Shown piece after piece: positions 1-64,000 of a stretch of 64,000 nucleotides of DNA. Each line of letters begins with the position of its first letter. Position 1 is the stretch's first letter. Below the pieces are notes generated by a model. The model saw only the letters and a list, made by a program, of their open reading frames with translations, did no database searches and had not been told where the DNA came from. The stretch covers positions 1 to 64,000 of the forward strand of contig NZ_VCCH02000011.1 of assembly GCF_005938675.2 (NCBI RefSeq), written 5' to 3'. The position numbers were made by a program, and so were the translations under genes. Source of the DNA: Mycobacterium sp. KBS0706. Lineage in GTDB: Bacteria; Pseudomonadota; Alphaproteobacteria; DSM-16000; Inquilinaceae.

Positions 1-202
1 TCGTTCTCCCTTCGCGTTCCCGGCGATGGATCCGCAAGTTTTTCCCCGCGGCGACGCAACGTCCGACCATGCCTCAGGCCCCCGCCCGATGTCCACGATC
101 CTTCCACCTGAAACAACGGAACCCGGACGGGGGCTCGCGCCTTGATTCCCACATCGCATCGCCGGGCGTCCGGCGCGGCCGACAACCTTCGAGGAACCGC
201 CC

Positions 203-691
203 TTGTCCAGCTTCCTGCGCACCCTCGCCCTGACCGCCGTCGCCGTCGGCGCCATCGCCTGCGTCCCGCAGGACGGCTCCTACGGCGACGGCCCCTACAA
301 TGACGGCTACTACAGCGACGGCGGCTACAACGACGGCGGCTACACCCGGATCGACGACCGCTACCGCCGCAACCGGAACGACAATGACCGCGCCAACAGC
401 TGCCGCCGCGCCTATGACGGCGAGTGCGACGAGGGCCGGTACGGCGGCAGCAACCGCTGCGACGACGGCACCGACACCGCCGATTGCCGCGGCTATGCCA
501 GCCGCGACCGCGACCACGGCCCGAACAGCTGCAGCCGCGCCTATAACGGCCAGTGCGACGAAGGCCGCTACGGCGGCAGCAACCGCTGCACCGACGGCAC
601 CGACACCGCCGACTGCACCGGCGGCGGCCGGCGCAGCAATCGCCGCAGCTATAACGACGACGACGACAACAACGGCTGGCCGTTCAACTGA
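203..691 (+). CDS. Putative lipoprotein with two tandem cysteine-rich repeats
   Basis: Unrecognised 162-residue exported protein. It starts at a TTG with GAGGA seven bases upstream. The N-terminus is a short hydrophobic signal ending in a lipobox-like AIAC, so Cys20 is probably lipidated and the protein anchored in a membrane. Residues 25-48 are a Gly/Tyr/Asp-rich low-complexity linker. Two near-identical modules follow: C67-x7-C75-x10-C86-x8-C95 and C110-x7-C118-x10-C129-x8-C138. Each carries CDEGRYGGSNRC and DGTDTADC, a small acidic four-Cys fold that could form two disulfides and perhaps bind calcium (inference). The tail is Asn/Asp-rich. It is monocistronic, and a hairpin lies just downstream. 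Confidence 0.7.
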   Translation: MSSFLRTLALTAVAVGAIACVPQDGSYGDGPYNDGYYSDGGYNDGGYTRIDDRYRRNRNDNDRANSCRRAYDGECDEGRYGGSNRCDDGTDTADCRGYASRDRDHGPNSCSRAYNGQCDEGRYGGSNRCTDGTDTADCTGGGRRSNRRSYNDDDDNNGWPFN

Positions 692-704
692 CGGTCCGGC
701 CCCG

Positions 705-730
705 GCGTGGCGGACTTTTTTCCGCCACGC
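705..730 (+). terminator. Perfect 10-bp hairpin, candidate terminator
   Basis: GCGTGGCGGA (705-714) pairs perfectly with TCCGCCACGC (721-730) around a CTTTTT loop, 14 bp after the lipoprotein stop. The T run is in the loop rather than after the stem, so intrinsic termination is uncertain. Confidence 0.45.
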
Positions 731-804
731 TCGGCCCCACATGGCCGCGGCGTCGCCATGATCGCCCGGCAAGGTCGGGTCCTCGATCCTGAAGGGGGAC
801 CCGC

Positions 805-2850
805 ATGACACCGATCCGCCTCGCCTTGCCGGTCGCCGCGGCCGTGGCGTTCCTGGCCCTGCCGGCCTTCGCCGCCGAGCCGCTGGCGCTGAAGCGCGTG
901 CTGCTGTCGACCGGCGGCGTCGGCTATTTCGAATACGAGGCCAAGGTCACCGGCAACGAGACCCTGGACCTGGCCGTGCCGCTGGACCAGGTCGACGATG
1001 TGATGAAGAGCATCGTCGTCTATGACGACAAGGGCGGCATCGGCGAGATCAGCCTGCCCGGGCGCGAGCCGCTGGCCGCCGCCTTCCGCGAGATGCCGTT
1101 CGGGCCGGAGGCGCTGGCCTCCCCCGCCGACCTGCTGAACGCGCTGCGCGGCGCCGAGGTCCGGGTCGAGGGCGCCCGCGGCGTCGCCGGCCGCATCCTG
1201 TCGGTGGTGCCCGAGACCTCGAAGGATAAGGATGGCTTGGGGATCACCCGCCACCGGGTCAGCCTGATGACCACGGGCGGGGTGCGCCAGTTCTTGCTGG
1301 AGGAAGCGGACGGGCTGCAATTCGCCGACCCGGCGCTGCAGGCCAAGCTGGATGCGGCGCTGGCCGCGCTGGCCCGCGATTCGGCCAAGGACCGGCGCAC
1401 TTTGGCGATCCGCGCCACCGGCGACGGCGAGCGCACGCTGCGCGTCGGCTATGTCGTCGCGGCGCCCTTGTGGAAGACCAGCTACCGCCTGACCCTGGCC
1501 GCCGACCCGAAGGCGGACAAGGCCGCCCTGCAGGGCTGGGCGGTGCTGGAGAATATGAGCGGCGCCGACTGGGACAAGGTCGACCTGACCGTCGTCTCCG
1601 GCAACCCGGTCACCTTCCGCCAGGCGTTGTACCAGAGCTACACCGTGGCGCGGCCGGAGGTGCCGGTCGAGGTGGCGGGCCGGGTGCTGCCGCCGGTCGA
1701 CGAGCGGGCCCGCGATGCCGACGGGGACGCGCTGGGCCGTGCCGCCGCCGCGGGCTCGGTCGCCCCACCGGCACCGATGGCCCGGATGATGGCGGCGCCG
1801 GCCGCCGAAGCGGTGGTCGCCGACCAGATGGACGCGGCCCCGCAGCAATTCGCCAAGGTCACCGCGGCGGAATCGGGCGAGACCGCGACCCAGGTCACGT
1901 TCCACCTGCCGGAGCCGGTGACCGTCGCCGCCGGCCATTCGCTGCTGGTGCCGATCATCGACCGCGAGATCCCGGCCAGCCGGGTTGACCTGTATCTGCC
2001 GGAGACGGAGCCGAAGCACCCGCTGGCCGCGGTCGACCTGAAGAATGACGGCCAGACCGGCCTGCCGCCCGGTGTGCTGACCCTGTATGAGCGCGGCGCC
2101 GATGGTGCGGTCGCCTATGTCGGCGACGCCCGGCTGGGGGCGCTGCCGGCCGGCGAGACCCGGCTGGTCAGCTTCGCCGTCGACCAGAAGGTGACGGTCG
2201 AGCGCGAGGACAAGCGCGACGACACCCTGGCCCGCGCCCGCATCGTCGACGGCGTGCTGGAGCTGACCACCACCCAGCGCGCCAGCGTGACCTATGCCGT
2301 GACCGGCGCCGCCGGCGAGGACCGGACGGTGCTGCTGCAGACGCCGCGCTACGACGGCTGGACCCTGACCGAGCCGGCGGAAGGCAAGGTCGAGATCGTC
2401 GCCGGCCAATACCGCATCCGCCAGGTGGTGCCGGCCGGCAAGACCGAGAAAGTGACGGTGACGCAGGAGCAGCCGCTGTCGCAGAGCATCGATCTGGCCG
2501 ACGACGCCGACGACCAGATCGCCGCCTGGGCCGAGGACCGCACCCTGCCGGCCAAGGTGCGCCAGGCGATGGCGGACCTCGCCGGCCAGCTCGCGGTGAT
2601 CCGCGACCACGAGGCCGAGGCCGAGCGGCTGGAGCAGCGCCAGGCCGAGATCAGCCGCGAGCAGGCGCGGCTGCGCCAGAACATCGGCGCGGTGCCGAAG
2701 GACAGCGACCTGTTCCAGCGCTATCTCGGCAAGCTGAACGACAGCGAGAGCGAGCTGGAGCAGGTCGGCACCGACCTCGCCAAGGCCCGCAAGGCGACCG
2801 ACGCGGCACGGGCAACATTCCGCCAGTCGGTGCGCAAGCTGAATATCTGA
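805..2850 (+). CDS. DUF4139 domain-containing exported protein
   Basis: 681-residue protein beginning with a clear Sec signal (MTPIRLALPVAAAVAFLALPAFA) and preceded by GAAGGGGG. The middle matches the beta-rich DUF4139 family, whose members (MuiA-like mucoidy inhibitors and relatives) have no established biochemical role. Residues about 310-345 form an Ala/Pro/Met-rich linker. The C-terminal 100 residues are charged and heptad-like, probably a coiled coil. It is predicted to be periplasmic. It stands alone on this strand, with a dispersed palindrome immediately after it. Confidence 0.8.
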   Translation: MTPIRLALPVAAAVAFLALPAFAAEPLALKRVLLSTGGVGYFEYEAKVTGNETLDLAVPLDQVDDVMKSIVVYDDKGGIGEISLPGREPLAAAFREMPFGPEALASPADLLNALRGAEVRVEGARGVAGRILSVVPETSKDKDGLGITRHRVSLMTTGGVRQFLLEEADGLQFADPALQAKLDAALAALARDSAKDRRTLAIRATGDGERTLRVGYVVAAPLWKTSYRLTLAADPKADKAALQGWAVLENMSGADWDKVDLTVVSGNPVTFRQALYQSYTVARPEVPVEVAGRVLPPVDERARDADGDALGRAAAAGSVAPPAPMARMMAAPAAEAVVADQMDAAPQQFAKVTAAESGETATQVTFHLPEPVTVAAGHSLLVPIIDREIPASRVDLYLPETEPKHPLAAVDLKNDGQTGLPPGVLTLYERGADGAVAYVGDARLGALPAGETRLVSFAVDQKVTVEREDKRDDTLARARIVDGVLELTTTQRASVTYAVTGAAGEDRTVLLQTPRYDGWTLTEPAEGKVEIVAGQYRIRQVVPAGKTEKVTVTQEQPLSQSIDLADDADDQIAAWAEDRTLPAKVRQAMADLAGQLAVIRDHEAEAERLEQRQAEISREQARLRQNIGAVPKDSDLFQRYLGKLNDSESELEQVGTDLAKARKATDAARATFRQSVRKLNI

Positions 2851-2883
2851 CCGCGACGGCCGCCTGGCTTTCGCTTCCAACAC

Positions 2884-2973
2884 CGTCATGGCGAGCCCCG
2901 AAGGGGCGTGGCCATCCAGGGGCCGGTGCGAGCCGCCCTGGATGGCCACGGCGCTGCGCGCCTCACCATGACC
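2884..2973. repeat. Dispersed palindrome, family A copy 1
   Basis: Starts CGTCATGGCGAGCCCC, contains GTGGCCATCCAGG and the inverted CCTGGATGGCCAC, and ends CTCACCATGAC. Two further copies lie at 25945-26033 and 54121-54206. All three are in intergenic DNA. The whole unit can fold into one long stem, so it is a REP/BIME-like element. Confidence 0.8.
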
Positions 2974-3002
2974 GTTTGGTGTTTCCGGTTACTGAAGGCC
3001 AT

Positions 3003-3036
3003 CACCCCTCCTGACAGAATGCTGTCAGGAGGGGTG
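3003..3036. promoter_or_regulatory. Perfect 15-bp inverted repeat, candidate WYL-regulator operator
   Basis: CACCCCTCCTGACAG (3003-3017), loop AATG, then CTGTCAGGAGGGGTG (3022-3036), with no mismatch. It sits 56 bp before the start of the barrel protein/WYL regulator pair. The core TGACAG-N4-CTGTCA has the symmetry of a dimeric repressor site. A terminator is less likely because no T-run follows. That it is the WYL regulator's operator is inferred from position only. Confidence 0.55.
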
Positions 3037-3092
3037 GCGTAATCTCCCATCATCGAAGGCCCCTCCCGGGCCTCGCGGATGGAGAGACGGCG

Positions 3093-3401
3093 ATGGCCTT
3101 CGTCACCGAGGTGGTGCTGTTCCGGGCCCGGCCGGGCATCGCGGTCGAGACCGCGGTCGAGACCGTGGTCGAGGCGGCGGAGGGCAGCCGCGCGGCGCTG
3201 GCCGGGATGGACGGCTATATCGACCGCAGCTTCGGCGTCAGCGCCGACGGGCTGTTCGGCGACATCGTGCGCTGGCGCGACCTGGCCAGCGCCGAGGCGG
3301 CGGCCGCGGTGGCGCCGGGCCTGCCCGGCTTCGACCGCTTCATGCAGGTCATCGACGGGCCGAGCGTTCGGCTCTATCACTTCAGGAGCCGTTCCCTCTG
3401 A
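3093..3401 (+). CDS. Small dimeric alpha/beta-barrel-like protein
   Basis: 102 residues, with a good ribosome site (GGAGAG) before the ATG. The pattern of short beta strands and helices (AFVTEVVLFRARPG near the start, RWRDLASAEAA in the middle, a strand ending SVRLYHF) resembles the ferredoxin-like dimeric barrel of the antibiotic-biosynthesis monooxygenase/EthD group. No catalytic residue can be assigned. It is followed 35 bp later by a WYL-type regulator and preceded by a perfect inverted repeat, so the two genes probably form one autoregulated unit. Confidence 0.7.
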   Translation: MAFVTEVVLFRARPGIAVETAVETVVEAAEGSRAALAGMDGYIDRSFGVSADGLFGDIVRWRDLASAEAAAAVAPGLPGFDRFMQVIDGPSVRLYHFRSRSL

Positions 3402-3436
3402 CCCTCACGCCTGCCCGTTCGGCGGGCCTGCCGCCG

Positions 3437-4153
3437 ATGCGCCGAGCCGACCGCCTGATCCAGATCCTGCTGTTCATGCGCGGCCGCACCCTGGTCACGG
3501 CGCAGCAGCTGTCCGAGGCGCTCGAGGTCTCGGAGCGCACGATCTATCGCGACATGGCGGACCTGCTGGCCAGCGGCACGCCGATCGACGGCGAGGCCGG
3601 GGTCGGCTACCGGCTGCGCCGCGGCTTCGAGCCGCCGCCGGTGCAGTTCACCGCCGAGGAGCTGCTGGCGCTGAGCCTGGGCGCCCGCATGGTCGCGGCC
3701 TGGACCGATCCGGCCCTGGCCCGCGCCGCCGGCAATGCCGCGCGCAAGATCTCCGGCGTGCTGCCCGAAGCCAGCGCCGCCTCGCTCGACGAGGCGCCGA
3801 TCCATGCGCCGAGCCGCCGGCCCTATCCGCTGGAGCTGATGGAGCCGATCCGCCTGGCGATCGCCGGGCGGCGCAAGCTGCGGCTGCATTACAGCGCGCC
3901 GGAGGCGACCAGCGAGCGGATCGTGCATCCGCTCGGCCTGTTCTTCTGGGGCAACCGCTGGACCGCCACCGCCTGGTGCGAGCTGCGCCAGGATTTCCGC
4001 AGCTTCCGCCTCGACCGGATCGACACGCTGGAGACGCTGGAGGAGCGGTTCCAGCCAGTCAGCGGCCGCACCCTCGAGGACTACCTCAACCGCGAGCGCG
4101 AGTGGCGCGAGGCGGAGGAACTGAAGGAGGCGCGCCCCCGTTCCGTTCCCTAG
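3437..4153 (+). CDS. YafY-type transcriptional regulator (HTH_11 plus WYL domain)
   Basis: 238 residues, the usual length for the family. The N-terminal 65 residues are a winged helix-turn-helix (TAQQLSEALEVSERTIYRDM), followed by a linker and a WYL-type ligand-sensing domain from about residue 135 (RKLRLHYSAPEAT through SFRLDRIDTLETL). In the family, WYL domains sense small ligands and control an adjacent gene. Here the partner is the small barrel protein directly upstream, and the inverted repeat at 3003-3036 is the obvious candidate site. The ribosome site is weak, consistent with translation coupled to the upstream gene. Confidence 0.88.
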   Translation: MRRADRLIQILLFMRGRTLVTAQQLSEALEVSERTIYRDMADLLASGTPIDGEAGVGYRLRRGFEPPPVQFTAEELLALSLGARMVAAWTDPALARAAGNAARKISGVLPEASAASLDEAPIHAPSRRPYPLELMEPIRLAIAGRRKLRLHYSAPEATSERIVHPLGLFFWGNRWTATAWCELRQDFRSFRLDRIDTLETLEERFQPVSGRTLEDYLNREREWREAEELKEARPRSVP

Positions 4154-4206
4154 AGGCCGCCGCCCGAGACCGGGCGTCGACGGCCGAACGAAACCGGAGG
4201 CGTCGC

Positions 4207-4281
4207 GTGCGCTACATCCTGCTCTGGCTGCTCGGGATTCCGATCCCGCTCCTGATCCTGATCTGGCTGTTCTTCCGCTGA
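4207..4281 (+). CDS. 24-residue single-span membrane peptide
   Basis: GTG start with GGAGG at 4196-4200, six bases upstream. The peptide is almost entirely hydrophobic (RYILLWLLGIPIPLLILIWL) and ends FFR before TGA. It is one membrane span with a central GIPIP kink. Tiny proteins of this look occur in other proteobacteria as uncharacterised proteins (from memory, not checked). It is about 50 bp after the WYL regulator and could be its last operon member. Function unknown. Confidence 0.6.
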   Translation: MRYILLWLLGIPIPLLILIWLFFR

Positions 4282-4447
4282 CCGGCGGCGCCTTCGGGCG
4301 CCTCCGAGCGCCCCCCGGCGACACAGGGTTCAGCCCCGGCTTCATTGTGCAGCGAAGCCGAAATATCCGTTACAGAACAAACACTTGCGCTGTTGACCCA
4401 TCGTCTCCGCGCAGCTATCCGGGGCCCATCGACCGTCACCCGGATGC

Positions 4448-5029
4448 TTGCGCGTGCCCCTCGCCACCACCCTCGGCCTCGCCCTCAGCCTGTCCATGGA
4501 CGCCTTCGCCGCCGCCATCGGCAAGGGCGCGTCCGCGCGCCATATCCCGGCCCGCGCCCAGGCGGTGGAGGCGATGCGCGTCGGCGTCGTGCTGGGCGGG
4601 TTCGAGCTGGTCATGCCGCTGCTCGGCTGGGCCCTGGGCATCGCCTTCGCAGAGGCGGTGGCGGCCATCGACCACTGGGTCGCCTTCATCCTGCTCGGGG
4701 CCGTCGGCGGCCGAATGGCCTGGCACGGGATGATGCCGGAGCGGGCCTCGGCGCCGGACCGGCGGTCGAGCCTCGGCGCGCTGGTCATGGCCGGCATCGC
4801 CACCAGCCTGGACGCCACCGCGGTCGGGGTCAGCCTCGCCTTCGTCCGGATCGACATCTGGACGGCCAGCCTGACCATCGGCGCGGTCACCTTCGCCATG
4901 TGCCTGCTGGGCTTCGGGCTCGGCCGCGGCGCCGGGGCGCGGCTCGGCCGGCTGGCCGAGGTGCTGGGCGGGCTCGGCCTGATCCTGGTCGGCGCCCGGA
5001 TCCTGGTCGAGCATCTGGGTGGGGGTTGA
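4448..5029 (+). CDS. mntP: Manganese efflux pump MntP
   Basis: 193-residue inner-membrane protein with six predicted helices. LSMDAFAAAIGKGA in helix 1 and the related TSLDATAVGVSLAF after the central loop are the paired Asp-containing motifs of the MntP (YebN) family, which exports Mn2+. The start is TTG 4448 or GTG 4454; the sequence does not decide between them. I looked for the yybP-ykoY manganese riboswitch in the 165 bp upstream and did not see its conserved core. Confidence 0.88.
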   Translation: MRVPLATTLGLALSLSMDAFAAAIGKGASARHIPARAQAVEAMRVGVVLGGFELVMPLLGWALGIAFAEAVAAIDHWVAFILLGAVGGRMAWHGMMPERASAPDRRSSLGALVMAGIATSLDATAVGVSLAFVRIDIWTASLTIGAVTFAMCLLGFGLGRGAGARLGRLAEVLGGLGLILVGARILVEHLGGG

Positions 5030-5077
5030 GTCCCGTCACCATTGACGGTCCGGGACATCTTTCTGAATCATGAGGTC

Positions 5078-5313
5078 ATGAAGACCATCACGGTGCCGTG
5101 GACGATGAAACTTACCGGCGCGCCTGCGTGAGGGCTGCCGAGCGCGGCAATTCCCTCGCCGCGCTCATCAGACAATTCCTGGACGAGCTCGCCCGGGAAG
5201 ATGGTGATCGGGTACAGCTTAAGCGAGAAGAGGCCGCGCTGCGGGCGTCCATCCGGTCATTCCGGGCCTCGGACCGTATTTCGCGCGACGAGATCCGCGA
5301 GTGGGACACCTGA
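5078..5313 (+). pseudogene. Frameshifted ribbon-helix-helix antitoxin
   Basis: The frame from GTG 5098 gives DDETYRRACVRAAERGNS and a charged C-terminal tail, typical of a 75-80 residue VapB/RHH antitoxin. The expected first residues MKTITV are encoded from ATG 5078, but in another frame: only two bases separate GTG (V) from the GTGGACGAT that continues the protein, so one base is missing relative to an intact gene. From ATG 5078 the frame runs into a TGA within 45 bases. Translation could restart at GTG 5098 without the DNA-binding strand. No toxin gene follows. It is a decayed toxin-antitoxin remnant or, less likely, a sequencing error. Confidence 0.6.
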
Positions 5314-5327
5314 CCTAACTTTCACTC

Positions 5328-5609
5328 GGCGGCAAGCAGGGCATGGATGTCCTCAGCCGAAAAGTGCTAGCCGACCCGGCGACCGATCTCCTCCGGGCTC
5401 ATGGGCCCGTGGCCGACCATCGCGCGCACAATCACCCAGCGTGGCGGCGCTAGCACCTGTAGCGCAAGGTCTCGCGAGACGAAGTTGATCGAGCATCCCT
5501 GATGAGGCTCGCCTCGGAACGCGGCGGCGAGACGGGCCTTGGCCTCGTCGAGGGGCGCGACGCAGATGGTCACGGTGGTCTGGGCGTGGCTCTCCATGCG
5601 GCATGTCAT
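5328..5609 (-). pseudogene. Winged-helix (HVO_A0114-like) regulator interrupted by a stop codon
   Basis: From ATG 5609 the minus strand reads 80 residues ending RWVIVRAMVGHGPMSPEEIGRRVG, the start of a winged-helix DNA-binding domain of the kind found in HVO_A0114-type antitoxins. A TAG at 5364-5366 then stops it. The same frame continues HFSAEDIHALLAAE before a second stop, so the recognition part is cut off or decayed. With the broken antitoxin next to it, this marks a degraded toxin-antitoxin or defence patch. Family assignment is by pattern only. Confidence 0.5.
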
Positions 5610-6258
5610 TCGCTCGCATGATAGCGAACGGCAGGGACGTCGTCGCGTCGCTTGCCGGCGGGTGGGCCGGCCGCAGTCTCCTGACGGCCCTGGCGACCAG
5701 GTGCGCCTCGTCGGCGCCTCCCGCGATCAGCTTCCCCCGACTGCGCCCATTTCAGTCAGGTCGTGCGGGTCCAACAGATCGCCCGGCTGGAGCACCAGGG
5801 CCAGCAACTCGACCGGCAACGGGTCAGGCTGCGGCTTCTTCGACCGGCGCCTATGTGGTGCCCAAATTCCCCTGGCCTGGCGCTGAGATCGGCGCGGGGT
5901 CGCTCCGGCGTCAAAGCCAGCCCGGAATCGTTTCGGAATCGTAATGGCCCCCGGTCAAGTTACTGCGGCGACGAAAATGTAAGACCGCGCGCCGCCCCCG
6001 GCCGGCGATCGGGCCAAGTTCGAGACGCCCCCCGAGCCGCCGAGCCCTGGTCAGATTTACTCACTGGCACGTTGAAGAGCGTACACCACGCAGTTCAGGG
6101 AGGTAGAATGCCACCGTTGAGGAAGGCGAGCGCGATGCAATACGCCTGCGGAGGTTCTTGCCGACACTGCTATAGGCCAGCATACTGCGTCGGGAACTCG
6201 CGGTTGAGTCCCACCTTTGAATCTGCGATCTTAGACGCCTTGGCAGTAAGGTCGAAAA
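5610..6258. other. Gene-poor mosaic stretch upstream of the defence pair
   Basis: About 650 bp with no convincing gene on either strand. The frames that stay open have no family pattern and no ribosome site. Composition falls from the high G+C of the flanks toward the AT-rich island. It holds no recognisable tRNA, integrase or complete IS. Probably scar tissue from past insertions; it presumably carries the promoter of the ATPase/HNH operon in its last 150 bp. Confidence 0.5.
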
Positions 6259-7557
6259 ATGACCCCAACTTTTTCCAGTATAAAAATCAATAATTGGCGT
6301 CAATTCTCAAAAATTGACATCAATTTTCATGAAAAACTGACGATCATAACCGGAGTAAATGGATCTGGTAAGAGCACCATACTTCGCATTTTGTCCCAGC
6401 ATTTCGGAATTGAGAATGTGGTGCTCGCCACTCCGGGAGGCGAAGGATCTGCGGGGCCTCTATTTCTGTCAGGACTATTTGGAAGGCCAGACGTAAATCA
6501 GAACAGTATGAAATGGGAAGAAGAGGAACGGGAGATCGAGGAAGAAAATCAGGAGGATGTGGAAGAAATTGGCAATATACTTTACAGTAATGGCCAGACA
6601 TCCGCACTTGCCATAAGATTCGACGGTACGTTGTCATATCATGTTGATATCCCGTCCAGACAGAATATTCGTGGGTTATTTATAGGATCTCATTGGCCGC
6701 TTAGTCCATATAGAAGAATAAGCCACATTCCAACTGACTTCTCCAACATCGAACAACACAACGGAAAATATAAACAAGTACTTCAAACAAAGTATATTCA
6801 TGGACAGTCAGATATTAGTACTATCTACGTAATAAAAGAGGCCATCATTGCTATGGCGATATTTGGGTCTGGCAATGAACATGTTCAACCAGATCCTATG
6901 ATAGAAGCTCATTTCAAGGAATTTAAAGAGATATTGCGCAAGATTCTTCCAACGTCAATCGGATTTCAAGACATTAGCATCAGAATGCCGGACGTTGTGA
7001 TCGTCACAAAGTCCGGAGACTTCATTGTCGATGCTGCCTCTGGAGGGTTGACGACTCTGATTGAGTTAGCTTGGCAGATGTTTGTCGCTTCTAGAGATGG
7101 AACTAACTTCGTAGTGATCGTTGATGAGCCAGAGAATCACCTGCATCCCGCAATGCAGAGAACCATTCTCACTTCGCTTTTAGATATTTTTCCTGAGGCC
7201 CAATTCATTGTCGCGACGCATAGTCCATTTATTGTATCGTCGGTAAAGAATTCTTCAGTGTATGTTCTTGACTACGAAGAAAAGATAGTCGACGGCAAAC
7301 CCGCTCGTTACGTAAATTCTCTGCTTCTTAACAATTTTGCCAAAGGCGGAACTGCAAGCGAGATATTGCGTACAGTACTGGGCGTCCCGGTCACAATGCC
7401 ATTGTGGGCCGAGAACGAGCTGGAGGTCATCACCCGCAACTTCGATGCGCGGCAGCTTGATGACGCTTTGATTGCCGAACTTCGAAGTCGACTACAGCAC
7501 GCCGGCTTATCGGAGTTTTACCCAGAAGCCCTCAGCCGAATTGTGACCGCACGATGA
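6259..7557 (+). CDS. ptuA: PtuA-like AAA/ABC-type ATPase of a Septu-like defence pair
   Basis: 432-residue ATPase. Walker A GVNGSGKST is at residues 32-40, a degenerate signature ASGGLTTL near 260, Walker B VVIVDEPENHLHP at 285-297 and the H-loop His321 in VATHSPF. An unusually acidic insert (about residues 86-103) lies in the lobe between Walker A and the signature. No TOPRIM nuclease domain follows, unlike OLD proteins. The stop overlaps the start of an HNH nuclease by ATGA, the arrangement of Septu (PtuA/PtuB), where ATPase and nuclease form one anti-phage complex. Base composition is far below the flanks (18 G+C in the 60 bases 6301-6360), a sign of horizontal transfer. No reverse transcriptase is nearby, so it is not the retron-linked form. 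Confidence 0.8.
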   Translation: MTPTFSSIKINNWRQFSKIDINFHEKLTIITGVNGSGKSTILRILSQHFGIENVVLATPGGEGSAGPLFLSGLFGRPDVNQNSMKWEEEEREIEEENQEDVEEIGNILYSNGQTSALAIRFDGTLSYHVDIPSRQNIRGLFIGSHWPLSPYRRISHIPTDFSNIEQHNGKYKQVLQTKYIHGQSDISTIYVIKEAIIAMAIFGSGNEHVQPDPMIEAHFKEFKEILRKILPTSIGFQDISIRMPDVVIVTKSGDFIVDAASGGLTTLIELAWQMFVASRDGTNFVVIVDEPENHLHPAMQRTILTSLLDIFPEAQFIVATHSPFIVSSVKNSSVYVLDYEEKIVDGKPARYVNSLLLNNFAKGGTASEILRTVLGVPVTMPLWAENELEVITRNFDARQLDDALIAELRSRLQHAGLSEFYPEALSRIVTAR

Positions 7558-8321
7558 TAAAGTTATCAAAAGGAAGTATGCCAGAAGTCCTTAAAAAAAA
7601 CGGCGAAAAGTGGACTCAAATAGTTTTAGACAGAATCGCAAACAACGAGAAACCGACACCTTCAGAAACCGGTCGTTATAAGCACACCGAGATAAAACGG
7701 GCTCTTATATCTGAAACCTGTGGTAAATGCGCTTATTGTGAGAGTAAGTTACTCCATATTCATCATGGTGACGTCGAGCATTTTGTTCCGAAGTCGTTAG
7801 ATCCCGCAAGAACGTTCGATTGGAATAATCTGATTCTCGCTTGTGAAATTTGCAACCAATCTAAATCTGACATTGATCCGCATATTAATTTCATTATTAA
7901 TCCATATATCACGGACCCGGGTGATCACTTAATATTTTCTGGTCCTCTGATATTTTCTAAGGGCACGCCGCAAGGGAAGTCGACGATCAGAATACTGAAA
8001 CTTGATCGCGCACAACTGTACGAAGCGAGAAAGGATCGGGCCGAGAAAGTAACGAAGATCATGGAGAACCTTTTCGACAGCCGATTAACGTCGGTCGAAC
8101 GAAAGGCGATATACAAGGATTTAATCGATGTGGAGGCGTCGAGATCGGAGCAATATTCAGCTATGATTCGTGAAATGATCCGCTCGATAGAGTGGAGGCT
8201 GCCGAGCGATATACGCTCTGACGAGAGCACCATCGTACCGCTGTCGCCAACGCAATCTGCGGTCCTGTCAGGTCAGGAAGAGATCAGCGCCAATGTGGTT
8301 GAAAAGCCGATTGCGCCGTGA
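7554..8321 (+). CDS. ptuB: PtuB-like HNH endonuclease of a Septu-like defence pair
   Basis: 255 residues, translationally coupled to the ATPase by a 4-nt overlap. The N-terminal third holds an HNH fold with zinc-knuckle pairs C59-x2-C62 and C97-x2-C100, the catalytic-type motif VEHFVPKS (His76) and WNNLILACEICNQSK carrying the Asn. The remaining 140 residues are helical and charged, probably the ATPase-binding part (inference). In Septu the HNH subunit degrades nucleic acid once the ATPase senses infection. Codon use is AT-rich like its partner. The last about 30 residues become more G+C-rich, so the island edge lies close to the stop. Confidence 0.8.
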   Translation: MIKLSKGSMPEVLKKNGEKWTQIVLDRIANNEKPTPSETGRYKHTEIKRALISETCGKCAYCESKLLHIHHGDVEHFVPKSLDPARTFDWNNLILACEICNQSKSDIDPHINFIINPYITDPGDHLIFSGPLIFSKGTPQGKSTIRILKLDRAQLYEARKDRAEKVTKIMENLFDSRLTSVERKAIYKDLIDVEASRSEQYSAMIREMIRSIEWRLPSDIRSDESTIVPLSPTQSAVLSGQEEISANVVEKPIAP

Positions 8322-8440
8322 GGAACAGGCTGCGAGCTGGCTGACTGAGCAGATTGCCTCTCCGGCATAGCGAGACCGTTTTAGAAAGTCCCCGGGGTCT
8401 TCCCGGAGGCTTGTGACGATATCGGCCGAAAGCAAAATGA

Positions 8441-8468
8441 GTCCCCCTCCCCTTGCGGGAGGGGGGAC
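8441..8468. terminator. Strong hairpin between convergent genes
   Basis: GTCCCCCTCCC (8441-8451) pairs with GGGAGGGGGGAC (8457-8468, one extra G) around CTTGC. It lies between the nuclease gene and the end of the indolepyruvate oxidoreductase gene and could terminate both. The CTCCC-N-GGGAG pattern is also the motif of palindrome family D (57068-57198). Confidence 0.45.
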
Positions 8469-8547
8469 TAAAAAGGGAAAGGCGTTGGGTATTCTGAAAA
8501 GGTCTCGCTTGCGGAAGAGGCCGCGCGCTCCGTCCGCCTCGCCCGCC

Positions 8548-11500
8548 CTACTCCGCCGCCAGCTTCGGTGCGGCCGGGGTGCGCAGGGTGGCCAGCAGCG
8601 CGGCCTCGCGGGCCTTGGCTTTGTCCCGGTTCTCGTCCTTGATGTGGCCGTAGCCGCGGATCTGCTCCGGCACCCGGGCGATGGCGACGCAGATCGCGTG
8701 GGTGTCCGGCCCCAGCCGGGCCAGCAGCTCCTCCACCACCGCCTCGTAATCGGCGATCAGCTGCCGCTCGCCCTTGCGCTCGGCGGTCCGGCCGAACGGA
8801 TCGAGGGCGGTGCCGCGCAGCCGCTTCATCCGCGCCAAGAGGCCGAAGGCCCGCAGCATCCAGGGGCCGAAGCTGCGCTTCTTGAGATGGCCGGTCTCCG
8901 GATCCTTCTCCGAGAAGGACGGCGGCGCCAGGTGGAACTGCAGCGTGTAGCCGCCTTCGAACTGCGCCTCGATCTGCTTCAGGAAGCTGCCGTCGGTGTA
9001 CAGCCGGGCGACCTCGTACTCGTCCTTGTAGGCCAGAAGCTTGTAGTAGTTCCGGGCCACCGCCTCGGTCAGCTCCTCGCGGCCCAGCTTGGCTTCCGCG
9101 GCGCGCACCTTGCCGACCAGCGCGCTGAACCGCACGGCATAGGCGGCGTCCTGATAGGCGGTCAGCTGCTCGACCCGGCGGGCGATCACCTCGTCCAGGG
9201 TCCGCGACAGCCGGTGCCCTTCCTCCTGCGGCGGCGTCGCCAGCCGCTCGACCGCGGCGAGGTCGTGGGCGGCGCGGCGGCCCCACAGGAAGGCGGCCTT
9301 GTTCATGGCGACCGCGGTGCCGTTCAGCTCGATCGCCTTCTCCAGCGCCTCATGCGACACCGGCACCAGCCCCTTCTGCCAGGCATAGCCGAGCATGAAC
9401 AGGTTGGTGGCGATGCTGTCGCCGAGCAGCGCCGTGGCCAGGCGGGTGGCGTCGACCGAATCCAGCAGCTTCGGGTCGCCGCCGTTCTTCGCCACCGCCT
9501 CCAGCATCGACGCGCCGGGGACGACGAAGTCCGGGTTGCGGGTGAAGGCGCCGGTGATCGTCTCGTGGCTGTTCACCACCTGCCGGGTCAGGCCGGGATG
9601 GATCTTCGACTGCGCCTCGCCCGAGGCGGCGACCACCAGGTCGCAGCCCAGCATCAGCCGGGCGCCGCCGGCGGCGATGCGCACGGCGTGGATCTCCTCC
9701 GGCGTCCGGGCGATGCGGACATGGCTGACCACGGCGCCGCCCTTCTGGGCAAGCCCGGCCTGGTCGAGCACCGAGACGCCCTTGCCCTCGAGATGCGAGG
9801 CCATGCCCAGGAGCGCGCCGATGGTGATGACGCCGGTGCCGCCGATGCCGGTGATCATGATGCCGTAGGGCTGGTCCAGCGACGGCAGCTCAGGCTCCGG
9901 CAGAACCGGGAACAGGTCAGCCTGCCCCTCCGCCGCCGGCTTCGGCTTGCGCAGCTTGCCGCCGAGCACCGAGACGAAGGACGGGCAGAAGCCGTTGACG
10001 CAGGAATAGTCCTTGTTGCAGCTCGACTGGTCGATCGCGCGCTTGCGGCCGAATTCGGTCTCCACCGGCACCACCGACAGGCAGTTCGAGACCTTCGAGC
10101 AGTCGCCGCAGCCTTCGCACACCGCCTCGTTGATGACCACCCGGCGGGCCGGGTCCTCCATCAGGCCGCGCTTGCGGCGGCGGCGCTTCTCGGCGGCGCA
10201 GGTCTGGTCGTAGATCATCACCGAGACGCCGGGCGTCTCGCGCAGCCGCCGCTGGACGTGGTCGAGCTCGTCGCGATGCTCGACCGGCACGCCCGCCGGC
10301 AGCAGCTTGCTCTGCGTCCCGCGCTCGCCATAGATCTCCGGCCGGTCGGTGACCACGACCAGGGTCTGGACGCCCTCGGCCCGCAGCTGGGCCGCGATCA
10401 TCGGCACGGTGAGGGTGCCGTCCACCGGCTGGCCGCCGGTCATCGCCACGGCGTCGTTGAACAGGATCTTGTAGGTGGCGTTGACGCCCGCGGCGAGCGC
10501 CGCCCGGATGGCCAGGCTGCCGGAGTGGAAATAGGTGCCGTCGCCGAGATTGACGAAGACGTGCTTGGTGTCGGTGAACGGCGCCTGGCCGATCCAGGCC
10601 GCGCCCTCGCCGCCCATCTGGCTGAAGGTCTCGGCCTTCCGGTCGGGCATCCAGGTCGCCATGTAGTGGCAGCCGATGCCGGCCATGGCGCGGCTGCCCT
10701 CCGGCACCCGGGTCGAGGTGTTGTGCGGGCAGCCGGAGCAGAAAAACGGCACCCGGTCGACCGCGGCCTTGACGATCTTCTTCTGGCCCTCGCGCTCCTC
10801 CAGGTAGCGGACGCGCTCGGCCAGGCCGGGATGGTCCAGGTACTTCAGCAGGCGCTTGCCGATGGCGACCGCGATCTGCGCCGGGGTCAGCTCGCCGGTC
10901 GAGGGCAGGATCCAGTCGCGCTTCTCGTCGAACTTGCCGACGATCACCGGCCGCTTGTCGGCGTGCCAGTTGTACAGCTGCTCCTTCAGCTGGTTCTCGA
11001 TCAGGGCGCGCTTCTCCTCGACCACGATCAGCTCGTCGAGGCCTTCGGCGAAGGCGCGCACGCCGGTCGGCTCCAGCGGCCACGGCATGCCGACCTTGTA
11101 GATGCAGATGCCGAGCTCCGCCGCCAGCGCCCGGTCGATGCCGAGGTCGTCCAGCGCCTGGCGGACATCGAGATAGGATTTGCCGGTGGTGACGATGCCG
11201 AAGCGGTGCCGGCCGCTGTCATAGACCAGGTGGTCGAGCCTGTTGGCGCGGGCGAAGGCGAGCGCGGCGTAGAGCTTGTCGCGCATCAGCCGCTCTTCCT
11301 GCACCAGCGGCGGGTCGGGCCAGCGGATGTTGAGGCCGCCGGGCGGCATGGCGAAGTCTTCCGGGAGCACGATCTGGACCCGGTCCGGATCGACATGCAC
11401 CGAGGCCGAGCTGTCGACATTCTCGGCGATGGTCTTGAAGCCGACCCAGAGGCCGGAATAGCGGCTCATCGCCCAGCCATAGAGGCCGTAGTCCAGGATC

Positions 11501-12042
11501 TCCTGGACGTTGGTCGGGTTCAAGACCGGCATCATATGGGCGATGAAGGCGTGCTCGGACTGGTGCGGCACGGTCGAGGATTTGCAGGCATGGTCGTCGC
11601 CGGCCAGGGCCAGGACGCCGCCGAATTTCGAGGTGCCGGCGAAGTTGGCGTGCTTCAGCACGTCGCCGGTGCGGTCGACGCCGGGGCCCTTGCCGTACCA
11701 GATGCCGAACACGCCGTCATGCTTGGCGCCGGGCCACAGCCCGACCTGCTGGCTGCCCCAGACCGCGGTGGCGCCGAGATCCTCGTTCAGCCCGGGCTGG
11801 AACTCGATGTTCTGCTTCTGCAGGAACTTGCGCGCCGCCCACAGCGCCTGGTCGTAGCCGCCGAGCGGCGAGCCGCGATAGCCGGAGATGAAGCAGGCGG
11901 TGTTCAGCCCGGCGGCTTCGTCGCGCCGGCGCTGCATCAGGGGCAGGCGGACCAGCGCCTGGATGCCGGTGAGATAGATGCGGCCGGAGTCGAGGGTGTA
12001 TTTGTCCTCGAGGCTCACGGAAGCAAGCGCCGTTGCCGTCAT
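8548..12042 (-). CDS. Fused indolepyruvate ferredoxin oxidoreductase (alpha and gamma domains)
   Basis: 1164 residues from ATG 12042, chosen because GGGAGG precedes it and the family begins near LEDKYTLDSGRIYLTG. The N-terminal two thirds are the IorA-like pyrimidine- and TPP-binding domains (GNEDLGATAVWGSQQ region, then DGTYFHSGSLAIRAA). A cysteine-rich iron-sulfur patch (CEGCGDCSKVSNC and following Cys) is around residues 635-675. The C-terminal third is the gamma domain (GIGGTGVITIGALLG). The enzyme oxidatively decarboxylates aryl-pyruvates from aromatic amino acids to the acyl-CoA, passing electrons to ferredoxin. The single-chain form is usual in alpha- and betaproteobacteria. It is monocistronic. 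Confidence 0.9.
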   Translation of the reverse strand: MTATALASVSLEDKYTLDSGRIYLTGIQALVRLPLMQRRRDEAAGLNTACFISGYRGSPLGGYDQALWAARKFLQKQNIEFQPGLNEDLGATAVWGSQQVGLWPGAKHDGVFGIWYGKGPGVDRTGDVLKHANFAGTSKFGGVLALAGDDHACKSSTVPHQSEHAFIAHMMPVLNPTNVQEILDYGLYGWAMSRYSGLWVGFKTIAENVDSSASVHVDPDRVQIVLPEDFAMPPGGLNIRWPDPPLVQEERLMRDKLYAALAFARANRLDHLVYDSGRHRFGIVTTGKSYLDVRQALDDLGIDRALAAELGICIYKVGMPWPLEPTGVRAFAEGLDELIVVEEKRALIENQLKEQLYNWHADKRPVIVGKFDEKRDWILPSTGELTPAQIAVAIGKRLLKYLDHPGLAERVRYLEEREGQKKIVKAAVDRVPFFCSGCPHNTSTRVPEGSRAMAGIGCHYMATWMPDRKAETFSQMGGEGAAWIGQAPFTDTKHVFVNLGDGTYFHSGSLAIRAALAAGVNATYKILFNDAVAMTGGQPVDGTLTVPMIAAQLRAEGVQTLVVVTDRPEIYGERGTQSKLLPAGVPVEHRDELDHVQRRLRETPGVSVMIYDQTCAAEKRRRRKRGLMEDPARRVVINEAVCEGCGDCSKVSNCLSVVPVETEFGRKRAIDQSSCNKDYSCVNGFCPSFVSVLGGKLRKPKPAAEGQADLFPVLPEPELPSLDQPYGIMITGIGGTGVITIGALLGMASHLEGKGVSVLDQAGLAQKGGAVVSHVRIARTPEEIHAVRIAAGGARLMLGCDLVVAASGEAQSKIHPGLTRQVVNSHETITGAFTRNPDFVVPGASMLEAVAKNGGDPKLLDSVDATRLATALLGDSIATNLFMLGYAWQKGLVPVSHEALEKAIELNGTAVAMNKAAFLWGRRAAHDLAAVERLATPPQEEGHRLSRTLDEVIARRVEQLTAYQDAAYAVRFSALVGKVRAAEAKLGREELTEAVARNYYKLLAYKDEYEVARLYTDGSFLKQIEAQFEGGYTLQFHLAPPSFSEKDPETGHLKKRSFGPWMLRAFGLLARMKRLRGTALDPFGRTAERKGERQLIADYEAVVEELLARLGPDTHAICVAIARVPEQIRGYGHIKDENRDKAKAREAALLATLRTPAAPKLAAE

Positions 12043-12321
12043 CGATGCCTCCCGAAAGGCCGCCGATCTGTCGCCGCGGCCACCCCTCAATAGGTAATCT
12101 TCTTTCGCCCCGGGGACAATCACGCCAGGGCTACGGGAGCAAGAAAGCAACGGGAAACCGACAGTATTGCTGTCCTTGATCCAAGATTTCCAGTTGTCTC
12201 GAAATCGCGACGGAAACGAACCTGGTCGGCCGGGCTGCGACACCGCCGGGGGTGACGGATCGACCTTGTGCCCCTAGATAGGTCTGGCGGCCGGGCCCGG
12301 CCGCGCGACCCCGGTTGGATC

Positions 12322-13674
12322 ATGGCCGACGAAGAGAACAGTTTCGGCGGACGCCTGCGCCGCTATGCCCGAGTCTCCGGCGCCATGGGCGGCCTGGCCG
12401 CCCGGGTGGCGGGCGAGCGCTATCTCGGCCTCAAGGTCGACCGCGAGGCGCATGCCAATGAGCTGCGGGCGGCGCTTGGCGGGCTCAAGGGCCCGCTGAT
12501 GAAGGTGGCGCAGATGCTGGCCACCATCCCCGAGGCGGTGCCGAAGGAATACGCGCAGGAGCTGCAGCAGCTGCAGGCCGACGCCCCGTCGATGGGCTGG
12601 CCGTTCGTCAAGCGCCGCATGGCGAGCGAGCTGGGGCCGGCCTGGCAGGGCAAGTTCCAGAGCTTCGAGCATGAGGCGGCCGCCGCGGCCTCGCTGGGAC
12701 AGGTGCACCGGGCGGTCGGGCTCGACGGCAGGCGCCTCGCCTGCAAGCTGCAATATCCGGACATGCAATCGGCGGTCGAGGCCGACCTGAAGCAGCTGAA
12801 GCTGATCCTCGGCATCTTCGAGCGCTACGACAAGACCGTCTCCACCAAGCAGATCCACGCCGAGATCTCGGAGCGGCTGCGCGAGGAGCTGGACTATTCG
12901 CTCGAGGCCCGGCACTCGCAGCTCTATGCCGAGATGCTGGCGCAGGAGCCGAACGTCCATGTGCCGGAGGTGGTGCCGGAGCTGTCGACCAAGCGCCTCC
13001 TGACCACCACCTGGCAGGACGGCAAGAAGATCCTGACCTTCGTCGAGGGCAGCGAGGAGCAGCGGGCCCAGCTGGCGCTGAACATGTTCCGGGCCTGGTA
13101 TGTGCCGCTGTACTTCTACGGCGTGATCCATGGCGACCCGCATCTCGGCAACTATTCGGTGCGGGAGGATGATTCGATCAATCTGATGGATTTCGGCTGC
13201 ATCCGGCTGTTCCCGCCCAGCTTCGTCGGCGGGGTGATCGAGCTGTACCGGGCGCTGGAGACCAATGACCGCGACCGCGCGGTCGCCGCCTACAAGACCT
13301 GGGGCTTCAAGAACATGACCAATGAGCTGGCCGACGTGCTGAACGTTTGGGCCGGCTTCCTGTACGGCCCGATCCTGGAGAACAAGGTCCGGCTTATCGG
13401 CGAGGCCAAGAACGGCGTCTATGGCCGCGAGACCGCCGAGCAGGTGCACAAGGAGCTGCGCCGGGTCGGCGGCATCGAGGTGCCGCGCGAGTTCGTATTC
13501 ATGGACCGGGCGGCGCTCGGCCTCGGCTCGGTCTTCATCCACCTCAAGGCCCGGGTGAACTGGCATACCCTGTTCAACGAGCTGATCGCCGATTTCGACC
13601 AGGACATCCTGGCCAAGCGCCAGGCCGCGATCCTGAAGACGCACGGCCTGACGCCGCCGGTGGCGGGCGCCTGA
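12322..13674 (+). CDS. ABC1/UbiB-family atypical kinase
   Basis: 450 residues from ATG 12322 (MADEENSFGG). The family's N-terminal KxGQ-type motif is LMKVAQML, with Ala in place of Gly. The Ala-rich loop AAAAASLGQVHRA, the catalytic-loop HGDPHLGNY and the metal-binding NLMDFGC are present. Relatives (UbiB/COQ8, AarF) are ATPases/kinases that support ubiquinone synthesis or lipid homeostasis. There is no C-terminal membrane anchor, so this is probably a soluble member rather than UbiB itself. It is divergent from the indolepyruvate oxidoreductase. Confidence 0.85.
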   Translation: MADEENSFGGRLRRYARVSGAMGGLAARVAGERYLGLKVDREAHANELRAALGGLKGPLMKVAQMLATIPEAVPKEYAQELQQLQADAPSMGWPFVKRRMASELGPAWQGKFQSFEHEAAAAASLGQVHRAVGLDGRRLACKLQYPDMQSAVEADLKQLKLILGIFERYDKTVSTKQIHAEISERLREELDYSLEARHSQLYAEMLAQEPNVHVPEVVPELSTKRLLTTTWQDGKKILTFVEGSEEQRAQLALNMFRAWYVPLYFYGVIHGDPHLGNYSVREDDSINLMDFGCIRLFPPSFVGGVIELYRALETNDRDRAVAAYKTWGFKNMTNELADVLNVWAGFLYGPILENKVRLIGEAKNGVYGRETAEQVHKELRRVGGIEVPREFVFMDRAALGLGSVFIHLKARVNWHTLFNELIADFDQDILAKRQAAILKTHGLTPPVAGA

Positions 13675-13777
13675 CCCGGCGCCCAAGCGGGACGCAGCCA
13701 TGCGGGGCACCGAAACGCTGGATCGGCGGTTTCCATGGGAGGACAATGCCCATGGATCCGAGAGCCCCGGAGGTTTC

Positions 13778-14605
13778 ATGACCATCCAGCACCTGCTCGT
13801 TCCCCTCAGCGGCCATGCCGGCGATCGCGCCGCGCTCGATGCCGCACTGCGGGTCGCCAAGCGCTTCGACGCCTCGGTCGAGGTGCTGTCGCTCCGCCCC
13901 GACCCGCAGCGGGTCCTGGCCTATACCGGGGCCGAGATGGCGGTCGCCACCAGCATGCTGCTGGAGGGCGCGGAGAAGGCCTCGAACGAGGTCGCCGCCC
14001 GCAACCGCGCCGTGTTCGACGCCGCCGCGGCCGAGGCCGGCATCGGGCCGGAGGTCGAGTTCCGCGAGGAAACCGGCGGCGAGACGGCCGTGATCGGCCA
14101 TCGCGGCACCGTCGCCGACCTGATCGTCACGCCCGGCCCGGGCCAGGACCCGAACGCCAGCCGGGCCGTGCTGGAGGCCGCTCTGTTCGAGACCGGCCGG
14201 GCGGTTCTGATCGTGCCCGGCCCGGTGGCGGAGGATTTCGCCGAGCGCATCCTGGTCGCCTGGGACGGCGGCAAGGAGGCGTCGCGCAGCGTCGCCGCCG
14301 GCCTGCCCTTCCTGGAGGCGGCGACGGCGGTCAGCGTCTACACCCGCGACGAGGGCGAGGACCGCTGCACCGCGGCCGAGCTGGTGCGCTATCTCAGCCG
14401 CCATGGCGCGCCGGCGAACCGGATCGCCGAGGACGATCCGAAGCAGGGGGTCGATGCCGCCATCCTGGCCGCGGCCCAGCGCAGCAATGCCGGGCTGATC
14501 GTGATGGGCGGCTACAGCCACAGCCGGTTCCGCGAGATGATCCTGGGCGGCGTCACCGAGCACATGCTGTTCCACGCCGACCGCCCGGTGCTGATGGCGC
14601 ATTGA
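13778..14605 (+). CDS. Tandem universal stress protein (UspA family)
   Basis: 275 residues from ATG 13778, preceded by CCGGAGG. Two Usp domains: residues 1-145 begin IQHLLVPLSGH, and the second begins ERILVAWDGGKEA. The second ends with the nucleotide-binding-type loop MGGYSHSRFREMILGGVTE. Tandem UspA proteins are cytoplasmic stress-response proteins; partners are unknown here. It is about 100 bp after the ABC1 kinase gene on the same strand, so co-transcription is possible. A 10-bp hairpin follows about 50 bp after the stop. Confidence 0.88.
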   Translation: MTIQHLLVPLSGHAGDRAALDAALRVAKRFDASVEVLSLRPDPQRVLAYTGAEMAVATSMLLEGAEKASNEVAARNRAVFDAAAAEAGIGPEVEFREETGGETAVIGHRGTVADLIVTPGPGQDPNASRAVLEAALFETGRAVLIVPGPVAEDFAERILVAWDGGKEASRSVAAGLPFLEAATAVSVYTRDEGEDRCTAAELVRYLSRHGAPANRIAEDDPKQGVDAAILAAAQRSNAGLIVMGGYSHSRFREMILGGVTEHMLFHADRPVLMAH

Positions 14606-14940
14606 TCGGGCCCGGACGCGGGGCTTCCCGCGTCCAGGCGCTTCCGCTAGTCTCGTGCTGCCGTCAGCGATGACGGCAGCCACGGACGAGGATTTCCGGT
14701 GACCATCGCCGGCACCCAGCACGACACCCTCACCACCGCCTGCGGCGGCGGATGGGTCGTGCCTGCCCTCGTTTCCACCATCGGGCGACCGTTCCCGGCG
14801 CGCTGACCGCGTCCGGACCGTCCAGCCAGGCTTCATCGCCTCACGCAAACGCTCCCGGGCCCGGTCCGCGCCGCGGTTCCGCGCGTCGTTGCGTCCGGAC
14901 CGTCCGTCCTTGCTTTTCTCCCATGCCAGGAACACCTCCG
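14606..14940 (+). other. Structured 335-bp leader upstream of the prolyl-tRNA synthetase
   Basis: Holds a perfect 10-bp hairpin with a GCGA tetraloop (GCTGCCGTCA 14657-14666 / TGACGGCAGC 14671-14680), a 35-codon open frame from GTG 14699 to TGA 14804-14806 with GAGGA upstream and three Pro codons, and a 15-bp direct repeat GCGTCCGGACCGTCC at 14809-14823 and 14891-14905. The hairpin may simply terminate the Usp gene. Whether the small frame is a translated leader peptide is untested. Confidence 0.4.
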
Positions 14941-16452
14941 ATGACACAGACGAAGACCACCGCCGTCACCCCCACGCGCGCCGAGGACTATGCCGGCTGG
15001 TACCAGGCCGTCGTGCGGGCCGCGGATCTGGCCGAGCCCGCCCCCGTGCGCGGCTGCATGACGATCAAGCCCTGGGGCTACGGCATCTGGGAACGCATCC
15101 AGGCGATCCTCGACCGCCGCTTCAAGGAGACCGGCCACCGCAACTGCTACTTCCCGCTATTCATTCCCCTGCAGTACCTGCAGGCGGAGGCCGAGCATGT
15201 CGAAGGCTTCGCCGCCGAGGTGGCCATGGTCACGCATCACCGCCTGGCCAATGTCGATGGCCGGCTGCAGGTCGACGCGCCGCTGGAGGAGCCCCTGGTG
15301 GTCCGCCCCACCTCGGAGACGATCGTCGGCGAGGCGTTCTCGCGCTGGATCCAGTCGCATCGCGACCTGCCGGTGCTGATCAACCAATGGGCCAATGTGG
15401 TGCGCTGGGAGAAGCGGCCCCGCATCTTCCTGCGCACCTCCGAATTCCTCTGGCAGGAGGGGCACACCGCCCATGCCACCGAGGCCGAGGCGCTGGAGGA
15501 GACCGAGCGGATGCTCGGCATCTATCGCGAGGTGGCGGAGCAGGCGCTGGCGCTGCCGGTCATCGCCGGCCGCAAGACCAAGCGGGAGAAGTTCCCCGGC
15601 GCCGTCACAACCCTGTGCATCGAGGCGATGATGCAGGACGGCCGCGCCCTGCAATCCGGCACCTCGCACTTCCTGGGCCAGAATTTCGCCCGCGCCGCCG
15701 GCATCCGCTTCACCGATGCGGACGGCGTCGTCAGGCTGCCCTACACCACCTCCTGGGGCGCCTCGACCCGGCTGATCGGCGCGCTGATCATGACCCATGG
15801 CGACGATGACGGGCTGCGCCTGCCGCCCGCGGTGGCGCCCGATCAGGTCGCGATCCTGCCCGTGCTGCGCGGTACGCCGGAGGACACCGCCGTGCTGGCC
15901 CGCTGCGACGAGATCGCCGGACGGCTCCGGCGAGAATCCTGGAGGGGCGAGGCTGTGCGGGCCACGATCGACCGGCGCCCCGGCAGCGGCTCCGCCAAGC
16001 GCTGGGACTGGGTTCGCAAGGGTGTGCCCGTGATCGTCGAGCTCGGCGTCCGCGACCTCGCCGGCGACCGGGTCACGACCTGGCGCCGCGACCGGCTGCG
16101 ACATGGCAAGGCCGAGACCGGGCTGGATGAGTTCGTCGCCGCCCTGCCCGGCCGGCTGTCGGAGATCCAGGCCGCCCTGGCCACCGAGGCCCGGGGCTGG
16201 CGCGACGCCCGGCTGCGCGACGCGGCGACGCTGGACGAGGCCCGCGCCCTGCTCGGCGACGGCGGCGCCGAGGGCTATCGCAGCGGGGCCGGTTTCGTCC
16301 GCCTGCCCTGGAGCGGATCGGAGATGGAGGAGGCCGCTTTGGCCGAGAGCGGCGTGACGATCCGCTGCCTGGTCGAGGCCGACCGCCCCGCCCCCTGCGC
16401 CGCGACCGGAGCGGAGACCACCGACCGCGCGATCCTGGCCCGGGCCTACTGA
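14941..16452 (+). CDS. proS: Prolyl-tRNA synthetase, archaeal/eukaryotic type
   Basis: 503 residues from ATG 14941, charging tRNA-Pro. Class II motif 2 is RIFLRTSEFLWQEGHTAHAT and motif 3 includes TTSWGASTRLIGALIMTHGD, both characteristic of the archaeal/eukaryotic branch. The bacterial YbaK editing insert is absent, and the chain ends ARAY with a terminal Tyr as in that branch. The C-terminal zinc knuckle seems reduced: only two Cys (CLVEADRPAPC) are obvious. Alphaproteobacteria normally carry a bacterial-type ProS, so this may be a second copy acquired by transfer, perhaps conferring resistance to a ProRS inhibitor (inference). The upstream leader is unusually long. Confidence 0.88.
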   Translation: MTQTKTTAVTPTRAEDYAGWYQAVVRAADLAEPAPVRGCMTIKPWGYGIWERIQAILDRRFKETGHRNCYFPLFIPLQYLQAEAEHVEGFAAEVAMVTHHRLANVDGRLQVDAPLEEPLVVRPTSETIVGEAFSRWIQSHRDLPVLINQWANVVRWEKRPRIFLRTSEFLWQEGHTAHATEAEALEETERMLGIYREVAEQALALPVIAGRKTKREKFPGAVTTLCIEAMMQDGRALQSGTSHFLGQNFARAAGIRFTDADGVVRLPYTTSWGASTRLIGALIMTHGDDDGLRLPPAVAPDQVAILPVLRGTPEDTAVLARCDEIAGRLRRESWRGEAVRATIDRRPGSGSAKRWDWVRKGVPVIVELGVRDLAGDRVTTWRRDRLRHGKAETGLDEFVAALPGRLSEIQAALATEARGWRDARLRDAATLDEARALLGDGGAEGYRSGAGFVRLPWSGSEMEEAALAESGVTIRCLVEADRPAPCAATGAETTDRAILARAY

Positions 16453-17663
16453 GCGGCGACGGCTGTCCGACGGGGCAGCAGCCACACGGCGCCGGCCAGG
16501 CCGATCACGGTCAGGCCGGCGCCGGCCAGGAAGGTGGCGCCGGACCCGATCCAGGTCCACAGCCCGCCGGCCAGGGCGCTGGCCAGCAGCAGAGCCAGTC
16601 CGCCGGCCAGGTTGAACAGGCCGAAGCCGGTGCCGCGCCGGTCGGCCGGCACGGTCTCGGCCACCAGCGCCGCCAGCAGCCCCTGGGTCATGCCCATATG
16701 CAGCCCCCACAGCGCGGTGCCGGCCAGCACCGCCCACAGCCCGCCATCCAGCGCCAGCACCAGGTCGGCCGCGACCAGCACGGCGAAGCCGAGCACCAGC
16801 AGCCGCTTCGGGTCGTGGCGGTCGGACAGCACCCCGACCGGATAGGCGGACAGGGCATAGGCGACGTTCATCACCACCAGCACCAGCGGCACCAGGGCCA
16901 GCGCCAGCCCGGCCTCCTGCGCCTTCAGCACCAGGAAGGCCTCGCTGAACCGCGCCAGGGTCAGCACCGCCGCCACCGCGACCACGCGCCAATAGGCGCC
17001 GCCCAGCCGCCGCAGCTCGTCGCGCCGGATCGGCGACCGCGCCGCCTTGGCCGGCCTGGCGGCGTCCGGCTCGTGCACGCCGCCCACCAGGATGGCAACG
17101 GAGATCGCGGCCGGGATCACCGCCAGCCAGAACACCAGCTGGATGTCGCCGCCGCTGGCCAGCATCAGGCCGATCGCCAGCAGCGGCCCGGCGAAGGCGC
17201 CGACGGTGTCGAGCGACTGGCGCAGCCCGAAGGCGGCGCCGCGGATTGCGGGCGGCGTCAGGTCGGCGACCAGCGCGTCGCGCGGCGCGCCGCGGATGCC
17301 CTTGCCGATGCGGTCGACGAAGCGCGCCGCCAGCACCAGCCCGGCGCTGCCGGCCAGCGGGAACAGCGGCTTCGACAGCGCGCCGAGGCCGTAGCCGATC
17401 ACGGCCAGCAGCTTGCGCCGGCCGAACCAGTCGCTGAGCACGCCGGAGAACACCTTGACGATCGAGGCGGTGGCTTCGGCCACGCCCTCGATCAGCCCGA
17501 TCACCGCGGCGCTGGCGCCGACCGTGGTCAGCAGGAACACCGGCAGCAGGGCGTGGATCATCTCCGACGAGACGTCCATGAACAGGCTGACGAAGCCCAG
17601 CATCCACACGCCGCGCGGGATCGCAGCGCGGACGTCCGGGCTGGCAGGAGTTTCGGCGGCCAT
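16446..17663 (-). CDS. Major facilitator superfamily transporter
   Basis: 405 residues from ATG 17663 with a GGAG site upstream, twelve predicted helices. The loop 2-3 motif is SDWFGRRKL and the second half repeats it as SDRHDPKRLL. RIGKGIRGAPRDALVADLTP is typical of a proteobacterial MFS subgroup of unknown substrate. It lies 32 bp downstream of the arginase-family gene in the same direction, so the two are probably co-transcribed. The 3' end overlaps the proS stop by 7 bp, convergently. Confidence 0.85.
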   Translation of the reverse strand: MAAETPASPDVRAAIPRGVWMLGFVSLFMDVSSEMIHALLPVFLLTTVGASAAVIGLIEGVAEATASIVKVFSGVLSDWFGRRKLLAVIGYGLGALSKPLFPLAGSAGLVLAARFVDRIGKGIRGAPRDALVADLTPPAIRGAAFGLRQSLDTVGAFAGPLLAIGLMLASGGDIQLVFWLAVIPAAISVAILVGGVHEPDAARPAKAARSPIRRDELRRLGGAYWRVVAVAAVLTLARFSEAFLVLKAQEAGLALALVPLVLVVMNVAYALSAYPVGVLSDRHDPKRLLVLGFAVLVAADLVLALDGGLWAVLAGTALWGLHMGMTQGLLAALVAETVPADRRGTGFGLFNLAGGLALLLASALAGGLWTWIGSGATFLAGAGLTVIGLAGAVWLLPRRTAVAAQ

Positions 17664-17695
17664 CGGATGCTCCGTCGCGACAATCGGAGTCGGAT

Positions 17696-18649
17696 CTAGG
17701 GCCGGCGGCGTGTCGCCGTCAACGGCGCCAGCCCCGCGGCCAGCATCTCGACGAGGCCACGCGCATAGGTGCCATCCGGGTCCAGGTCCGGGTCGTAGAT
17801 GGTGACGTTGAGGCCGAGGCAGCGCGGCGAGGCCAGGAAGCCGCGCAGCAACTCCGCCAGCCCGGCGAAGTCCAGCCCGGGGCTGCCGGGGGAATCCACC
17901 GCCGGCATCACCGCCTGGTCGAGGATGTCGACGTCGAGATGCAGCCAGAACGGGATCTCTGGCGTCCGGTCCAGCACCGCGAAGCTGCGGCGCAGCGCCG
18001 CCCGCAGTCCGGCTTCCAGCAGTTCGAACATGTCGATCCGGGTGATCGCGGTGTCGGCGATGTCCTCCCAGCCCCAATCCGGATCCCGCCCCTCGCGCTC
18101 GCCGATCTGGATCGCCCGCTCGGCCCGCACCAGCGGGTCCGGCGCGCCGTCCCAGCGCAGCATCAGCGGGTCGCCCAGGCCGATCGCCAGCGCCAGGTCC
18201 ATGCCGGCGGCCGAATGCAGCGGGAAATCCTCGTAATTGCCGGGATGGCGGAAATCGCTGTGGCCGTCGAGATGGACCAGCGCCAGATCGCTGTGCCGCC
18301 GGGCGCCGGCCAGGGCGCCGATCAGGATCGAGCAGTCGCCGCCGACCACCAGCGGGAACAGCCGCTCGCGCAGCGCCGCGTCGACCACATCGGCGACCTG
18401 TTCGTTGAAACGCCGGATCGCCGGGCCGTTGCGCAGCACGGTGCCGGGCTGCGGTTCGGTGCTGTAGCGCGGCCGGTCCAGGTCGACCGTGCGGTCGGGC
18501 CGCAGCCGGCTCTCCAGCCCCGCCTCGGTCAACGCCTGCGGCGCCCGCCAGGTACCCGGCTCATGCCCCGGCCGCAGCGGCCGGAGCCCGAGATTCGACG
18601 GCGCCCGGATCAGCGCCGTACCGGCGATGCCCGCGATCGGATATGCCAT
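17696..18649 (-). CDS. Arginase/agmatinase family ureohydrolase
   Basis: 317 residues. The manganese-binding signatures are present: GGDCS, LDGHSDF (family usually DAHxD, here Gly replaces Ala) and HLDVDILDQ. These enzymes hydrolyse arginine, agmatine or other guanidino compounds to urea and an amine. The extra length in the middle and the unusual N-terminus leave the substrate open; formimidoylglutamase- or guanidinobutyrase-like activity is as likely as arginase. It is first gene of a two-gene operon with an MFS transporter, which may carry a substrate or product. Confidence 0.82.
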   Translation of the reverse strand: MAYPIAGIAGTALIRAPSNLGLRPLRPGHEPGTWRAPQALTEAGLESRLRPDRTVDLDRPRYSTEPQPGTVLRNGPAIRRFNEQVADVVDAALRERLFPLVVGGDCSILIGALAGARRHSDLALVHLDGHSDFRHPGNYEDFPLHSAAGMDLALAIGLGDPLMLRWDGAPDPLVRAERAIQIGEREGRDPDWGWEDIADTAITRIDMFELLEAGLRAALRRSFAVLDRTPEIPFWLHLDVDILDQAVMPAVDSPGSPGLDFAGLAELLRGFLASPRCLGLNVTIYDPDLDPDGTYARGLVEMLAAGLAPLTATRRRP

Positions 18650-18737
18650 GGTCGTCCCCTCCCCCCAACGGGCCGCAGTATGACCCGGGATGCGAGGCCC
18701 GTCTCGGGCCTGTTACCCGCCAGCGACAAAGCATGAC

Positions 18738-18766
18738 TTGACCAACTACCTACTAGAAGGTAGATT
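18738..18766 (+). promoter_or_regulatory. Sigma70-type promoter of the tetR gene overlapped by an operator
   Basis: TTGACC at 18738-18743, a 17-bp spacer, then TAGATT at 18761-18766, just ahead of the ATG at 18773. The spacer and the -10 carry the palindrome CTACCTACTAGAAGGTAG (18746-18763). Confidence 0.65.
18746..18763. promoter_or_regulatory. TetR-type operator O1
   Basis: CTACCTACTAGAAGGTAG, an 18-bp near-perfect palindrome (one non-complementary pair). The same pattern recurs perfectly at 19414-19431 before the next gene, so the TetR protein probably represses itself and its neighbour. Confidence 0.7.
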
Positions 18767-18772
18767 ATTTAT

Positions 18773-19357
18773 ATGAGCAACCCTGCTTCCACCGCCGACG
18801 ACATCCTGGCCTGCGCCCGATCCCTGATCGTCGCCGGGGGCTATAACGGCTTCAGCTATGCCGACATCGCTACCGTGGTCGGCATCCGCAAGCCGAGCAT
18901 CCATCATCACTTCCCGAGCAAGGTCGATCTGGTCCGCACGCTGGTCTCCCGCTACCGCGAGGAGGCCGGGGTCGGGCTCACCCAGCTCGAAAGCCATGTC
19001 TCCGATCCGGCGGAACAGCTGCGGGCCTATCTGGGATTCTGGGAGAGATGCATCGCGGATGCGAGCCTGTCCTTCTGTGTCTGCGCCCTGCTGGCGAGCG
19101 AGCTTCCGATGCTACCGGAGGCGGTGGCGTTTGAGGTCAAGGCGCATTTCCGCTTCCTGTCGGCCTGGCTGACCTCGGTGCTCGGCCGCGGGGCGCAGCA
19201 GGGCCGTCTCCACCTCGCCAGCACGCCCCGCGTGGAGGCTGAGGCGTTCATGGCGACCGTCCATGGGGCGATGCTGTCTGCCCGGGCCTATGGCGACCCG
19301 ACGATGTTTGCCGTCATCACGACCCCCCTGCTCGACCGGCTGTCCACCCGACGCTGA
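18773..19357 (+). CDS. TetR family transcriptional repressor
   Basis: 194 residues. The N-terminal helix-turn-helix is SYADIATVVGIRKPSIHHHF followed by PSKVDLVRTLV. The C-terminal ligand domain contains two close Cys (SFCVCALLASELP), a pattern of the AcrR/NemR-like group in which Cys can sense electrophiles (inference). An operator palindrome overlaps its own promoter and a perfect copy lies before the following membrane-protein gene, so autoregulation and control of that gene are likely. Its third helix should contact CTACC half-sites. Confidence 0.9.
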   Translation: MSNPASTADDILACARSLIVAGGYNGFSYADIATVVGIRKPSIHHHFPSKVDLVRTLVSRYREEAGVGLTQLESHVSDPAEQLRAYLGFWERCIADASLSFCVCALLASELPMLPEAVAFEVKAHFRFLSAWLTSVLGRGAQQGRLHLASTPRVEAEAFMATVHGAMLSARAYGDPTMFAVITTPLLDRLSTRR

Positions 19358-19413
19358 TCCCTCCCCCGCGGGCGCCCGGCGGCGCGCCCGATGCCTTCGC
19401 TTGCATATCGAGA

Positions 19414-19431
19414 CTACCGACTAGTCGGTAG
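19414..19431. promoter_or_regulatory. TetR-type operator O2
   Basis: CTACCGACTAGTCGGTAG, a perfect 18-bp palindrome 32 bp before the membrane-protein start. It shares CTACC-N-ACTAG and GGTAG with O1. Confidence 0.75.
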
Positions 19432-19463
19432 ATGCCTCGTTCACCTGATCGAAAGGACGTTCG

Positions 19464-20066
19464 ATGACCGACCAACTCATGGATCCCGCCGGCGCCCAGG
19501 AGCGATGGCTGCGGTTCTACTACTTCGCCCGAGCGGCGTTTTCCGCCCTGTGGGTGGCAGCGGCATTCACGCTTGGACAGCAGATATCGTCGGTCGCAGC
19601 GGTCCTGCTGGTCGTCTATCCGGCCTGGGATGCCCTCGCGAACTATGCCGATGGGTCGCGAAGCGGCGGGTTGGGCCGGAACCGCACCCAAGCCATCAAC
19701 GTCATCGTCAGCCTGGCGGCCGCTGTCACCGTCGTCCTGGCCCTGCAGACGAGCATGAACGCGGTGCTCGGGGTGTTCGGCGTCTGGGCGATACTCTCCG
19801 GATTGTTGCAGCTCGGCACCGCGGTTCGTCGGTGGACGGGGTATGGCGCGCAATGGGCGATGACCCTGAGCGGCGGCCAATCGGCGCTCGCAGGCGCATT
19901 CTTCATCGTGCAGGCGCGGATGCCGCCGCCGCCGTCGATCACCGCCATTGCCGGCTATGCTGCCGTGGGCGCACTCTACTTCCTGGCATCGGCGATATGG
20001 CTGTCGGTGGGCGAATGGCGCCGCAGGGCCGGTGGAACGTCTCGGTCTGCAGCGGGCCGGCTGTGA
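19464..20066 (+). CDS. DUF308-like multi-pass membrane protein
   Basis: 200 residues with about six hydrophobic segments (for example SVAAVLLVVYPAWDAL, VIVSLAAAVTVVLAL, VLGVFGVWAILSGLL) and a short basic C-terminus, resembling the DUF308/HdeD-type membrane proteins. No enzymatic motif is visible. AAAGGA precedes the start. A perfect TetR-type operator lies 32 bp upstream, so expression is probably induced by whatever inactivates the neighbouring repressor. Function unknown. Confidence 0.75.
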   Translation: MTDQLMDPAGAQERWLRFYYFARAAFSALWVAAAFTLGQQISSVAAVLLVVYPAWDALANYADGSRSGGLGRNRTQAINVIVSLAAAVTVVLALQTSMNAVLGVFGVWAILSGLLQLGTAVRRWTGYGAQWAMTLSGGQSALAGAFFIVQARMPPPPSITAIAGYAAVGALYFLASAIWLSVGEWRRRAGGTSRSAAGRL

Positions 20067-20161
20067 AGTTTCTTCCAAGGTGATGGGCCGGCGCGCCGGG
20101 TACCGCGCCGGCGTGGCCTCGCCATATCCGGCCCATCGCGACGACAGGAAAGGATCTTATC

Positions 20162-21151
20162 ATGCGCCTGCCCCTCGACCACGCGCAGGGCTTCGGCGGC
20201 GCGCCGCTGGGCAACATGTTCCGCGCCATCCCCGAGGACGAGGCGATCGCCGCCGTCCGCGACGCCTGGGATGCCGACATCCGCTACTATGACACCGCCC
20301 CCTTCTACGGCGCCGGCCTCTCCGAGATCCGCATGGGCAAAGCGCTCAAGGACAAGCCGCGCGGCGATTTTGTGCTCAGCACCAAGGTCGGCCGGCTGAT
20401 CCTGGACGAGATCGAGACCGGCACGCGCGACCAGGGCGAGAAGGGCGGGCTGTTCGAGGCCGGCCTGCCGAACAAGGTCGTCTACGATTATTCCGCCGAC
20501 GGCACGCTGCGCTCGATCGAGGACAGCCTGAAGCGGATGGGCACCGACCGCATCGACCTGGTCTGGATCCACGACGTGGCCGAGGATTTCCACGGCGACC
20601 GCTGGCGCGAGGTGCTGGACCAGGCGCTGGACGGCGCCGGCCGGGCCCTGACCCGGCTGCGCGAGGAGGGCGTCATCAAGGGCTGGGGCCTGGGCGTCAA
20701 CAAGGTCGAGCCCTGCGAGGTCGCGCTCGACCGCGCCGACCCCGACGGCTTCCTGCTGGCCGGTCGCTATACTCTGCTGGACCACCGCCAGGCGCTGGCC
20801 CGGCTGATGCCGCAGACGGAGAAGCGCGGCGCCGGCATCGTCGTCGGCGGGCCGTACAATTCCGGCATCCTGGCCGGCGGCGCGCATTACGAGTACCAGG
20901 CGGCGACGCCGGAGATCCAGGCCCGGGTCGACGGGCTGAAGGCGGTGGCGGCGGAGTTCGGCATCGACCTGCGCGCCGCGGCGCTGCAGTTCCCGCTGGC
21001 GCATCCGGCGGTGGCCGCGATCATCCCCGGCGCCAGCCGCCCCGGCCGCAGCGCCGAGAACCTGGGCCTGGCGGCGGCCCCCATCCCGGCTGCCTTCTGG
21101 CAGGCGCTGCGCGACCGCGACCTGATCGCACCGGAGGCGCCGACGCCCTGA
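20162..21151 (+). CDS. Aldo/keto reductase
   Basis: 329 residues, NAD(P)-dependent oxidoreductase with a TIM-barrel fold. The catalytic tetrad can be placed: Asp and Tyr in YYDTAPFYGAG, Lys in STKVGR, His in DLVWIHD. The C-terminal cofactor-binding part is AAIIPGASRPGRSAENL. The insertion after STKVGR and the overall layout resemble D-threo-aldose/L-fucose or pyridoxal dehydrogenases. The substrate cannot be fixed from sequence. GGAAAGGA precedes the ATG. It ends directly against the convergent NDH-2 gene, with no spacer. Confidence 0.88.
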   Translation: MRLPLDHAQGFGGAPLGNMFRAIPEDEAIAAVRDAWDADIRYYDTAPFYGAGLSEIRMGKALKDKPRGDFVLSTKVGRLILDEIETGTRDQGEKGGLFEAGLPNKVVYDYSADGTLRSIEDSLKRMGTDRIDLVWIHDVAEDFHGDRWREVLDQALDGAGRALTRLREEGVIKGWGLGVNKVEPCEVALDRADPDGFLLAGRYTLLDHRQALARLMPQTEKRGAGIVVGGPYNSGILAGGAHYEYQAATPEIQARVDGLKAVAAEFGIDLRAAALQFPLAHPAVAAIIPGASRPGRSAENLGLAAAPIPAAFWQALRDRDLIAPEAPTP

Positions 21152-22414
21152 CTACTCCTCCTGGCCCCGGCCGGTGATCAGCCGGGCGCTGCGCTGGCCG
21201 GTGGTGTAGATCCACAGCCAGCTCAGCGCCACGGTCAGGCGGTTGCGCAGCCCGATCAGGAAGTAGATGTGGGCGAAGCCCCAGATCCACCACGCCAGCC
21301 AGCCGCGCAGCTTGATCCAGCCGAAATCGATTACCGCCGCCCGCTTGCCGATGGTGGCCAGGCTGCCGGCATGCTTGTAGCGGAACGGGCGCGCCTCCGG
21401 CTTGCCCTCCAGCCGGGCCCGGATGGTGTCGGCGACATGCTGGCCCTGCTGCTTGGCGGCCGGGGCGATGCCCGGCAGCGGCTGGCCGTTCCAGGCGTCG
21501 AGCCGGGCGGTGTCGCCGACCACGAAGATCTCGGGATGGCCCGGCAGGGTCAGGTCGGGCGCCACCATGACCCGGCCGGCGCGGTCCGCCTCGGCCCCCA
21601 GCCAGGCGGCGGCGGGCGAGGCCTGGACGCCGGCGGCCCAGATGATGGTCTTCGCCGGGATCCGCTCCGCCGTCAGCGCCACGCCATCGGCATCGCAGGC
21701 GGTCACGGCGTGGCCGGTCAGGATCTCCGCCCCCAGCCCCTCCAGCGCCTGCTTGGCGTAGGCGGACAGGTCCTCCGGGAAGGCCGGCAGCACCCGTGGC
21801 CCGGCCTCAACCAGCAGGATCCGCGCCTCCTTCGGGTTCAGCGCCCGGAAATCCCTCACCATGGTGTGGTGCGCCAACTCGGCGATGGTGCCGGCGATCT
21901 CCACCCCGGTCGGTCCGGCGCCGACGATGACGAAGGTCAGCAGCGCCCGCCGCACCGCCGGGTCGGTCTCGGTCTCCGCCCGCTCGAACGCCGTCAGGAT
22001 GCGGCGGCGGATCGCTGTGGCGTCGTCGATGTCCTTCAGGCCGGGGGCGAAGGGCTCCCAGTCGTCATGGCCGAAATAGGCGTGCCGGGCGCCGGTCGCC
22101 ACCAGCAGCGTGTCGTAGGGCACCGGCGCCTCGCCGCGCAGTTGCACCTGCCGGCCGGCCATGTCGACGCCTGTGACCTCGCCGAGGATGGTCCGCACCT
22201 CCGGCCGCCGCGCCACCAGATGGCGGATCGGCCAGGCGATCTCCGACGGCGCCAGCGAGGCGGTGGCGACCTGGTACAGGAGCGGCTGGAACAGATGGTG
22301 GTTGCGACGGTCGATCAGGGTGATGTCGACCGGCGCGCCCTTGAGGCGGAGCACCGCCTGCAGCCCGCCGAAGCCGGCGCCGATGACGACCACGCGGTGA
22401 CGCGCTTCGGCCAT
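21152..22414 (-). CDS. ndh: Type II NADH dehydrogenase (NDH-2)
   Basis: 420 residues from ATG 22414 with GAGGGG upstream. Two dinucleotide folds are seen: VVVIGAGFGGL for FAD at the N-terminus and VIVGAGPTGVEIAG for NADH near residue 165. LYQVATASLAP and the FVVGDTARL FAD loop are family hallmarks. The C-terminus carries a Trp-rich membrane-associating segment (AWWIWGFAHIYFLIGL). It transfers electrons from NADH to quinone at the inner face of the membrane without pumping protons. Monocistronic; convergent with the aldo/keto reductase. Confidence 0.9.
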   Translation of the reverse strand: MAEARHRVVVIGAGFGGLQAVLRLKGAPVDITLIDRRNHHLFQPLLYQVATASLAPSEIAWPIRHLVARRPEVRTILGEVTGVDMAGRQVQLRGEAPVPYDTLLVATGARHAYFGHDDWEPFAPGLKDIDDATAIRRRILTAFERAETETDPAVRRALLTFVIVGAGPTGVEIAGTIAELAHHTMVRDFRALNPKEARILLVEAGPRVLPAFPEDLSAYAKQALEGLGAEILTGHAVTACDADGVALTAERIPAKTIIWAAGVQASPAAAWLGAEADRAGRVMVAPDLTLPGHPEIFVVGDTARLDAWNGQPLPGIAPAAKQQGQHVADTIRARLEGKPEARPFRYKHAGSLATIGKRAAVIDFGWIKLRGWLAWWIWGFAHIYFLIGLRNRLTVALSWLWIYTTGQRSARLITGRGQEE

Positions 22415-22693
22415 GATGATCCCCTCGCCGTGAGACTTGCCCCACCGTCCGATATCGCGGTGCAGCATGCAAGGGCGGCGGCGTCGCGCCCGCAGTTGGC
22501 GCCGGTCGGCGATCTGGCGCTCCGCATCGACATGACTGCGGGGATCCGTTGACGAATGCCTGCAATCGGCTGCAGCCGTCTCAATTCTCACACGATGCTA
22601 TTGGCGGAGCCGCCAAGCCAAATGGGTTTCCGATCCTGAGCATCAAAGGTACAATTCTCCGGCTTATCTGCGCAGGCTGGACGGAGATGCAGC

Positions 22694-23656
22694 ATGTCTT
22701 TTCGGATCGACACCAGCGCATCTATCCAAGGTGGGCGAACGACGCCGGCTTCATGGGCACAGCGGCAAGCCTTCAACGACGCCATTTCGCAATCTCGGCG
22801 CATGGCCGGAGAAGCGGGCGGCACGGGCATGGTCGACGACCCCGGCAATGGCGGGGTCATTGAAAAAGGAAAGAGCTGGACCGACTGGATCGAGCGGTTG
22901 GTGCAGGACGCCGTGGCGAGGCTGGAGAAGCTGGAGCGCTACAAGGCCGAAGAGTCGAAGCGGTCTCCGACCGGGGCGAAGATCATCGCCGAAGCGGAGC
23001 GGCTGGGCGTGCCGATCCACGTGCTCAGCGATGAGGACTATGAGAGTCGTCATCCCGGCACGGGAGGCGTGACCGTCGACGGCGAGGTCTATATTCCCGA
23101 ATCGGCGCTGAACACGGGTGGAAATCCGGTCCTCGAGCATGAATTGCTGCATGCCATTCTCGGCCGCAATCGTGAGATCTATGACAACGCGCGGCCACTC
23201 GACGAGCGCATCAAGCGAGCGCGCGATCTGTTCCAGGGAATGGGACTTGATGCCGATGACGGAGAGCGCTTTGCGCGCGCGATCGATGGCTGGCCGCCGG
23301 AACGGCACGTCGACGCGGATCACGTGCAGGCCTATGTCAGCGGTGTCGATATCGCACGCGAGAAGGCAGGCCTGCCCCCGCTGACGGACCCGCAGCGAGA
23401 CGAGCTTTATGCGGGTGCGGCGGAGCGGGAGGCAGCGCTCGGCATCCAACGCGGGCCCCTTGCGGACTACGCCAAGACGGAGTCGCCCCTCCTGCGCATG
23501 ATGGCTCTCGCCCGGGCCGAGGCGCAGTGGGCGGCGACGCCTCAGGGCCGTGCCCACCCACCGTCCGGCAATACGATGGAGGAGCGTGCCGCGAGCCTCA
23601 CGGCCATTATCGACAAATATGCCAGTGAAGATCGGCTGCTGAAGTTCAAGTCCTAG
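22694..23656 (+). CDS. Unrecognised protein with a zincin-like HELLH motif
   Basis: 320 residues, GGAG upstream. I do not recognise the family. Residues 1-60 are polar and Ser/Gly/Gln-rich with no Sec signal, as in secreted effectors. A charged helix follows (65-105). VTVDGEVYIPESAL is then followed by VLEHELLHAI, giving H149-E-L-L-H153, the HExxH core of zinc metallopeptidases. DADHVQAYVSG (203-213) could supply the third ligand. The C-terminal third is helical. Base composition is slightly lower than its neighbours. It stands alone between convergent or divergent genes. It could be a metallopeptidase effector or toxin; a chance HExxH is the alternative. Confidence 0.6.
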   Translation: MSFRIDTSASIQGGRTTPASWAQRQAFNDAISQSRRMAGEAGGTGMVDDPGNGGVIEKGKSWTDWIERLVQDAVARLEKLERYKAEESKRSPTGAKIIAEAERLGVPIHVLSDEDYESRHPGTGGVTVDGEVYIPESALNTGGNPVLEHELLHAILGRNREIYDNARPLDERIKRARDLFQGMGLDADDGERFARAIDGWPPERHVDADHVQAYVSGVDIAREKAGLPPLTDPQRDELYAGAAEREAALGIQRGPLADYAKTESPLLRMMALARAEAQWAATPQGRAHPPSGNTMEERAASLTAIIDKYASEDRLLKFKS

Positions 23657-23668
23657 CCGGCGCGGGCC

Positions 23669-24295
23669 TCAGCCCCGCTCGACCGGCACCAGCGCCGCGA
23701 CCTCGCCCCGCCCGTCGGCGCCCAACCCCTCGACCACGCCGGCGCGGTCGGCGGCCGGCCGGTTCTGGCTCATCTTCCACTTGCCCTCCAGCCGCGCGAT
23801 CGGCAGGGCGAAGCCAACGATGCCCTTCAACTGGCCGCGGACGAAATCGGCGGGTGCGTCGCTGACCGACCAGGGCGCGGCCCGGCCGCCCTCGTGCCGC
23901 AGGGTCAGGCGGGTGACGAGGTCGAGCAGCCGGTCGGCGTCGTCGAACATCTCCAGCGGCCCGCTGGCGTGGATGGCGACGTAGTTCCAGGTCGGCACAA
24001 CCTTGCCGGTCTGGCGCTTGGTCTCGTACCAGGACGGGGTGATGTAGGCGTCCGGCCCCTGGAGGATCGCCAGCGCCTCCACCCCCGGCACGCCGCCGGC
24101 GGCATGCGGATTGGCCTTGGCGAGATGGCCATAGAGCGTGCCGTTCGGCCCGGCCTCCGGGTCCAGCAGCATTGGCACATGGCTGGCGACCAGGCCATCG
24201 GCGCCGAGGCTGACCAGCGTGGCCAGGCCGGCCTCGCGGATCGCGGCGTGCAGGATCTCGATCCGGTCTTCCCGGAAGGCGGGCGGGACATACAT
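23669..24295 (-). CDS. PaiB-type FMN-binding split-barrel protein
   Basis: 208 residues from ATG 24295 (MYVPPAF). The pattern MYVPPAFREDR, AYITPSWYETKRQTGKVVPTWNY and KGIVGFALPIARLEGKWKMSQNR defines the PaiB family, FMN-binding split-barrel proteins originally described as negative regulators of sporulation and protease genes in Bacillus. In proteobacteria the role is uncharacterised, more likely an FMN-dependent oxidoreductase. Monocistronic. It ends 12 bp from the convergent HELLH gene. Confidence 0.88.
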   Translation of the reverse strand: MYVPPAFREDRIEILHAAIREAGLATLVSLGADGLVASHVPMLLDPEAGPNGTLYGHLAKANPHAAGGVPGVEALAILQGPDAYITPSWYETKRQTGKVVPTWNYVAIHASGPLEMFDDADRLLDLVTRLTLRHEGGRAAPWSVSDAPADFVRGQLKGIVGFALPIARLEGKWKMSQNRPAADRAGVVEGLGADGRGEVAALVPVERG

Positions 24296-24499
24296 GGCAG
24301 GGGACCTGGACAGCAGGTGGATGCCGCACAGATGGCGATGAATCGGACTGGCCGCCAGGGCCAATCGGCCAAATCCAGGCAGTCCAATTCCGGCGAGGAC
24401 GCACCAGGGGCATGCAGTTTCGGCAAGGCCGTGCGCTTCCGCCGAGCCGCCGCATGCTGCTATACCGCCCAGGAGCATCGGGACAGGTCTTCTTCAACT

Positions 24500-24575
24500 G
24501 TCATGCCCGGGCTTGACCCGGGCATCCAGAGGCTGTCGACATCTTCTGGATTGCCGGGTCAAGCCCGGCAATGAC
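24500..24575. repeat. Dispersed palindrome, family C
   Basis: GTCATGCCCGGGCTTGACCC ... CATCCAG on one arm and CTGGATTGCCGGGTCAAGCC ... AATGAC on the other, folding as a near-perfect stem. This motif is widely repeated in alphaproteobacterial intergenic DNA. It sits 56 bp before purB. Confidence 0.75.
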
Positions 24576-24631
24576 AAGGAAAGGGAGGTCCGTCCCCGAC
24601 CGCCTTCCCCTGCCCCGCATGGACCACGCCG

Positions 24632-25921
24632 ATGATCCCCCGCTACAGCCGCCCCGAGATGACCCGGATCTGGGAGCCGGAGAACAAGTACCGGATCTGG
24701 CTGGACATCGAGGTCGCGGCGCTGGAGGCGATGGCCCAGCTGGGCATCGTGCCGGAGACGGCGGTGAAGGCGGTGCGCGAGCGCGGCAATTTCAACGTCG
24801 AGCGCATCGACGAGATCGAGCGCGAGACCCGGCACGACGTCATCGCCTTCCTGACCAACCTGGCCGAGTATGTCGGGCCCGAGGCGCGCTTCGTGCACCA
24901 GGGCATGACCTCGTCCGACGTGCTGGACACCACCCTGTCGATCCAGCTGTCCCAGGCGATCGACCTGCTGATCGCCGATGTCGACGGCCTGCTGGGGGCG
25001 CTGCAGCGGCGGGCCGAGGAGCACCGGCACACCCTGACCGTCGGCCGCAGCCACGGCATCCATGCGGAGCCGACCACCTTCGGCCTGAAGCTGGCCGGCC
25101 ACTGGGCCGCCTTCCGCCGCAACCGCGACCGGCTGGTGCAGGCCCGGCGCGAAATCGCCACCTGCGCCATCTCCGGCCCGGTCGGCACCTTCGCCTCGGT
25201 CGATCCCTTCGTCGAGCGCTACGTCGCCGACAAGCTGGGGCTGCAGGTCGAGCCGGTGTCGACCCAGGTGATCCCGCGCGACCGCCACGCCATGGTGTTC
25301 TCGGTGCTCGGCGTCGTCGCCTCCTCCATCGAGCACCTCGCCATCGAGATCCGGCACCTGCAGCGCACCGAGGTGCGCGAGGCGGAGGAGTTCTTCCACC
25401 CGGGCCAGAAGGGCTCGTCGGCGATGCCGCACAAGCGCAACCCGGTGCTGACCGAGAACCTGACCGGCCTGGCCCGGCTGGTGCGCGCCGCCGTCGTGCC
25501 GGCGATGGAGAATGTGGCGCTGTGGCATGAGCGCGACATCAGCCATTCCTCGGTCGAGCGGATGCAGGCGCCCGACGCCACCGTCACCCTGGACTTCGCC
25601 CTGTCGCGCCTGACCGGCGTGGTCGACAAGCTGCTGATCTATCCGGAGCGGATGAAGGCCAATCTGGAATCGCTCGGCGGCCTGGTGTTCTCGCAGCGCG
25701 TGCTGCTGGCCCTGACCCAGGCCGGAATCAGCCGCGAGACCGCCTACACCCTGGTCCAGCGCAACGCCATGAAGGTGTGGCACGAGGGCGGCAGCTTCCT
25801 CGACCGCCTCGCCGCCGACCCGGAGGTCACGATCCCGCGCGAGGAGCTGGCGCACGCCTTCAGCTACGATTTCTACACCAAGCACGTCGACGACATCTTC
25901 GCCCGCGTCTTCGCGGAATAG
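24632..25921 (+). CDS. purB: Adenylosuccinate lyase
   Basis: 429 residues, normal length. Fumarase/aspartase superfamily signature SSAMPHKRNP is at about 262-271. The catalytic His regions TSSDVLDT and GRSHGIHAEP are present. The enzyme makes fumarate from SAICAR and adenylosuccinate in purine synthesis, acting twice in the pathway. The assignment to PurB rather than argininosuccinate lyase rests on MIPRYSRPEM at the N-terminus and YDFYTKHVD at the C-terminus. No other purine gene is adjacent. Confidence 0.95.
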   Translation: MIPRYSRPEMTRIWEPENKYRIWLDIEVAALEAMAQLGIVPETAVKAVRERGNFNVERIDEIERETRHDVIAFLTNLAEYVGPEARFVHQGMTSSDVLDTTLSIQLSQAIDLLIADVDGLLGALQRRAEEHRHTLTVGRSHGIHAEPTTFGLKLAGHWAAFRRNRDRLVQARREIATCAISGPVGTFASVDPFVERYVADKLGLQVEPVSTQVIPRDRHAMVFSVLGVVASSIEHLAIEIRHLQRTEVREAEEFFHPGQKGSSAMPHKRNPVLTENLTGLARLVRAAVVPAMENVALWHERDISHSSVERMQAPDATVTLDFALSRLTGVVDKLLIYPERMKANLESLGGLVFSQRVLLALTQAGISRETAYTLVQRNAMKVWHEGGSFLDRLAADPEVTIPREELAHAFSYDFYTKHVDDIFARVFAE

Positions 25922-25944
25922 TACCAGCGAGTCAAGTCACTCAC

Positions 25945-26033
25945 CGTCATGGCGAGCCCCGCAGGGGCGTGGCCATCCAGGGCCGGTGCGAGCGGCCCTG
26001 GATGGCCACGTCGCTTCGCTCCTCGCCATGACG
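25945..26033. repeat. Dispersed palindrome, family A copy 2
   Basis: CGTCATGGCGAGCCCCGCAG ... GTGGCCATCCAGGG, then CCCTGGATGGCCACG ... CTCGCCATGACG. Close copy of 2884-2973, between purB and the PLP lyase gene. Confidence 0.8.
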
Positions 26034-26063
26034 ATCGATAGAACAGCTGCCGGAGGCGGAACG

Positions 26064-27215
26064 ATGGACAAGAGCAAGCTTTCGGCCGCCAGCATCGCGG
26101 CGCAGGCGCTGGGCTGGGTCGACCCGGTGACCAAGGCAGTCACCCCGGCGATCCACCCCTCCTCCACCTATATCCGCGACCCGGACAACCAGTACCGGTC
26201 CGGCCGGATCTACGCCCGGGACAACAACCCGAGCTTCGACCAGGCCGAGGCGGTGCTGGCGGCGCTGGAAGGCGCCGAGGGCGCTGCCGTCTTCGCCTCC
26301 GGCATGGCGGCGGCGACCGCGGTGTTCCTGGCGCTGGCGCCGGGCGATCATGTGCTGGCGCCGAAGGTGATGTACTGGTCGCTGCGCAACTGGCTGGTGA
26401 CCGAGGCCACCCGCTGGGGACTGAAGGTCGAACTGGTCGACACCCACGACATCGACGCGGTCCGCGCCGCCCTGCGCCCGGGCGAGACCAAGCTGGTGTG
26501 GCTGGAGACCCCGGCCAACCCGATGTGGACCGTCACCGACATCGCCGCGGTGGCCGAAGCGGCGCATGCCGCAGGCGCCCGGGTGGCGGTCGATTCCACC
26601 GTGGCGACGCCGGTGCTGACCCGGCCGCTGGCGCTGGGCGCCGACCTGGTGATGCATTCGGCGACCAAGTACCTGAACGGCCATTCCGACGTCATCGCCG
26701 GGGCGCTGGCCACCGCACGCGACGACGAGACCTGGCAGCGGGTCAAGCGCATCCGCGCCCAGCACGGTGCGGTGCTCGGCCCGTTCGAGGCCTGGCTGCT
26801 GCTGCGCGGCATGCGCACCCTGGTGCCGCGGGTGCGCCAGGCCTCGGCCACGGCGCTGGCCATCGCCGAGCATTTCCGCGGCCACGAGCTGGTCTCGGCG
26901 GTGCTGTATCCCGGGCTGGAGGACGCGCCGGGCCATGCAGTCGCCGTCCGGCAGATGCAGGGCGGCTTCGGCGGCATGCTGTCGATGCGGGTCAAGGCCG
27001 GCGCGCAGGCGGCGATCGCCACGGCAGCCAAGGTCGAGCTGTGGAAACGCGCCACCTCGCTGGGCGGGGTCGAGAGCCTGATCGAGCACCGCGCCAGCGT
27101 CGAAGGGCCGACCAGCCGGGTGCCCGACGACCTGCTGCGCCTGTCCGCCGGCATCGAAGACCCTGCCGAGCTGATCGCCGATTTGGAGCAGGCGCTGCGG
27201 GCCGCGGTGGGCTGA
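26064..27215 (+). CDS. Cystathionine beta-lyase-type PLP enzyme
   Basis: 383 residues from ATG 26064, with CGGAGG upstream. Cys/Met metabolism PLP family: cofactor Lys202 in SATKYLNGHSDV, phosphate-binding YARDNNPSFDQ and FASGMAAATAV, C-terminal SLGGVESLIEHRAS. The family includes cystathionine beta-lyase (MetC), gamma-lyase and gamma-synthase. The N-terminus (TKAVTPAIHPSSTYIRD) and loops favour the beta-lyase branch, which releases homocysteine for methionine synthesis. Substrate assignment is by resemblance. Confidence 0.85.
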   Translation: MDKSKLSAASIAAQALGWVDPVTKAVTPAIHPSSTYIRDPDNQYRSGRIYARDNNPSFDQAEAVLAALEGAEGAAVFASGMAAATAVFLALAPGDHVLAPKVMYWSLRNWLVTEATRWGLKVELVDTHDIDAVRAALRPGETKLVWLETPANPMWTVTDIAAVAEAAHAAGARVAVDSTVATPVLTRPLALGADLVMHSATKYLNGHSDVIAGALATARDDETWQRVKRIRAQHGAVLGPFEAWLLLRGMRTLVPRVRQASATALAIAEHFRGHELVSAVLYPGLEDAPGHAVAVRQMQGGFGGMLSMRVKAGAQAAIATAAKVELWKRATSLGGVESLIEHRASVEGPTSRVPDDLLRLSAGIEDPAELIADLEQALRAAVG

Positions 27216-27290
27216 GACGGCAGGGCTCCCTCTGTATTACCTCTCCCGCTGGCCAGGTTGTGACGGAACGCCGGAACAAATCGCTGCCCC

Positions 27291-27608
27291 ATGTCTTTTG
27301 TGAAGACCATGCTGACGGCAGAGCGAATGACGAACGACGGCCATAGCCTCGCGCAGACGCTGCACTTCTGGCTCCGTATCCAGGGCCAGAACTGGGAGGA
27401 CGGATTTCCGCCCAGCCCGGAGGAGACGTGTTGGATCTCGCTGGCAATGGTGGCGGCGCGGCAGGGTAGCCTGGGACGGACCCAGGAATGCATTCTGCAC
27501 GCGATTCTGCAGGACCGTGCACCTCCCCTGGAGACCGGAGACTACAGTCTTGCCAGCTTCCGGCACGACCTCTCCGCCTTCCAGACGCGATATCTCGACA
27601 GCCACTAA
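27291..27608 (+). CDS. Hypothetical protein
   Basis: 105 residues, no recognised family. It contains a Trp-rich stretch (HFWLRIQGQNWEDGF) and a helical middle (CWISLAMVAARQGSLG). There is no good ribosome site before ATG 27291; ATGs at 27309 and 27327 are alternatives. Composition is slightly lower in G+C than its flanks. A real gene is likely but not certain. Confidence 0.45.
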   Translation: MSFVKTMLTAERMTNDGHSLAQTLHFWLRIQGQNWEDGFPPSPEETCWISLAMVAARQGSLGRTQECILHAILQDRAPPLETGDYSLASFRHDLSAFQTRYLDSH

Positions 27609-27717
27609 AATCCCTGAAAAATCCGTAAGATAAATTAATTCGCACAGGCCCGCTTCGGAGTTGCCAAATATCCCGATCCAAGGGATCGTGGATGATTGAT
27701 TTCCGGGGAGGCCCAGC

Positions 27718-28059
27718 ATGGATCGGCCGACGCGCATCGTTCCACCGATCCGCTTCACCTCGACCGAGGGCGACGAGGCTTCGATTGCCGCTGCCGCCAC
27801 GCTGGTCGAGCATCTCGACGCTCTCTACGACACGCTGCTCGACCCCAGGCGCCGGGAGGCGCATGTCGCCGGCACGCTGCGGACCAAGCATCTCGACACG
27901 ATCGAGCGGCTGCTGTTCCGGGTGACCGACGAGATGGGCCGCGGCGCGCCGCAGCTCAGCGATGCGCTGCGGACCCAGGCGGCGCTGCTGATCGGCCAGT
28001 ATCGGCCGATGGGCACGCCGGCGCGAGCCGGGCTGGGCGAGGACCGGCCGGCACTCTGA
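27718..28059 (+). CDS. Hypothetical helical protein
   Basis: 113 residues with GGGGAGG before the ATG. Predicted all-helical and highly charged (LVEHLDALYDTLLDPRRREA, TKHLDTIERLLFRVTDEMG), no signal or membrane segment, no known motif. It ends 6 bp from the convergent phosphotransferase gene. Upstream (27673-27687) CGATCC-AAG-GGATCG is a short inverted repeat that may be regulatory. Function unknown. Confidence 0.6.
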   Translation: MDRPTRIVPPIRFTSTEGDEASIAAAATLVEHLDALYDTLLDPRRREAHVAGTLRTKHLDTIERLLFRVTDEMGRGAPQLSDALRTQAALLIGQYRPMGTPARAGLGEDRPAL

Positions 28060-28065
28060 CCCGAC

Positions 28066-28938
28066 CTAGAAAGTCTCCGCCGTCGCGGCCCAGTCCGCAA
28101 AGCTGCGGACCATCGTCGGCTCATGCTCGGGATCGCCGGCGAGCTCGGCCAGCTCCCACAGGCGGTGCGTGCCGGTGAGGATCGCGATCCGGCGGCGGTC
28201 GAGCGTCAGGCCGGTCAGCGCCCCATACGCCGTCACGAGCCGGGCGGTGAGGTCGGGCGAGACGAAGCCGGAATAGACGAACTCCTGGTGCAGCGGCCCG
28301 ATGCCCGAATCCGCGAAGTCGTAGATGCCGTTGAGCCGCTGCCGGCCATGGTCGAACGCCATGTTCCAGCCATGCCCGTCGAAGAAGCCGTAGATCGTCC
28401 CATGCGGATCGGGCGGCAGCCGGCCATAGGCCGCGAGCAGCCGCTCCGCCGTCCCGCGCAGCTCCGGTGTCAGCACCGGCAGCGCCTTGGCGCCGATCTC
28501 TTCCGCCGTCCCCCAATCCTCGACCGGCCCGGCGCCGGCAGCCGCCATCCGGCCGGGATCGAGCCGGTGCAGCTCGGCATGGAAGCCCGCCAGATCCTCG
28601 GCGAGTTGCCGGATGGCCGCCTCCGGCAACTCGGCATAGTGCGCCGTCAGCAGATGGTCGCCCGGGATCTTGGCGTGCCGGGAGAACAGCGGCGGCCCCT
28701 CCTCGAGCACCAGGTCGGGAACCGGCAGCGACACTGCGGGCCGGACCAGGCTCAGCAGCGCGGCCTCCTTGCGCAGCCGCCCTGCCGCCGCCTCATGGCG
28801 CGGGAACTTGAAGACCAGCCGGCCGTCGACCTCGACCGCCGTCGAATCCCAGCTCTCCGCCAGCAGCCGGAAGGCCGAGCCGACGAGGTCCGGGACGGCG
28901 CCGAGGATGGCGGCGCGATACCGGTCGATCTCCGTCAT
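28066..28938 (-). CDS. Phosphotransferase (APH/choline kinase-like)
   Basis: 290 residues from ATG 28938; MRLDL at 28968 is an alternative start overlapping the upstream gene. The aminoglycoside-phosphotransferase fold is shown by KFPRHEAAAGRLRKEAALL, a catalytic loop with His/Asp replaced by the form IYGFFDGHGWNMAFD, and a metal-binding YDFADSG. Targets of such proteins range from antibiotics to small metabolites. Here the catalytic loop reads GFFDGHGWN rather than HGDLHxxN, so activity should not be assumed. It is downstream of the SEC-C protein gene, 19 bp apart. Confidence 0.75.
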   Translation of the reverse strand: MTEIDRYRAAILGAVPDLVGSAFRLLAESWDSTAVEVDGRLVFKFPRHEAAAGRLRKEAALLSLVRPAVSLPVPDLVLEEGPPLFSRHAKIPGDHLLTAHYAELPEAAIRQLAEDLAGFHAELHRLDPGRMAAAGAGPVEDWGTAEEIGAKALPVLTPELRGTAERLLAAYGRLPPDPHGTIYGFFDGHGWNMAFDHGRQRLNGIYDFADSGIGPLHQEFVYSGFVSPDLTARLVTAYGALTGLTLDRRRIAILTGTHRLWELAELAGDPEHEPTMVRSFADWAATAETF

Positions 28939-28957
28939 CAGGGGACGACAGGCCAGA

Positions 28958-29926
28958 TCAAGCCGCATCCTTCCCCAGGCAGCACTTCTTGTACTTCTTG
29001 CCGCTACCGCAGGGGCAAGGGTCGTTGCGGCCGACATCCCGCGCCGGATTGATCGCGGGCTCACCGAATGCGATGGACGGCCATCCACGGGGAACTAGCG
29101 GATCGTCCAGGTCGCCGATCCCGTCGTCCGACTCCTCCCCTCTCGCCAGCTGCTCCCGGTATTCCTCCGAGAAGCCGTGCCAGGTCGAAAGGGTGCCGAT
29201 CGCATCGACGAACGGGCCGATGTGGTTGGCGGTGAAGCGCACCATCCGATCGGGGTCGGCGAGCGTCTGGCGGAGATCGTCGCGGAAGTCGCCGACGTCC
29301 ATGATGTGCAGGAAGAACTCGTCGACCAGCCGCTCCGCCTTGTCGGCGAGGTCCTGAAAGCCCAGGCTCGAGACCGCGTTCACCCAGCCGAGCCAGACCA
29401 TGTTCTCGCCCGGCTGCGTCTGCTCGTGGAGATGCAGCAGATAGGCCCGCATCTCCTCGTCGGAGATCGCGCCCGCACGGCAGTGCCAGGCCAGGGCCTG
29501 GAACGCCGCCTCGCGCACGAACTCGTCGGCCGCGGCGTCCTCGATCACCGCCTTCAGGAGGGCGGCGTTGCCGTCGAAGGTGCTGATCAGGATCTGGGTG
29601 AGCGTCTCGGTGATCGCGTCTCCGACGATCAGCTCGACCGCCTCGCTGTCGCGGGACAGGCGGCAGAGAGCCGGAAAGGCGCGCGTCTCCTGCTTCTCCG
29701 CCAGCAGGTGGAAGATGAAGAAGAGCGCATCTTCCATGCCCTCGGACCAGACGCTGCCGCCGGCACAGCGCTCCAGCAGCTCGACGAAGCGGGGGCCGGC
29801 TTCGTCCCAATGCTGCAGCGCCCAGGTCATGGCGTCCACGGGCAGGACGCCGTCCGGTGCCCCTGCGAGTTCCCGGATCGCCTCGTCGACGGTCGTGATC
29901 GTCCGTTCTTCCGACATCGCCGTCAT
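28958..29926 (-). CDS. DUF1186 protein with C-terminal SEC-C zinc motif
   Basis: 322 residues. The body is helical and HEAT-like (DUF1186). The last 25 residues are NDPCPCGSGKKYKKCC, the SEC-C zinc-binding motif shared with SecA. The start overlaps the dipeptidase stop as ATGA, so translation is coupled. MSEERT three codons in is an alternative start. The role is unknown; SEC-C tails often mediate binding to nucleic acid or to partner proteins. Confidence 0.82.
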   Translation of the reverse strand: MTAMSEERTITTVDEAIRELAGAPDGVLPVDAMTWALQHWDEAGPRFVELLERCAGGSVWSEGMEDALFFIFHLLAEKQETRAFPALCRLSRDSEAVELIVGDAITETLTQILISTFDGNAALLKAVIEDAAADEFVREAAFQALAWHCRAGAISDEEMRAYLLHLHEQTQPGENMVWLGWVNAVSSLGFQDLADKAERLVDEFFLHIMDVGDFRDDLRQTLADPDRMVRFTANHIGPFVDAIGTLSTWHGFSEEYREQLARGEESDDGIGDLDDPLVPRGWPSIAFGEPAINPARDVGRNDPCPCGSGKKYKKCCLGKDAA

Positions 29927-30987
29927 CCGCCCCAGCTCCGCTCCAGCACCCCGAACCAGTTCTCGGTGCCGAGCTTGCGCAGCAGCGCGTCGTCATAGCC
30001 ATGGGCGCGCAGCGCCTCGAACAGCCGCGGCAGCCCGGCCACGTCCTTGATCGCCGCCGGCACCGTGGCGCCGTCATAGTCGGAGCCCATGCCGACCCCG
30101 TCCTCGCCCAGCCGCTCGATCAGGGCATCGACATGCCGCACCATGATCTCGAGATCGGTATCGGCGTTCATCGATCCGTCCGGGCGCAGGAAGGCGGTGG
30201 CGAAGTTGAGCCCCACCATGCCGCGGCTCTCGCGGATCGCGTCGAGCTGCCGGTCGGTCAGGTTGCGCGCATGCGGGCAGACCGAGTGGGCGTTGGAATG
30301 GGTCGCGACCAGTGGCGCCGTCGACAGCTCCGCCACGTCCCAGAAGCCCTTCTCGTTCAGATGCGACAGGTCGATCAGGATACGGCGCTCGTTGCACTCA
30401 CGCACCAGCTCGCGCCCGGCATCGGTCAGGCCCGGCCCGGTGTCGGGCGTACTCGGGAAGGTGAAGGGCACGCCATGGCCGAAAGCGTTCGGCCGGCTCC
30501 AGACGATGCCGAGCGACCGCAGCCCGGCGGCGTAGAGCAGGTCGAGCATGCGGAAATCGGTATCGATCGCCTCGCAGCCCTCGACATGGAACACCGTGGC
30601 CAGCGAGTCGCGGGCGACGGCGGCACGGATCTCGGCGACGCTGCGGCAGACGCTGAGGCCCCCGGCGCGCTCCAGCCGCAGCAGGATCGAGGCCATGGCG
30701 ATGGTCGAGGCCTGGGCGTCGGCCAGCCCCAGCTCCGCCGGCAGCGGCACGGTGTAGCTGCCGCCCTTCATCCGGTCGATCGGGCTGCCGGAGCCCTGCA
30801 CCGGCGGCGGGAAGATTGCGAACATGCCGCCGACGAAGCCACCTTTTCGCGCCCGTGGGAGGTCGAGATGGCCGGTCGCGGTGCCCTCGACGAAAGCCGC
30901 CTCTGCCGAAGCGGCGTGGGATTTCAGGAGGCGCAGCAGAACGTCATTGTGCCCGTCGAAGACAGGGATCAGCGCAGGCTCGGTCAT
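29923..30987 (-). CDS. Membrane-dipeptidase family (M19) peptidase
   Basis: 354 residues from ATG 30987. The zinc ligands of renal-type dipeptidases are visible: His/Asp in FDGHND, the bridging Glu in FHVEGCEAID, His in DLSHLN and THSNAH. GMGSDYDGA closes the barrel. It hydrolyses dipeptides, some members acting on D-containing dipeptides. There is no signal peptide, so it is cytoplasmic. First gene of a three-gene minus-strand run (dipeptidase, DUF1186/SEC-C, phosphotransferase). Confidence 0.9.
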   Translation of the reverse strand: MTEPALIPVFDGHNDVLLRLLKSHAASAEAAFVEGTATGHLDLPRARKGGFVGGMFAIFPPPVQGSGSPIDRMKGGSYTVPLPAELGLADAQASTIAMASILLRLERAGGLSVCRSVAEIRAAVARDSLATVFHVEGCEAIDTDFRMLDLLYAAGLRSLGIVWSRPNAFGHGVPFTFPSTPDTGPGLTDAGRELVRECNERRILIDLSHLNEKGFWDVAELSTAPLVATHSNAHSVCPHARNLTDRQLDAIRESRGMVGLNFATAFLRPDGSMNADTDLEIMVRHVDALIERLGEDGVGMGSDYDGATVPAAIKDVAGLPRLFEALRAHGYDDALLRKLGTENWFGVLERSWGG

Positions 30988-31068
30988 CAGAAGTCCATCA
31001 TCTCGGGAGCGCGGCCGGTCGGCCGGATATCCGCGAGTTGAGCAGCCCCGGCGCACCCTGGCAAGGCA

Positions 31069-31983
31069 TCACGGCCGGTCCAGGCGCCGGGCGGCAACGC
31101 GCAGCTCGGCACCGAGCACATCCAGGAAGGCTCGGGTCTTCGGAGCGAGATGCCGGGCCGAGGGAAACACCGCCTGGATCGGCGAGGCCGGCGACGCATG
31201 GTCGGCCAGCACCCGCACCAGCCGCCCGGCAGCCAGGTCCCCGGCCACGTACCAGATCGATTTCAGCACGATGCCGGCGCCGGCCAGTGCGGCCTCATGC
31301 GCCACCTCGCCGTCATTGCTCATGATCGTGCCGGACACGGCGACCTCGACCGGCGGCCCGCCCGGCGCGGCGAAGCTCCAGGCCGTCATCGGCGGGTCGC
31401 CATAGACGATGCAGGAGTGGCCGGCCAGATCCGCCGGCGTCTCCGGACGGCCGCGCCGGGCGAGATAGTCCGGTGCGGCGCAGGCCACCCGCCAGTTCGG
31501 CGCCAGGTCCCGCACCATCAGGGCGCTGTCGGGCAGCACCGCCTGGCGGATGGCGAGGTCGACGCCGTTCTGCACCAGGTCCAGCACGGCGTCGGTGGCG
31601 GTTACCTGCACCCGAACCTCCGGGCAGTCCGCCTGGAATCGGGCCAGGATCGGCGCGATCCAGCGGCGGGCAAAGGCGGCCGTGGTGGTCACCCGCAGCA
31701 GGCCGCGCGGCCGGCCGTCGCCGCCCACCGCCTCCTGCGCCGCCTCCAGCTCCGCCAGGATGCGCAGCGCCCGTTCGTGGAAGGCCGCGCCCTCCTCGGT
31801 CAGGCTGAGCCGCCGGGTGGTGCGCTGCACCAGCCGGACGCCGAGCGCCGCCTCCAGCCGGGCCAGCCGCTTCGACACCACGGCCAGCGACAGGCCGAGC
31901 TCCCGCGCCGCCGCCGACAGGCTGCCGGAGGCGGCGATGCGGGCGAAGACGGCAATGTCGGTCAGGTTCTCGATCGCGCCCAT
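31069..31983 (-). CDS. LysR family transcriptional regulator
   Basis: 304 residues from ATG 31983. N-terminal winged helix: FARIAASGSLSAAARELGLS and VSKRLARLEAALGVRLVQRTTR. The C-terminal periplasmic-binding-like effector domain starts LLRVTTTAAFARRWIAP. It belongs to the DsdC/CrgA-like branch common in proteobacteria. It is divergent from a two-gene SDR operon with 115 bp between, the standard geometry for a LysR regulator and its target. The inducer is unknown. Confidence 0.9.
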   Translation of the reverse strand: MGAIENLTDIAVFARIAASGSLSAAARELGLSLAVVSKRLARLEAALGVRLVQRTTRRLSLTEEGAAFHERALRILAELEAAQEAVGGDGRPRGLLRVTTTAAFARRWIAPILARFQADCPEVRVQVTATDAVLDLVQNGVDLAIRQAVLPDSALMVRDLAPNWRVACAAPDYLARRGRPETPADLAGHSCIVYGDPPMTAWSFAAPGGPPVEVAVSGTIMSNDGEVAHEAALAGAGIVLKSIWYVAGDLAAGRLVRVLADHASPASPIQAVFPSARHLAPKTRAFLDVLGAELRVAARRLDRP

Positions 31984-32098
31984 TCTCAACGATCCAGCAA
32001 GAGTGGCTTTCCAGCCCCGAGTATTATTTCCGGAGCGCAGAGGGTCCAGATCTTCGCGACAAGCGGCCAGAGGGGCCGGCGGATATCGAAGGAGAAGG

Positions 32099-32815
32099 AT
32101 GATGGGTGATCTCGCAGGCCAGCGCGTGCTGGTGGTGGGCGGCAGCTCGGGGCTCGGCCTGGCCACGGCGCAGGCGGCGGCCGACCTGGGCGCGGCGGTG
32201 ACCGTGGCCTCGCGGTCGCAGGAGAAGATCGACGCCGCCGTCGCCGCGATCGGCGCCGGGGCCGAGGGTCGGGCGCTCGACATCACCTCGGACGCCGCGG
32301 TCGAGGCCTTCTTCGCCGACGGGACGGTCTACGATCACGTCGTGGTCACGGCGGCGCAGACCAAGGTGGCGGCGGTGCGCGAGCTCCCGCTGGCCGACGC
32401 CTTCGCCTCGATGAACTCGAAGTTCTGGGGCGCCTACCGCATCGCCCGCGCCGCGCCGATCCGCGACGGCGGGTCGCTGACCCTGGTCACCGGCGTGCTG
32501 GCGATCCGGCCGCGCAAGGGCGCCGCGATCCAGGGCGCGATCAATGCCGGGATGGAGGCGCTGGCCCAGGGCCTGGCGCTGGAGCTGGCGCCGGTGCGGG
32601 TGAACACGGTCTCGCCGGGGCTGGTGGTGACGCCGCTGTACGACCGCATGGCCGCGGAGGCCCGCCAGGCGATGTACGACCGCGCCGCGGCCGCCCTGCC
32701 GGCGGGGCTGGTCGGCCAGCCCGAACACGTCGCCATCCAGATCCTCGCCTTCATCACCAACCCTTACGCCACCGGCAGCACTGCCTATATTCATGGCGGC
32801 AGCGCCCTCCTCTGA
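32099..32815 (+). CDS. Short-chain dehydrogenase-like protein lacking the YxxxK motif
   Basis: 238 residues; AAGGAGA upstream. The N-terminal cofactor loop GGSSGLGLA and the RVNTVSPGLVVTPL segment are typical SDR. Where YxxxK is expected the sequence is GAAIQGAINAGMEALA: Gln145 and Asn149 stand in for Tyr and Lys, and the Ser position reads TGVLA. The cofactor pocket is intact but standard SDR catalysis is not expected. It may be a binding protein or use another mechanism. It is first gene of an operon with a canonical SDR 40 bp downstream, divergent from LysR. Confidence 0.8.
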   Translation: MMGDLAGQRVLVVGGSSGLGLATAQAAADLGAAVTVASRSQEKIDAAVAAIGAGAEGRALDITSDAAVEAFFADGTVYDHVVVTAAQTKVAAVRELPLADAFASMNSKFWGAYRIARAAPIRDGGSLTLVTGVLAIRPRKGAAIQGAINAGMEALAQGLALELAPVRVNTVSPGLVVTPLYDRMAAEARQAMYDRAAAALPAGLVGQPEHVAIQILAFITNPYATGSTAYIHGGSALL

Positions 32816-32855
32816 CGGGCCCGCAGCCTTCTCCCCCGCACCCCGGAGCCAGCCC

Positions 32856-33650
32856 ATGAAGATCGACCTGTCCGGCAAGACCGCCCTCGTCACCGGCTCC
32901 ACCGCCGGTATCGGCTCCGCCATCGCCCAGGGGCTGGCCGGCACCGGCGCCGAGGTGATCGTGAACGGCCGCAAGCCCGCCGCGGTGGCCGAGGCGATCG
33001 AGCGGATCGGGCAGGCCGTGCCCGGCGCCGCGCTGCGCGCCGCCGTGGCCGACGTCTCGACCGCCGCGGGTTGCGCCGAGCTACTGGCAGCGGTGCCGGA
33101 GGTCGACATCCTGGTCAACAATGTCGGCATCTTCGAGATGAAGGAGTTCTTCGACATCCCGGACGAGGACTGGGCTCGGTTCTTCGAAGTCAATGTCATG
33201 TCCGGCGTGCGGCTGTCGCGCGCCTATCTGAAGGGCATGCTGGCGCGCGACTGGGGCCGGGTGGTGTTCATCTCCTCCGAATCCGGCCTGAACATCCCGG
33301 TCGAGATGGTGCATTACGGCTTCACCAAGACGGCGCAGATCTCGATCGCGCGCGGCCTGGCCAAGCTGACCCGCGGCACCGGCGTGACCGTCAACTCGGT
33401 GCTGCCCGGCCCGACCATGACCGAGGGGGTCAAGGAGTTCCTGCGCGAGATGGCCGCGGAGTCCGGCAAGTCGATCGACGAGACGGCGACCGAGTTCGTC
33501 CGCACCCACCGCCCGACCTCGATCCTAGGCCGCATGGCCACGACCGAGGAGGTCGCCAACATGGTGGTCTATGCCGTCTCGCCCCAGGCTGCGGCCACCA
33601 ATGGCGCGGCGCTGCGGGTCGATGGCGGTGTGGTCGACGCGCTGACCTGA
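32856..33650 (+). CDS. Short-chain dehydrogenase/reductase (canonical)
   Basis: 264 residues from ATG 32856. Cofactor loop TGSTAGIGSAIA, NNVG, catalytic Ser in FISSESG, and Y/K in HYGFTKTAQ. The proximal Asn region NVMSGVRLSRAYL is also present. The insert SGKSIDETATEFVRTHRPTS before GRMATTEEVA is typical of a proteobacterial subgroup with unknown substrate. It follows the atypical SDR and may form a heteromer with it (inference). Its last 82 bp overlap the convergent AraC-family gene. Confidence 0.88.
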   Translation: MKIDLSGKTALVTGSTAGIGSAIAQGLAGTGAEVIVNGRKPAAVAEAIERIGQAVPGAALRAAVADVSTAAGCAELLAAVPEVDILVNNVGIFEMKEFFDIPDEDWARFFEVNVMSGVRLSRAYLKGMLARDWGRVVFISSESGLNIPVEMVHYGFTKTAQISIARGLAKLTRGTGVTVNSVLPGPTMTEGVKEFLREMAAESGKSIDETATEFVRTHRPTSILGRMATTEEVANMVVYAVSPQAAATNGAALRVDGGVVDALT

Positions 33651-34519
33651 TCCCGGCGGTCGCCGCCGCGGCGGAAGTCGCGCGGCGACCGGCCGGTCTG
33701 CTTGGCGAACAGCCGCGAGAAATAGGCCGGGTCGTTGAAGCCGAGAGCATAGGCCGCCTCGGCCACCGAGACATTGGTGTAGAGCAGCAGGCGCTTGGCC
33801 TCGAGCAACAGCCGGTCCTGGATCAGCCGGGCCGGCGGCGCGCCCGCCACCCGGCGGCAGGCGGCCCAGAGCTGCTTCGGGCTGACTGCCAGCGCTCGGG
33901 CGTAATCCTCGACCTCGTCATGGGCGCGGTAGTGCTGCTCGATCCGCTCGCGGAACCGGGCCACCAGCAGCGCCTGCGGGCCGGGGGCCGCGGTCTCCCC
34001 GCCCCCCGCCTGCGCCAGGCGCAGCACCTCGACCAGGATGCCGACCAGCAGCGCCTCCACCGCCGCGGCCCGGCCTGGTGCCAGCCAGGCCAGCTCGCGC
34101 GACAGCCGGCCCAGGCTGGCCAGGATGAAGCCCTGGTCGGCGACCGGGATCACGGCCGGGGCGGCGAAGAGCGGCCGGAACTCCGGCTCGCGCCGCACCA
34201 GCTCGCGCAGGGCGGCGTCGGACACGGTCAGGACGGAGCCGACCGTCTCCGGCTCGAAGTCGAAGCCATGCACCACCCCGGCCGGCATCAGCAGCAGACA
34301 GGGCGCCTGCAGCCGGATCGACTGGCCCTCGGCCCGGACCACGCCGCCGCCGCGGGTGAAGTGGAAGACATGGTTCAGGTTGGCATGGGCATGGGCCCGG
34401 ATAGTCCAGCCGCTGGGTCGGCTGCGATCCTCCAATGCCTCCAAATGCAGGAACCGGTCGTCGACCGTCCGCGGCGCCTCGCCATAGAGGAAAAAATTCG
34501 GAATCGCGGGTGTTTGCAT
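33569..34519 (-). CDS. pobR: AraC family regulator, probable PobR
   Basis: 316 residues. N-terminal cupin-type domain (HANLNHVFHFTRGGG, LLLMPAGVVHGFDFE) and C-terminal AraC helix-turn-helix pair ending NDPAYFSRLFAKQTGRSPRDFRRG. A 28-residue tail after the domain runs into the convergent SDR gene. It is divergent from pobA with 102 bp between, as for PobR, the 4-hydroxybenzoate-responsive activator of pobA in several proteobacteria. The name is inferred from that context. Confidence 0.85.
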   Translation of the reverse strand: MQTPAIPNFFLYGEAPRTVDDRFLHLEALEDRSRPSGWTIRAHAHANLNHVFHFTRGGGVVRAEGQSIRLQAPCLLLMPAGVVHGFDFEPETVGSVLTVSDAALRELVRREPEFRPLFAAPAVIPVADQGFILASLGRLSRELAWLAPGRAAAVEALLVGILVEVLRLAQAGGGETAAPGPQALLVARFRERIEQHYRAHDEVEDYARALAVSPKQLWAACRRVAGAPPARLIQDRLLLEAKRLLLYTNVSVAEAAYALGFNDPAYFSRLFAKQTGRSPRDFRRGGDRRDQVSASTTPPSTRSAAPLVAAAWGETA

Positions 34520-34612
34520 GGAGTCCTGCCTCCTGACCGCCCGAAGCGCGCGGGAAAAATTGTCCAAGTTTTCCGAAGCCGCGTCCATGGCTTTCCGCGC
34601 CGCTGCGCCTAG

Positions 34613-35788
<1,176 letters not shown>

Positions 35789-35845
35789 AGGCGAGGCCGG
35801 CCGGCCCCAGGACCTGCTATGATCGCCTCATCGTGACGGGCAAGC

Positions 35846-36148
35846 ATGATGACCGGGAGCGAGGCGACCACAGGCAACACAATCATGTGTCCCCGCTGCC
35901 GAAGCGTCGTGACCTGGCCGTCATCGCTCGGCGACGGCGACAAGGCGTCGATCGCGAAAACAACGCGGTCCAGCGCGCTTGAGGGCGCGAAGCGGCTGCA
36001 TGACCAACTCGGCCTCGACCTCAGGGAAGCCAAGAGAGTGGCCTTGCACATCACTTCCGTTCTAGGCCACTGCCACCGCTGCAAGGCGCCGGTGTCCGGC
36101 GCCGTCTCCGTCTGCCCGAACTGCCGGTCGGCCAATCTGGACTGGTAG
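35846..36148 (+). CDS. Small zinc-ribbon protein
   Basis: 100 residues. CxxC pairs: CPRC near residue 15, then CHRC and CPNC near the C-terminus, probably one or two zinc ribbons. Between them LGLDLREAKRVALHIT is an amphipathic helix like the ribosome-associated L7/L12-type or DUF-type C-terminal fold. No known function. It stands 57 bp downstream of pobA on the same strand, so could be transcribed with it, but the content suggests it is unrelated. Confidence 0.65.
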   Translation: MMTGSEATTGNTIMCPRCRSVVTWPSSLGDGDKASIAKTTRSSALEGAKRLHDQLGLDLREAKRVALHITSVLGHCHRCKAPVSGAVSVCPNCRSANLDW

Positions 36149-36229
36149 CCGCGCGGGGCTATTGCGACTTCGCTGGGTCGATTTGCGTTGCCTCTGCCGC
36201 TTACGAGAGCTTTTCGGAAACCCACACAC

Positions 36230-36386
36230 CGTCATTGCGAGTTTAGCACCGGCCGGCGGCCGACCCGCCCTTGATGTAACGAGCCGCCTGAGCGGTCAGT
36301 TACTTGTTAGCGTAGCGAAGCAATCCATGGTGCAACTCATGCGGGACGATGGATTGCTTCGTCGGCTGCGCCTCCTCGCAATGACG
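36230..36386. repeat. Dispersed palindrome, family B, with an internal insertion
   Basis: Outer arms CGTCATTGCGAG (36230-36241) and CTCGCAATGACG; inner arms GAAGCAATCCA and TGGATTGCTTC. This is a well-known alphaproteobacterial intergenic repeat. About 62 bp separate the left outer and inner arms, where the element is usually continuous. That stretch contains GTAAC-N18-GTTAC. Confidence 0.7.
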
Positions 36387-36448
36387 GCGAGGGATGAGCG
36401 TTCTGAAAAGGTCTCGCCAGGCGGGAAAGGCAACAGAGCAGCCGCTCC

Positions 36449-38062
36449 CTACCCCGCATCCGTCAGGATCATCCCGGCACCCTTCTCGGCCACCATCATG
36501 GTCGGGGCGTTGATGTTGCCGGCGGTGATGTTGGGGAAGATCGAGGCGTCGACCACGCGCAGGCCCGGCACCCCGTGCACCCGCAGCCGGGCATCGACCA
36601 CCGCGGTCGCCCGATCCGGCCCCATCGCGCAGCTGCCGCACAGATGGTAGATCGAGCCGCTATTGGCCCGGAACCAGTCCAGCAGGGCTTCATCGCTCTC
36701 GGCCCCGGCGGAGGGAGGCATCTCCTCGACCGTGATCGCGGCCAGGCTCGGCGCCGCCATGATCCGGCGGGCCAGACGGCTGCCCTGCAGCACCTCCGCG
36801 ATGTCGCGGTCGGTGGACAGGTAGTTCGGCCGGATCTTCGCCGCCGCCGACGGGTCGGGCGAAGCGATGGCGATCTCGCCACGGCTGGTCGGCCGGCAGG
36901 AGTTGAAGGCCAGCAGGAATCCCGGATAGGGCTCCGGCTTCAGCCCGGCCTTCGGGCTGTCCGGGATGCGGTAGGACAGCGGGTTGAAATACATCTGGAT
37001 GTTCGGCCGCGCCTCGCCCGGCGCGCCGCGGAAGAAGCCGCCCGCCTGGTTGACGCTCATGGCGAAGGGGCCCTTGCGGGTCAGCAGGTATTGCAGCCCC
37101 AGCCGGGCCTGGCCCCACGGGCTGCCGAAGCTGCCGTTCAGCGTCGGCACGCGCGAGCGGTAGTAGAAGCTGGCGCAGAGATGGTCCTGCAGGTTGCGGC
37201 CGACCGCCGGCAGGTGGTGCGCCACCGCCACCCCGGCCGCGGCCAGCTGGGCGCCGTCGCCGATGCCGGAGAGCTGCAGCAGCTTCGGCGTGTCGACCGC
37301 GCCGGCGGCCAGGATCACCTCGCGCTTCGCGGTGACGATGCGCGTCTCCGATCCCAGCCGGATCTCGACCCCGGTGGCGCGGCCGGTGGAGTCCAGCACC
37401 ACCCGCAGGGCCTGGGCGTCGCGCTCGACCGTCAGGTTGCGGCGGCCTAGCGCCGGATGCAGGTATTCGACGCTCGACGACGACCGCCGCCCGTCGCGGG
37501 TGTTGACGTCATAGACTCCGGCGCCCTCGATCGACGCGCCGTTGAAGTCGCCGTTGGCCGGCAGCTGCAGTTCGCGGCAGGCGGCGAGATAGGCGTCGGT
37601 CACCGCATGGGTGCCATCGCGCATCGGCGTGACATGGATCGGCCCGTCCGCGCCATGCCAGTCCGAGGCGCCGCCGGCATGGCTCTCCAGCCGGCGGAAC
37701 TGCGGCAGCACGTCGCCGTAGCCCCAGCCGGGGTTGCCGGCCGCCGCCCAGTCGTCGAAATCCGCCGCGGCGCCCCGCACGAACACCATGGCGTTGATCG
37801 AGCCGGAGCCGCCCTGCACCTTGCCGCGCGGGCAATAGATGCGCCGGCCGCCCAGCGCCGCCTCCGGCTCCGACCAGTACATCCAGTTGACCCGCGGGTT
37901 GTAGTAGCTGCGGGCGTAGCCGACCGGGATGCGGAACCAGAAGGAATCGTCGCGGCCGCCGGCCTCGAGCAGCAGCACGCTGTGCCGGCCGCTCTCGCTC
38001 AGCCGCGCCGCCAGGATGCAGCCGGCCGAGCCGGCGCCGACGATGACATAGTCGTGGGTCAT
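36449..38062 (-). CDS. GMC family FAD-dependent oxidoreductase
   Basis: 537 residues from ATG 38062. FAD loop VGAGSAGCILAARL, second GMC signature LAAGAVDTPKLLQLSG, substrate-side RGKVQGGSGSINAM and the catalytic His in HLCGSCAMG, with the C-terminal NITAGNINAPTMMVAEKGA. The family covers choline dehydrogenase, alcohol and sugar oxidases; length and motifs fit an alcohol/polyol dehydrogenase. It lies 11 bp after the enolase-superfamily gene, so they form an operon, probably for oxidation of a hydroxylated carbon source. Confidence 0.9.
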   Translation of the reverse strand: MTHDYVIVGAGSAGCILAARLSESGRHSVLLLEAGGRDDSFWFRIPVGYARSYYNPRVNWMYWSEPEAALGGRRIYCPRGKVQGGSGSINAMVFVRGAAADFDDWAAAGNPGWGYGDVLPQFRRLESHAGGASDWHGADGPIHVTPMRDGTHAVTDAYLAACRELQLPANGDFNGASIEGAGVYDVNTRDGRRSSSSVEYLHPALGRRNLTVERDAQALRVVLDSTGRATGVEIRLGSETRIVTAKREVILAAGAVDTPKLLQLSGIGDGAQLAAAGVAVAHHLPAVGRNLQDHLCASFYYRSRVPTLNGSFGSPWGQARLGLQYLLTRKGPFAMSVNQAGGFFRGAPGEARPNIQMYFNPLSYRIPDSPKAGLKPEPYPGFLLAFNSCRPTSRGEIAIASPDPSAAAKIRPNYLSTDRDIAEVLQGSRLARRIMAAPSLAAITVEEMPPSAGAESDEALLDWFRANSGSIYHLCGSCAMGPDRATAVVDARLRVHGVPGLRVVDASIFPNITAGNINAPTMMVAEKGAGMILTDAG

Positions 38063-38073
38063 GAAGGGCCCGT

Positions 38074-39291
38074 TCAGCCGCGAGCGGGGGCGAACTGCTT
38101 CACGTCGGCCGGCTCGGAGGCCATCTGCAGGTGCAGCCGGTCGCCGGTGTACGGCGAGTGCCTTGCCACCACGTCCAGGTTCAGCTCCACCCCCAGCCCC
38201 GGCTCGCGCGACGGGATCAGGTAGCCGTCGTCGAAGGCTAAGGGCTTCTTGAGGATCTCGCCGTGGAAGCCGCCGTAATCCAGGATCGATTCCTGGATCA
38301 GGAAGTTCGGCGAGGCGGCGCCGACCTGGATGCCGGCGGCGGCGACGACCGGGCCGCAATAGACATGCGGCGCCAACTGGGCGTAGTAGGCCTCGGCCAT
38401 GCTGGCGATCTTCTTGGTCTCCAGGATGCCGCCGACCCGGCCGATATCGGGCTGCAGGATCGAGGCGGCGCCGAGCTCCAGCACCCGCTGGAACTCATAT
38501 TTCGTGCACAGCCGCTCGCCGGTCGAGATCGGGATCGAGGTCGCGCGCGCCACCTCGGCCATCGCCGCCTCCTGCCCTGGCGGCACCGGCTCCTCGAACC
38601 ACAGCGGATCGTACTTCTCCAGCCGCTTGGCCAGGCGGATGGCCGAGGACGGCACCATCTGGCCATGCGTGCCGAACAAGAGGTCGGCGCTGCTGCCCAC
38701 CGCCTCGCGCACCTTGCGGCAGAAGGTCTCGCAGCGGTCGAGCACGCCGAGCGAGATCTGGTGCCCGGAATAGGCGGTGTAGGGCCCGGCCGGGTCGAAC
38801 TTCACCCCGGTGAAGCCCATCGCCACCATCTCGGCCGCGCAATCCGCGGCCAGGTCGGGGTCGTTGAAGTCGAACTCGCCGGCGGCGTTCTTCGGGTAGA
38901 GATAGGTGTAGGCGCGCAGCTTCTCGTGAACGAGGCCGCCCAGCAGGTCGTAGACCGGACGGCCGGCCGCCTTGCCGATGATGTCCCAGCAGGCCATCTC
39001 CAGCCCCGAGACGATGCCCATCATCGTCGGATCCGGCCGCTGGGTGAAGCCGCTGGAATAGGCCGACCGCCAGAACCGTTCGATCCGGTGCGGATCGTGG
39101 CCCAGCAGGTGGCGCTCGAAGACATCCGCGATCAGCGGCACCATCGCCTGGGGGTGAAAGGCCGTCGAGTAGATCTCGCCGACGCCCTCGATGCCGTCAT
39201 CCGTCTTCAGCTGCACGAAGATCCAGTACATGCCGCCGACATGCGGCGGCGGGACGGCGACGACATGGGTCTCAAGCGATGCGATCTTCAT
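38074..39291 (-). CDS. Mandelate racemase/muconate lactonizing enzyme family protein
   Basis: 405 residues. Enolase-superfamily metal ligands: Glu in WFEEPVPPG and Glu in STGERLCTKYEF. The first ligand lies in LLFGTHGQM, where most members have Asp. The second-strand base GVKFDP replaces the usual KxK, and PHVYCGPVV holds the His on the opposite face. This resembles acid-sugar dehydratases rather than racemases, but the substrate cannot be assigned. It is first gene of an operon with the GMC oxidoreductase and divergent from an ABC uptake operon. Confidence 0.88.
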   Translation of the reverse strand: MKIASLETHVVAVPPPHVGGMYWIFVQLKTDDGIEGVGEIYSTAFHPQAMVPLIADVFERHLLGHDPHRIERFWRSAYSSGFTQRPDPTMMGIVSGLEMACWDIIGKAAGRPVYDLLGGLVHEKLRAYTYLYPKNAAGEFDFNDPDLAADCAAEMVAMGFTGVKFDPAGPYTAYSGHQISLGVLDRCETFCRKVREAVGSSADLLFGTHGQMVPSSAIRLAKRLEKYDPLWFEEPVPPGQEAAMAEVARATSIPISTGERLCTKYEFQRVLELGAASILQPDIGRVGGILETKKIASMAEAYYAQLAPHVYCGPVVAAAGIQVGAASPNFLIQESILDYGGFHGEILKKPLAFDDGYLIPSREPGLGVELNLDVVARHSPYTGDRLHLQMASEPADVKQFAPARG

Positions 39292-39512
39292 GCGGCAGCC
39301 TTTCGTTCGGGCCGGCGCAACGGCGCGCCGCGGCCCGAGCCATGATGGATCGCCGCATCCCGGCCCTCCAGGCCGGCGGCGACGGAAAATCCCGCGCAAA
39401 CGACGCGGTTCCGGCGGCGAGTCACGAAGCGGTGGTCCGGCTGTCATCACCCTGTCATGCTTCGCCCCTAAAGGCAGCACCCGCACACCACATGCCGTCA
39501 TCGGGGGGCAGG

Positions 39513-40670
39513 ATGCTCAATCGCCGTCAGATCCTTTCGGCCGGCGTCGCCGCCGGTGCCGTCGCCCTGGTGCCGCAGCGCCAGGCCTATGCCGCGACGC
39601 GGATCGATGTCTACACCGCCAGCGATGCCAACATCTCGGACTGGTGGAGCAATGTCCTGAAGCCCGCCTTCGAGGCGGCGCATCCCGACTTCGAGGTCAA
39701 TGTCGTGATCTCGCGCGGCGCCGGCAGCGGCGGCATCGTGGCGATCTCCGACCGGGCCTTCGCCGCGCTGAAGGCCGGGATCGACCCGCAGGTCGACTTC
39801 TTCGAGGAGAACGACCCGCTGCTGCCCAAGGGCGGCATCGACGCCGGGCTGTGGGTCGGCTTCGACGCCAAGTCCGTGCCCGGCAACGCCCGGCTGAATC
39901 CGTTGGCGATCGAGTCGCCCTATGGCCTGCCCTATCGCGGCTCCCAGGTCGTGCTGGCCTATGATTCGGAGAAGGTGGCCGAGGCCGAGGTGCCGAAGGA
40001 CTGGGCAGGGCTGACCGCCTGGATCAAGTCCCATCCCGGCCAGTTCATCTATGGCCGGCCGGACAAGGGCGGGGCGGGCCGCAACTTCGTGGTCCGCGCC
40101 ATCCACGAGGCCAACAACCGCGACCCGTCGCTGTTCACGGTCGCCAATTATTCGAACGCGGCGGCGGAGGAGCGGCTGCCCAAGGCCTGGGCCATCCTGA
40201 ACGACCTCGCGCCGTCGCTGTACGAGAAGGGCGCCTATGCCGCCGGCAACACGCCGACGCTGCAGCTCTTGGCCAGCGGCGCGGTGTCGATGATCCCGGC
40301 CTGGTCGGACCAGGCGCTGCAGGGCCTGGCGCAGGGCGTGCTGCCGCCCTCGGTCAAGCTGTTCCAGCTACAGGACCTGGCGCTGTCCGGCAGCTTCGCC
40401 GACGCCACCGTGCCCAGCAACGGCGCGCACAAGGACGCCGCCCTGGCCCTGGCCGACTTCCTGCTGACCGACGCGATGCAGGTCTCGATCGTCAAAGAGC
40501 TCGGCGGCTTCCCCGGCGTCGACTGGGACAAGCTGCCGGCCGAGCTGAAGCAGCAGTTCGCCGCGGTAATCCCGAAGTCGATCCCGACCTATCCGCGCGG
40601 CGAATGGGAAGCGGCGATGAATGACGGCTGGTACCGCAACGTCGCCCCCAATATCGACCCGTCGAAGTGA
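39513..40670 (+). CDS. ABC transporter substrate-binding protein, phosphodiester-type operon
   Basis: 385 residues from ATG 39513 with a G-rich ribosome site. N-terminus MLNRRQILSAGVAAGAVAL with twin Arg, so Tat export is possible, cleavage near QAYA. The body is a type-II periplasmic binding protein (IDVYTASDANISDWWSN, PYGLPYRGSQVVLAYDSEK), like iron, polyamine or 2-aminoethylphosphonate binders. The stop overlaps the first permease start by GTGA. The operon ends with a glycerophosphodiester phosphodiesterase, suggesting a phosphodiester ligand. Confidence 0.85.
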   Translation: MLNRRQILSAGVAAGAVALVPQRQAYAATRIDVYTASDANISDWWSNVLKPAFEAAHPDFEVNVVISRGAGSGGIVAISDRAFAALKAGIDPQVDFFEENDPLLPKGGIDAGLWVGFDAKSVPGNARLNPLAIESPYGLPYRGSQVVLAYDSEKVAEAEVPKDWAGLTAWIKSHPGQFIYGRPDKGGAGRNFVVRAIHEANNRDPSLFTVANYSNAAAEERLPKAWAILNDLAPSLYEKGAYAAGNTPTLQLLASGAVSMIPAWSDQALQGLAQGVLPPSVKLFQLQDLALSGSFADATVPSNGAHKDAALALADFLLTDAMQVSIVKELGGFPGVDWDKLPAELKQQFAAVIPKSIPTYPRGEWEAAMNDGWYRNVAPNIDPSK

Positions 40671-41548
40671 CCGATCGGTCCCTGCCGTCCCTGCGAACAA
40701 TCATCATCCGGCGGCAGGCCCTGGGCCTGCTGCTGGTGGCGGCGCCGGTGCTGCTGGTGGTGGCGCTGGTGCTGGTGCCGGCGCTGTCGGCGGTCCTGGC
40801 CACGCTGCGGGTCGAGGTCGACGGCCGCAGCGTGGTCTCGCTGGCCAACTACGCCGACTTCTTCGCCGACCCGCAGAGCCGCCGCAACCTCGGCTTCACC
40901 CTGTGGACCACGGCGGTGGCGACGGCGCTGCTGCTGGCCCTGTGCCTGCCGCTGGCGCTGTACCTCCGCTTCGCCACCGGGCGGCTGCCGGCGGTGGTGC
41001 AGGGCATCGCCGTTTTCCCGCTGTTCGTGCCCGGCATCATCGTCGCCTATGCGCTGATCCGTTCGATCGGGCCGAACGGCCTGCTGGCCACGATCCTGGC
41101 GGCCTTCGGCATCGGCGGCTACGTCTCGCCCTATCTCGGCCCCTGGGGGCCGGTGATCGGGCTGGTGTGGGAGGGCGTGCCGCTGACCCTGCTGGTGCTG
41201 CTGTCCGGCCTGGCCCAGGTGCCGCTGCCGGCGATCGAGGCGGCGCGGGACGTCGGCGCCGGGCCGTTCCGCACCCTGGCCAGCATCATCCTGCCGCTGA
41301 TCCGCAACTCGCTGCTGATCGCCTTCGCGCTGGAGTTCCTCAACATCTTCGGCGCCTTCACCCTGCCCTATCTGCTGGGCCCCGCCTCGCCGGAAATGAT
41401 GGGCGTCTACATGCAGCGCACCTTCGGCGACGTGCGCGACCCGATCGCCGCCCAGACCCAGGCGGTGGTCACCTTTCTGATCTGCGCCGCGGTCGGCGTG
41501 CTGTATGTCCGCGCGATCTCGAAATCGCGCGCCCGGGGGGCACCGTGA
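40667..41548 (+). CDS. ABC transporter permease 1
   Basis: 293 residues, six predicted helices, GTG start in a GTGA overlap with the binding-protein gene. The EAA coupling loop is EAARDVGAGPFRTLASIILP. It belongs to the PotB/UgpA-type permease group. It pairs with the next permease to form the membrane channel. Confidence 0.88.
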   Translation: MTDRSLPSLRTIIIRRQALGLLLVAAPVLLVVALVLVPALSAVLATLRVEVDGRSVVSLANYADFFADPQSRRNLGFTLWTTAVATALLLALCLPLALYLRFATGRLPAVVQGIAVFPLFVPGIIVAYALIRSIGPNGLLATILAAFGIGGYVSPYLGPWGPVIGLVWEGVPLTLLVLLSGLAQVPLPAIEAARDVGAGPFRTLASIILPLIRNSLLIAFALEFLNIFGAFTLPYLLGPASPEMMGVYMQRTFGDVRDPIAAQTQAVVTFLICAAVGVLYVRAISKSRARGAP

Positions 41549-42363
41549 CCGCCGCCCGGAGCCTGTTCCGCCACCTGCCCGGCCCGCTGCTGGCGACGGT
41601 GCTGGGGGTGGCGATCATCGTGCCGATCGCCACCGTGTTCCTGTGGGCCTTCGCCGAGGCCTGGCGCTATCCGGCCCTGCTGCCGACACAATGGGGCCTG
41701 CGCTTCTGGGGCATGACCCTGGCCCGGGCCGATGTCTGGTCGGCGCTGCAGACCTCGCTGGCCCTGTCGGTGGTGGTCACCGCGGTGTCGGCCGCGATCT
41801 GCCTGCCCGCCGCCTATGCCTTTGCCCGGCTCGACTTCCCCGGCAAGCAACTGCTGCTGCTGTCCTTCCTGGCGACCCAGGCCTTCCCGAAATTCGGCCT
41901 CTATGTCGCCATCGCTGCGATCTTCCTGCAGCTCGGCCTGGTCGGCACCTTCGCCGGCGTCGCCATCATCCAGGTGCTGAACACGCTGCTGTTCATGATC
42001 TGGATTCCGGTCGCCGCCTTCCAGAATGTCGATCGGCGGCTGGAGGAGGCCGCGCGGGACGTCGGCGCCGGCCCGTTCCGCACCTTCTGGCACGTCACCC
42101 TGCCGCAGGCCGGCCCGGCCATCGCCGCCGCCCTGCTGCTGAGCTTCGTCGGCACCTTCTACGAGACCGAGGGCGCGTGGCTGATCGGCGCGCCGACGGT
42201 GCGGACCATGCCGATCCTGATGATCTCGCTGATCAACAACCAGCTGGTGATCCAGTACGGCGCGGTGCTGTCCGTGCTGCTCTGGGTGCCGTCCTTCGTC
42301 GCGCTGCTGTTCGCGCGCAATATCCTCAGCGCCCGCACCATCGCGCGCGGGCTGGGAGCCTAG
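41545..42363 (+). CDS. ABC transporter permease 2
   Basis: 272 residues, GTG start in a GTGA overlap with permease 1. Six helices; the EAA loop EEAARDVGAGPFRTFWHVTL is nearly identical to that of permease 1, showing the two are ancient duplicates. PotC/UgpE-type. One base separates its stop from the ATP-binding gene. Confidence 0.88.
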   Translation: MTAARSLFRHLPGPLLATVLGVAIIVPIATVFLWAFAEAWRYPALLPTQWGLRFWGMTLARADVWSALQTSLALSVVVTAVSAAICLPAAYAFARLDFPGKQLLLLSFLATQAFPKFGLYVAIAAIFLQLGLVGTFAGVAIIQVLNTLLFMIWIPVAAFQNVDRRLEEAARDVGAGPFRTFWHVTLPQAGPAIAAALLLSFVGTFYETEGAWLIGAPTVRTMPILMISLINNQLVIQYGAVLSVLLWVPSFVALLFARNILSARTIARGLGA

Positions 42364-42364
42364 C

Positions 42365-43444
42365 ATGGCCACGCTCGCGCTCGACCGCCTGACCAAGCGC
42401 TTCGGCGAGACCGCCGCGGTCGACCGCGTGTCGCTGGCCATCGGCGATGGCGAGCTGGTGTGCCTGCTCGGCCCGTCCGGCTGCGGCAAGTCGACCGTGC
42501 TGCGCATGATCGGCGGCTTCGAGATGCCGAGCGGCGGCCGGGTCGCGATCGACGGCGCCGATATCGGCGCGCTGCCGCCGAACCGTCGCCCGACCGGCAT
42601 GGTGTTCCAGAGCCACGCGCTGTGGCCGCACATGACCGTGGCCCGCAACATCGCCTTCGGCCTGGGGCTGCGGCCGCTGTCGCGCGGCGAGGTCGACCGC
42701 CGGGTCGACGGCGTGCTGGATCTCGTCGGCCTGTCCGGCTACGGCGACCGCTATCCCGGCCAGCTGTCGGGCGGCCAGCAGCAGCGCGTCGCCATCGCCC
42801 GCTGCGTCGTGCTGGAGCCGAAGATCCTGCTGATGGACGAGCCCTTCTCCGCCCTCGACGCCCATCTCCGGGTGCGGCTGCGCGAGGAGGTGCGGGCGAT
42901 CCAGCGCCGCCTGGGCCTGACCACCGTCTTCGTCACCCACGACCAGGAGGAGGCGATGACGCTGGCCGACCGCATCGTGGTGATGAAGGACGGGCGGATC
43001 GAGCAGGTCGGCCGGCCCGGCGAGATCTATGCCCGGCCGGAGACCGAATTCGTCGCCGGCTTCATCGGCACCATGACCCTGGCCGAGGCCCGGGTCGAGG
43101 CCGGCCGGCTGCGCTGGCACGGCCTGGCGGTGCCCTGCGACCTGGCGGACGGCCCCGCCACCCTGGCGCTGCGGCCGGAGGATCTGGTCCCCGTCCCCGC
43201 CGGCACGCCAGGCGCCGTCTCCGGCCGGGTCGCCCGGTTGGTCAATCTCGGCGCCGTGCGCATGGCCGATTTGGACATCGGCGGCGCCACGCTCAAGCTG
43301 CAGCTCGGCCGGGCCGACGGCATCGCCGAGGGCGCCGCGGTGACGCTGCGCCCGACCCGCTGCGCCGTGTTCCGCGCCGGCGAGCCGGCCCGCCATCTGA
43401 GCCTGGCCGAACCAGCCCGCACGCAGGAGCAGGCGCATGCCTGA
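42365..43444 (+). CDS. ABC transporter ATP-binding protein
   Basis: 359 residues. Walker A GPSGCGKST, Q-loop GMVFQSHALWP, signature LSGGQQQRVAIARC, Walker B ILLMDEPFSALD, H-loop VTHDQEEAM, then a C-terminal TOBE-type regulatory region from about residue 240. UgpC/PotA type. It energises the two upstream permeases. The downstream phosphodiesterase start overlaps its end by 8 bp. Confidence 0.92.
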   Translation: MATLALDRLTKRFGETAAVDRVSLAIGDGELVCLLGPSGCGKSTVLRMIGGFEMPSGGRVAIDGADIGALPPNRRPTGMVFQSHALWPHMTVARNIAFGLGLRPLSRGEVDRRVDGVLDLVGLSGYGDRYPGQLSGGQQQRVAIARCVVLEPKILLMDEPFSALDAHLRVRLREEVRAIQRRLGLTTVFVTHDQEEAMTLADRIVVMKDGRIEQVGRPGEIYARPETEFVAGFIGTMTLAEARVEAGRLRWHGLAVPCDLADGPATLALRPEDLVPVPAGTPGAVSGRVARLVNLGAVRMADLDIGGATLKLQLGRADGIAEGAAVTLRPTRCAVFRAGEPARHLSLAEPARTQEQAHA

Positions 43445-44276
43445 CGGCATCGAGATCGTTTCCGGCGATCACCGTACCCGGCTGAAATGGCACCGGCTGC
43501 AGCGGCGGCCCGAGGACATCCCCTTCACCCCGGCCCGGCTGCGCGAGGGCATGGTGCTGGGGGCCTCGATGGAGGTGGATCTGCGCCGCCGCGCCGATGG
43601 CGGCTTCGCCTGCCTGCATGACGAGACGCTGGACCGCGAGACCACCGGCCATGGCCCGGTCGCGGCCGCCGGCGTCGGCGACCTGCGGGCCCTGCGGATG
43701 CGCGGCAACGACGGGACGCCGACCGAGGGGCGGCTGCTGCTGTTGGAGGATCTGGCCGAGCTGGCCGCAACTGGGGCCGATCCTGCGACCCTGGTCCAAC
43801 TCGACCTCAAGGAGGCGGATGCGGCGCTGGACGAGCGCAGCGTCGACGCCTTCTGCGCCACACTGGCCCCGGTGGCCGGCCGCTTTATCCTGAGCGGCGG
43901 CGACTGGACCGCGGTGCGCCGCCTCGGCGCTGACGTGTTACGCCTCGGCTTCGATCCCTGCGACGACGACACCCTGAGCAAGCTGGTGACCTCGGCGGCT
44001 GCCGAGCGCTTCATCGCCGCGGCGCTGGAGCGCGCGCCTGAGGCGGCGATGATCTATCTGTCCTGGCCGATCGTGCTGCGGGCCGATGCGCTGGGGGTCG
44101 ACCTGATCGCCGCCTGCCACGCCGCCGGCAAGTCGGTCGACGCCTGGACCCTGAACCCCGACCATCCGGGCGCCGCGGCCGCGCTGGCCCGGCTGGTGGC
44201 GCTGCGCGCCGACCAGATCACCACCGACGCACCCGGTGTGCTGGAGGCGATGTTCGGGGCGACAAGGAGACCCTAG
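43437..44276 (+). CDS. Glycerophosphodiester phosphodiesterase family protein
   Basis: 279 residues, TIM-barrel GDPD. The catalytic elements are WHRLQRRPEDIPFT (HRG-ENT motif with Gly replaced by Leu), MEVDLRRRADGGFACLHDETLDRETTG (metal Glu, Asp and general His) and LVQLDLKE. Known members split glycerophosphodiesters to glycerol-3-phosphate and an alcohol. No signal peptide, so it acts on imported substrate in the cytoplasm, like UgpQ behind the Ugp transporter. The HRG change leaves the exact substrate open. Confidence 0.85.
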   Translation: MPDGIEIVSGDHRTRLKWHRLQRRPEDIPFTPARLREGMVLGASMEVDLRRRADGGFACLHDETLDRETTGHGPVAAAGVGDLRALRMRGNDGTPTEGRLLLLEDLAELAATGADPATLVQLDLKEADAALDERSVDAFCATLAPVAGRFILSGGDWTAVRRLGADVLRLGFDPCDDDTLSKLVTSAAAERFIAAALERAPEAAMIYLSWPIVLRADALGVDLIAACHAAGKSVDAWTLNPDHPGAAAALARLVALRADQITTDAPGVLEAMFGATRRP

Positions 44277-44326
44277 CCCGGAACCCGTCGCGGCCCTTCG
44301 CATTGCCATGCAGAGGGGACACCAGC

Positions 44327-45457
44327 ATGGGACTGCCGATGATCGATGCCGTCGAACGCTGGCTGGACTGGCTCCAGGCCCAGCTGCCCTGGATGCCGCC
44401 CTGGGCGATCAGCGCCGGCCTGCTGGCCCTGGCCGTGGTGGTCGCCAGGGCCGTGCACAAGATCCTGTTCCGCACCGCGACCGGCATCGTCGCTGGCAAG
44501 GACCTGTTCTGGCGCTCGCTGGTGTCGCGCACCCATGGGCCGACACGGCTGGCTGCCATGATCGTCGCGATCTCCGCCGTGGCGCCGCTGACCGACGCCC
44601 AGATCGCCATCGTCCGCCAGATCCTGCTGCTCGCCTTCATCGCCCTGCTCGGCTGGGTGGCGCTGACCGCGCTGCACATCTGGATGACCGTCTATCTGCG
44701 CCGCTTCACACTGGACGCCGAGGACAACCTGCTGGCGCGCAAGCACGTCACCCAGACCCGGATCCTGCGCCGGGTCGCGGCCACGCTGATCGTGATGGTC
44801 ACCCTGTCCGCCGCGCTGATGACCTTCGAGGCGGTGCGGCAATACGGCATCAGCCTGCTGGCCTCGGCCGGCGCCGCCGGCCTGGTCATCGGCCTGGCGC
44901 TACAGCCGGTGCTGAAGAATGTCTTCGCCGGCATCCAGCTGGCGATGACCCAGCCGATCCGCATCGACGACGCCGTCCTGGTCGAGAATGAATGGGGCAA
45001 TATCGAGGAGATCACCTCGACCTATGTCGTGGTCCGGCTGTGGGACTGGCGCCGGCTGGTGCTGCCGCTGAGCTACTTCATCGAGCAGCCGTTCCAGAAC
45101 TGGACCCGCGAGGGCTCCGCCCTGATCGGCAGCGTCTTCCTCTATCTCGACCACACCGCGCCGGTGGCGGAGATGCGGCGCAAGCTGGACGAGACCGCCA
45201 AGGCCTCGCCGCTATGGGACGGCCAGGTCGCGGTGCTGCAGGTCACCGATTTCCGCGAGCAGGTGATGGAGGTCCGGATGCTGGTCAGCGCCCGCAACTC
45301 CGGCCGGGCCTTCGATCTGCGCTGCGAGGTGCGGGAGACGATGATCGCCTGGCTGCAGCAGGCGCATCCGCACGCCCTGCCCCGCTGGCGCGGCGAGGTG
45401 CAGGCCGCTGCTGAAGCCAAGGAGATCGTCCTCCGCCGGGTCGGCGGCCGCGGCTAG
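44327..45457 (+). CDS. Mechanosensitive ion channel (MscS family)
   Basis: 376 residues from ATG 44327 with GAGGGG upstream. Four to five membrane helices, then the MscS pore helix and beta domain: YGISLLASAGAAGLVIGLAL, QPVLKNVFAGIQLAMTQPI and IRIDDAVLVENEWGNIEEI. It opens under membrane tension to release solutes in hypo-osmotic shock. Monocistronic. The 3' end overlaps the convergent inositol monophosphatase gene by 4 bp. Confidence 0.9.
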   Translation: MGLPMIDAVERWLDWLQAQLPWMPPWAISAGLLALAVVVARAVHKILFRTATGIVAGKDLFWRSLVSRTHGPTRLAAMIVAISAVAPLTDAQIAIVRQILLLAFIALLGWVALTALHIWMTVYLRRFTLDAEDNLLARKHVTQTRILRRVAATLIVMVTLSAALMTFEAVRQYGISLLASAGAAGLVIGLALQPVLKNVFAGIQLAMTQPIRIDDAVLVENEWGNIEEITSTYVVVRLWDWRRLVLPLSYFIEQPFQNWTREGSALIGSVFLYLDHTAPVAEMRRKLDETAKASPLWDGQVAVLQVTDFREQVMEVRMLVSARNSGRAFDLRCEVRETMIAWLQQAHPHALPRWRGEVQAAAEAKEIVLRRVGGRG

Positions 45458-46293
45458 CTGTTGGTCAGGAGCCCGACCAGCCAGGGATGCAGCCCGGCAT
45501 TGGCGCCGAGCACCGCGCCGGTCGCGGGGATCGGGCTGCCGTCGAAGCCGGTGGCCACACCGCCGGCCTCGCGCAGCACCAGCACCGCGGCGGCATAGTC
45601 GAGCGGCGACAGGCCGTCCTCGAAGAAAGCGTCGTGCCGGCCGGCGGCGACATAGCACAGGCTGAGCGCGGCGGAGCCGAGCCGGCGTACCCCAGCGGCG
45701 CGGTCGATCACCTTGCGCAAGGCCCGGTGATAGGCCTCGACATCGATGCTGCGCAGCTGCCCAGGGATCGGCAGGCTGGCCCCGACCAGCGCCTCCTCCG
45801 GCGCCACGCTGCGGTCGATCCGCAACCGGCGGCCGTTGAGGAAAGCACCATGGCCGCGTTCGGCGACGAAGGCCTCGCCCAGGCTGGGATCCAGCACCAC
45901 GCCCGCCACCGTCTCGCCACCTTCGACCAGGGCGATGGCGATGCCGAAGAAGGGCAGGCCCCAGGCGAAGTTGGTGGTGCCATCGATCGGGTCGACCAGG
46001 AAGGTGCCGGGGCCTTCGCCACGGATCGCCGTCCCTTCCTCTCCCGTGATGGCATGGCCGGGAAAGGCCACGGACAGCGAAGCGGCCACCGCCGCCTCGG
46101 ACTGGCGGTCGGCGGCGGTGACGAAGTCGCGCGCGCCCTTCTTCTCCAGCGCCGTGCCCTCCCAGCGCCCGGCATGGGCCCGGACGGCCCGGATCGCCTC
46201 GGCCCCAGCCAGAGCCGCCTCCAGCATCCGCCGGCTGCGGTCGGTCGGCGCCAGGGTGGCGATATCAGCCGGGGGCGCGGGAGGTCGAAGCAT
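45454..46293 (-). CDS. Inositol monophosphatase family protein
   Basis: 279 residues. Metal-binding motifs: GEEGT, VDPIDGTTNFAWGLPFFGIAIAL and the C-terminal LSPLDYAAAVLVLREAGG (family usually WDxAAG; here Leu-Asp-Tyr-Ala). It dephosphorylates inositol phosphate or a related sugar phosphate such as histidinol phosphate; family relatives in alphaproteobacteria include HisN. The start could be ATG 46293 or ATG 46227. Divergent from the SOS-box gene. Confidence 0.88.
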   Translation of the reverse strand: MLRPPAPPADIATLAPTDRSRRMLEAALAGAEAIRAVRAHAGRWEGTALEKKGARDFVTAADRQSEAAVAASLSVAFPGHAITGEEGTAIRGEGPGTFLVDPIDGTTNFAWGLPFFGIAIALVEGGETVAGVVLDPSLGEAFVAERGHGAFLNGRRLRIDRSVAPEEALVGASLPIPGQLRSIDVEAYHRALRKVIDRAAGVRRLGSAALSLCYVAAGRHDAFFEDGLSPLDYAAAVLVLREAGGVATGFDGSPIPATGAVLGANAGLHPWLVGLLTNS

Positions 46294-46366
46294 GGTCGGT
46301 CTCGATGAAGGGTCGGGATCCGCTTATCCCACGCTCATCGGAACCGGCCAAGGCATCGCTTCCCGA

Positions 46367-46395
46367 TTGCAATGTTCTATATTTGTTCTTATAAT
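46367..46395 (+). promoter_or_regulatory. Strong sigma70 promoter of the endonuclease III-like gene
   Basis: TTGCAA (46367-46372), exactly 17 bp, then a perfect TATAAT (46390-46395), 26 bp before the ATG at 46422. It is an AT-rich patch in very G+C-rich surroundings. Confidence 0.75.
46374..46388 (+). promoter_or_regulatory. LexA (SOS) box of alphaproteobacterial type
   Basis: GTTC (46374-46377), 7 bp TATATTT, GTTC (46385-46388): an exact match to GTTC-N7-GTTC, the published alphaproteobacterial LexA site. It lies entirely between the -35 and -10 elements, so LexA binding would block the promoter. Confidence 0.8.
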
Positions 46396-46421
46396 AATTG
46401 AGCCATGGGCCGGTGACCTCG

Positions 46422-47111
46422 ATGCAGCTTTCCCTCGCCCTCGACGACCGTCCGCTGTTGCCCCGAGTGCGAGACCGGCTGCTGGCCCGGCTCGGGCCGC
46501 GGCGCGACGGCCGGCGCCGCGACCCGGTCAGTCAGCTGGTGCGCAGCATGCTCGGCTCCAAGACCCGGGACGAGGTCGCGCGACGGGTCTTCACGGAGCT
46601 GCGGCGGCGCTATCCATCCTGGGATGGGCTGGCCGAAGCATCGCCCCGTGCGGTCCTGCGCATCATCTGGCCGGTGAACCTGGCCGAGCCGAAGGCCGAG
46701 CAGTTGCCCCAGGCCCTGCACATGATCGTCGCCTGCACCGGCCGCCTCGCCCTCGACCATCTGGCGAATCTGGACGAGGAGGCGGCGATGCAGTGGCTCC
46801 GCCGCCTGCCAGGAATCGGGTCGAAGACCGCCGCGGCGGTGCTGAACTTCAGCACCCTGCGCAAACGCGCCCTGGTGGTCGACACGCATCTGCTGCGGCT
46901 CGGCGGCCGGCTGGGGCTGCTGCCGCCCGATGCCGAGTGCGACACCGGCTACGAGCAGCTCATGCGCCAGTTGCCGGACGCGTGGGATGCCGACGACCTC
47001 AGCGAGCTCCACCGGCTGATGACGCTGCTGGGCCAGACCATCTGCACCGCCCACGCCCCGGCTTGCACCGCCTGCCCGCTGCGCGACCTGTGCCCGCGCT
47101 GCGGGGTGTGA
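46422..47111 (+). CDS. Endonuclease III-like DNA glycosylase/lyase with iron-sulfur cluster
   Basis: 229 residues from ATG 46422; GTG 46413 is possible. The helix-hairpin-helix is LRRLPGIGSKTAAAVLNFS with catalytic Lys135, and Asp154 is in VVDTHLLRL. The [4Fe-4S] ligands C208-x6-C215-x2-C218-x5-C224 are complete. It should excise oxidised or damaged bases and cut at abasic sites. It diverges from canonical Nth (no IEGLF-type start; a longer insert), so it is probably a second, damage-inducible paralogue: its promoter carries a perfect LexA box. An adjacent SOS cassette is not present. Confidence 0.85.
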   Translation: MQLSLALDDRPLLPRVRDRLLARLGPRRDGRRRDPVSQLVRSMLGSKTRDEVARRVFTELRRRYPSWDGLAEASPRAVLRIIWPVNLAEPKAEQLPQALHMIVACTGRLALDHLANLDEEAAMQWLRRLPGIGSKTAAAVLNFSTLRKRALVVDTHLLRLGGRLGLLPPDAECDTGYEQLMRQLPDAWDADDLSELHRLMTLLGQTICTAHAPACTACPLRDLCPRCGV

Positions 47112-47115
47112 CGGG

Positions 47116-47727
47116 TCAGCCCGCCTTGGCCGCCGGCTTCAGCATGTCGCCATGCACCGCCTTCAGCTTCTCGACCTTGGGCGTCGAGACCGCGCGGATA
47201 TAGGGTTGGTTCGGGTTCCGGGCGGCGTAGTCGTGGTGATAAGCCTCGGCCTCGTAGAAGGCCTCGAGCGGCACCACCTCGGTCACCACCGGCGAATCGA
47301 ACAGCCGGTCACGCTCGATCTGGGCGATATAGGCCTCGGCCACCCGCTTCTGCTCGTCATCGGCGTAAAAGATCGCCGAGCGATACTGCCGGCCGACATC
47401 GTTGCCCTGGCGGTCCTTCTGCGTCGGGTCATGCGCGATCGAGAAGAACAGCTTCAGGATCTGGCCCAGGCTGATCTTGCCGGCGTCATACGCCACCTCG
47501 ATCACCTCGGCATGGTCGGTGGTGCCGGTGCAGACGGTGCGGTAGTCGGCCGTCTCCTTCGTGCCGCCGGCATAGCCGGGCCGCACCGACAGCACGCCGT
47601 CGAGCTGGCTGTACACCGCCTCGGTGCACCAGAAGCAGCCGCCGCCCAGCACGATCGAGCGGCGGCCCTGCTCTTCGGCGTCCAGGTCGGGGGCAGGAAA
47701 GGTCCAGGGATCGATCTTCAGGGCCAT
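47116..47727 (-). CDS. msrA: Peptide methionine-S-sulfoxide reductase
   Basis: 203 residues. Catalytic motif GCFWC at 30-34 with Cys31 as nucleophile; YAGG, HAEVIEVAYD and HDPTQKDRQGND complete the fold. It repairs oxidised methionine residues using thioredoxin. CGGAG precedes the start. It ends 4 bp from the convergent glycosylase gene. No msrB is adjacent. Confidence 0.93.
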   Translation of the reverse strand: MALKIDPWTFPAPDLDAEEQGRRSIVLGGGCFWCTEAVYSQLDGVLSVRPGYAGGTKETADYRTVCTGTTDHAEVIEVAYDAGKISLGQILKLFFSIAHDPTQKDRQGNDVGRQYRSAIFYADDEQKRVAEAYIAQIERDRLFDSPVVTEVVPLEAFYEAEAYHHDYAARNPNQPYIRAVSTPKVEKLKAVHGDMLKPAAKAG

Positions 47728-47810
47728 GGGGTTTCTCCGGCGGCCGGGCGCGGCCGCGAGCGCGATGTGCTCCCCAAAGTGAGATCGCGTTCCCGGCGGG
47801 ACAAGGGCCT

Positions 47811-48380
47811 TCAGCCGACGGGCAGGCTTGCGGCCCGCCAGGCCCAGCGCCGGCCGTCATGGCTCAGCTCCGTGAGGCTCAGCGGCGCGATGTCGATGCG
47901 CCAGAAGGACGAGGCCGGCGCCGCCAGGGCATGCAGGATCGCCGCCCGGATCACCGCAGCATGGGTGACGGCGATGCCGGGACCGCCATCGCCGGCCCGG
48001 GCGTCGAGCCAGGCCGCGGCCCGGCCGAGCAGCGCCGACAGCGACTCGCCGCCATGCGGGGCCGCGTCGAGGTCGGCCAGCCAGGCGATGACGCTTTCCG
48101 GCTCCTCGGCCTGGATCTCCTCCAGCCGGCGTCCCGCCCAGCGCCCGGAATCGATGTCGCGCAGCGCCGGCTCCTCTATGGCGTCGATACTGAGTGCCGC
48201 CGCCGTCTGCCGCGCCCGCAGTGCCGGGCTGGTCCAGGCCCGGCCGGCCCTCCGGATCATCGGCTGCAACGCCGCCACACGGACCAGGGCGCGCTCCTCC
48301 AGCGGCTCGTCGGCGGGAAACGCCCCGGACCGGGTGGCGGCGGTGGCGCCGTGGCAGATCAGGGTGAGGCGGGTCGGCAT
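47811..48380 (-). CDS. Histidine phosphatase-like protein with CHG in place of RHG
   Basis: 189 residues from ATG 48380. The phosphoglycerate-mutase-like fold is recognisable (TSPALRARQTAAAL, DIDSGRWAGRRLEEI, AVTHAAVIRAA), but the N-terminal catalytic RHG reads CHG (TLICHGATAATR). I recall close relatives with CHA/CHG near cbtAB cobalt genes, which lie 1.2 kb away here across an intervening gene. In that setting an alpha-ribazole-phosphatase-like role has been supposed; loss of the Arg makes activity uncertain. Confidence 0.75.
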   Translation of the reverse strand: MPTRLTLICHGATAATRSGAFPADEPLEERALVRVAALQPMIRRAGRAWTSPALRARQTAAALSIDAIEEPALRDIDSGRWAGRRLEEIQAEEPESVIAWLADLDAAPHGGESLSALLGRAAAWLDARAGDGGPGIAVTHAAVIRAAILHALAAPASSFWRIDIAPLSLTELSHDGRRWAWRAASLPVG

Positions 48381-48399
48381 CACGGTCGATCCTGGCGGC

Positions 48400-49269
48400 C
48401 TAGATTCCAAGACTGATGTTCGGATTGATCTCCTGATTTATCTGCCTCGCAAGAACCATGAAATTGCATCCGCCAAATATCGTGTTGATCGCGTCATAGC
48501 GATCAGCGAGCGCGGGAAACGCCCGACGCAGCCTCGCCCGATCCGGAAGATTATCGGTTCTTGCCTTCATTTCTGTAAATGTTTGCTCAGCAGTATTAAA
48601 ATTCCTTCTGATAGATTTAATAATTTTTTCATCATTCAAGATTTTCTTATTCTCCATTTTCATTTCATCAATAATATCTTCCACCATATCCGATATCACT
48701 GCATATCTTTCTCGCAATTTTTTAGACCTTTCTTCCAGATCGCTGATAATCGGCTCCACAAGCCCCTCGAAGAGGTTAAGCATCTCTATTTCTTGCGTCA
48801 CAAAAGCTTGCTGGGGGCCTCGCCACGCCGATCGAGAGCTGATGCCGACATCCTCCTCCGAAAGCTTGCGCAACAGAGTGTTGGCATCAAACAGGGCGCT
48901 TTTCGCTGCCAACAGGGCTGAACAGGCCGCGTTGCCGTCACCACGGCCGGTCACGGCCTCAAGCAAGGCACGTTGCGTCTGGTATTCCTCCAACTTGACG
49001 GCCTGCAGTTCAACGATGACGGCGCTGGAAAGACTATCCAGGTCCAAATCAGATATGTCGAACGGCTCCCTCGATGGCGGCTCCTCGCGCCATGACTGAA
49101 TCTTGTCGCTGACAAACTGAGAATAGACCTCCATCCTTTCGGCAGGATCCTGCATCTCCATCTCGTCGGAATCCAGCCCCGCTTCGGTCACGTCCCCCAC
49201 TCCGGTTACGTCCTCCGCTCCGGTCACGTTGCGAAGCCAGGTCGAGAATTTCTTTGTGAGCTTGGCCAT
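48400..49269 (-). CDS. AT-rich orphan protein, helical with a hexapeptide repeat
   Basis: 289 residues, no recognised family, no signal or membrane segment. Residues about 17-31 read VTGAED VTGVGD VTEAGL, from an 18-bp DNA repeat (49186-49233). The rest is highly charged helix (LEERSKKLRERYAVISDMVED, IIDEMKMENKKILNDEKIIK), probably a coiled coil. The 3' half is much lower in G+C (about 48580-48720) than every neighbour, suggesting transfer. It sits between a cobalt-linked phosphatase homologue and the cobalamin riboswitch, splitting a locus that I recall as contiguous elsewhere. AAGGAAGG precedes the start. Confidence 0.65.
   Translation of the reverse strand: MAKLTKKFSTWLRNVTGAEDVTGVGDVTEAGLDSDEMEMQDPAERMEVYSQFVSDKIQSWREEPPSREPFDISDLDLDSLSSAVIVELQAVKLEEYQTQRALLEAVTGRGDGNAACSALLAAKSALFDANTLLRKLSEEDVGISSRSAWRGPQQAFVTQEIEMLNLFEGLVEPIISDLEERSKKLRERYAVISDMVEDIIDEMKMENKKILNDEKIIKSIRRNFNTAEQTFTEMKARTDNLPDRARLRRAFPALADRYDAINTIFGGCNFMVLARQINQEINPNISLGI
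49186..49233. repeat. 18-bp tandem repeat, 2.7 units, within a coding region
   Basis: GGTCACGTCCCCCACTCC, GGTTACGTCCTCCGCTCC, then GGTCACGTTGCG. In-frame unit of six codons in the orphan gene on the minus strand, so copy number can change without frameshift. Confidence 0.7.
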
Positions 49270-49428
49270 GCCGTTCCCTTCCTTGATAGCTGCCAGACCT
49301 GTCTAGGGCAGACTTCAGCTCGAGGGCATGACATTTTGTGATATGCCTATCATCTCGACACATGCCATTCCCGCCAGCCGGCAGCGGCTTCGATTGACAG
49401 AAAGCATGCCGCGACCCATGCTGCAGCC

Positions 49429-49545
49429 GGTTCGCCATGAATGCGGAAGCCGGTGGAACTCCGGCACGGTCGCGCCACTGTGACCGGGACGGCGTCGTCG
49501 ACGCGGTTCCGGGAGTCAGACCCCGTCATGGCCCAGGGTGCATAT
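49429..49545 (+). ncRNA. Cobalamin riboswitch
   Basis: GGTTCGCCATGAATGCGGAA begins the domain; GGAAGCCGGTG followed by CGGTCGCGCCACTGTGACC and GAGTCAGACC are the conserved core and B12-box elements. Just upstream of cbtB, so adenosylcobalamin or a related cobamide should repress cbtBA. Ends are approximate. Confidence 0.88.
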
Positions 49546-49577
49546 CAGCGGGACGCGAATCCCAGGGGAGCGCTATC

Positions 49578-49796
49578 ATGTCCGTCACCACCGCCACGGC
49601 CCGTCCCATCGCCATTCCCGTCGGCCCGATCCCGGTCGGCGAGGTGCTGCCCTGGGCGGTGTTCGCCGGGCTGCTCCTGCTGCTGGCGGTCTATTTCGTC
49701 GGCGCCGAGCAGGGCGCAACCGCCCTCTTCTCCGGCAGCGCGGTGCACGAATTCGTGCATGACGGCCGCCATCTGCTCGGCTTCCCCTGCCACTGA
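49578..49796 (+). CDS. cbtB: CbtB, cobalt transporter accessory subunit
   Basis: 72 residues from ATG 49578 with GGGGAG upstream. One membrane helix (AVFAGLLLLLAVYFVG) and the His-rich C-terminus HEFVHDGRHLLGFPCH, the CbtB signature, probably binding Co2+. Directly downstream of a cobalamin riboswitch; 11 bp before cbtA. Confidence 0.9.
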   Translation: MSVTTATARPIAIPVGPIPVGEVLPWAVFAGLLLLLAVYFVGAEQGATALFSGSAVHEFVHDGRHLLGFPCH

Positions 49797-49807
49797 GGCC
49801 AGCCGCC

Positions 49808-50587
49808 ATGGTTGGAAGCCTGTTGCTGCGCGGCATGCTGGTCGGCGTGCTGGCGGGCCTGCTTGCCTTCGGCTTCGCCCGGATCTTCGGCGAGCCCCAG
49901 GTGGACCGGGCCATCGCCCTCGAAGGGACGCTGGGCCATTCGCATGAACACGGCGACCATGCCGAGGCCGCCACGGCCCCGGCCGGCGGCGAGGCCGAGG
50001 AGCCGGAGCTGGTCAGCCGTGAGACCCAGGCCGGGCTCGGCCTGCTGACCGGCGCGGTCGTCTACGGCGCCGCCATCGGCGGGCTGTTCGCTCTCGTCTT
50101 CGCCTTCACCTATGGCCGGGTCGGCCGGCTCGACGCCCGCGCCACCGCGGCGCTGCTGGCGCTGGCCGCCTTCATTGCGCTGGTGGTGGTGCCCGGCCTG
50201 AAATACCCGGCCAACCCGCCCGCGGTCGGCAACCCGGACACGATCGGCGAGCGCACGACCCTGTTCTTCATCATGCTGGCGATCTCGATCGCGGCCCTGG
50301 TGCTGGCGGTCAACCTCGCGTTCGGCTTGGCCCGGCGCCATGGCGGCTGGACCGCCGGCCTGATCGCCGGCACCGTCTACATCGCGATCATCACCATCAC
50401 GCAGGTCGCGCTGCCGGCGGTGAACGAGGTGCCGGAGGGTTTCCCGGCCGACCTGCTGTGGCAGTTCCGGATCGCCTCGCTGGGCATGCATGCGGTGCTG
50501 TGGACCACCATCGGCCTGACATTCGGTGTTTTGGCCGAACGGTCCTTCGCCCGCCGCACCGGCGGGCGCTTCGCGCTGTCGCGCTGA
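49808..50587 (+). CDS. cbtA: CbtA, cobalt transporter
   Basis: 259 residues. Multi-pass membrane protein (five helices in CbtA). It has a His-rich loop (GHSHEHGDHAEA) after helix 1 and the family segment GLGLLTGAVVYGAAIGGLFAL, PGLKYPANPP and FAYTYGR-like loops. With CbtB it forms a predicted cobalt uptake system under cobalamin riboswitch control. It ends 4 bp from the convergent HAD phosphatase gene. Confidence 0.9.
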   Translation: MVGSLLLRGMLVGVLAGLLAFGFARIFGEPQVDRAIALEGTLGHSHEHGDHAEAATAPAGGEAEEPELVSRETQAGLGLLTGAVVYGAAIGGLFALVFAFTYGRVGRLDARATAALLALAAFIALVVVPGLKYPANPPAVGNPDTIGERTTLFFIMLAISIAALVLAVNLAFGLARRHGGWTAGLIAGTVYIAIITITQVALPAVNEVPEGFPADLLWQFRIASLGMHAVLWTTIGLTFGVLAERSFARRTGGRFALSR

Positions 50588-50591
50588 CCCT

Positions 50592-51224
50592 CTACACCGG
50601 CAGCAGGTCGGCGAAGCGGCCCAGCCGCGCCGAATCCTCGACCGGCACGGCCGGGCCAGTGCCCCAGTCGACGATCCGGCAAGGCACCCCGGCCGCCCGG
50701 GCGCAGGCCAGGTCGATGCCGGTGTCGCCGACATAGACCGTCTCGCCCGACGCCACGCCCAGCAGGTCCAGAGTGTGCAGCAGCGGCCGCGGGTCGGGCT
50801 TCACATGCGGGGTGGTGTCGGCGCCGACCACCGCGGACAGATGCTCCAGCAGCCCGAGCTGGTCGAGCACCTGCTCGGCCAGCGCCTGCGGCTTGTTGGT
50901 GCAGACGCCGAGCCGGACCCCGGCCGCCCGCAGCGCCGGCAGCGCCGTCGCCGCGTCGGCATAGAGTCGGGAGTCCGCCACCGGCCGGGCGGCGTAGTAG
51001 TCGAGATAGATCCGGGTGTCGCGGTCGACATCCTCGGCCGGCAGGCCCAGGGAGCGGTGCAGCTTGACCACCAGCATCCGCGCCCCCTCGCCCACCAGGG
51101 TCTCGATGAACGCGACCTGCTGCGCCGGCGCGCCGCGGTCGGCCAGCATGCGGTTGACCGCATGGGCGATGTCCGGCGCGCTGTCCACCAGGGTGCCGTC
51201 GAGATCGAAGATGGCGGCCTTCAT
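50592..51224 (-). CDS. gph: HAD family phosphatase, probable phosphoglycolate phosphatase
   Basis: 210 residues. HAD motifs: nucleophile FDLDGTLVDSA, motif II GVCTNKPQ, motif III Lys in HVKPDPRPLL and motif IV VGDTGIDLACARAAG. The cap and length fit Gph, which removes phosphate from 2-phosphoglycolate formed by DNA repair of 3'-phosphoglycolate ends. Other small sugar phosphates are possible. Confidence 0.85.
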   Translation of the reverse strand: MKAAIFDLDGTLVDSAPDIAHAVNRMLADRGAPAQQVAFIETLVGEGARMLVVKLHRSLGLPAEDVDRDTRIYLDYYAARPVADSRLYADAATALPALRAAGVRLGVCTNKPQALAEQVLDQLGLLEHLSAVVGADTTPHVKPDPRPLLHTLDLLGVASGETVYVGDTGIDLACARAAGVPCRIVDWGTGPAVPVEDSARLGRFADLLPV

Positions 51225-51257
51225 ACCGGGTCTGCCTGCTGTGGGATCCGCGCCGGC

Positions 51258-51851
51258 CTAGCCGGTGATGAAGCGGTAGCGGCCCGTGAGCGGAAAGTCG
51301 AGCAGCCGATCCTCCAGCCGCGCCCCACCGCCGATGTTGTGAATCACCAGCGGCGCCCCGCCGGCGCCCATTCGGCCGGTCACGATCGCGATATGCGGCA
51401 GATTGCCCGGCAGCATCTGGGTGACAAGGTCACCCTCGGCGAACGCCGCCGGCGATTCGGCGGGCAGCGCCCGGCCGCGGCGGCGGAAGAAGGCCTGCAG
51501 ATTCGGCACCCGGCGGTGGTCGATGTTGGGGTCGGGCCGCGACAGACCCCAGCTTCGAGGATAGCGCGAGAAATTCGCCCGCATGTCCTCATGCAGCAGG
51601 CGTTGCAGGTCGATGCCGAAGGCGTCGCGATATGCCCGGATGACCACATCGGTGCAGACGCCGCGATCGCGGGGCACGTCGCCGCCGGGATAGGCCAGGC
51701 GGGCATAGGCCGGGTCATAGGTCACCGTGACGCCGATCTGGGCCTCGGCCGCTGCCACCAGCTGCCGCGGCCAGTCCGGCGCTTCCGCCCGGGCGATGCG
51801 GCCGGCGATCGGCAGAAGCAATGCTGTGAAGAGAAAAAGGCGGCGCCGCAT
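51258..51851 (-). CDS. DUF1287 exported protein
   Basis: 197 residues with a Sec-type signal (MRRRLFLFTALLLPIAGRIARA). The DUF1287 pattern GVTVTYDPAYARLAYPGGDVP, RGVCTDVVIRAYRDAFGIDL and NIDHRRVPNL is complete. Cys in RGVCTD, with His in PHIAIV and IHNIG, suggests an NlpC/P60-like cysteine-hydrolase fold acting on periplasmic peptides (inference). It lies 33 bp upstream (5' side) of the gph start on the same strand, so co-transcription is possible. Confidence 0.8.
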   Translation of the reverse strand: MRRRLFLFTALLLPIAGRIARAEAPDWPRQLVAAAEAQIGVTVTYDPAYARLAYPGGDVPRDRGVCTDVVIRAYRDAFGIDLQRLLHEDMRANFSRYPRSWGLSRPDPNIDHRRVPNLQAFFRRRGRALPAESPAAFAEGDLVTQMLPGNLPHIAIVTGRMGAGGAPLVIHNIGGGARLEDRLLDFPLTGRYRFITG

Positions 51852-51920
51852 TGGAGTACCGGGAGCAGTGTCAGGCCGGCCATCGAACCAGGATCCGGTG
51901 GCCGGATTGCGGCGGCCGGT

Positions 51921-52133
51921 TCAGGCGATGCGGCGGAACGGATAGGCGTCGCGGATGCGGGCGTTGACGAACCGGTCCTTGGACGGCGCCCGCAGCAGTT
52001 GCCAGACGACACGGTCCGGAACCGGGGCGTAGCGATAGATGGCGCCGCCGGCATATTCGATGTCCAACGCCTTGGCCCGCGGATCGTAGCCGACGGACGA
52101 CACGGCGTTGGACTCGATCGGGATGCGCGGCAT
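51921..52133 (-). CDS. KTSC domain protein
   Basis: 70 residues with GAGGAGG upstream of the ATG at 52133. The small beta fold IESNAVSSVGYDPRAKALDI, YRYAPVPDRVV and FVNARIRDAYPFRRI matches the KTSC family (named for a Lys-Thr-Ser-Cys motif that is not strictly conserved). Possible RNA or stress-related role in lysyl-tRNA-associated relatives; function not established. Confidence 0.8.
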   Translation of the reverse strand: MPRIPIESNAVSSVGYDPRAKALDIEYAGGAIYRYAPVPDRVVWQLLRAPSKDRFVNARIRDAYPFRRIA

Positions 52134-52295
52134 GGGACAGCCTCCTCGCTTTCCGAATGGCTGAATGCACTGCCGCGTTCCGGCCTGCAAATCCGCCTCT
52201 ATCCCGGCGGCCTCCTGCTGTCCTAATATCGTCGTACAATTCGCCTTTGGTGTGGGGCGCCGACGCAAAGCGCGGCGTTTGGAGGAAAGAAGACG

Positions 52296-54098
52296 ATGGC
52301 CGGCCAAGACCGTTCGAGACCACTGCGGTCCCAGCAATGGTTCGACAACCCCGACGATCCGGGGATGACTGCCCTGTATATCGAGCGTTACCTGAACTTC
52401 GGGATCACGCGGGAGGAGCTCCAGTCCGGCAAGCCGATGATCGGCATCGCCCAGACCGGGTCGGACCTGTCGCCCTGCAACCGGCATCATATCGAGCTGG
52501 CGAAGCGGGTCAGCGCCGGCATCCGCGCCGCCGGCGGCGTGCCGTTCGAGTTCCCCTGCCACCCGATCCAGGAAACCGGCAAGCGCCCCTCGGCCACGCT
52601 GGACCGCAACCTGACCTATCTCTCGCTGGTCGAGGTGCTGTACGGCTATCCGCTGGACGGCGTCGTGCTGACCGTCGGCTGCGACAAGACCACCCCCGCG
52701 CTGCTGATGGCCGCCGCGACCGTCAACATCCCGGCCATCGCCCTGTCGGTCGGGCCGATGCTGAACGGCTGGCACAAGGGCGAACGGGTCGGGTCCGGCA
52801 CCATCGTCTGGCGGTCGCGCGAGCGCCTGGCCACCGGCGAGATCAACTATGACGAGTTCATGGACATCGTCGCGGCCTCGGCCCCGTCGGTCGGCTACTG
52901 CAACACCATGGGCACGGCCTCGACCATGAACTCGCTGGCCGAGGCGCTGGGCATGCAGCTGCCGGGTTCGGCCGCCATCCCGGCCCCCTATCGCGAGCGC
53001 GGCCAGATCTCCTACGAGACCGGCAAGCGCATCGTCGAGATGGTGGAGCAGGACATCAAGCCGTCCGACATCATGACCCGCGAAGCGTTCGAGAACGCGA
53101 TCGTGATCAACTCCGCCATCGGCGGGTCGACCAACGCGCCGATCCATCTGAACGCCATCGCCGGCCATCTCGGCGTGAAGCTGGACAATGACGATTGGGA
53201 AAAGGTCGGCCACGACATCCCGCTGCTGGTCAACCTGCAGCCGGCCGGCGAGTATCTCGGCGAGGACTACCATCAGGCGGGCGGCGTGCCGGCCGTGGTG
53301 GCGGAGCTGCTGAAGGCCGGACTGCTGCCGCATCCCGAGGCGCTCACGGTCAACGGCCGCGCCATCGGCGACAACTGCCGGGATGTCGAGAACCTGAACC
53401 CCGAGGTGATCCGCCCGGCCGACCGGCCGCTGAAGGCGAAGTCGGGCTTCCTCAACCTCAAGGGCAACCTGTTCGACAGCGCGATCATGAAGACCAGCGT
53501 GGTCTCGCCGGAATTCCGGGACCGCTATCTGTCGAACCCGCAGGACCCGGAGGCCTTCGTCGGCAAGGCCGTGGTCTTCGACGGGCCGGAGGACTACCAC
53601 CACCGGATCGAGGATCCGGCGCTCGAGATCGACGAGTTCTCGATCCTGGTGATCCGCGGCACCGGCCCGATCGGCTATCCCGGCGCCGCCGAGGTGGTCA
53701 ACATGCAGCCGCCGGCGCGGCTGATCCAGCGGGGCGTCCATGCCCTGCCCTGCATCGGCGACGGCCGGCAGTCCGGCACCTCGGGCTCGCCCTCGATCCT
53801 GAACGCCTCGCCCGAGGCGGCGGCCGGCGGCGGCCTCGCTCTGCTGCAGACCGGGGACAAGGTCCGGGTCGACCTGCGCCAGCGTACCGTGAACGTGCTG
53901 GTCTCCGATGAGGAGCTGGCGCGCCGGCGGACCGCACTGGAGGCCCAGGGCGGCTACAAGTACCCGGCCAGCCAGACCCCGTGGCAGGAGATCCAGCGCG
54001 GCATGACCGACCAGCTGGCCGGGGGCATGGCGCTCAAGCCGGCGCTGAAGTACCAGCGCGTCGCCCAGACCAAGGGCGTGCCGCGCAACAACCACTGA
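52296..54098 (+). CDS. IlvD/Edd family dehydratase, probable pentonate dehydratase
   Basis: 600 residues, GGAGGAAAG upstream. The [2Fe-2S] cysteines C61 (DLSPCN), C129 (VGCDKTTP) and C202 ([11 protein letters not shown]) are all present. The C-terminal region has [20 protein letters not shown]. The family covers dihydroxyacid dehydratase (IlvD), phosphogluconate dehydratase and L-arabonate/D-xylonate dehydratases. The N-terminal [20 protein letters not shown] is characteristic of the pentonate enzymes, which give 2-keto-3-deoxy sugars. The substrate is not fixed, and no other pentose gene is adjacent. The upstream 160 bp include ATCGTCGTACAAT, a possible GntR-type half site. Confidence 0.88.
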
Positions 54099-54120
54099 CC
54101 GCGGACCGGGCCTCCATCGC

Positions 54121-54206
54121 CGTCATGGCGAGGAGGCGAAGCCGACGTGGCCATCCAGCGGCCCCAGCCCCTGGATGGCCACGCCCCTCCGGGGCTCGCC
54201 ATGACG
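54121..54206. repeat. Dispersed palindrome, family A copy 3
   Basis: CGTCATGGCGAGGAGGCGAA ... GTGGCCATCCAG, then CTGGATGGCCAC ... GCTCGCCATGACG. Third copy of the element at 2884-2973. It lies between the dehydratase gene and the end of the nucleoside operon. Confidence 0.8.
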
Positions 54207-54230
54207 GGTGAGCGTGTCCCGCCCGCGGGT

Positions 54231-55043
54231 CTAAATGGTCCGCACCAGGTCGTGGAACAGCCCGCCCATCCGCTCCGCCGTGCCGCGCGCGACCTCGAGG
54301 ATGTGCTCGTGGTCGAGATCGGCGCCCGGCAGGCCGGCGGCGAGGTTGGTGACCAGCGACAGGCCCAGCACCTCGGCGCCGAGATGGCGGGCGGCGATCG
54401 CCTCCAGCACCGTCGACATGCCGACCATGTCGCCGCCCCAGCGGCCGACCATCTGGATCTCCGCCGGCGTCTCGAACATCGGGCCGGGGAAGCCGACATA
54501 GACGCCTTCGGTCAGTGCCGGGTCCAGCGCCTGCGCCGCCTGCCGCAGCCGGGGCGAGTAGCAGCCGGTGAGGTCGACGAAGCGCGGCCCCAGCCGGTCC
54601 GGGTTCGGGCCGAACAGCGGCGACACGCCGGTGAAGTTGATGTGGTCGCGGATCAGCACCGGCTCGCCCGGCTTCATGCCCGGCCTGAGGCCGCCGCAGG
54701 CATTGGTCAGGACCACGATCCTGGTGCCCGCCAGCACCGCGCTGCGGATGCCATGCACCACCTTGGCCGGCGGGTGGCCCTCATAGAGATGCACCCGCCC
54801 GGCCATCACCAGGATCCGCCGGTCGCCGGCCTTGACGCTGCGGAACACGCCCTTGTGGCCGAGCACGGTGGTCGGCGGGAAGCCCGGGATCTCGGCGAAG
54901 GGCACCTCGGCGACGGTCTCGCCGATTCTGTCCACCGCCGGCCCCCAGCCCGAGCCGAGCACGATCGCGGCGTGATGGTCGGCGCCGAGCTTCTGCTTCA
55001 GGACCGCGGCGGCGGCTTCCGCCAGGGCATAGGGGTCTTCCAT
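54231..55043 (-). CDS. Purine-nucleoside phosphorylase
   Basis: 270 residues from ATG 55043. Phosphate loop AIVLGSGWGPAVD, then VVLTNACGGLRPG (the low-molecular-mass trimeric PNP hallmark), VGFPGPMFETPAEI and GGDMVGMSTV. It cleaves purine nucleosides with phosphate to base and ribose-1-phosphate. Last gene of the nucleoside-uptake operon, so it processes the imported nucleoside; xanthosine- or guanosine-type preference cannot be read from sequence. Confidence 0.92.
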   Translation of the reverse strand: MEDPYALAEAAAAVLKQKLGADHHAAIVLGSGWGPAVDRIGETVAEVPFAEIPGFPPTTVLGHKGVFRSVKAGDRRILVMAGRVHLYEGHPPAKVVHGIRSAVLAGTRIVVLTNACGGLRPGMKPGEPVLIRDHINFTGVSPLFGPNPDRLGPRFVDLTGCYSPRLRQAAQALDPALTEGVYVGFPGPMFETPAEIQMVGRWGGDMVGMSTVLEAIAARHLGAEVLGLSLVTNLAAGLPGADLDHEHILEVARGTAERMGGLFHDLVRTI

Positions 55044-55066
55044 CGCGGCGTCTCCTCTTCGGGCGT

Positions 55067-55975
55067 TCAGGCCATGGCCCCGCGCCGGCGCCGCCCGCGG
55101 GCGATGACCAGCGCGACCAGGGTGATGACATAGGGTGCCATATCGGTGAGCTGGTTCGGCAGCCCCCGGCCCTGCAGCCGCAGGCCGGCGGCGTCGGCGA
55201 AGCCGAACAGCAGGCAGGCGAGTGCCACGCCGACCGGATGGCCGCGGCCCAGCATCACCGCCACCACCGCGATCCAGCCGCGCCCGGCGCTCATATCCTC
55301 CGCGAACAGGGTGACGCTGCCGAGCGACAGCTGCGCCCCCGCCAGGCCGCACAGGGCGCCGCCGGCCAGCGCCGCGGCGATGCGGGTGCGGGCGACATTG
55401 GCGCCCAGCGTCTCCGCCGCATCCGGCCGCTCGCCGACGCCGCGCAGCCGCAGGCCCCAGATGGTGCGGAACAGGAACACGGCGATCACCGCCACCAGGA
55501 TCCAGGCCGCCCAGGTCAGCACGCTGTGGCTGCCGAAGACGCGGTTGAACCACGGCACCGCGGCGATCCGCGGCAGCACCACGCGCGGCAGGTCCTGCAT
55601 GGTCGGGTCGGTGAAGGTGCCGGAGACGCCGAACAGGATGCGCAGCAGGAAGGCGGTCAGGCCGGAGGCCAGCAGGTTGAGGCCGATGCCGATGACGATC
55701 GGGTCGCCGCGGAACCAGGTCGAGCCGAAGGCCAGGATGGCCGAGAACGCCATGGTGCCGACCAGGGCGACGGCCACGCCGCCGGCGACGCTGCCGGTGA
55801 CCCAGGTGCCGGCGATCGCGGCGAAGGCGCCGATCAGCATCTGGCCTTCCAGCGCGATGTTGAACACGCCGGCGCGGTCGCACAGCACCCCGGCCAGGGC
55901 GGCCAGCAGGATCGGCGTCACCGCCTGGATGGTCTGGGCGAACAGCACGGCGTTGAACAGCGACAGCCAGTCCAT
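55067..55975 (-). CDS. Nucleoside ABC transporter permease 2 (BMP type)
   Basis: 302 residues from ATG 55975 (GGAGG 11 bases upstream; GTG 55984 in a GTGA overlap is an alternative). Around ten membrane helices. The family signature VFNIALEGQMLIGAFAA and GVGERPDAAETLGANVART are those of the branched-chain/nucleoside (BPD_transp_2) permeases. It partners with permease 1 in a BMP-type purine-nucleoside importer. 23 bp separate it from the phosphorylase gene. Confidence 0.9.
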   Translation of the reverse strand: MDWLSLFNAVLFAQTIQAVTPILLAALAGVLCDRAGVFNIALEGQMLIGAFAAIAGTWVTGSVAGGVAVALVGTMAFSAILAFGSTWFRGDPIVIGIGLNLLASGLTAFLLRILFGVSGTFTDPTMQDLPRVVLPRIAAVPWFNRVFGSHSVLTWAAWILVAVIAVFLFRTIWGLRLRGVGERPDAAETLGANVARTRIAAALAGGALCGLAGAQLSLGSVTLFAEDMSAGRGWIAVVAVMLGRGHPVGVALACLLFGFADAAGLRLQGRGLPNQLTDMAPYVITLVALVIARGRRRRGAMA

Positions 55976-55980
55976 GCCGG

Positions 55981-57021
55981 TCACCGCCTCCGCAGGCCGG
56001 GGCGGCCCAGGCCGTGGCGCATGGCCAGCAGCAGGATGATCACCGCCTGCAGCACCAGGGTCAGCACCCGCGGCACCTCGGTCGCCCGCTCCATGCCGAA
56101 GCCGCCGGTCTGCAGCGCGGCGAAGAACAGCCCGGCGCAGACGGCGCCGACCGGCTCGCCCATCGCCAGCAGCGCCGCCATCAGCCCGGACCAGGTGTAG
56201 GCCGGCGACAGCAGCGCGTTGTCGGTGAAGCGGAACTGATCGCCCAGCACCAGCATGGCGCCGACGAGCCCGGCCACGGCGCCGCTGGCGAACAGCGTCC
56301 GCACGGTCTGGCGGCCGAGATCGACCCCGCCATAGGCGACGAAGCGCGGGTTCAGGCCGCGCAGCCGCAGCTCGTAGCCGGCGGTGCCGCGCCGGTCGAC
56401 GAAGACCACGGCGGCGATCACCAGCAGCAGCAGCACGAGACCCCAGGTGATCGGCGTGTCCGGCACCAGCACCGGCAGCCGCGCCGCTTCCTCGACCCGG
56501 TAGGTTTCGGGCATGCCGGTTGCCGGGTCGCGCAGCGGGAACCGCGCCAGGTAGGAGGAGACGCCCTGGGCCGGGTAGCTGAGCAGCAGGGTCGAGATCA
56601 GCAGCGGCACGCCGAACCGCACCTCGCCCCAGGCGGCCAGGGCGGCATAGGCGCCGGAGACGGCCATCGCCGCCAGGATCGCGGCCGCCAGCCGGACCTC
56701 GCCGGGCGCCGGCAGGTACAGCGCCACCACCGCCGCCACCAGCCCGCCCAGCACCAGCTGGCCGTCGCCGCCGAGATTGACCATGCCGCCGCGCAGCGGG
56801 ATGGCGGCGACCAGAGTCATCCCGACCAGCGGCACCGCCCGGGCGATCGTCTCCGCCAGGTTCGGCCCGACCAGGGCGCCGGCTAGGATCTCGCCATAGA
56901 CCGCGACCGGGTCGTGCCCGGCGGCCAGGGTGATCAGCGCCCCGATGACAAGCCCGCCGAGGATCGCCCACAGCACGGAGGAGGTCGCGGCGCCGCGCAG
57001 GACGGTGGCGGCTGCGGTCAT
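55981..57021 (-). CDS. Nucleoside ABC transporter permease 1 (BMP type)
   Basis: 346 residues. BPD_transp_2 family: GGMVNLGGDGQLVLGGLVAA aligns with the same motif in permease 2. ELRLRGLNPRFVAYGGVDL is the cytoplasmic coupling helix. About nine to ten helices. It is 196 bp downstream of the ATPase gene, and a dispersed palindrome fills that gap. Confidence 0.9.
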   Translation of the reverse strand: MTAAATVLRGAATSSVLWAILGGLVIGALITLAAGHDPVAVYGEILAGALVGPNLAETIARAVPLVGMTLVAAIPLRGGMVNLGGDGQLVLGGLVAAVVALYLPAPGEVRLAAAILAAMAVSGAYAALAAWGEVRFGVPLLISTLLLSYPAQGVSSYLARFPLRDPATGMPETYRVEEAARLPVLVPDTPITWGLVLLLLVIAAVVFVDRRGTAGYELRLRGLNPRFVAYGGVDLGRQTVRTLFASGAVAGLVGAMLVLGDQFRFTDNALLSPAYTWSGLMAALLAMGEPVGAVCAGLFFAALQTGGFGMERATEVPRVLTLVLQAVIILLLAMRHGLGRPGLRRR

Positions 57022-57067
57022 GGGGTGCCTCGAAGCAAGGAAGCCGACGCCGAGCGTCTCTCGCGTT

Positions 57068-57198
57068 GCCTCTCCCGCCTGGCGGGAGAGGCCGGGCTCG
57101 CGTCAGCGAGACCGGGTGAGGGCTGGTCCCGGCCTCGACAAAATCCCCTCACCCGGAGCCGCTTCGCGTCTCCGACCTCTCCCGCAAGCGGGAGAGGC
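57068..57198. repeat. Dispersed palindrome, family D, inside an operon
   Basis: Two hairpins: GCCTCTCCCGCCTGGCGGGA at the left, and CCTCTCCCGCAAGCGGGAGA at the right. Between them ACCGGGTGAGGG and CCCCTCACCCGG pair. A common alphaproteobacterial repeat. Here it lies between the ATPase and permease genes of one operon, where it could stabilise or attenuate the mRNA. Confidence 0.75.
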
Positions 57199-57217
57199 AA
57201 TACGACGAAGCCGCCCC

Positions 57218-58729
57218 TCACGCCGCGGCCCCGGTGACGCCGGCCATCAGCAGGCCGAGGCCGGTCTCGCTGGCGTCGGCGCCCGGCACCTCGGCGATCA
57301 CCCGGCCCTCATACATCACCAGCACCCGGTCGGAGAGGGCTAGGATCTCGCCGAGCTCGGCCGAGACCAGCAGCACGGCGCGGCCCTTGTCGCGCTCGGC
57401 CACCAGCTGCGCATGGATGAACTCGATGGCGCCGACATCGACGCCGCGGGTCGGCTGTTCGGCGATCAGCACCGGCGCCTGATGGTCCAGCTCGCGCGCC
57501 ACCACCACCTTCTGCAGGTTGCCGCCGGACAGGGTGCCGACGGCCGTTCCCTCGCCCGGGATCTTGATGCCGAAGCGGGCGATCAGGCCGCGCGCCCGGT
57601 CCCGCATCGCCGCGCGGTCGAGCACGCCGCGGCGCGACAGCGGCGGCCGGCGGTGGAAGCCCATCGACAGGGTGTCGGTGGCGCTGGCGCGCAGCGCCGT
57701 GCCGGTGTGCGCCCGGTCCTCCGGCACATAGGCGATGCCGGCGGCGCGGCGACCGGCGACTCCGGCGGCGGTGACGTCGCGGCCGTCGACCCGGATCGTG
57801 CCGGCATCGGCGACCCGGAGCCCGGCCACGATCTCGATCAGCTCGGTCTGGCCGTTGCCGGCGACCCCGGCGATGCCGACGATCTCGCCCGCCCGCACAG
57901 CGAAGGACACGCCGTCGACCGCCGGCTTCCCGGGCGCCGCCAGGGTCAGCCCCTCGATCTCGAGTAGCAGCCTCCCCGGCCGGGCCGGGGCCTTGTCGAC
58001 CTTGAGCGTGACGTTGCGGCCGGTCATCGCCCGGATGATCGCCTGCGGGTCGGTCTGGGCCGTGACCATGCGGTCGGCCACGCCGCCGTCGCGCAGCACG
58101 GTGATGCGGTCGGTCACCGCCATCACCTCATGGATCTTGTGGGTGACGAACAGGATGGTGCGCCCATCTGCCGCCAGGCCGCGCATCACCTGGAACAGCC
58201 CATCGCGCTCGCCGGGGGTCAGCACAGCCGTCGGCTCGTCCAGGATCAGGATGCGGGCGTCGCGGTACAGCGCCTTCAGGATCTCGATCCGCTGCTTGAC
58301 CCCGACCGGCAGGGCGCCGACCCGGGCGTCGGGGTCGATCGGCAGGCCGTGGCGCCGCGCCAGCTCGGCGACCTTGCGGCGGGCGGCGGCGCGGTCAATG
58401 AACGCGCCGCGCCGCGGCTCGGCCCGGTACACCACGTTCTCCCAGACCGTCAGGCTGTCGAACAGCTTGAAGGCCTGGTGCACCATGCCGAGGCCGGCGG
58501 CGATGGCGTCGATCGGCGAGCGGAACGGCCGGGGCCGGCCGTCGATCACGATCTCGCCCTCGTCGGGCTGGACCAGCCCGTAGAGGATGCCCATCAGGGT
58601 CGACTTGCCGGCCCCGTTCTCGCCCATCACCGCATGGATCTCGCCGGCCTCGACCGCCAGGTCGACCCGGTCATTGGCCAGCACGCCGGGGTAACGCTTG
58701 ACGATGCCGCGCATCTCCAGGAACGCCAC
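57218..58729 (-). CDS. Nucleoside ABC transporter ATP-binding protein, two domains (BMP type)
   Basis: 503 residues, GTG start. Domain 1: Walker [10 protein letters not shown], Walker [12 protein letters not shown], with a signature [11 protein letters not shown] instead of LSGGQ. Domain 2: [11 protein letters not shown] (Walker A without Lys-Ser, so degenerate), signature [14 protein letters not shown], and [14 protein letters not shown]. This double layout is standard for nucleoside and ribose-type importers. It drives the two downstream permeases. 18 bp after the binding-protein gene. Confidence 0.92.
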
Positions 58730-58747
58730 GGCACCGTCTCCCGGAAC

Positions 58748-59797
58748 TTACTGGCCGGCCGTCAGCGGATCGGCCACCGTCACCGTGCCGGCGGCGATGG
58801 CGTCGCGCAGCTCCCGCACCTTGGTGATCACGTCGGGATGTTCGGCGATCAGGCATTTGGAACTGGCGACGTCGTCGCCGAGGCCGGTCAGGGTGATGCC
58901 GCCTTCCTTCACCCCATAGGAGGTCAGCGGCGCCTGGGTGCCGGCCAGGATGCCCTTCACCGCCTCGACGAGGGCGACGTCGACCTTCTTCTCGATGTTG
59001 TCCAGCACCACGCCCGGCGCCAGCGGGCACTGGTTGACGTCGACACCAAAGGTCAGGGTGCCCGGCGTCGCCTCGGCCGCCTTGAAGATGCCGCCATTGC
59101 CGCCGGAGGTGGCGGCCAGCACCCGGTCGGCGCCCTCGCTGATCAGCGACACCGCCTGCTGTTGCGCCCGCACCGGGTCGGAGAACGGATTGTCGCCGCC
59201 GACCCAGACAGTCGGGCTGACCACGATCTCGTCATTCACCGCCTTGGCGCCGGCGGCGAAGCCGTCGGTGAAGCGGTGCAGGAACGGGATGTCGAGCGCG
59301 CCGACCGCGCCGATCGTGCCGCTCTCCGAAGTCAGTGCCGCCTCGGCCCCGGCCAGATAGGCGCCTTCATGCTCGCGGAACACGGCGCAATAGACGTTGG
59401 GCATCGGCTTCTGGATGCACTGATCGACGATCAGGAACTTGATGTCCGGGAACTTCGCCGCTGCATCCGGCACGATGTCGCCGAACTCGAAGCCGATCAC
59501 AATCACCACCGCCGCGCCCTCGCGCGCCGCCGCCTCAACATTCTGGCGCCGGGTGGCGGGGTCGGTGCTCTCATAGACCCTGGCCTCGCCGCCGATCGCG
59601 GCCGCCGCTTCCTCCGCCCCCTTCTTGCCGAGCTTCAGAAAGTCGTTCACCCCGAGCGGGTCGGGCGAGATGAAGACCAGCGTGCCGCCGGCCGCCTGGG
59701 CCGGCAGCGCGGTGCCGAGGACGACGGCAGCGGCAGCCGCCGCGATCGAGCCGATGAGTTGCCGCGGTCGTCCGTGGTTGCGCATGATCTTCCCCAT
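58748..59797 (-). CDS. BMP-family nucleoside-binding protein
   Basis: 349 residues from ATG 59797 (ATG 59785 also possible). Sec signal with a long Ala-rich core ending PAQAAGG; no lipobox Cys, so it is a soluble periplasmic protein rather than the lipoprotein usual in spirochaetes. Family segments: KKGAEEAAAAIG, VIVIGFEFGDIVPDAA, FLIVDQC and FREHEGAYLAGAEAAL. It delivers purine nucleosides to the ABC importer. First gene of the five-gene operon. Confidence 0.88.
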   Translation of the reverse strand: MGKIMRNHGRPRQLIGSIAAAAAAVVLGTALPAQAAGGTLVFISPDPLGVNDFLKLGKKGAEEAAAAIGGEARVYESTDPATRRQNVEAAAREGAAVVIVIGFEFGDIVPDAAAKFPDIKFLIVDQCIQKPMPNVYCAVFREHEGAYLAGAEAALTSESGTIGAVGALDIPFLHRFTDGFAAGAKAVNDEIVVSPTVWVGGDNPFSDPVRAQQQAVSLISEGADRVLAATSGGNGGIFKAAEATPGTLTFGVDVNQCPLAPGVVLDNIEKKVDVALVEAVKGILAGTQAPLTSYGVKEGGITLTGLGDDVASSKCLIAEHPDVITKVRELRDAIAAGTVTVADPLTAGQ

Positions 59798-60154
59798 GTC
59801 CCTCACGATGCCGGCCTGCCCGGAGCCGCCGGCGGCGGATTGCGGCGCCGGATGCCGAGGGTCCACCTTTGGCGGCTGCCACTCGATTCGTCAATGCGCA
59901 GCGGGTGGTCCGCGACTCGGCGCCATTTGGCTGGACAGAGTAGGGAGGTTGCGATTTACTAAAATCGTATATATTGCATTTGCCTTCCGCCTCCGGCCTG
60001 ATTCCGGCTCAAAGCGGCGGAAGGCCGGAATCCCAGCCGGGCCATCTGTCCGATCGGGAGACGCGGTCGTCATGAGCGGCAGATTTTCGATCATCCCGCC
60101 GCTTTCCCACGTGGTGCCGACCGCCTTGCCTGCGGGGATGACCGGCCTGGCTCG
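59798..60154. other. 357-bp divergent intergenic region with AT island and competing hairpins
   Basis: An AT-rich patch (59951-59980) contains the hairpin CGATTT-ACTA-AAATCG (59952-59967) and probably the promoters of both flanking genes. Downstream on the plus strand GCCTTCCGCC (59982-59991) can pair with GGCGGAAGGC (60016-60025), and GATTCCGGC (60000-60008) with GCCGGAATC (60024-60032). The right arms share 60024-60025, so the stems compete or form a pseudoknot. No gene was seen. Confidence 0.5.
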
Positions 60155-61918
60155 ATGAACGATTCCTCCTCTCCTTCCCTGGTCGCGCTGGAACGCGACG
60201 CCCTGCAGGCCCTGGTCGATGGCGATTCGATCGAGACCATCCTGCGGGACGTGGCCGGCAGGATGGTCCGTCTGTGCGCACCGGCCGGCGTTGCCTTTCT
60301 GCGGCTCGACGAAAGCGGTGCAAGTCTCTCCCTCCTGGCGCAAAGCGGGCTGCAGGATCCGATGCCGGACGCGCTGGGGACGATCCGCGTCGGCCCCGCC
60401 GGCCCGCCGCCGGGGGTCGCCGTTTTCACCAACGCGCCGGCCGCCGGCCTCCTCGACGAGTCCATGAGTGTGATCGCCGAGCCGCTGACCGACGACGACG
60501 GGCGGATCGCCGGCGCGCTGGTGCTCGCCGGCCTGTCGCCTCCGGACGGGATGCCGGACGCGCTGCGGCAGACCGTCGGCCGGCTGTTCGCCATGGCGCT
60601 GCGACGCGACCGGCGCGACCGCGAGGTGCAGGACCTGATCTATCGCGACCCGCTGACCGGCCTGCCCAACCGCCGCTGCTTCGACGAGCGGCTGGCCGAG
60701 ACCTTCGCCCGCGGGGTCGATGCCGCATCTCCGGTCTCGGTCCTGTTCATGGACCTGGACGAATTCAAGAAGGTCAACGATACCCTCGGCCACGAATTCG
60801 GCGACCTGCTGCTGGCCATCGTCGGCAGCCGGCTGCGCCGGGCCCTGTCGACCGACGCCTTCGTCGCCCGGCTGGGCGGCGACGAATTCGGCGCCATCGT
60901 CACCGCGGATGCCGGCGCGGCAACGGCCGCCGCCGGGCGGATCACCAAGGCGCTGAAAGAGCCGGCGATGCTGCGCGGCTACCGGCTGCCGATCTATTGC
61001 AGCATCGGCATCGCCACCTGTCCCGATCATGAATCCGACCCGGCCCTGCTGAAGCGCCTGGCCGACATGGCGATGTATTACGCCAAGCAATCCGCCACCG
61101 GCATTGCCTCGGCCGCCACGCCGGAGGTGCGCCGCGCGATGTCGATCTCGGCGGTGGAGTTCGACATCCCGGCGGCGCTTCAGTCAGGCCAGATCGGCCT
61201 GGTGTTCCAGCCGCGGGTCAACCTCGTCAGCGGCCGGGTGACCGGGTTCGAGGCGCTGGCCCGCTGGAACCACCCCACCCTCGGCGTGCTGTCGCCGAGC
61301 CATTTCATCCCCTGGGTCGAACGCCGGCCCGACCTGGCGTTGAGATACACCGAGTGGCTGCTGCACTCGCTGGCCGACACGCTGATCCAACTGCCGCACA
61401 ACGCGCTGGTGCCGATCTCGATCAACATCCCGGTCGCGGTGATGCAGTCCGACGCCGTGTTCACTGCCATGCTCGGCCGCATGACCGAGGCCGGGCTGCC
61501 GCTGAGCCTGCTGCAGATCGAGATCGTCGAGCGGGCCCTGACCCGCATGCCGGCCGAGGTCGAGGCGGTGGTTGAGCGCATGGTCGGGCTCGGCATCACC
61601 TTCGAGCTCGACGATTTCGGCAGCGGCGAGGCCAATCTGGCGGCGCTGTCGCGGCTACCCTTCTCGGCCATCAAGATCGCCGGCGAGATCGTGCAGACCG
61701 TGGCCACCGATCCCCGCTGCGAAAGGCTGATCGACGGCGTCGCCCGCTTCGCCGAGACGTTCGGCGTCTCGCTCTGCGCCGAGTATGTCGAGAGCCAGGC
61801 GCAATGCGACATCCTGCGGCGGCTCGGCGTCGAGCAGGGCCAGGGCTTCCTGTTCGGCCAGGCCGTGCCCGCCGGCGACCTCGTCGCCGCGGTGCGCGCC
61901 GTCCACCGGGGCGCATAG
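60155..61918 (+). CDS. GAF-GGDEF-EAL cyclic-di-GMP signalling protein
   Basis: 587 residues, cytoplasmic. Residues about 10-150 are a GAF-like sensor. The GGDEF domain has RDPLTGLPNRR, DLDEFKKVNDTLGHEFGD and intact LGGDEFG, so cyclase activity is possible. The RxxD inhibitory site is absent (LSTD before AFVARLGG). The EAL domain has FEALARW, Asn in ISINIP, EIVE, ELDDFGSG and AEYVES. The usual KID reads KIA, but the metal ligands and the Lys are kept, so phosphodiesterase activity is plausible. Preceded by an unusual leader with competing stems. A lone receiver gene follows. Confidence 0.9.
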   Translation: MNDSSSPSLVALERDALQALVDGDSIETILRDVAGRMVRLCAPAGVAFLRLDESGASLSLLAQSGLQDPMPDALGTIRVGPAGPPPGVAVFTNAPAAGLLDESMSVIAEPLTDDDGRIAGALVLAGLSPPDGMPDALRQTVGRLFAMALRRDRRDREVQDLIYRDPLTGLPNRRCFDERLAETFARGVDAASPVSVLFMDLDEFKKVNDTLGHEFGDLLLAIVGSRLRRALSTDAFVARLGGDEFGAIVTADAGAATAAAGRITKALKEPAMLRGYRLPIYCSIGIATCPDHESDPALLKRLADMAMYYAKQSATGIASAATPEVRRAMSISAVEFDIPAALQSGQIGLVFQPRVNLVSGRVTGFEALARWNHPTLGVLSPSHFIPWVERRPDLALRYTEWLLHSLADTLIQLPHNALVPISINIPVAVMQSDAVFTAMLGRMTEAGLPLSLLQIEIVERALTRMPAEVEAVVERMVGLGITFELDDFGSGEANLAALSRLPFSAIKIAGEIVQTVATDPRCERLIDGVARFAETFGVSLCAEYVESQAQCDILRRLGVEQGQGFLFGQAVPAGDLVAAVRAVHRGA

Positions 61919-62164
61919 CGCCGGAGATGGATCGATGGTAACGTTCACACCAGCCACCGTGGGACCAGTTGTCAGCAGATTGATTGTCTGCAATTGGTCC
62001 CTGGCAAGGAGGGGCCGCTCCCCGGCACGATCAGGGACGCCGGCCTCGGAAAGCGGAGCAGCAGCAGGAAATGCGTCATGTCGGAAGCCGCCGGCCTCAC
62101 CCTTGCGGAAGGCGTCGCTCATGATCCGGCGGGCCTCGCAGCCGTGAGGAAACGGGCCACCGCG

Positions 62165-62554
62165 ATGAAGATCCTGCTCGTCGATGACGACGAGCTGTTC
62201 CTGGAATTCGCCGCAGCCATGCTGCGGGCCAGCGGCGCCGTCGTGGAGACTTGTGCCAGCGCCACCGAGGCCATGGCCGCGCTGCATCTCGACGACGATA
62301 AGCCGGCACAGGACTTCGACGCCGTGCTGATCGACATCGTCATGCCGGAGGTTTCGGGCACCGAGCTGTGCTCGCTGATCCGCGGCCACGGCGGCTACGG
62401 CGACCTGCCGGTGATCATGATCAGCGCCACCCGCGACATGAGCCTGATCGACCAGGCGTTGACCGCCGGCGGCTCCTCCTACATCCAGAAGCCGATCCAG
62501 GCCGCGACCTTCGCCGAGGAGATCCGGCAGAAAATCGCGGCGGCGCAGGGCTGA
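62165..62554 (+). CDS. Single-domain response regulator
   Basis: 129 residues from ATG 62165 (MKILLVDDDE); ATG 62078 would add 29 unconserved residues. Receiver domain with acidic pocket VDDDE, phospho-acceptor Asp in VLIDIVMPEVSG, Thr/Ser MISATRD and Lys in YIQKPI. There is no output domain. Such proteins work through protein contacts, here possibly with the GGDEF-EAL protein encoded 246 bp upstream. No histidine kinase is adjacent. Confidence 0.88.
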   Translation: MKILLVDDDELFLEFAAAMLRASGAVVETCASATEAMAALHLDDDKPAQDFDAVLIDIVMPEVSGTELCSLIRGHGGYGDLPVIMISATRDMSLIDQALTAGGSSYIQKPIQAATFAEEIRQKIAAAQG

Positions 62555-62575
62555 CCAGAGAGTCGGGGATCGCCC

Positions 62576-63052
62576 CTACTCGTCGAGCCGGGCTGCCGTT
62601 CGATAGGTCCCGAGAAGGGCCTGCCACCATTCGCCGTGCCGCTGCAGGAACACCGGGTCGGGGAAGCGGTGCCGGGCGACATGCTCCTGGGGCACGCTGT
62701 CCCAGCCGCGATGTTCGACGGTAACGCGGGTCCCATCACCGACCGGCTCGAACCGGACCTCGACCTCGGTGGCCTGATCGGGCGCGAAGCTGGCTTGCCG
62801 CCAGGAGAAGGCCAGGCGGCTGCCCGGCTCCCACACCGAGATCCGGCCGATCTCGAAGATGCGTCCGTCCGGATAGGTCTCGGTGAACCGGCCGCCGAGC
62901 CCGGGCTCGAACCCCAGCGTTCCGGGCGCACCGGGGCTGAACTGGAACAGCGGGTTCGGCCGCCACCATTCGCCGATACCCCGGACGAAGGCGGTGAAGG
63001 CCCGCTCCGGCGCCGCCGGGACACGCAGCGAGACAAGGATGCGCGAGGTCAT
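62576..63052 (-). CDS. SRPBCC (AHSA1/START-like) protein
   Basis: 158 residues from ATG 63052, overlapping the ArsR stop as ATGA. Bet v1-like fold: SLRVPAAPERAFTAFVRG, GRFTETYPDGRIFEIGRI and FSWRQASFAPDQATEVEVRF. Members bind hydrophobic ligands; function unassigned. Third gene of the VOC/ArsR/SRPBCC operon, an arrangement common in proteobacteria. Confidence 0.87.
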   Translation of the reverse strand: MTSRILVSLRVPAAPERAFTAFVRGIGEWWRPNPLFQFSPGAPGTLGFEPGLGGRFTETYPDGRIFEIGRISVWEPGSRLAFSWRQASFAPDQATEVEVRFEPVGDGTRVTVEHRGWDSVPQEHVARHRFPDPVFLQRHGEWWQALLGTYRTAARLDE

Positions 63053-63396
63053 TCGGATTGCTCCAGATGTGCCTTGAACGCGGCGAGCTGATCGACCCAC
63101 AGCCGCTCGGTCTCGGCCAGCCAGGCTTTCAGATCGGCCATCGGTTCCGGCCTCAGGCTGTAGATGCGGACACGGGCATCGAAGTCCGGATGCGCCTCCT
63201 CGACCAGCCCGCCCGCCTTCAGCGTGCGCAGGTGCCGGCTGAGCGCCGGGGGGTTCAGCCCCAGCGCCTCCGCCAGTTCCCCCGCCCGCCGCGGCCGCTC
63301 GCGCAGCAGCTCGACCACCCGCCGGCGATGCGGATCGGCAAGCGCCGCCAGGGTCTGGTCGAGGACCGTCCGGCCGAGAGCGGCGGCCGGCCTCAC
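63049..63396 (-). CDS. ArsR family transcriptional regulator
   Basis: 115 residues from GTG 63396, in a GTGA overlap with the VOC gene. Winged helix: LDQTLAALADPHRRRVVELL, RAGELAEALGLNPPALSRHL and RTLKAGGLVEEAHPDFDARV. It lacks the metal-binding Cys pairs of ArsR/SmtB sensors, so it belongs to the non-metal branch usually paired with SRPBCC proteins. It probably represses its own operon. Confidence 0.9.
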   Translation of the reverse strand: MRPAAALGRTVLDQTLAALADPHRRRVVELLRERPRRAGELAEALGLNPPALSRHLRTLKAGGLVEEAHPDFDARVRIYSLRPEPMADLKAWLAETERLWVDQLAAFKAHLEQSE

Positions 63397-63860
63397 ATCC
63401 AGCCTTCGATCTTCAGCCCGGATGCCTGCTCCGCCTCTTCGCGCGACACGCTGCGGACGGTCTGGCCGAAGACCCAGACATGGCCTTCCGGGTCGGTCGC
63501 GCGGTAGGTGCGGTCGCCATAGAACTGGTCGGACGGGCCCTGCAGGACCACCGCCCCGGCCGCCTTCGCCCGGGCGCAATGCTCGTCGATGCCATGATCG
63601 ATGTGGACGTGGATCGACTGAGTGTTCTTGCCGCCGACCGAGGCCGGGCTGGCGACGGTGTCCGTCCATTCGGACCCGACATAGATCAGGCCGTCGCCGA
63701 CCCGCATCTCGGAATGGGCGATGTTGCCGGCCTGGTCGGTGATGACCATGCTGCGCTCGAAGCCGAAGGCCTGCTCCAGCCAGTCGAGTGCGGCCTTGGG
63801 GTCCTTGTAGAAGATGCTCGGCGTCAGCGCCGGGCGCGAAATGGAGTCAGCCACGCTCAT
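63393..63860 (-). CDS. VOC family (glyoxalase-like) protein
   Basis: 155 residues from ATG 63860; AAGGAG lies directly against the ATG, which is unusually close. A GTG at 63869 is the alternative. Vicinal-oxygen-chelate fold with paired beta-alpha-beta modules: TPSIFYKDPKAALDWLEQAF, HSEMRVGDGLIYVG, SIHVHIDHG and DPEGHVWVFG. The metal positions are only partly kept, so resistance-type binding or dioxygenase-like activity is open. First gene of the three-gene operon. Confidence 0.88.
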   Translation of the reverse strand: MSVADSISRPALTPSIFYKDPKAALDWLEQAFGFERSMVITDQAGNIAHSEMRVGDGLIYVGSEWTDTVASPASVGGKNTQSIHVHIDHGIDEHCARAKAAGAVVLQGPSDQFYGDRTYRATDPEGHVWVFGQTVRSVSREEAEQASGLKIEGWM

Positions 63861-63882
63861 CTCCTTCACTCTATAGGAAACA

Positions 63883-63911
63883 TTTAACTACAGAGAGAAA
63901 TATCGAGTCAA
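63883..63911 (-). promoter_or_regulatory. Candidate promoter of the VOC/ArsR/SRPBCC operon
   Basis: On the minus strand TTGACT (63906-63911), 17 bp, then GTTAAA (63883-63888), in an AT-rich patch just upstream of the VOC start. The -10 is weak. The ArsR protein may bind here, but no clear palindrome is seen. Confidence 0.4.
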
Positions 63912-64000
63912 GCGACCGTTGCCACAGTGCCCGCAGCGGTCAGCGGCGGCTCGCGTTCCGACCGGACCGCGAGCTAGCGGCCGATCACCTTGTGCGACAC

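What the first reader, a model, noticed from the sequence alone, without database searches (positions are those of the whole stretch)
6259..8321. AT-rich Septu-like (PtuAB) anti-phage pair
An ATPase with Walker A/B and H-loop and an HNH nuclease overlap by ATGA and have strikingly low G+C in a very G+C-rich chromosome, beside toxin-antitoxin remnants. The ATPase has an acidic insert (residues 86-103) and the nuclease a long helical C-terminal half, which may define a distinct subtype. This is the best candidate for an immune system here.
Basis: partly seen in the sequence, partly recalled or inferred. Interest (0 to 1): 0.75.

Follow-up and report, generated by a model that had tools for sequence, protein, structure and literature searches.

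The report
Horizontally acquired Septu anti-phage gene pair
Two overlapping AT-rich genes in a GC-rich bacterial chromosome encode an apparently intact Septu defence pair (an ATPase and a nuclease that together stop phages), probably gained recently where a sister species carries other genes; it is a new member of a known system, not a new type.

Summary
The pair at 6259-8321 is real and is Septu. PtuA (432 aa) and PtuB (255 aa) hit PADLOC models PDLC00290 (502 bits) and PDLC00337 (247 bits), and their models match Septu and retron I-A structures first. Catalytic residues are invariant in the family. PtuB adjoins or is fused to PtuA in 69 of 73 related loci. No reverse transcriptase was seen nearby, so it fits Septu type I, not a retron. 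It looks foreign: 44-45% G+C against 70%, absent from the genus's five other genomes, and standing where one of them has an RHH-PIN toxin-antitoxin pair. The 'distinct subtype' idea fails: the acidic insert is a disordered expansion of a hypervariable loop, not shared by the nearest relatives, and the helical half is ordinary PtuB fold. An unstructured PtuB tail is also private. The clade is already modelled in PADLOC; no member turned up among solved structures. Protection, trigger and substrate are untested.

The parts
6259..7557 (+). ptuA: ABC-type ATPase of Septu type I, 432 aa. Walker A K38, signature S261-G-G263, Walker B D289-E290, H-loop H321
6484..6567 (+). codons 76-103 of ptuA: part of a hypervariable loop with the acidic expansion; residues 76-97 have pLDDT below 50
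7554..8321 (+). ptuB: HNH nuclease of Septu type I, 255 aa, overlapping ptuA by ATGA; H76, N92, K104 and C59, C62, C97, C100 present
8217..8318 (+). codons 222-255 of ptuB: C-terminal tail private to this copy, low confidence (pLDDT block means 45-64)
5098..5313 (+). orphan RHH (FitA-like, below Pfam cut-off) antitoxin ORF beside the insertion; in sister genome G001 its counterpart is followed by a PIN gene
5295..8546 (.). segment with no blastn counterpart between the flanks in G001, where about 460 bp with a PIN gene stand instead: the acquired region, with ptuAB in its AT-rich core (about 6050-8350). Pieces of a dispersed repeat near its 3' edge match repeat copies elsewhere in the genus

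Best explanation
A complete, apparently functional Septu type I (RT-free PtuAB) anti-phage system, acquired horizontally and not yet adjusted to the host's base composition. By analogy with solved PtuAB complexes, PtuA forms an ATP-binding oligomer that holds a few PtuB nucleases in check (inferred). Phage infection releases or activates PtuB (inferred). PtuB then uses its HNH site to cut nucleic acid and stop phage production, probably at a cost to the cell's growth (inferred). Shown here: identity of both proteins, intact catalytic residues, operon structure, single-chain folds, no RT seen nearby, foreign composition and patchy presence. Not shown: expression, protection, trigger, substrate. 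Published relatives differ in substrate: host tRNA-Tyr for retron-Eco7 and Septu Ec-B88, nicked DNA as reported for Septu of E. coli ATCC 25922. For this clade I guess tRNA at about 0.5 and DNA at about 0.4; nothing here tests it.
For: PADLOC PtuA E 3.2e-151 over residues 4-430 and PtuB E 3.2e-74 over residues 1-213. In 73 related loci PtuB is a separate neighbour in 68 and fused in 1; of 67 separate pairs measured (one duplicate, L105, dropped) none has more than 60 bp between the genes and 56 overlap, 23 by exactly 4 bp. The fusion L077 carries both PADLOC models in one 599-aa protein. Catalytic residues invariant. Foldseek: the 50 rows shown for PtuA (of 1492 matches) all come from Septu or retron I-A entries (that the chains are PtuA is inferred from chain length); the 10 PtuB matches with E below 0.001 come from the same kinds of entry. 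No Y[AVLM]DD motif in six frames of window 1-20000 (a crude test); the genome's two RVT_1 hits lie on other contigs; no Rfam match at 5000-8700 up to E 1. Patchy presence: no match at E 1e-20 in the 5 other genomes of the genus, while the downstream flank is found at 90-92% in all five and the upstream one at 84-92% in three. Literature, passages only: PMC13096335 (Walker and H-N-H mutants abolish Septu Ec-B88 immunity; tRNA-Tyr cleavage) and PMC11555353 (retron-Eco7 PtuAB depletes tRNA-Tyr; ATCC 25922 Septu said to target nicked DNA).
Against: No activity data. Sequence similarity to solved PtuA is low and confined mainly to the ATPase ends (best phmmer 71.6 bits). NCBIfam retron PtuA and PtuB models score below their cut-offs (117.1 against 500, 69 against 150 bits), which fits an RT-free relative but is no positive support. 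Whole-chain PtuA superpositions are poor (TM by query 0.40-0.51, rmsd 9-20 A), so the assembly is inferred. No sigma-70-like promoter was found upstream of ptuA in 5900-6258 (weak evidence for such a host). Of the 73 loci, L044 has a PtuA without a PtuB, and the PtuBs of L047 and L081 are truncated or split. The two private features could affect function. Retron-Eco4 PtuAB likely does not target tRNA (PMC11555353), so substrate cannot be read from the family.
Confidence: 0.93

Rival explanations
1. Retron type I-A (Septu type II) effector pair that works with a reverse transcriptase and ncRNA encoded nearby or elsewhere.
For: PADLOC's retron I-A models also match, weakly (ATPase_I-A 114.8 bits, HNH_I-A 76.8 bits). 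The genome has two reverse-transcriptase matches.
Against: No RT was seen before ptuA, whereas PADLOC's type II has a preceding RT (PMC8565338, passages). The two RTs are on other contigs, C59 and C412. No Rfam match at 5000-8700. Scores to PDLC00290 and PDLC00337 are 3-4 times higher. In a crude Y[AVLM]DD scan of neighbouring ORFs over 200 aa in the 73 loci, 9 ORFs carried the motif (4 of them PtuA or PtuB themselves); one, in L082, looked like an RT by eye and matches RVT_1, about 1.5 kb downstream of ptuB. The other loci were not scanned with an RT profile.
Confidence: 0.03
2. A decayed, inactive remnant of a Septu system stranded by a past mobile element.
For: Foreign G+C, an orphan antitoxin-like ORF next door, no promoter found, and two lineage-specific extensions (loop and tail) could mean relaxed constraint. 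Split or truncated copies exist among relatives (G280; L061, L081, L047).
Against: Both frames are open and every family-invariant residue examined is retained. Models are confident outside the loop and tail (mean pLDDT 86.3 and 89.7).
Confidence: 0.05
3. A distinct Septu subtype defined by the acidic insert in PtuA and the helical half of PtuB.
For: Insert and helical half are both present. A few other family members also have long acidic loops at the same place: L034, L060 and L074 with 12, 13 and 15 acidic residues.
Against: The window's own clade (L024, L025, L108, L109; support 100/99) has loops of 29-31 residues with 1-7 acidic ones, against 46 with 14. The insert is predicted disordered. 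Long-loop rows are scattered through the tree on reading it; the tool's 'one change' figure (2 of 500 shuffles as low) compares them only with the three outgroup rows and does not bear on this. The helical half aligns with solved PtuB chains.
Confidence: 0.02

Closest known systems
Septu type I (PtuA + PtuB), PADLOC models PDLC00290 / PDLC00337; nearest named relatives found: Phyllobacterium trifolii L024 and Mesorhizobium sp. L025
   Same: Two-gene order with a 4-bp overlap, invariant catalytic residues; PtuA 53% and 49%, PtuB 48% and 51% identical
   Different: Window PtuA has 46 residues in the variable stretch against 30 and 30; window PtuB has 43 residues from position 213 on against 12 and 9
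Septu of E. coli (PDB 8EE4, 8EEA; that this is strain ATCC 25922 is recalled)
   Same: ABC ATPase plus HNH nuclease; folds match
   Different: Only 70.2 bits by phmmer for PtuA; solved chain 465 aa against 432. 8EE4 itself was not scanned against PADLOC or put in the tree
Retron type I-A effectors PtuA/PtuB (Ec78/Eco7, Ec83/Eco4)
   Same: Homologous ATPase and HNH nuclease
   Different: Those work with an RT and ncRNA, and their PtuA chains are mostly about 540-550 aa; an Ec78-like comparator (L121) falls outside the window's family in the tree, on a long branch, and has another best PADLOC model
AriA of PARIS, GajA of Gabija, OLD-type ATPases (system names recalled)
   Same: Same ABC-like ATPase core (AriA PADLOC 82.8 bits; PDB matches)
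   Different: Much weaker scores and other partners

Membership tests
Septu type I | PtuA: ABC-type ATPase with Walker A, signature, Walker B and H-loop | tested here: met
   PDLC00290 502.4 bits over residues 4-430; residues invariant in 67 of 67 rows
Septu type I | PtuB: HNH nuclease | tested here: met
   PDLC00337 247.4 bits, Pfam HNH 31.1 bits over its cut-off of 21.4; H76 and N92 in 65 of 65 rows
Septu type I | ptuA and ptuB adjacent on one strand | tested here: met
   ATGA overlap at 7554-7557
Septu type I | No reverse transcriptase before ptuA | tested here: met
   No RT motif in six frames of window 1-20000, a crude test; RVT_1 matches in the genome only on other contigs
Septu type I | Fold of both proteins | tested here: met
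   Foldseek top matches are from Septu and retron I-A entries; whole-chain PtuA TM by query is only 0.40-0.51
Septu type I | PtuA-PtuB oligomeric complex | not testable with these tools
   Only single chains were predicted; the natural fusion L077 is indirect support
Septu type I | Phage protection that needs both active sites | not testable with these tools
   Shown for Septu Ec-B88 in PMC13096335 (passages), not for this pair
Retron type I-A / Septu type II | RT and retron ncRNA next to ptuAB | tested here: not met

The most novel reading that the evidence does not exclude
The PDLC00290/PDLC00337 clade is a functionally separate RT-free Septu lineage with its own trigger or substrate. The hypervariable PtuA loop, acidic in this copy, would be the part under diversifying selection from phages (a sensor or anti-inhibitor surface), and the private PtuB tail would tune nuclease release.
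Probability: 0.1. Interest if true: 0.5.

Novelty: new member of a known kind. Interest (0 to 1): 0.2.

Why it matters
Comparison with sister genomes shows a Septu pair sitting at a variable intergenic site, beside an orphan antitoxin-like ORF where a relative has a toxin-antitoxin pair. It also points to a widespread PtuAB clade for which no solved structure turned up and whose substrate (tRNA or DNA) is open. For this window it settles an annotation; it does not change what Septu is.

Tried and rejected
Rejected: retron I-A (no RT or ncRNA seen); decayed remnant (frames and active sites intact); a subtype by acidic insert or helical half (see rivals); a non-defence AAA/HNH pair (Pfam matches are generic ATPase and HNH domains; the best NCBIfam matches are retron PtuA and PtuB, below cut-off). 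Target-site repeats around the island: the repeat finder gave seven direct families and two inverted pairs, mostly imperfect; one exact 13-bp direct pair (5227-5239 and 8514-8526) spans the island, but the tool warns that short two-copy families are often chance, and I did not follow it. No tRNA gene in the window to act as an attachment site. No PIN remnant in window 5000-8700 by tblastn (best E 0.19). DNA similar to window 5900-8560 on plasmids: no match. PtuA in phage records: 8 records, none covering 80% of it. Single-sequence scans of genome contigs and viral contigs confirmed no relative; the alignment-based scans did. One search found 114 relatives and kept the best 80; of those 80 and the 15 I used 59 and 11 (L024-L082, L104-L114) and dropped L083-L103 and L115-L118 as short partial matches. 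With three plasmid loci (L005-L007) that makes 73. L104 and L105 give the same matches as L028 and look like the same prophage. L105 was dropped from the counts and from the alignments; L104 stayed. Rows left out: L007, L055, L061, L067, L075, L077, L105; L035, L072, L077, L081, L105 (and the loci without a PtuB). The tree also dropped L104 and L113 and cut L040 to its PtuA part. A first G+C comparison on 25 loci picked by me (all 25 lower than their flanks) was replaced: 65 of 68.

Full report
WHAT IS THERE. Two ORFs on the + strand, 6259-7557 (432 aa) and 7554-8321 (255 aa), overlap by ATGA. They are 44.3% and 44.9% G+C, against 69.9% for the rest of the window; the lowest 2063-bp window of the 64 kb (50-bp steps) begins at 6151, on them.

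IDENTITY. The first protein matches PADLOC PtuA model PDLC00290 with 502 bits over residues 4-430, the second PtuB model PDLC00337 with 247 bits over residues 1-213. Pfam gives AAA_15, AAA_21 and HNH above cut-off. NCBIfam's retron-effector PtuA and PtuB models are the best there but below their cut-offs. PDB sequence matches for PtuA (23 distinct) are PtuA of Septu and of retrons I-A first, then AriA, GajA, OLD, and weakly UvrA and an ABC-F protein. For PtuB (8 distinct) they are five PtuB chains first, then three other HNH proteins. AlphaFold models (mean pLDDT 86.3 and 89.7) were built from alignments of 35 and 32 sequences, the window and a selection of the relatives. Foldseek shows 50 of 1492 PtuA matches, all from Septu or retron I-A entries, and the 10 PtuB matches with E below 0.001 come from such entries too; weaker ones are Cas9 and others. 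Against the reading, whole-chain PtuA superposition is loose (TM 0.40-0.51 by query length), so domain arrangement and oligomer state are not established.

RELATIVES. An alignment-based scan gave 80 loci kept of 114 from GTDB genomes and 15 from IMG/VR; I used 59 and 11 with strong matches, plus three plasmid loci, 73 in all. PtuB was found next to PtuA in 68 and fused to it in one (L077, both PADLOC models in one 599-aa protein). The four without are L044 (no PtuB in the locus) and L068, L107, L111 (the DNA held ends at or within about 250 bases after ptuA). In the 68, the PtuB of L081 is split over two frames and that of L047 is only 114 aa. In 67 separate pairs, 56 overlap, 23 by exactly 4 bp, and 11 have 0-60 bp between (starts are the longest possible, which overcounts overlaps). 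K38, S261-G263, D289, E290 and H321 are identical in 67 of 67 PtuA rows; C59, C62, H76, N92, C97, C100, N101 and K104 in 65 of 65 PtuB rows, window included in both. In a maximum-likelihood tree of 68 rows the window groups with Phyllobacterium, Mesorhizobium and two viral contigs (support 100/99). The 65-row family, which spans Pseudomonadota, Bacillota, Bacteroidota, Cyanobacteriota and others, is separated from three other PtuA-type comparators by a supported branch (99/94); the comparators are long branches whose place the tool calls unsure. Two of them, L121 (Ec78-like, with RT) and L122 (E. coli plasmid), have other best PADLOC models (PDLC00299, PDLC00279), while five relatives scanned (L005, L006, L024, L060, L066) have PDLC00290.

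THE TWO 'SUBTYPE' FEATURES. The stretch between residues 59 and 104 runs from 12 to 67 residues in 67 PtuA rows. The window has 46, of which 14 are acidic. Its four clade partners have 29-31, with 1-7 acidic. Residues 76-97 have pLDDT below 50. L032, L034, L037, L060 and L074 also have long loops, 51-67 residues with 8-15 acidic, so long acidic loops turn up more than once in the family. The helical second half of PtuB is shared with solved PtuB chains (alignments of 224-264 columns). What is private to the window is the PtuB tail: 43 residues from position 213 on, against 0-15 in the other 64 aligned PtuB rows; residues 222-255 have low confidence.

ORIGIN. At E 1e-20 the pair's PtuA is absent from the 5 other genomes of the genus; at E 1e-30 it is found in 1 of the other 288 genomes sampled in the class, G280, where the gene lies in two pieces in different frames. 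The downstream flank is found in all five sister genomes at 90-92%; the upstream one (MntP gene) in three, G001, G002 and G005, at 84-92%. Both flanks lie on one contig in G001 and G005; in G002 they are on different contigs. In G001 about 460 bp stand between the flanks and hold a PIN gene (Pfam E 1.9e-12, above cut-off) right after the RHH ORF. In the window the RHH ORF remains (64% identical over 69 residues) and no PIN match was found. G002 and G004 keep an RHH-like stretch (73% and 69%) upstream of the downstream flank. In G005 about 1250 bp hold a 385-aa ORF with a weak PAS match below cut-off. So the site is variable; that Septu replaced the toxin in one event is inference. G000 is listed with 9.82% contamination, but the pair and both genus-like flanks lie on one contig, so contamination does not explain it. 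No convincing target-site repeat and no tRNA were found. Low G+C is common in the clade: in 65 of 68 loci measured the pair is poorer in G+C than its flanks, on average by 9 points. ORFs of one cluster, which I take for tyrosine integrases from their sequence (not from a profile), occur in 11 of 73 loci, and 11 loci came from viral contigs, which fits mobile carriage.

MECHANISM. Published PtuAB systems: in Septu Ec-B88, substitutions in Walker A/B (K43, D316) or the H-N-H motif (H75, N91) abolish immunity, and infection triggers cleavage of host tRNA-Tyr in the variable loop (PMC13096335, passages read). H75 and N91 have the same spacing as H76 and N92 here. Retron-Eco7 PtuA and PtuB, only when expressed together, stop growth, and tRNA-Tyr is depleted; retron-Eco4 likely does not target tRNA; [quoted passage not shown] That ATP-bound PtuA restrains PtuB is recalled from Li et al. 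2024, which is not held here. I therefore take the window pair as an infection-triggered nuclease held by an ATPase oligomer; trigger and substrate are open. PADLOC's Septu type II has a preceding RT (PMC8565338, passages read); none was seen here.

VERDICT. A new member of a known kind. The clade is already covered by PADLOC models; the PDB sequence searches with the family profiles returned other PtuA and PtuB, at 106 bits or less and 48 bits or less, so no member of the clade is among them as far as the scores tell. Whether any member has been tested against phages I could not establish: four paper searches (listings and abstract openings) gave no lead, cover open-licence papers only, and the tested systems were not compared by sequence.

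Noticed in passing
L040:3468-6236: In Gottfriedia luciferensis one open frame of 922 aa joins an N6/N4 DNA methylase domain (Pfam, residues 24-278) to a full PtuA of this clade (PADLOC, residues 512-919), followed by ptuB: a possible methylase-PtuA fusion.
   Followed up: partly
L077:1826-3625: Natural PtuA-PtuB fusion in one 599-aa protein (PDLC00290 at 3-388, PDLC00337 at 386-595).
   Followed up: partly
L005:5047-12311: On Vibrio tubiashii plasmid p251 the pair sits among a DUF2971 gene, a CAP12/Pycsar-type TIR protein, an annotated restriction endonuclease and a kinase-phosphatase pair: a likely defence island.
   Followed up: partly
window 8353-8530: A dispersed intergenic repeat at the 3' edge of the island; many partial copies in all six genomes of the genus.
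   Followed up: no
window 5227-5239 and 8514-8526: Exact 13-bp direct repeat (GAAGAGGCCGCGC) on either side of the island, one copy inside the RHH ORF, one in the dispersed repeat; may be chance.
   Followed up: no
window 48200-49100: Second low-G+C patch of the window (down to 45%); the 289-aa frame there (48400-49269, -) has no Pfam match up to E 0.01 and no PADLOC match up to E 1e-5.
   Followed up: partly
window 5367-5609 (-): Short frame with a match just below cut-off to the HVO_A0114 family (E 1.4e-5, 25.2 against 27.6 bits), perhaps another remnant.
   Followed up: no
L082:8317-9357: A reverse-transcriptase gene (RVT_1 73.9 bits) about 1.5 kb downstream of a PtuAB pair of this clade in Halodesulfovibrio; probably a separate retron.
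   Followed up: partly
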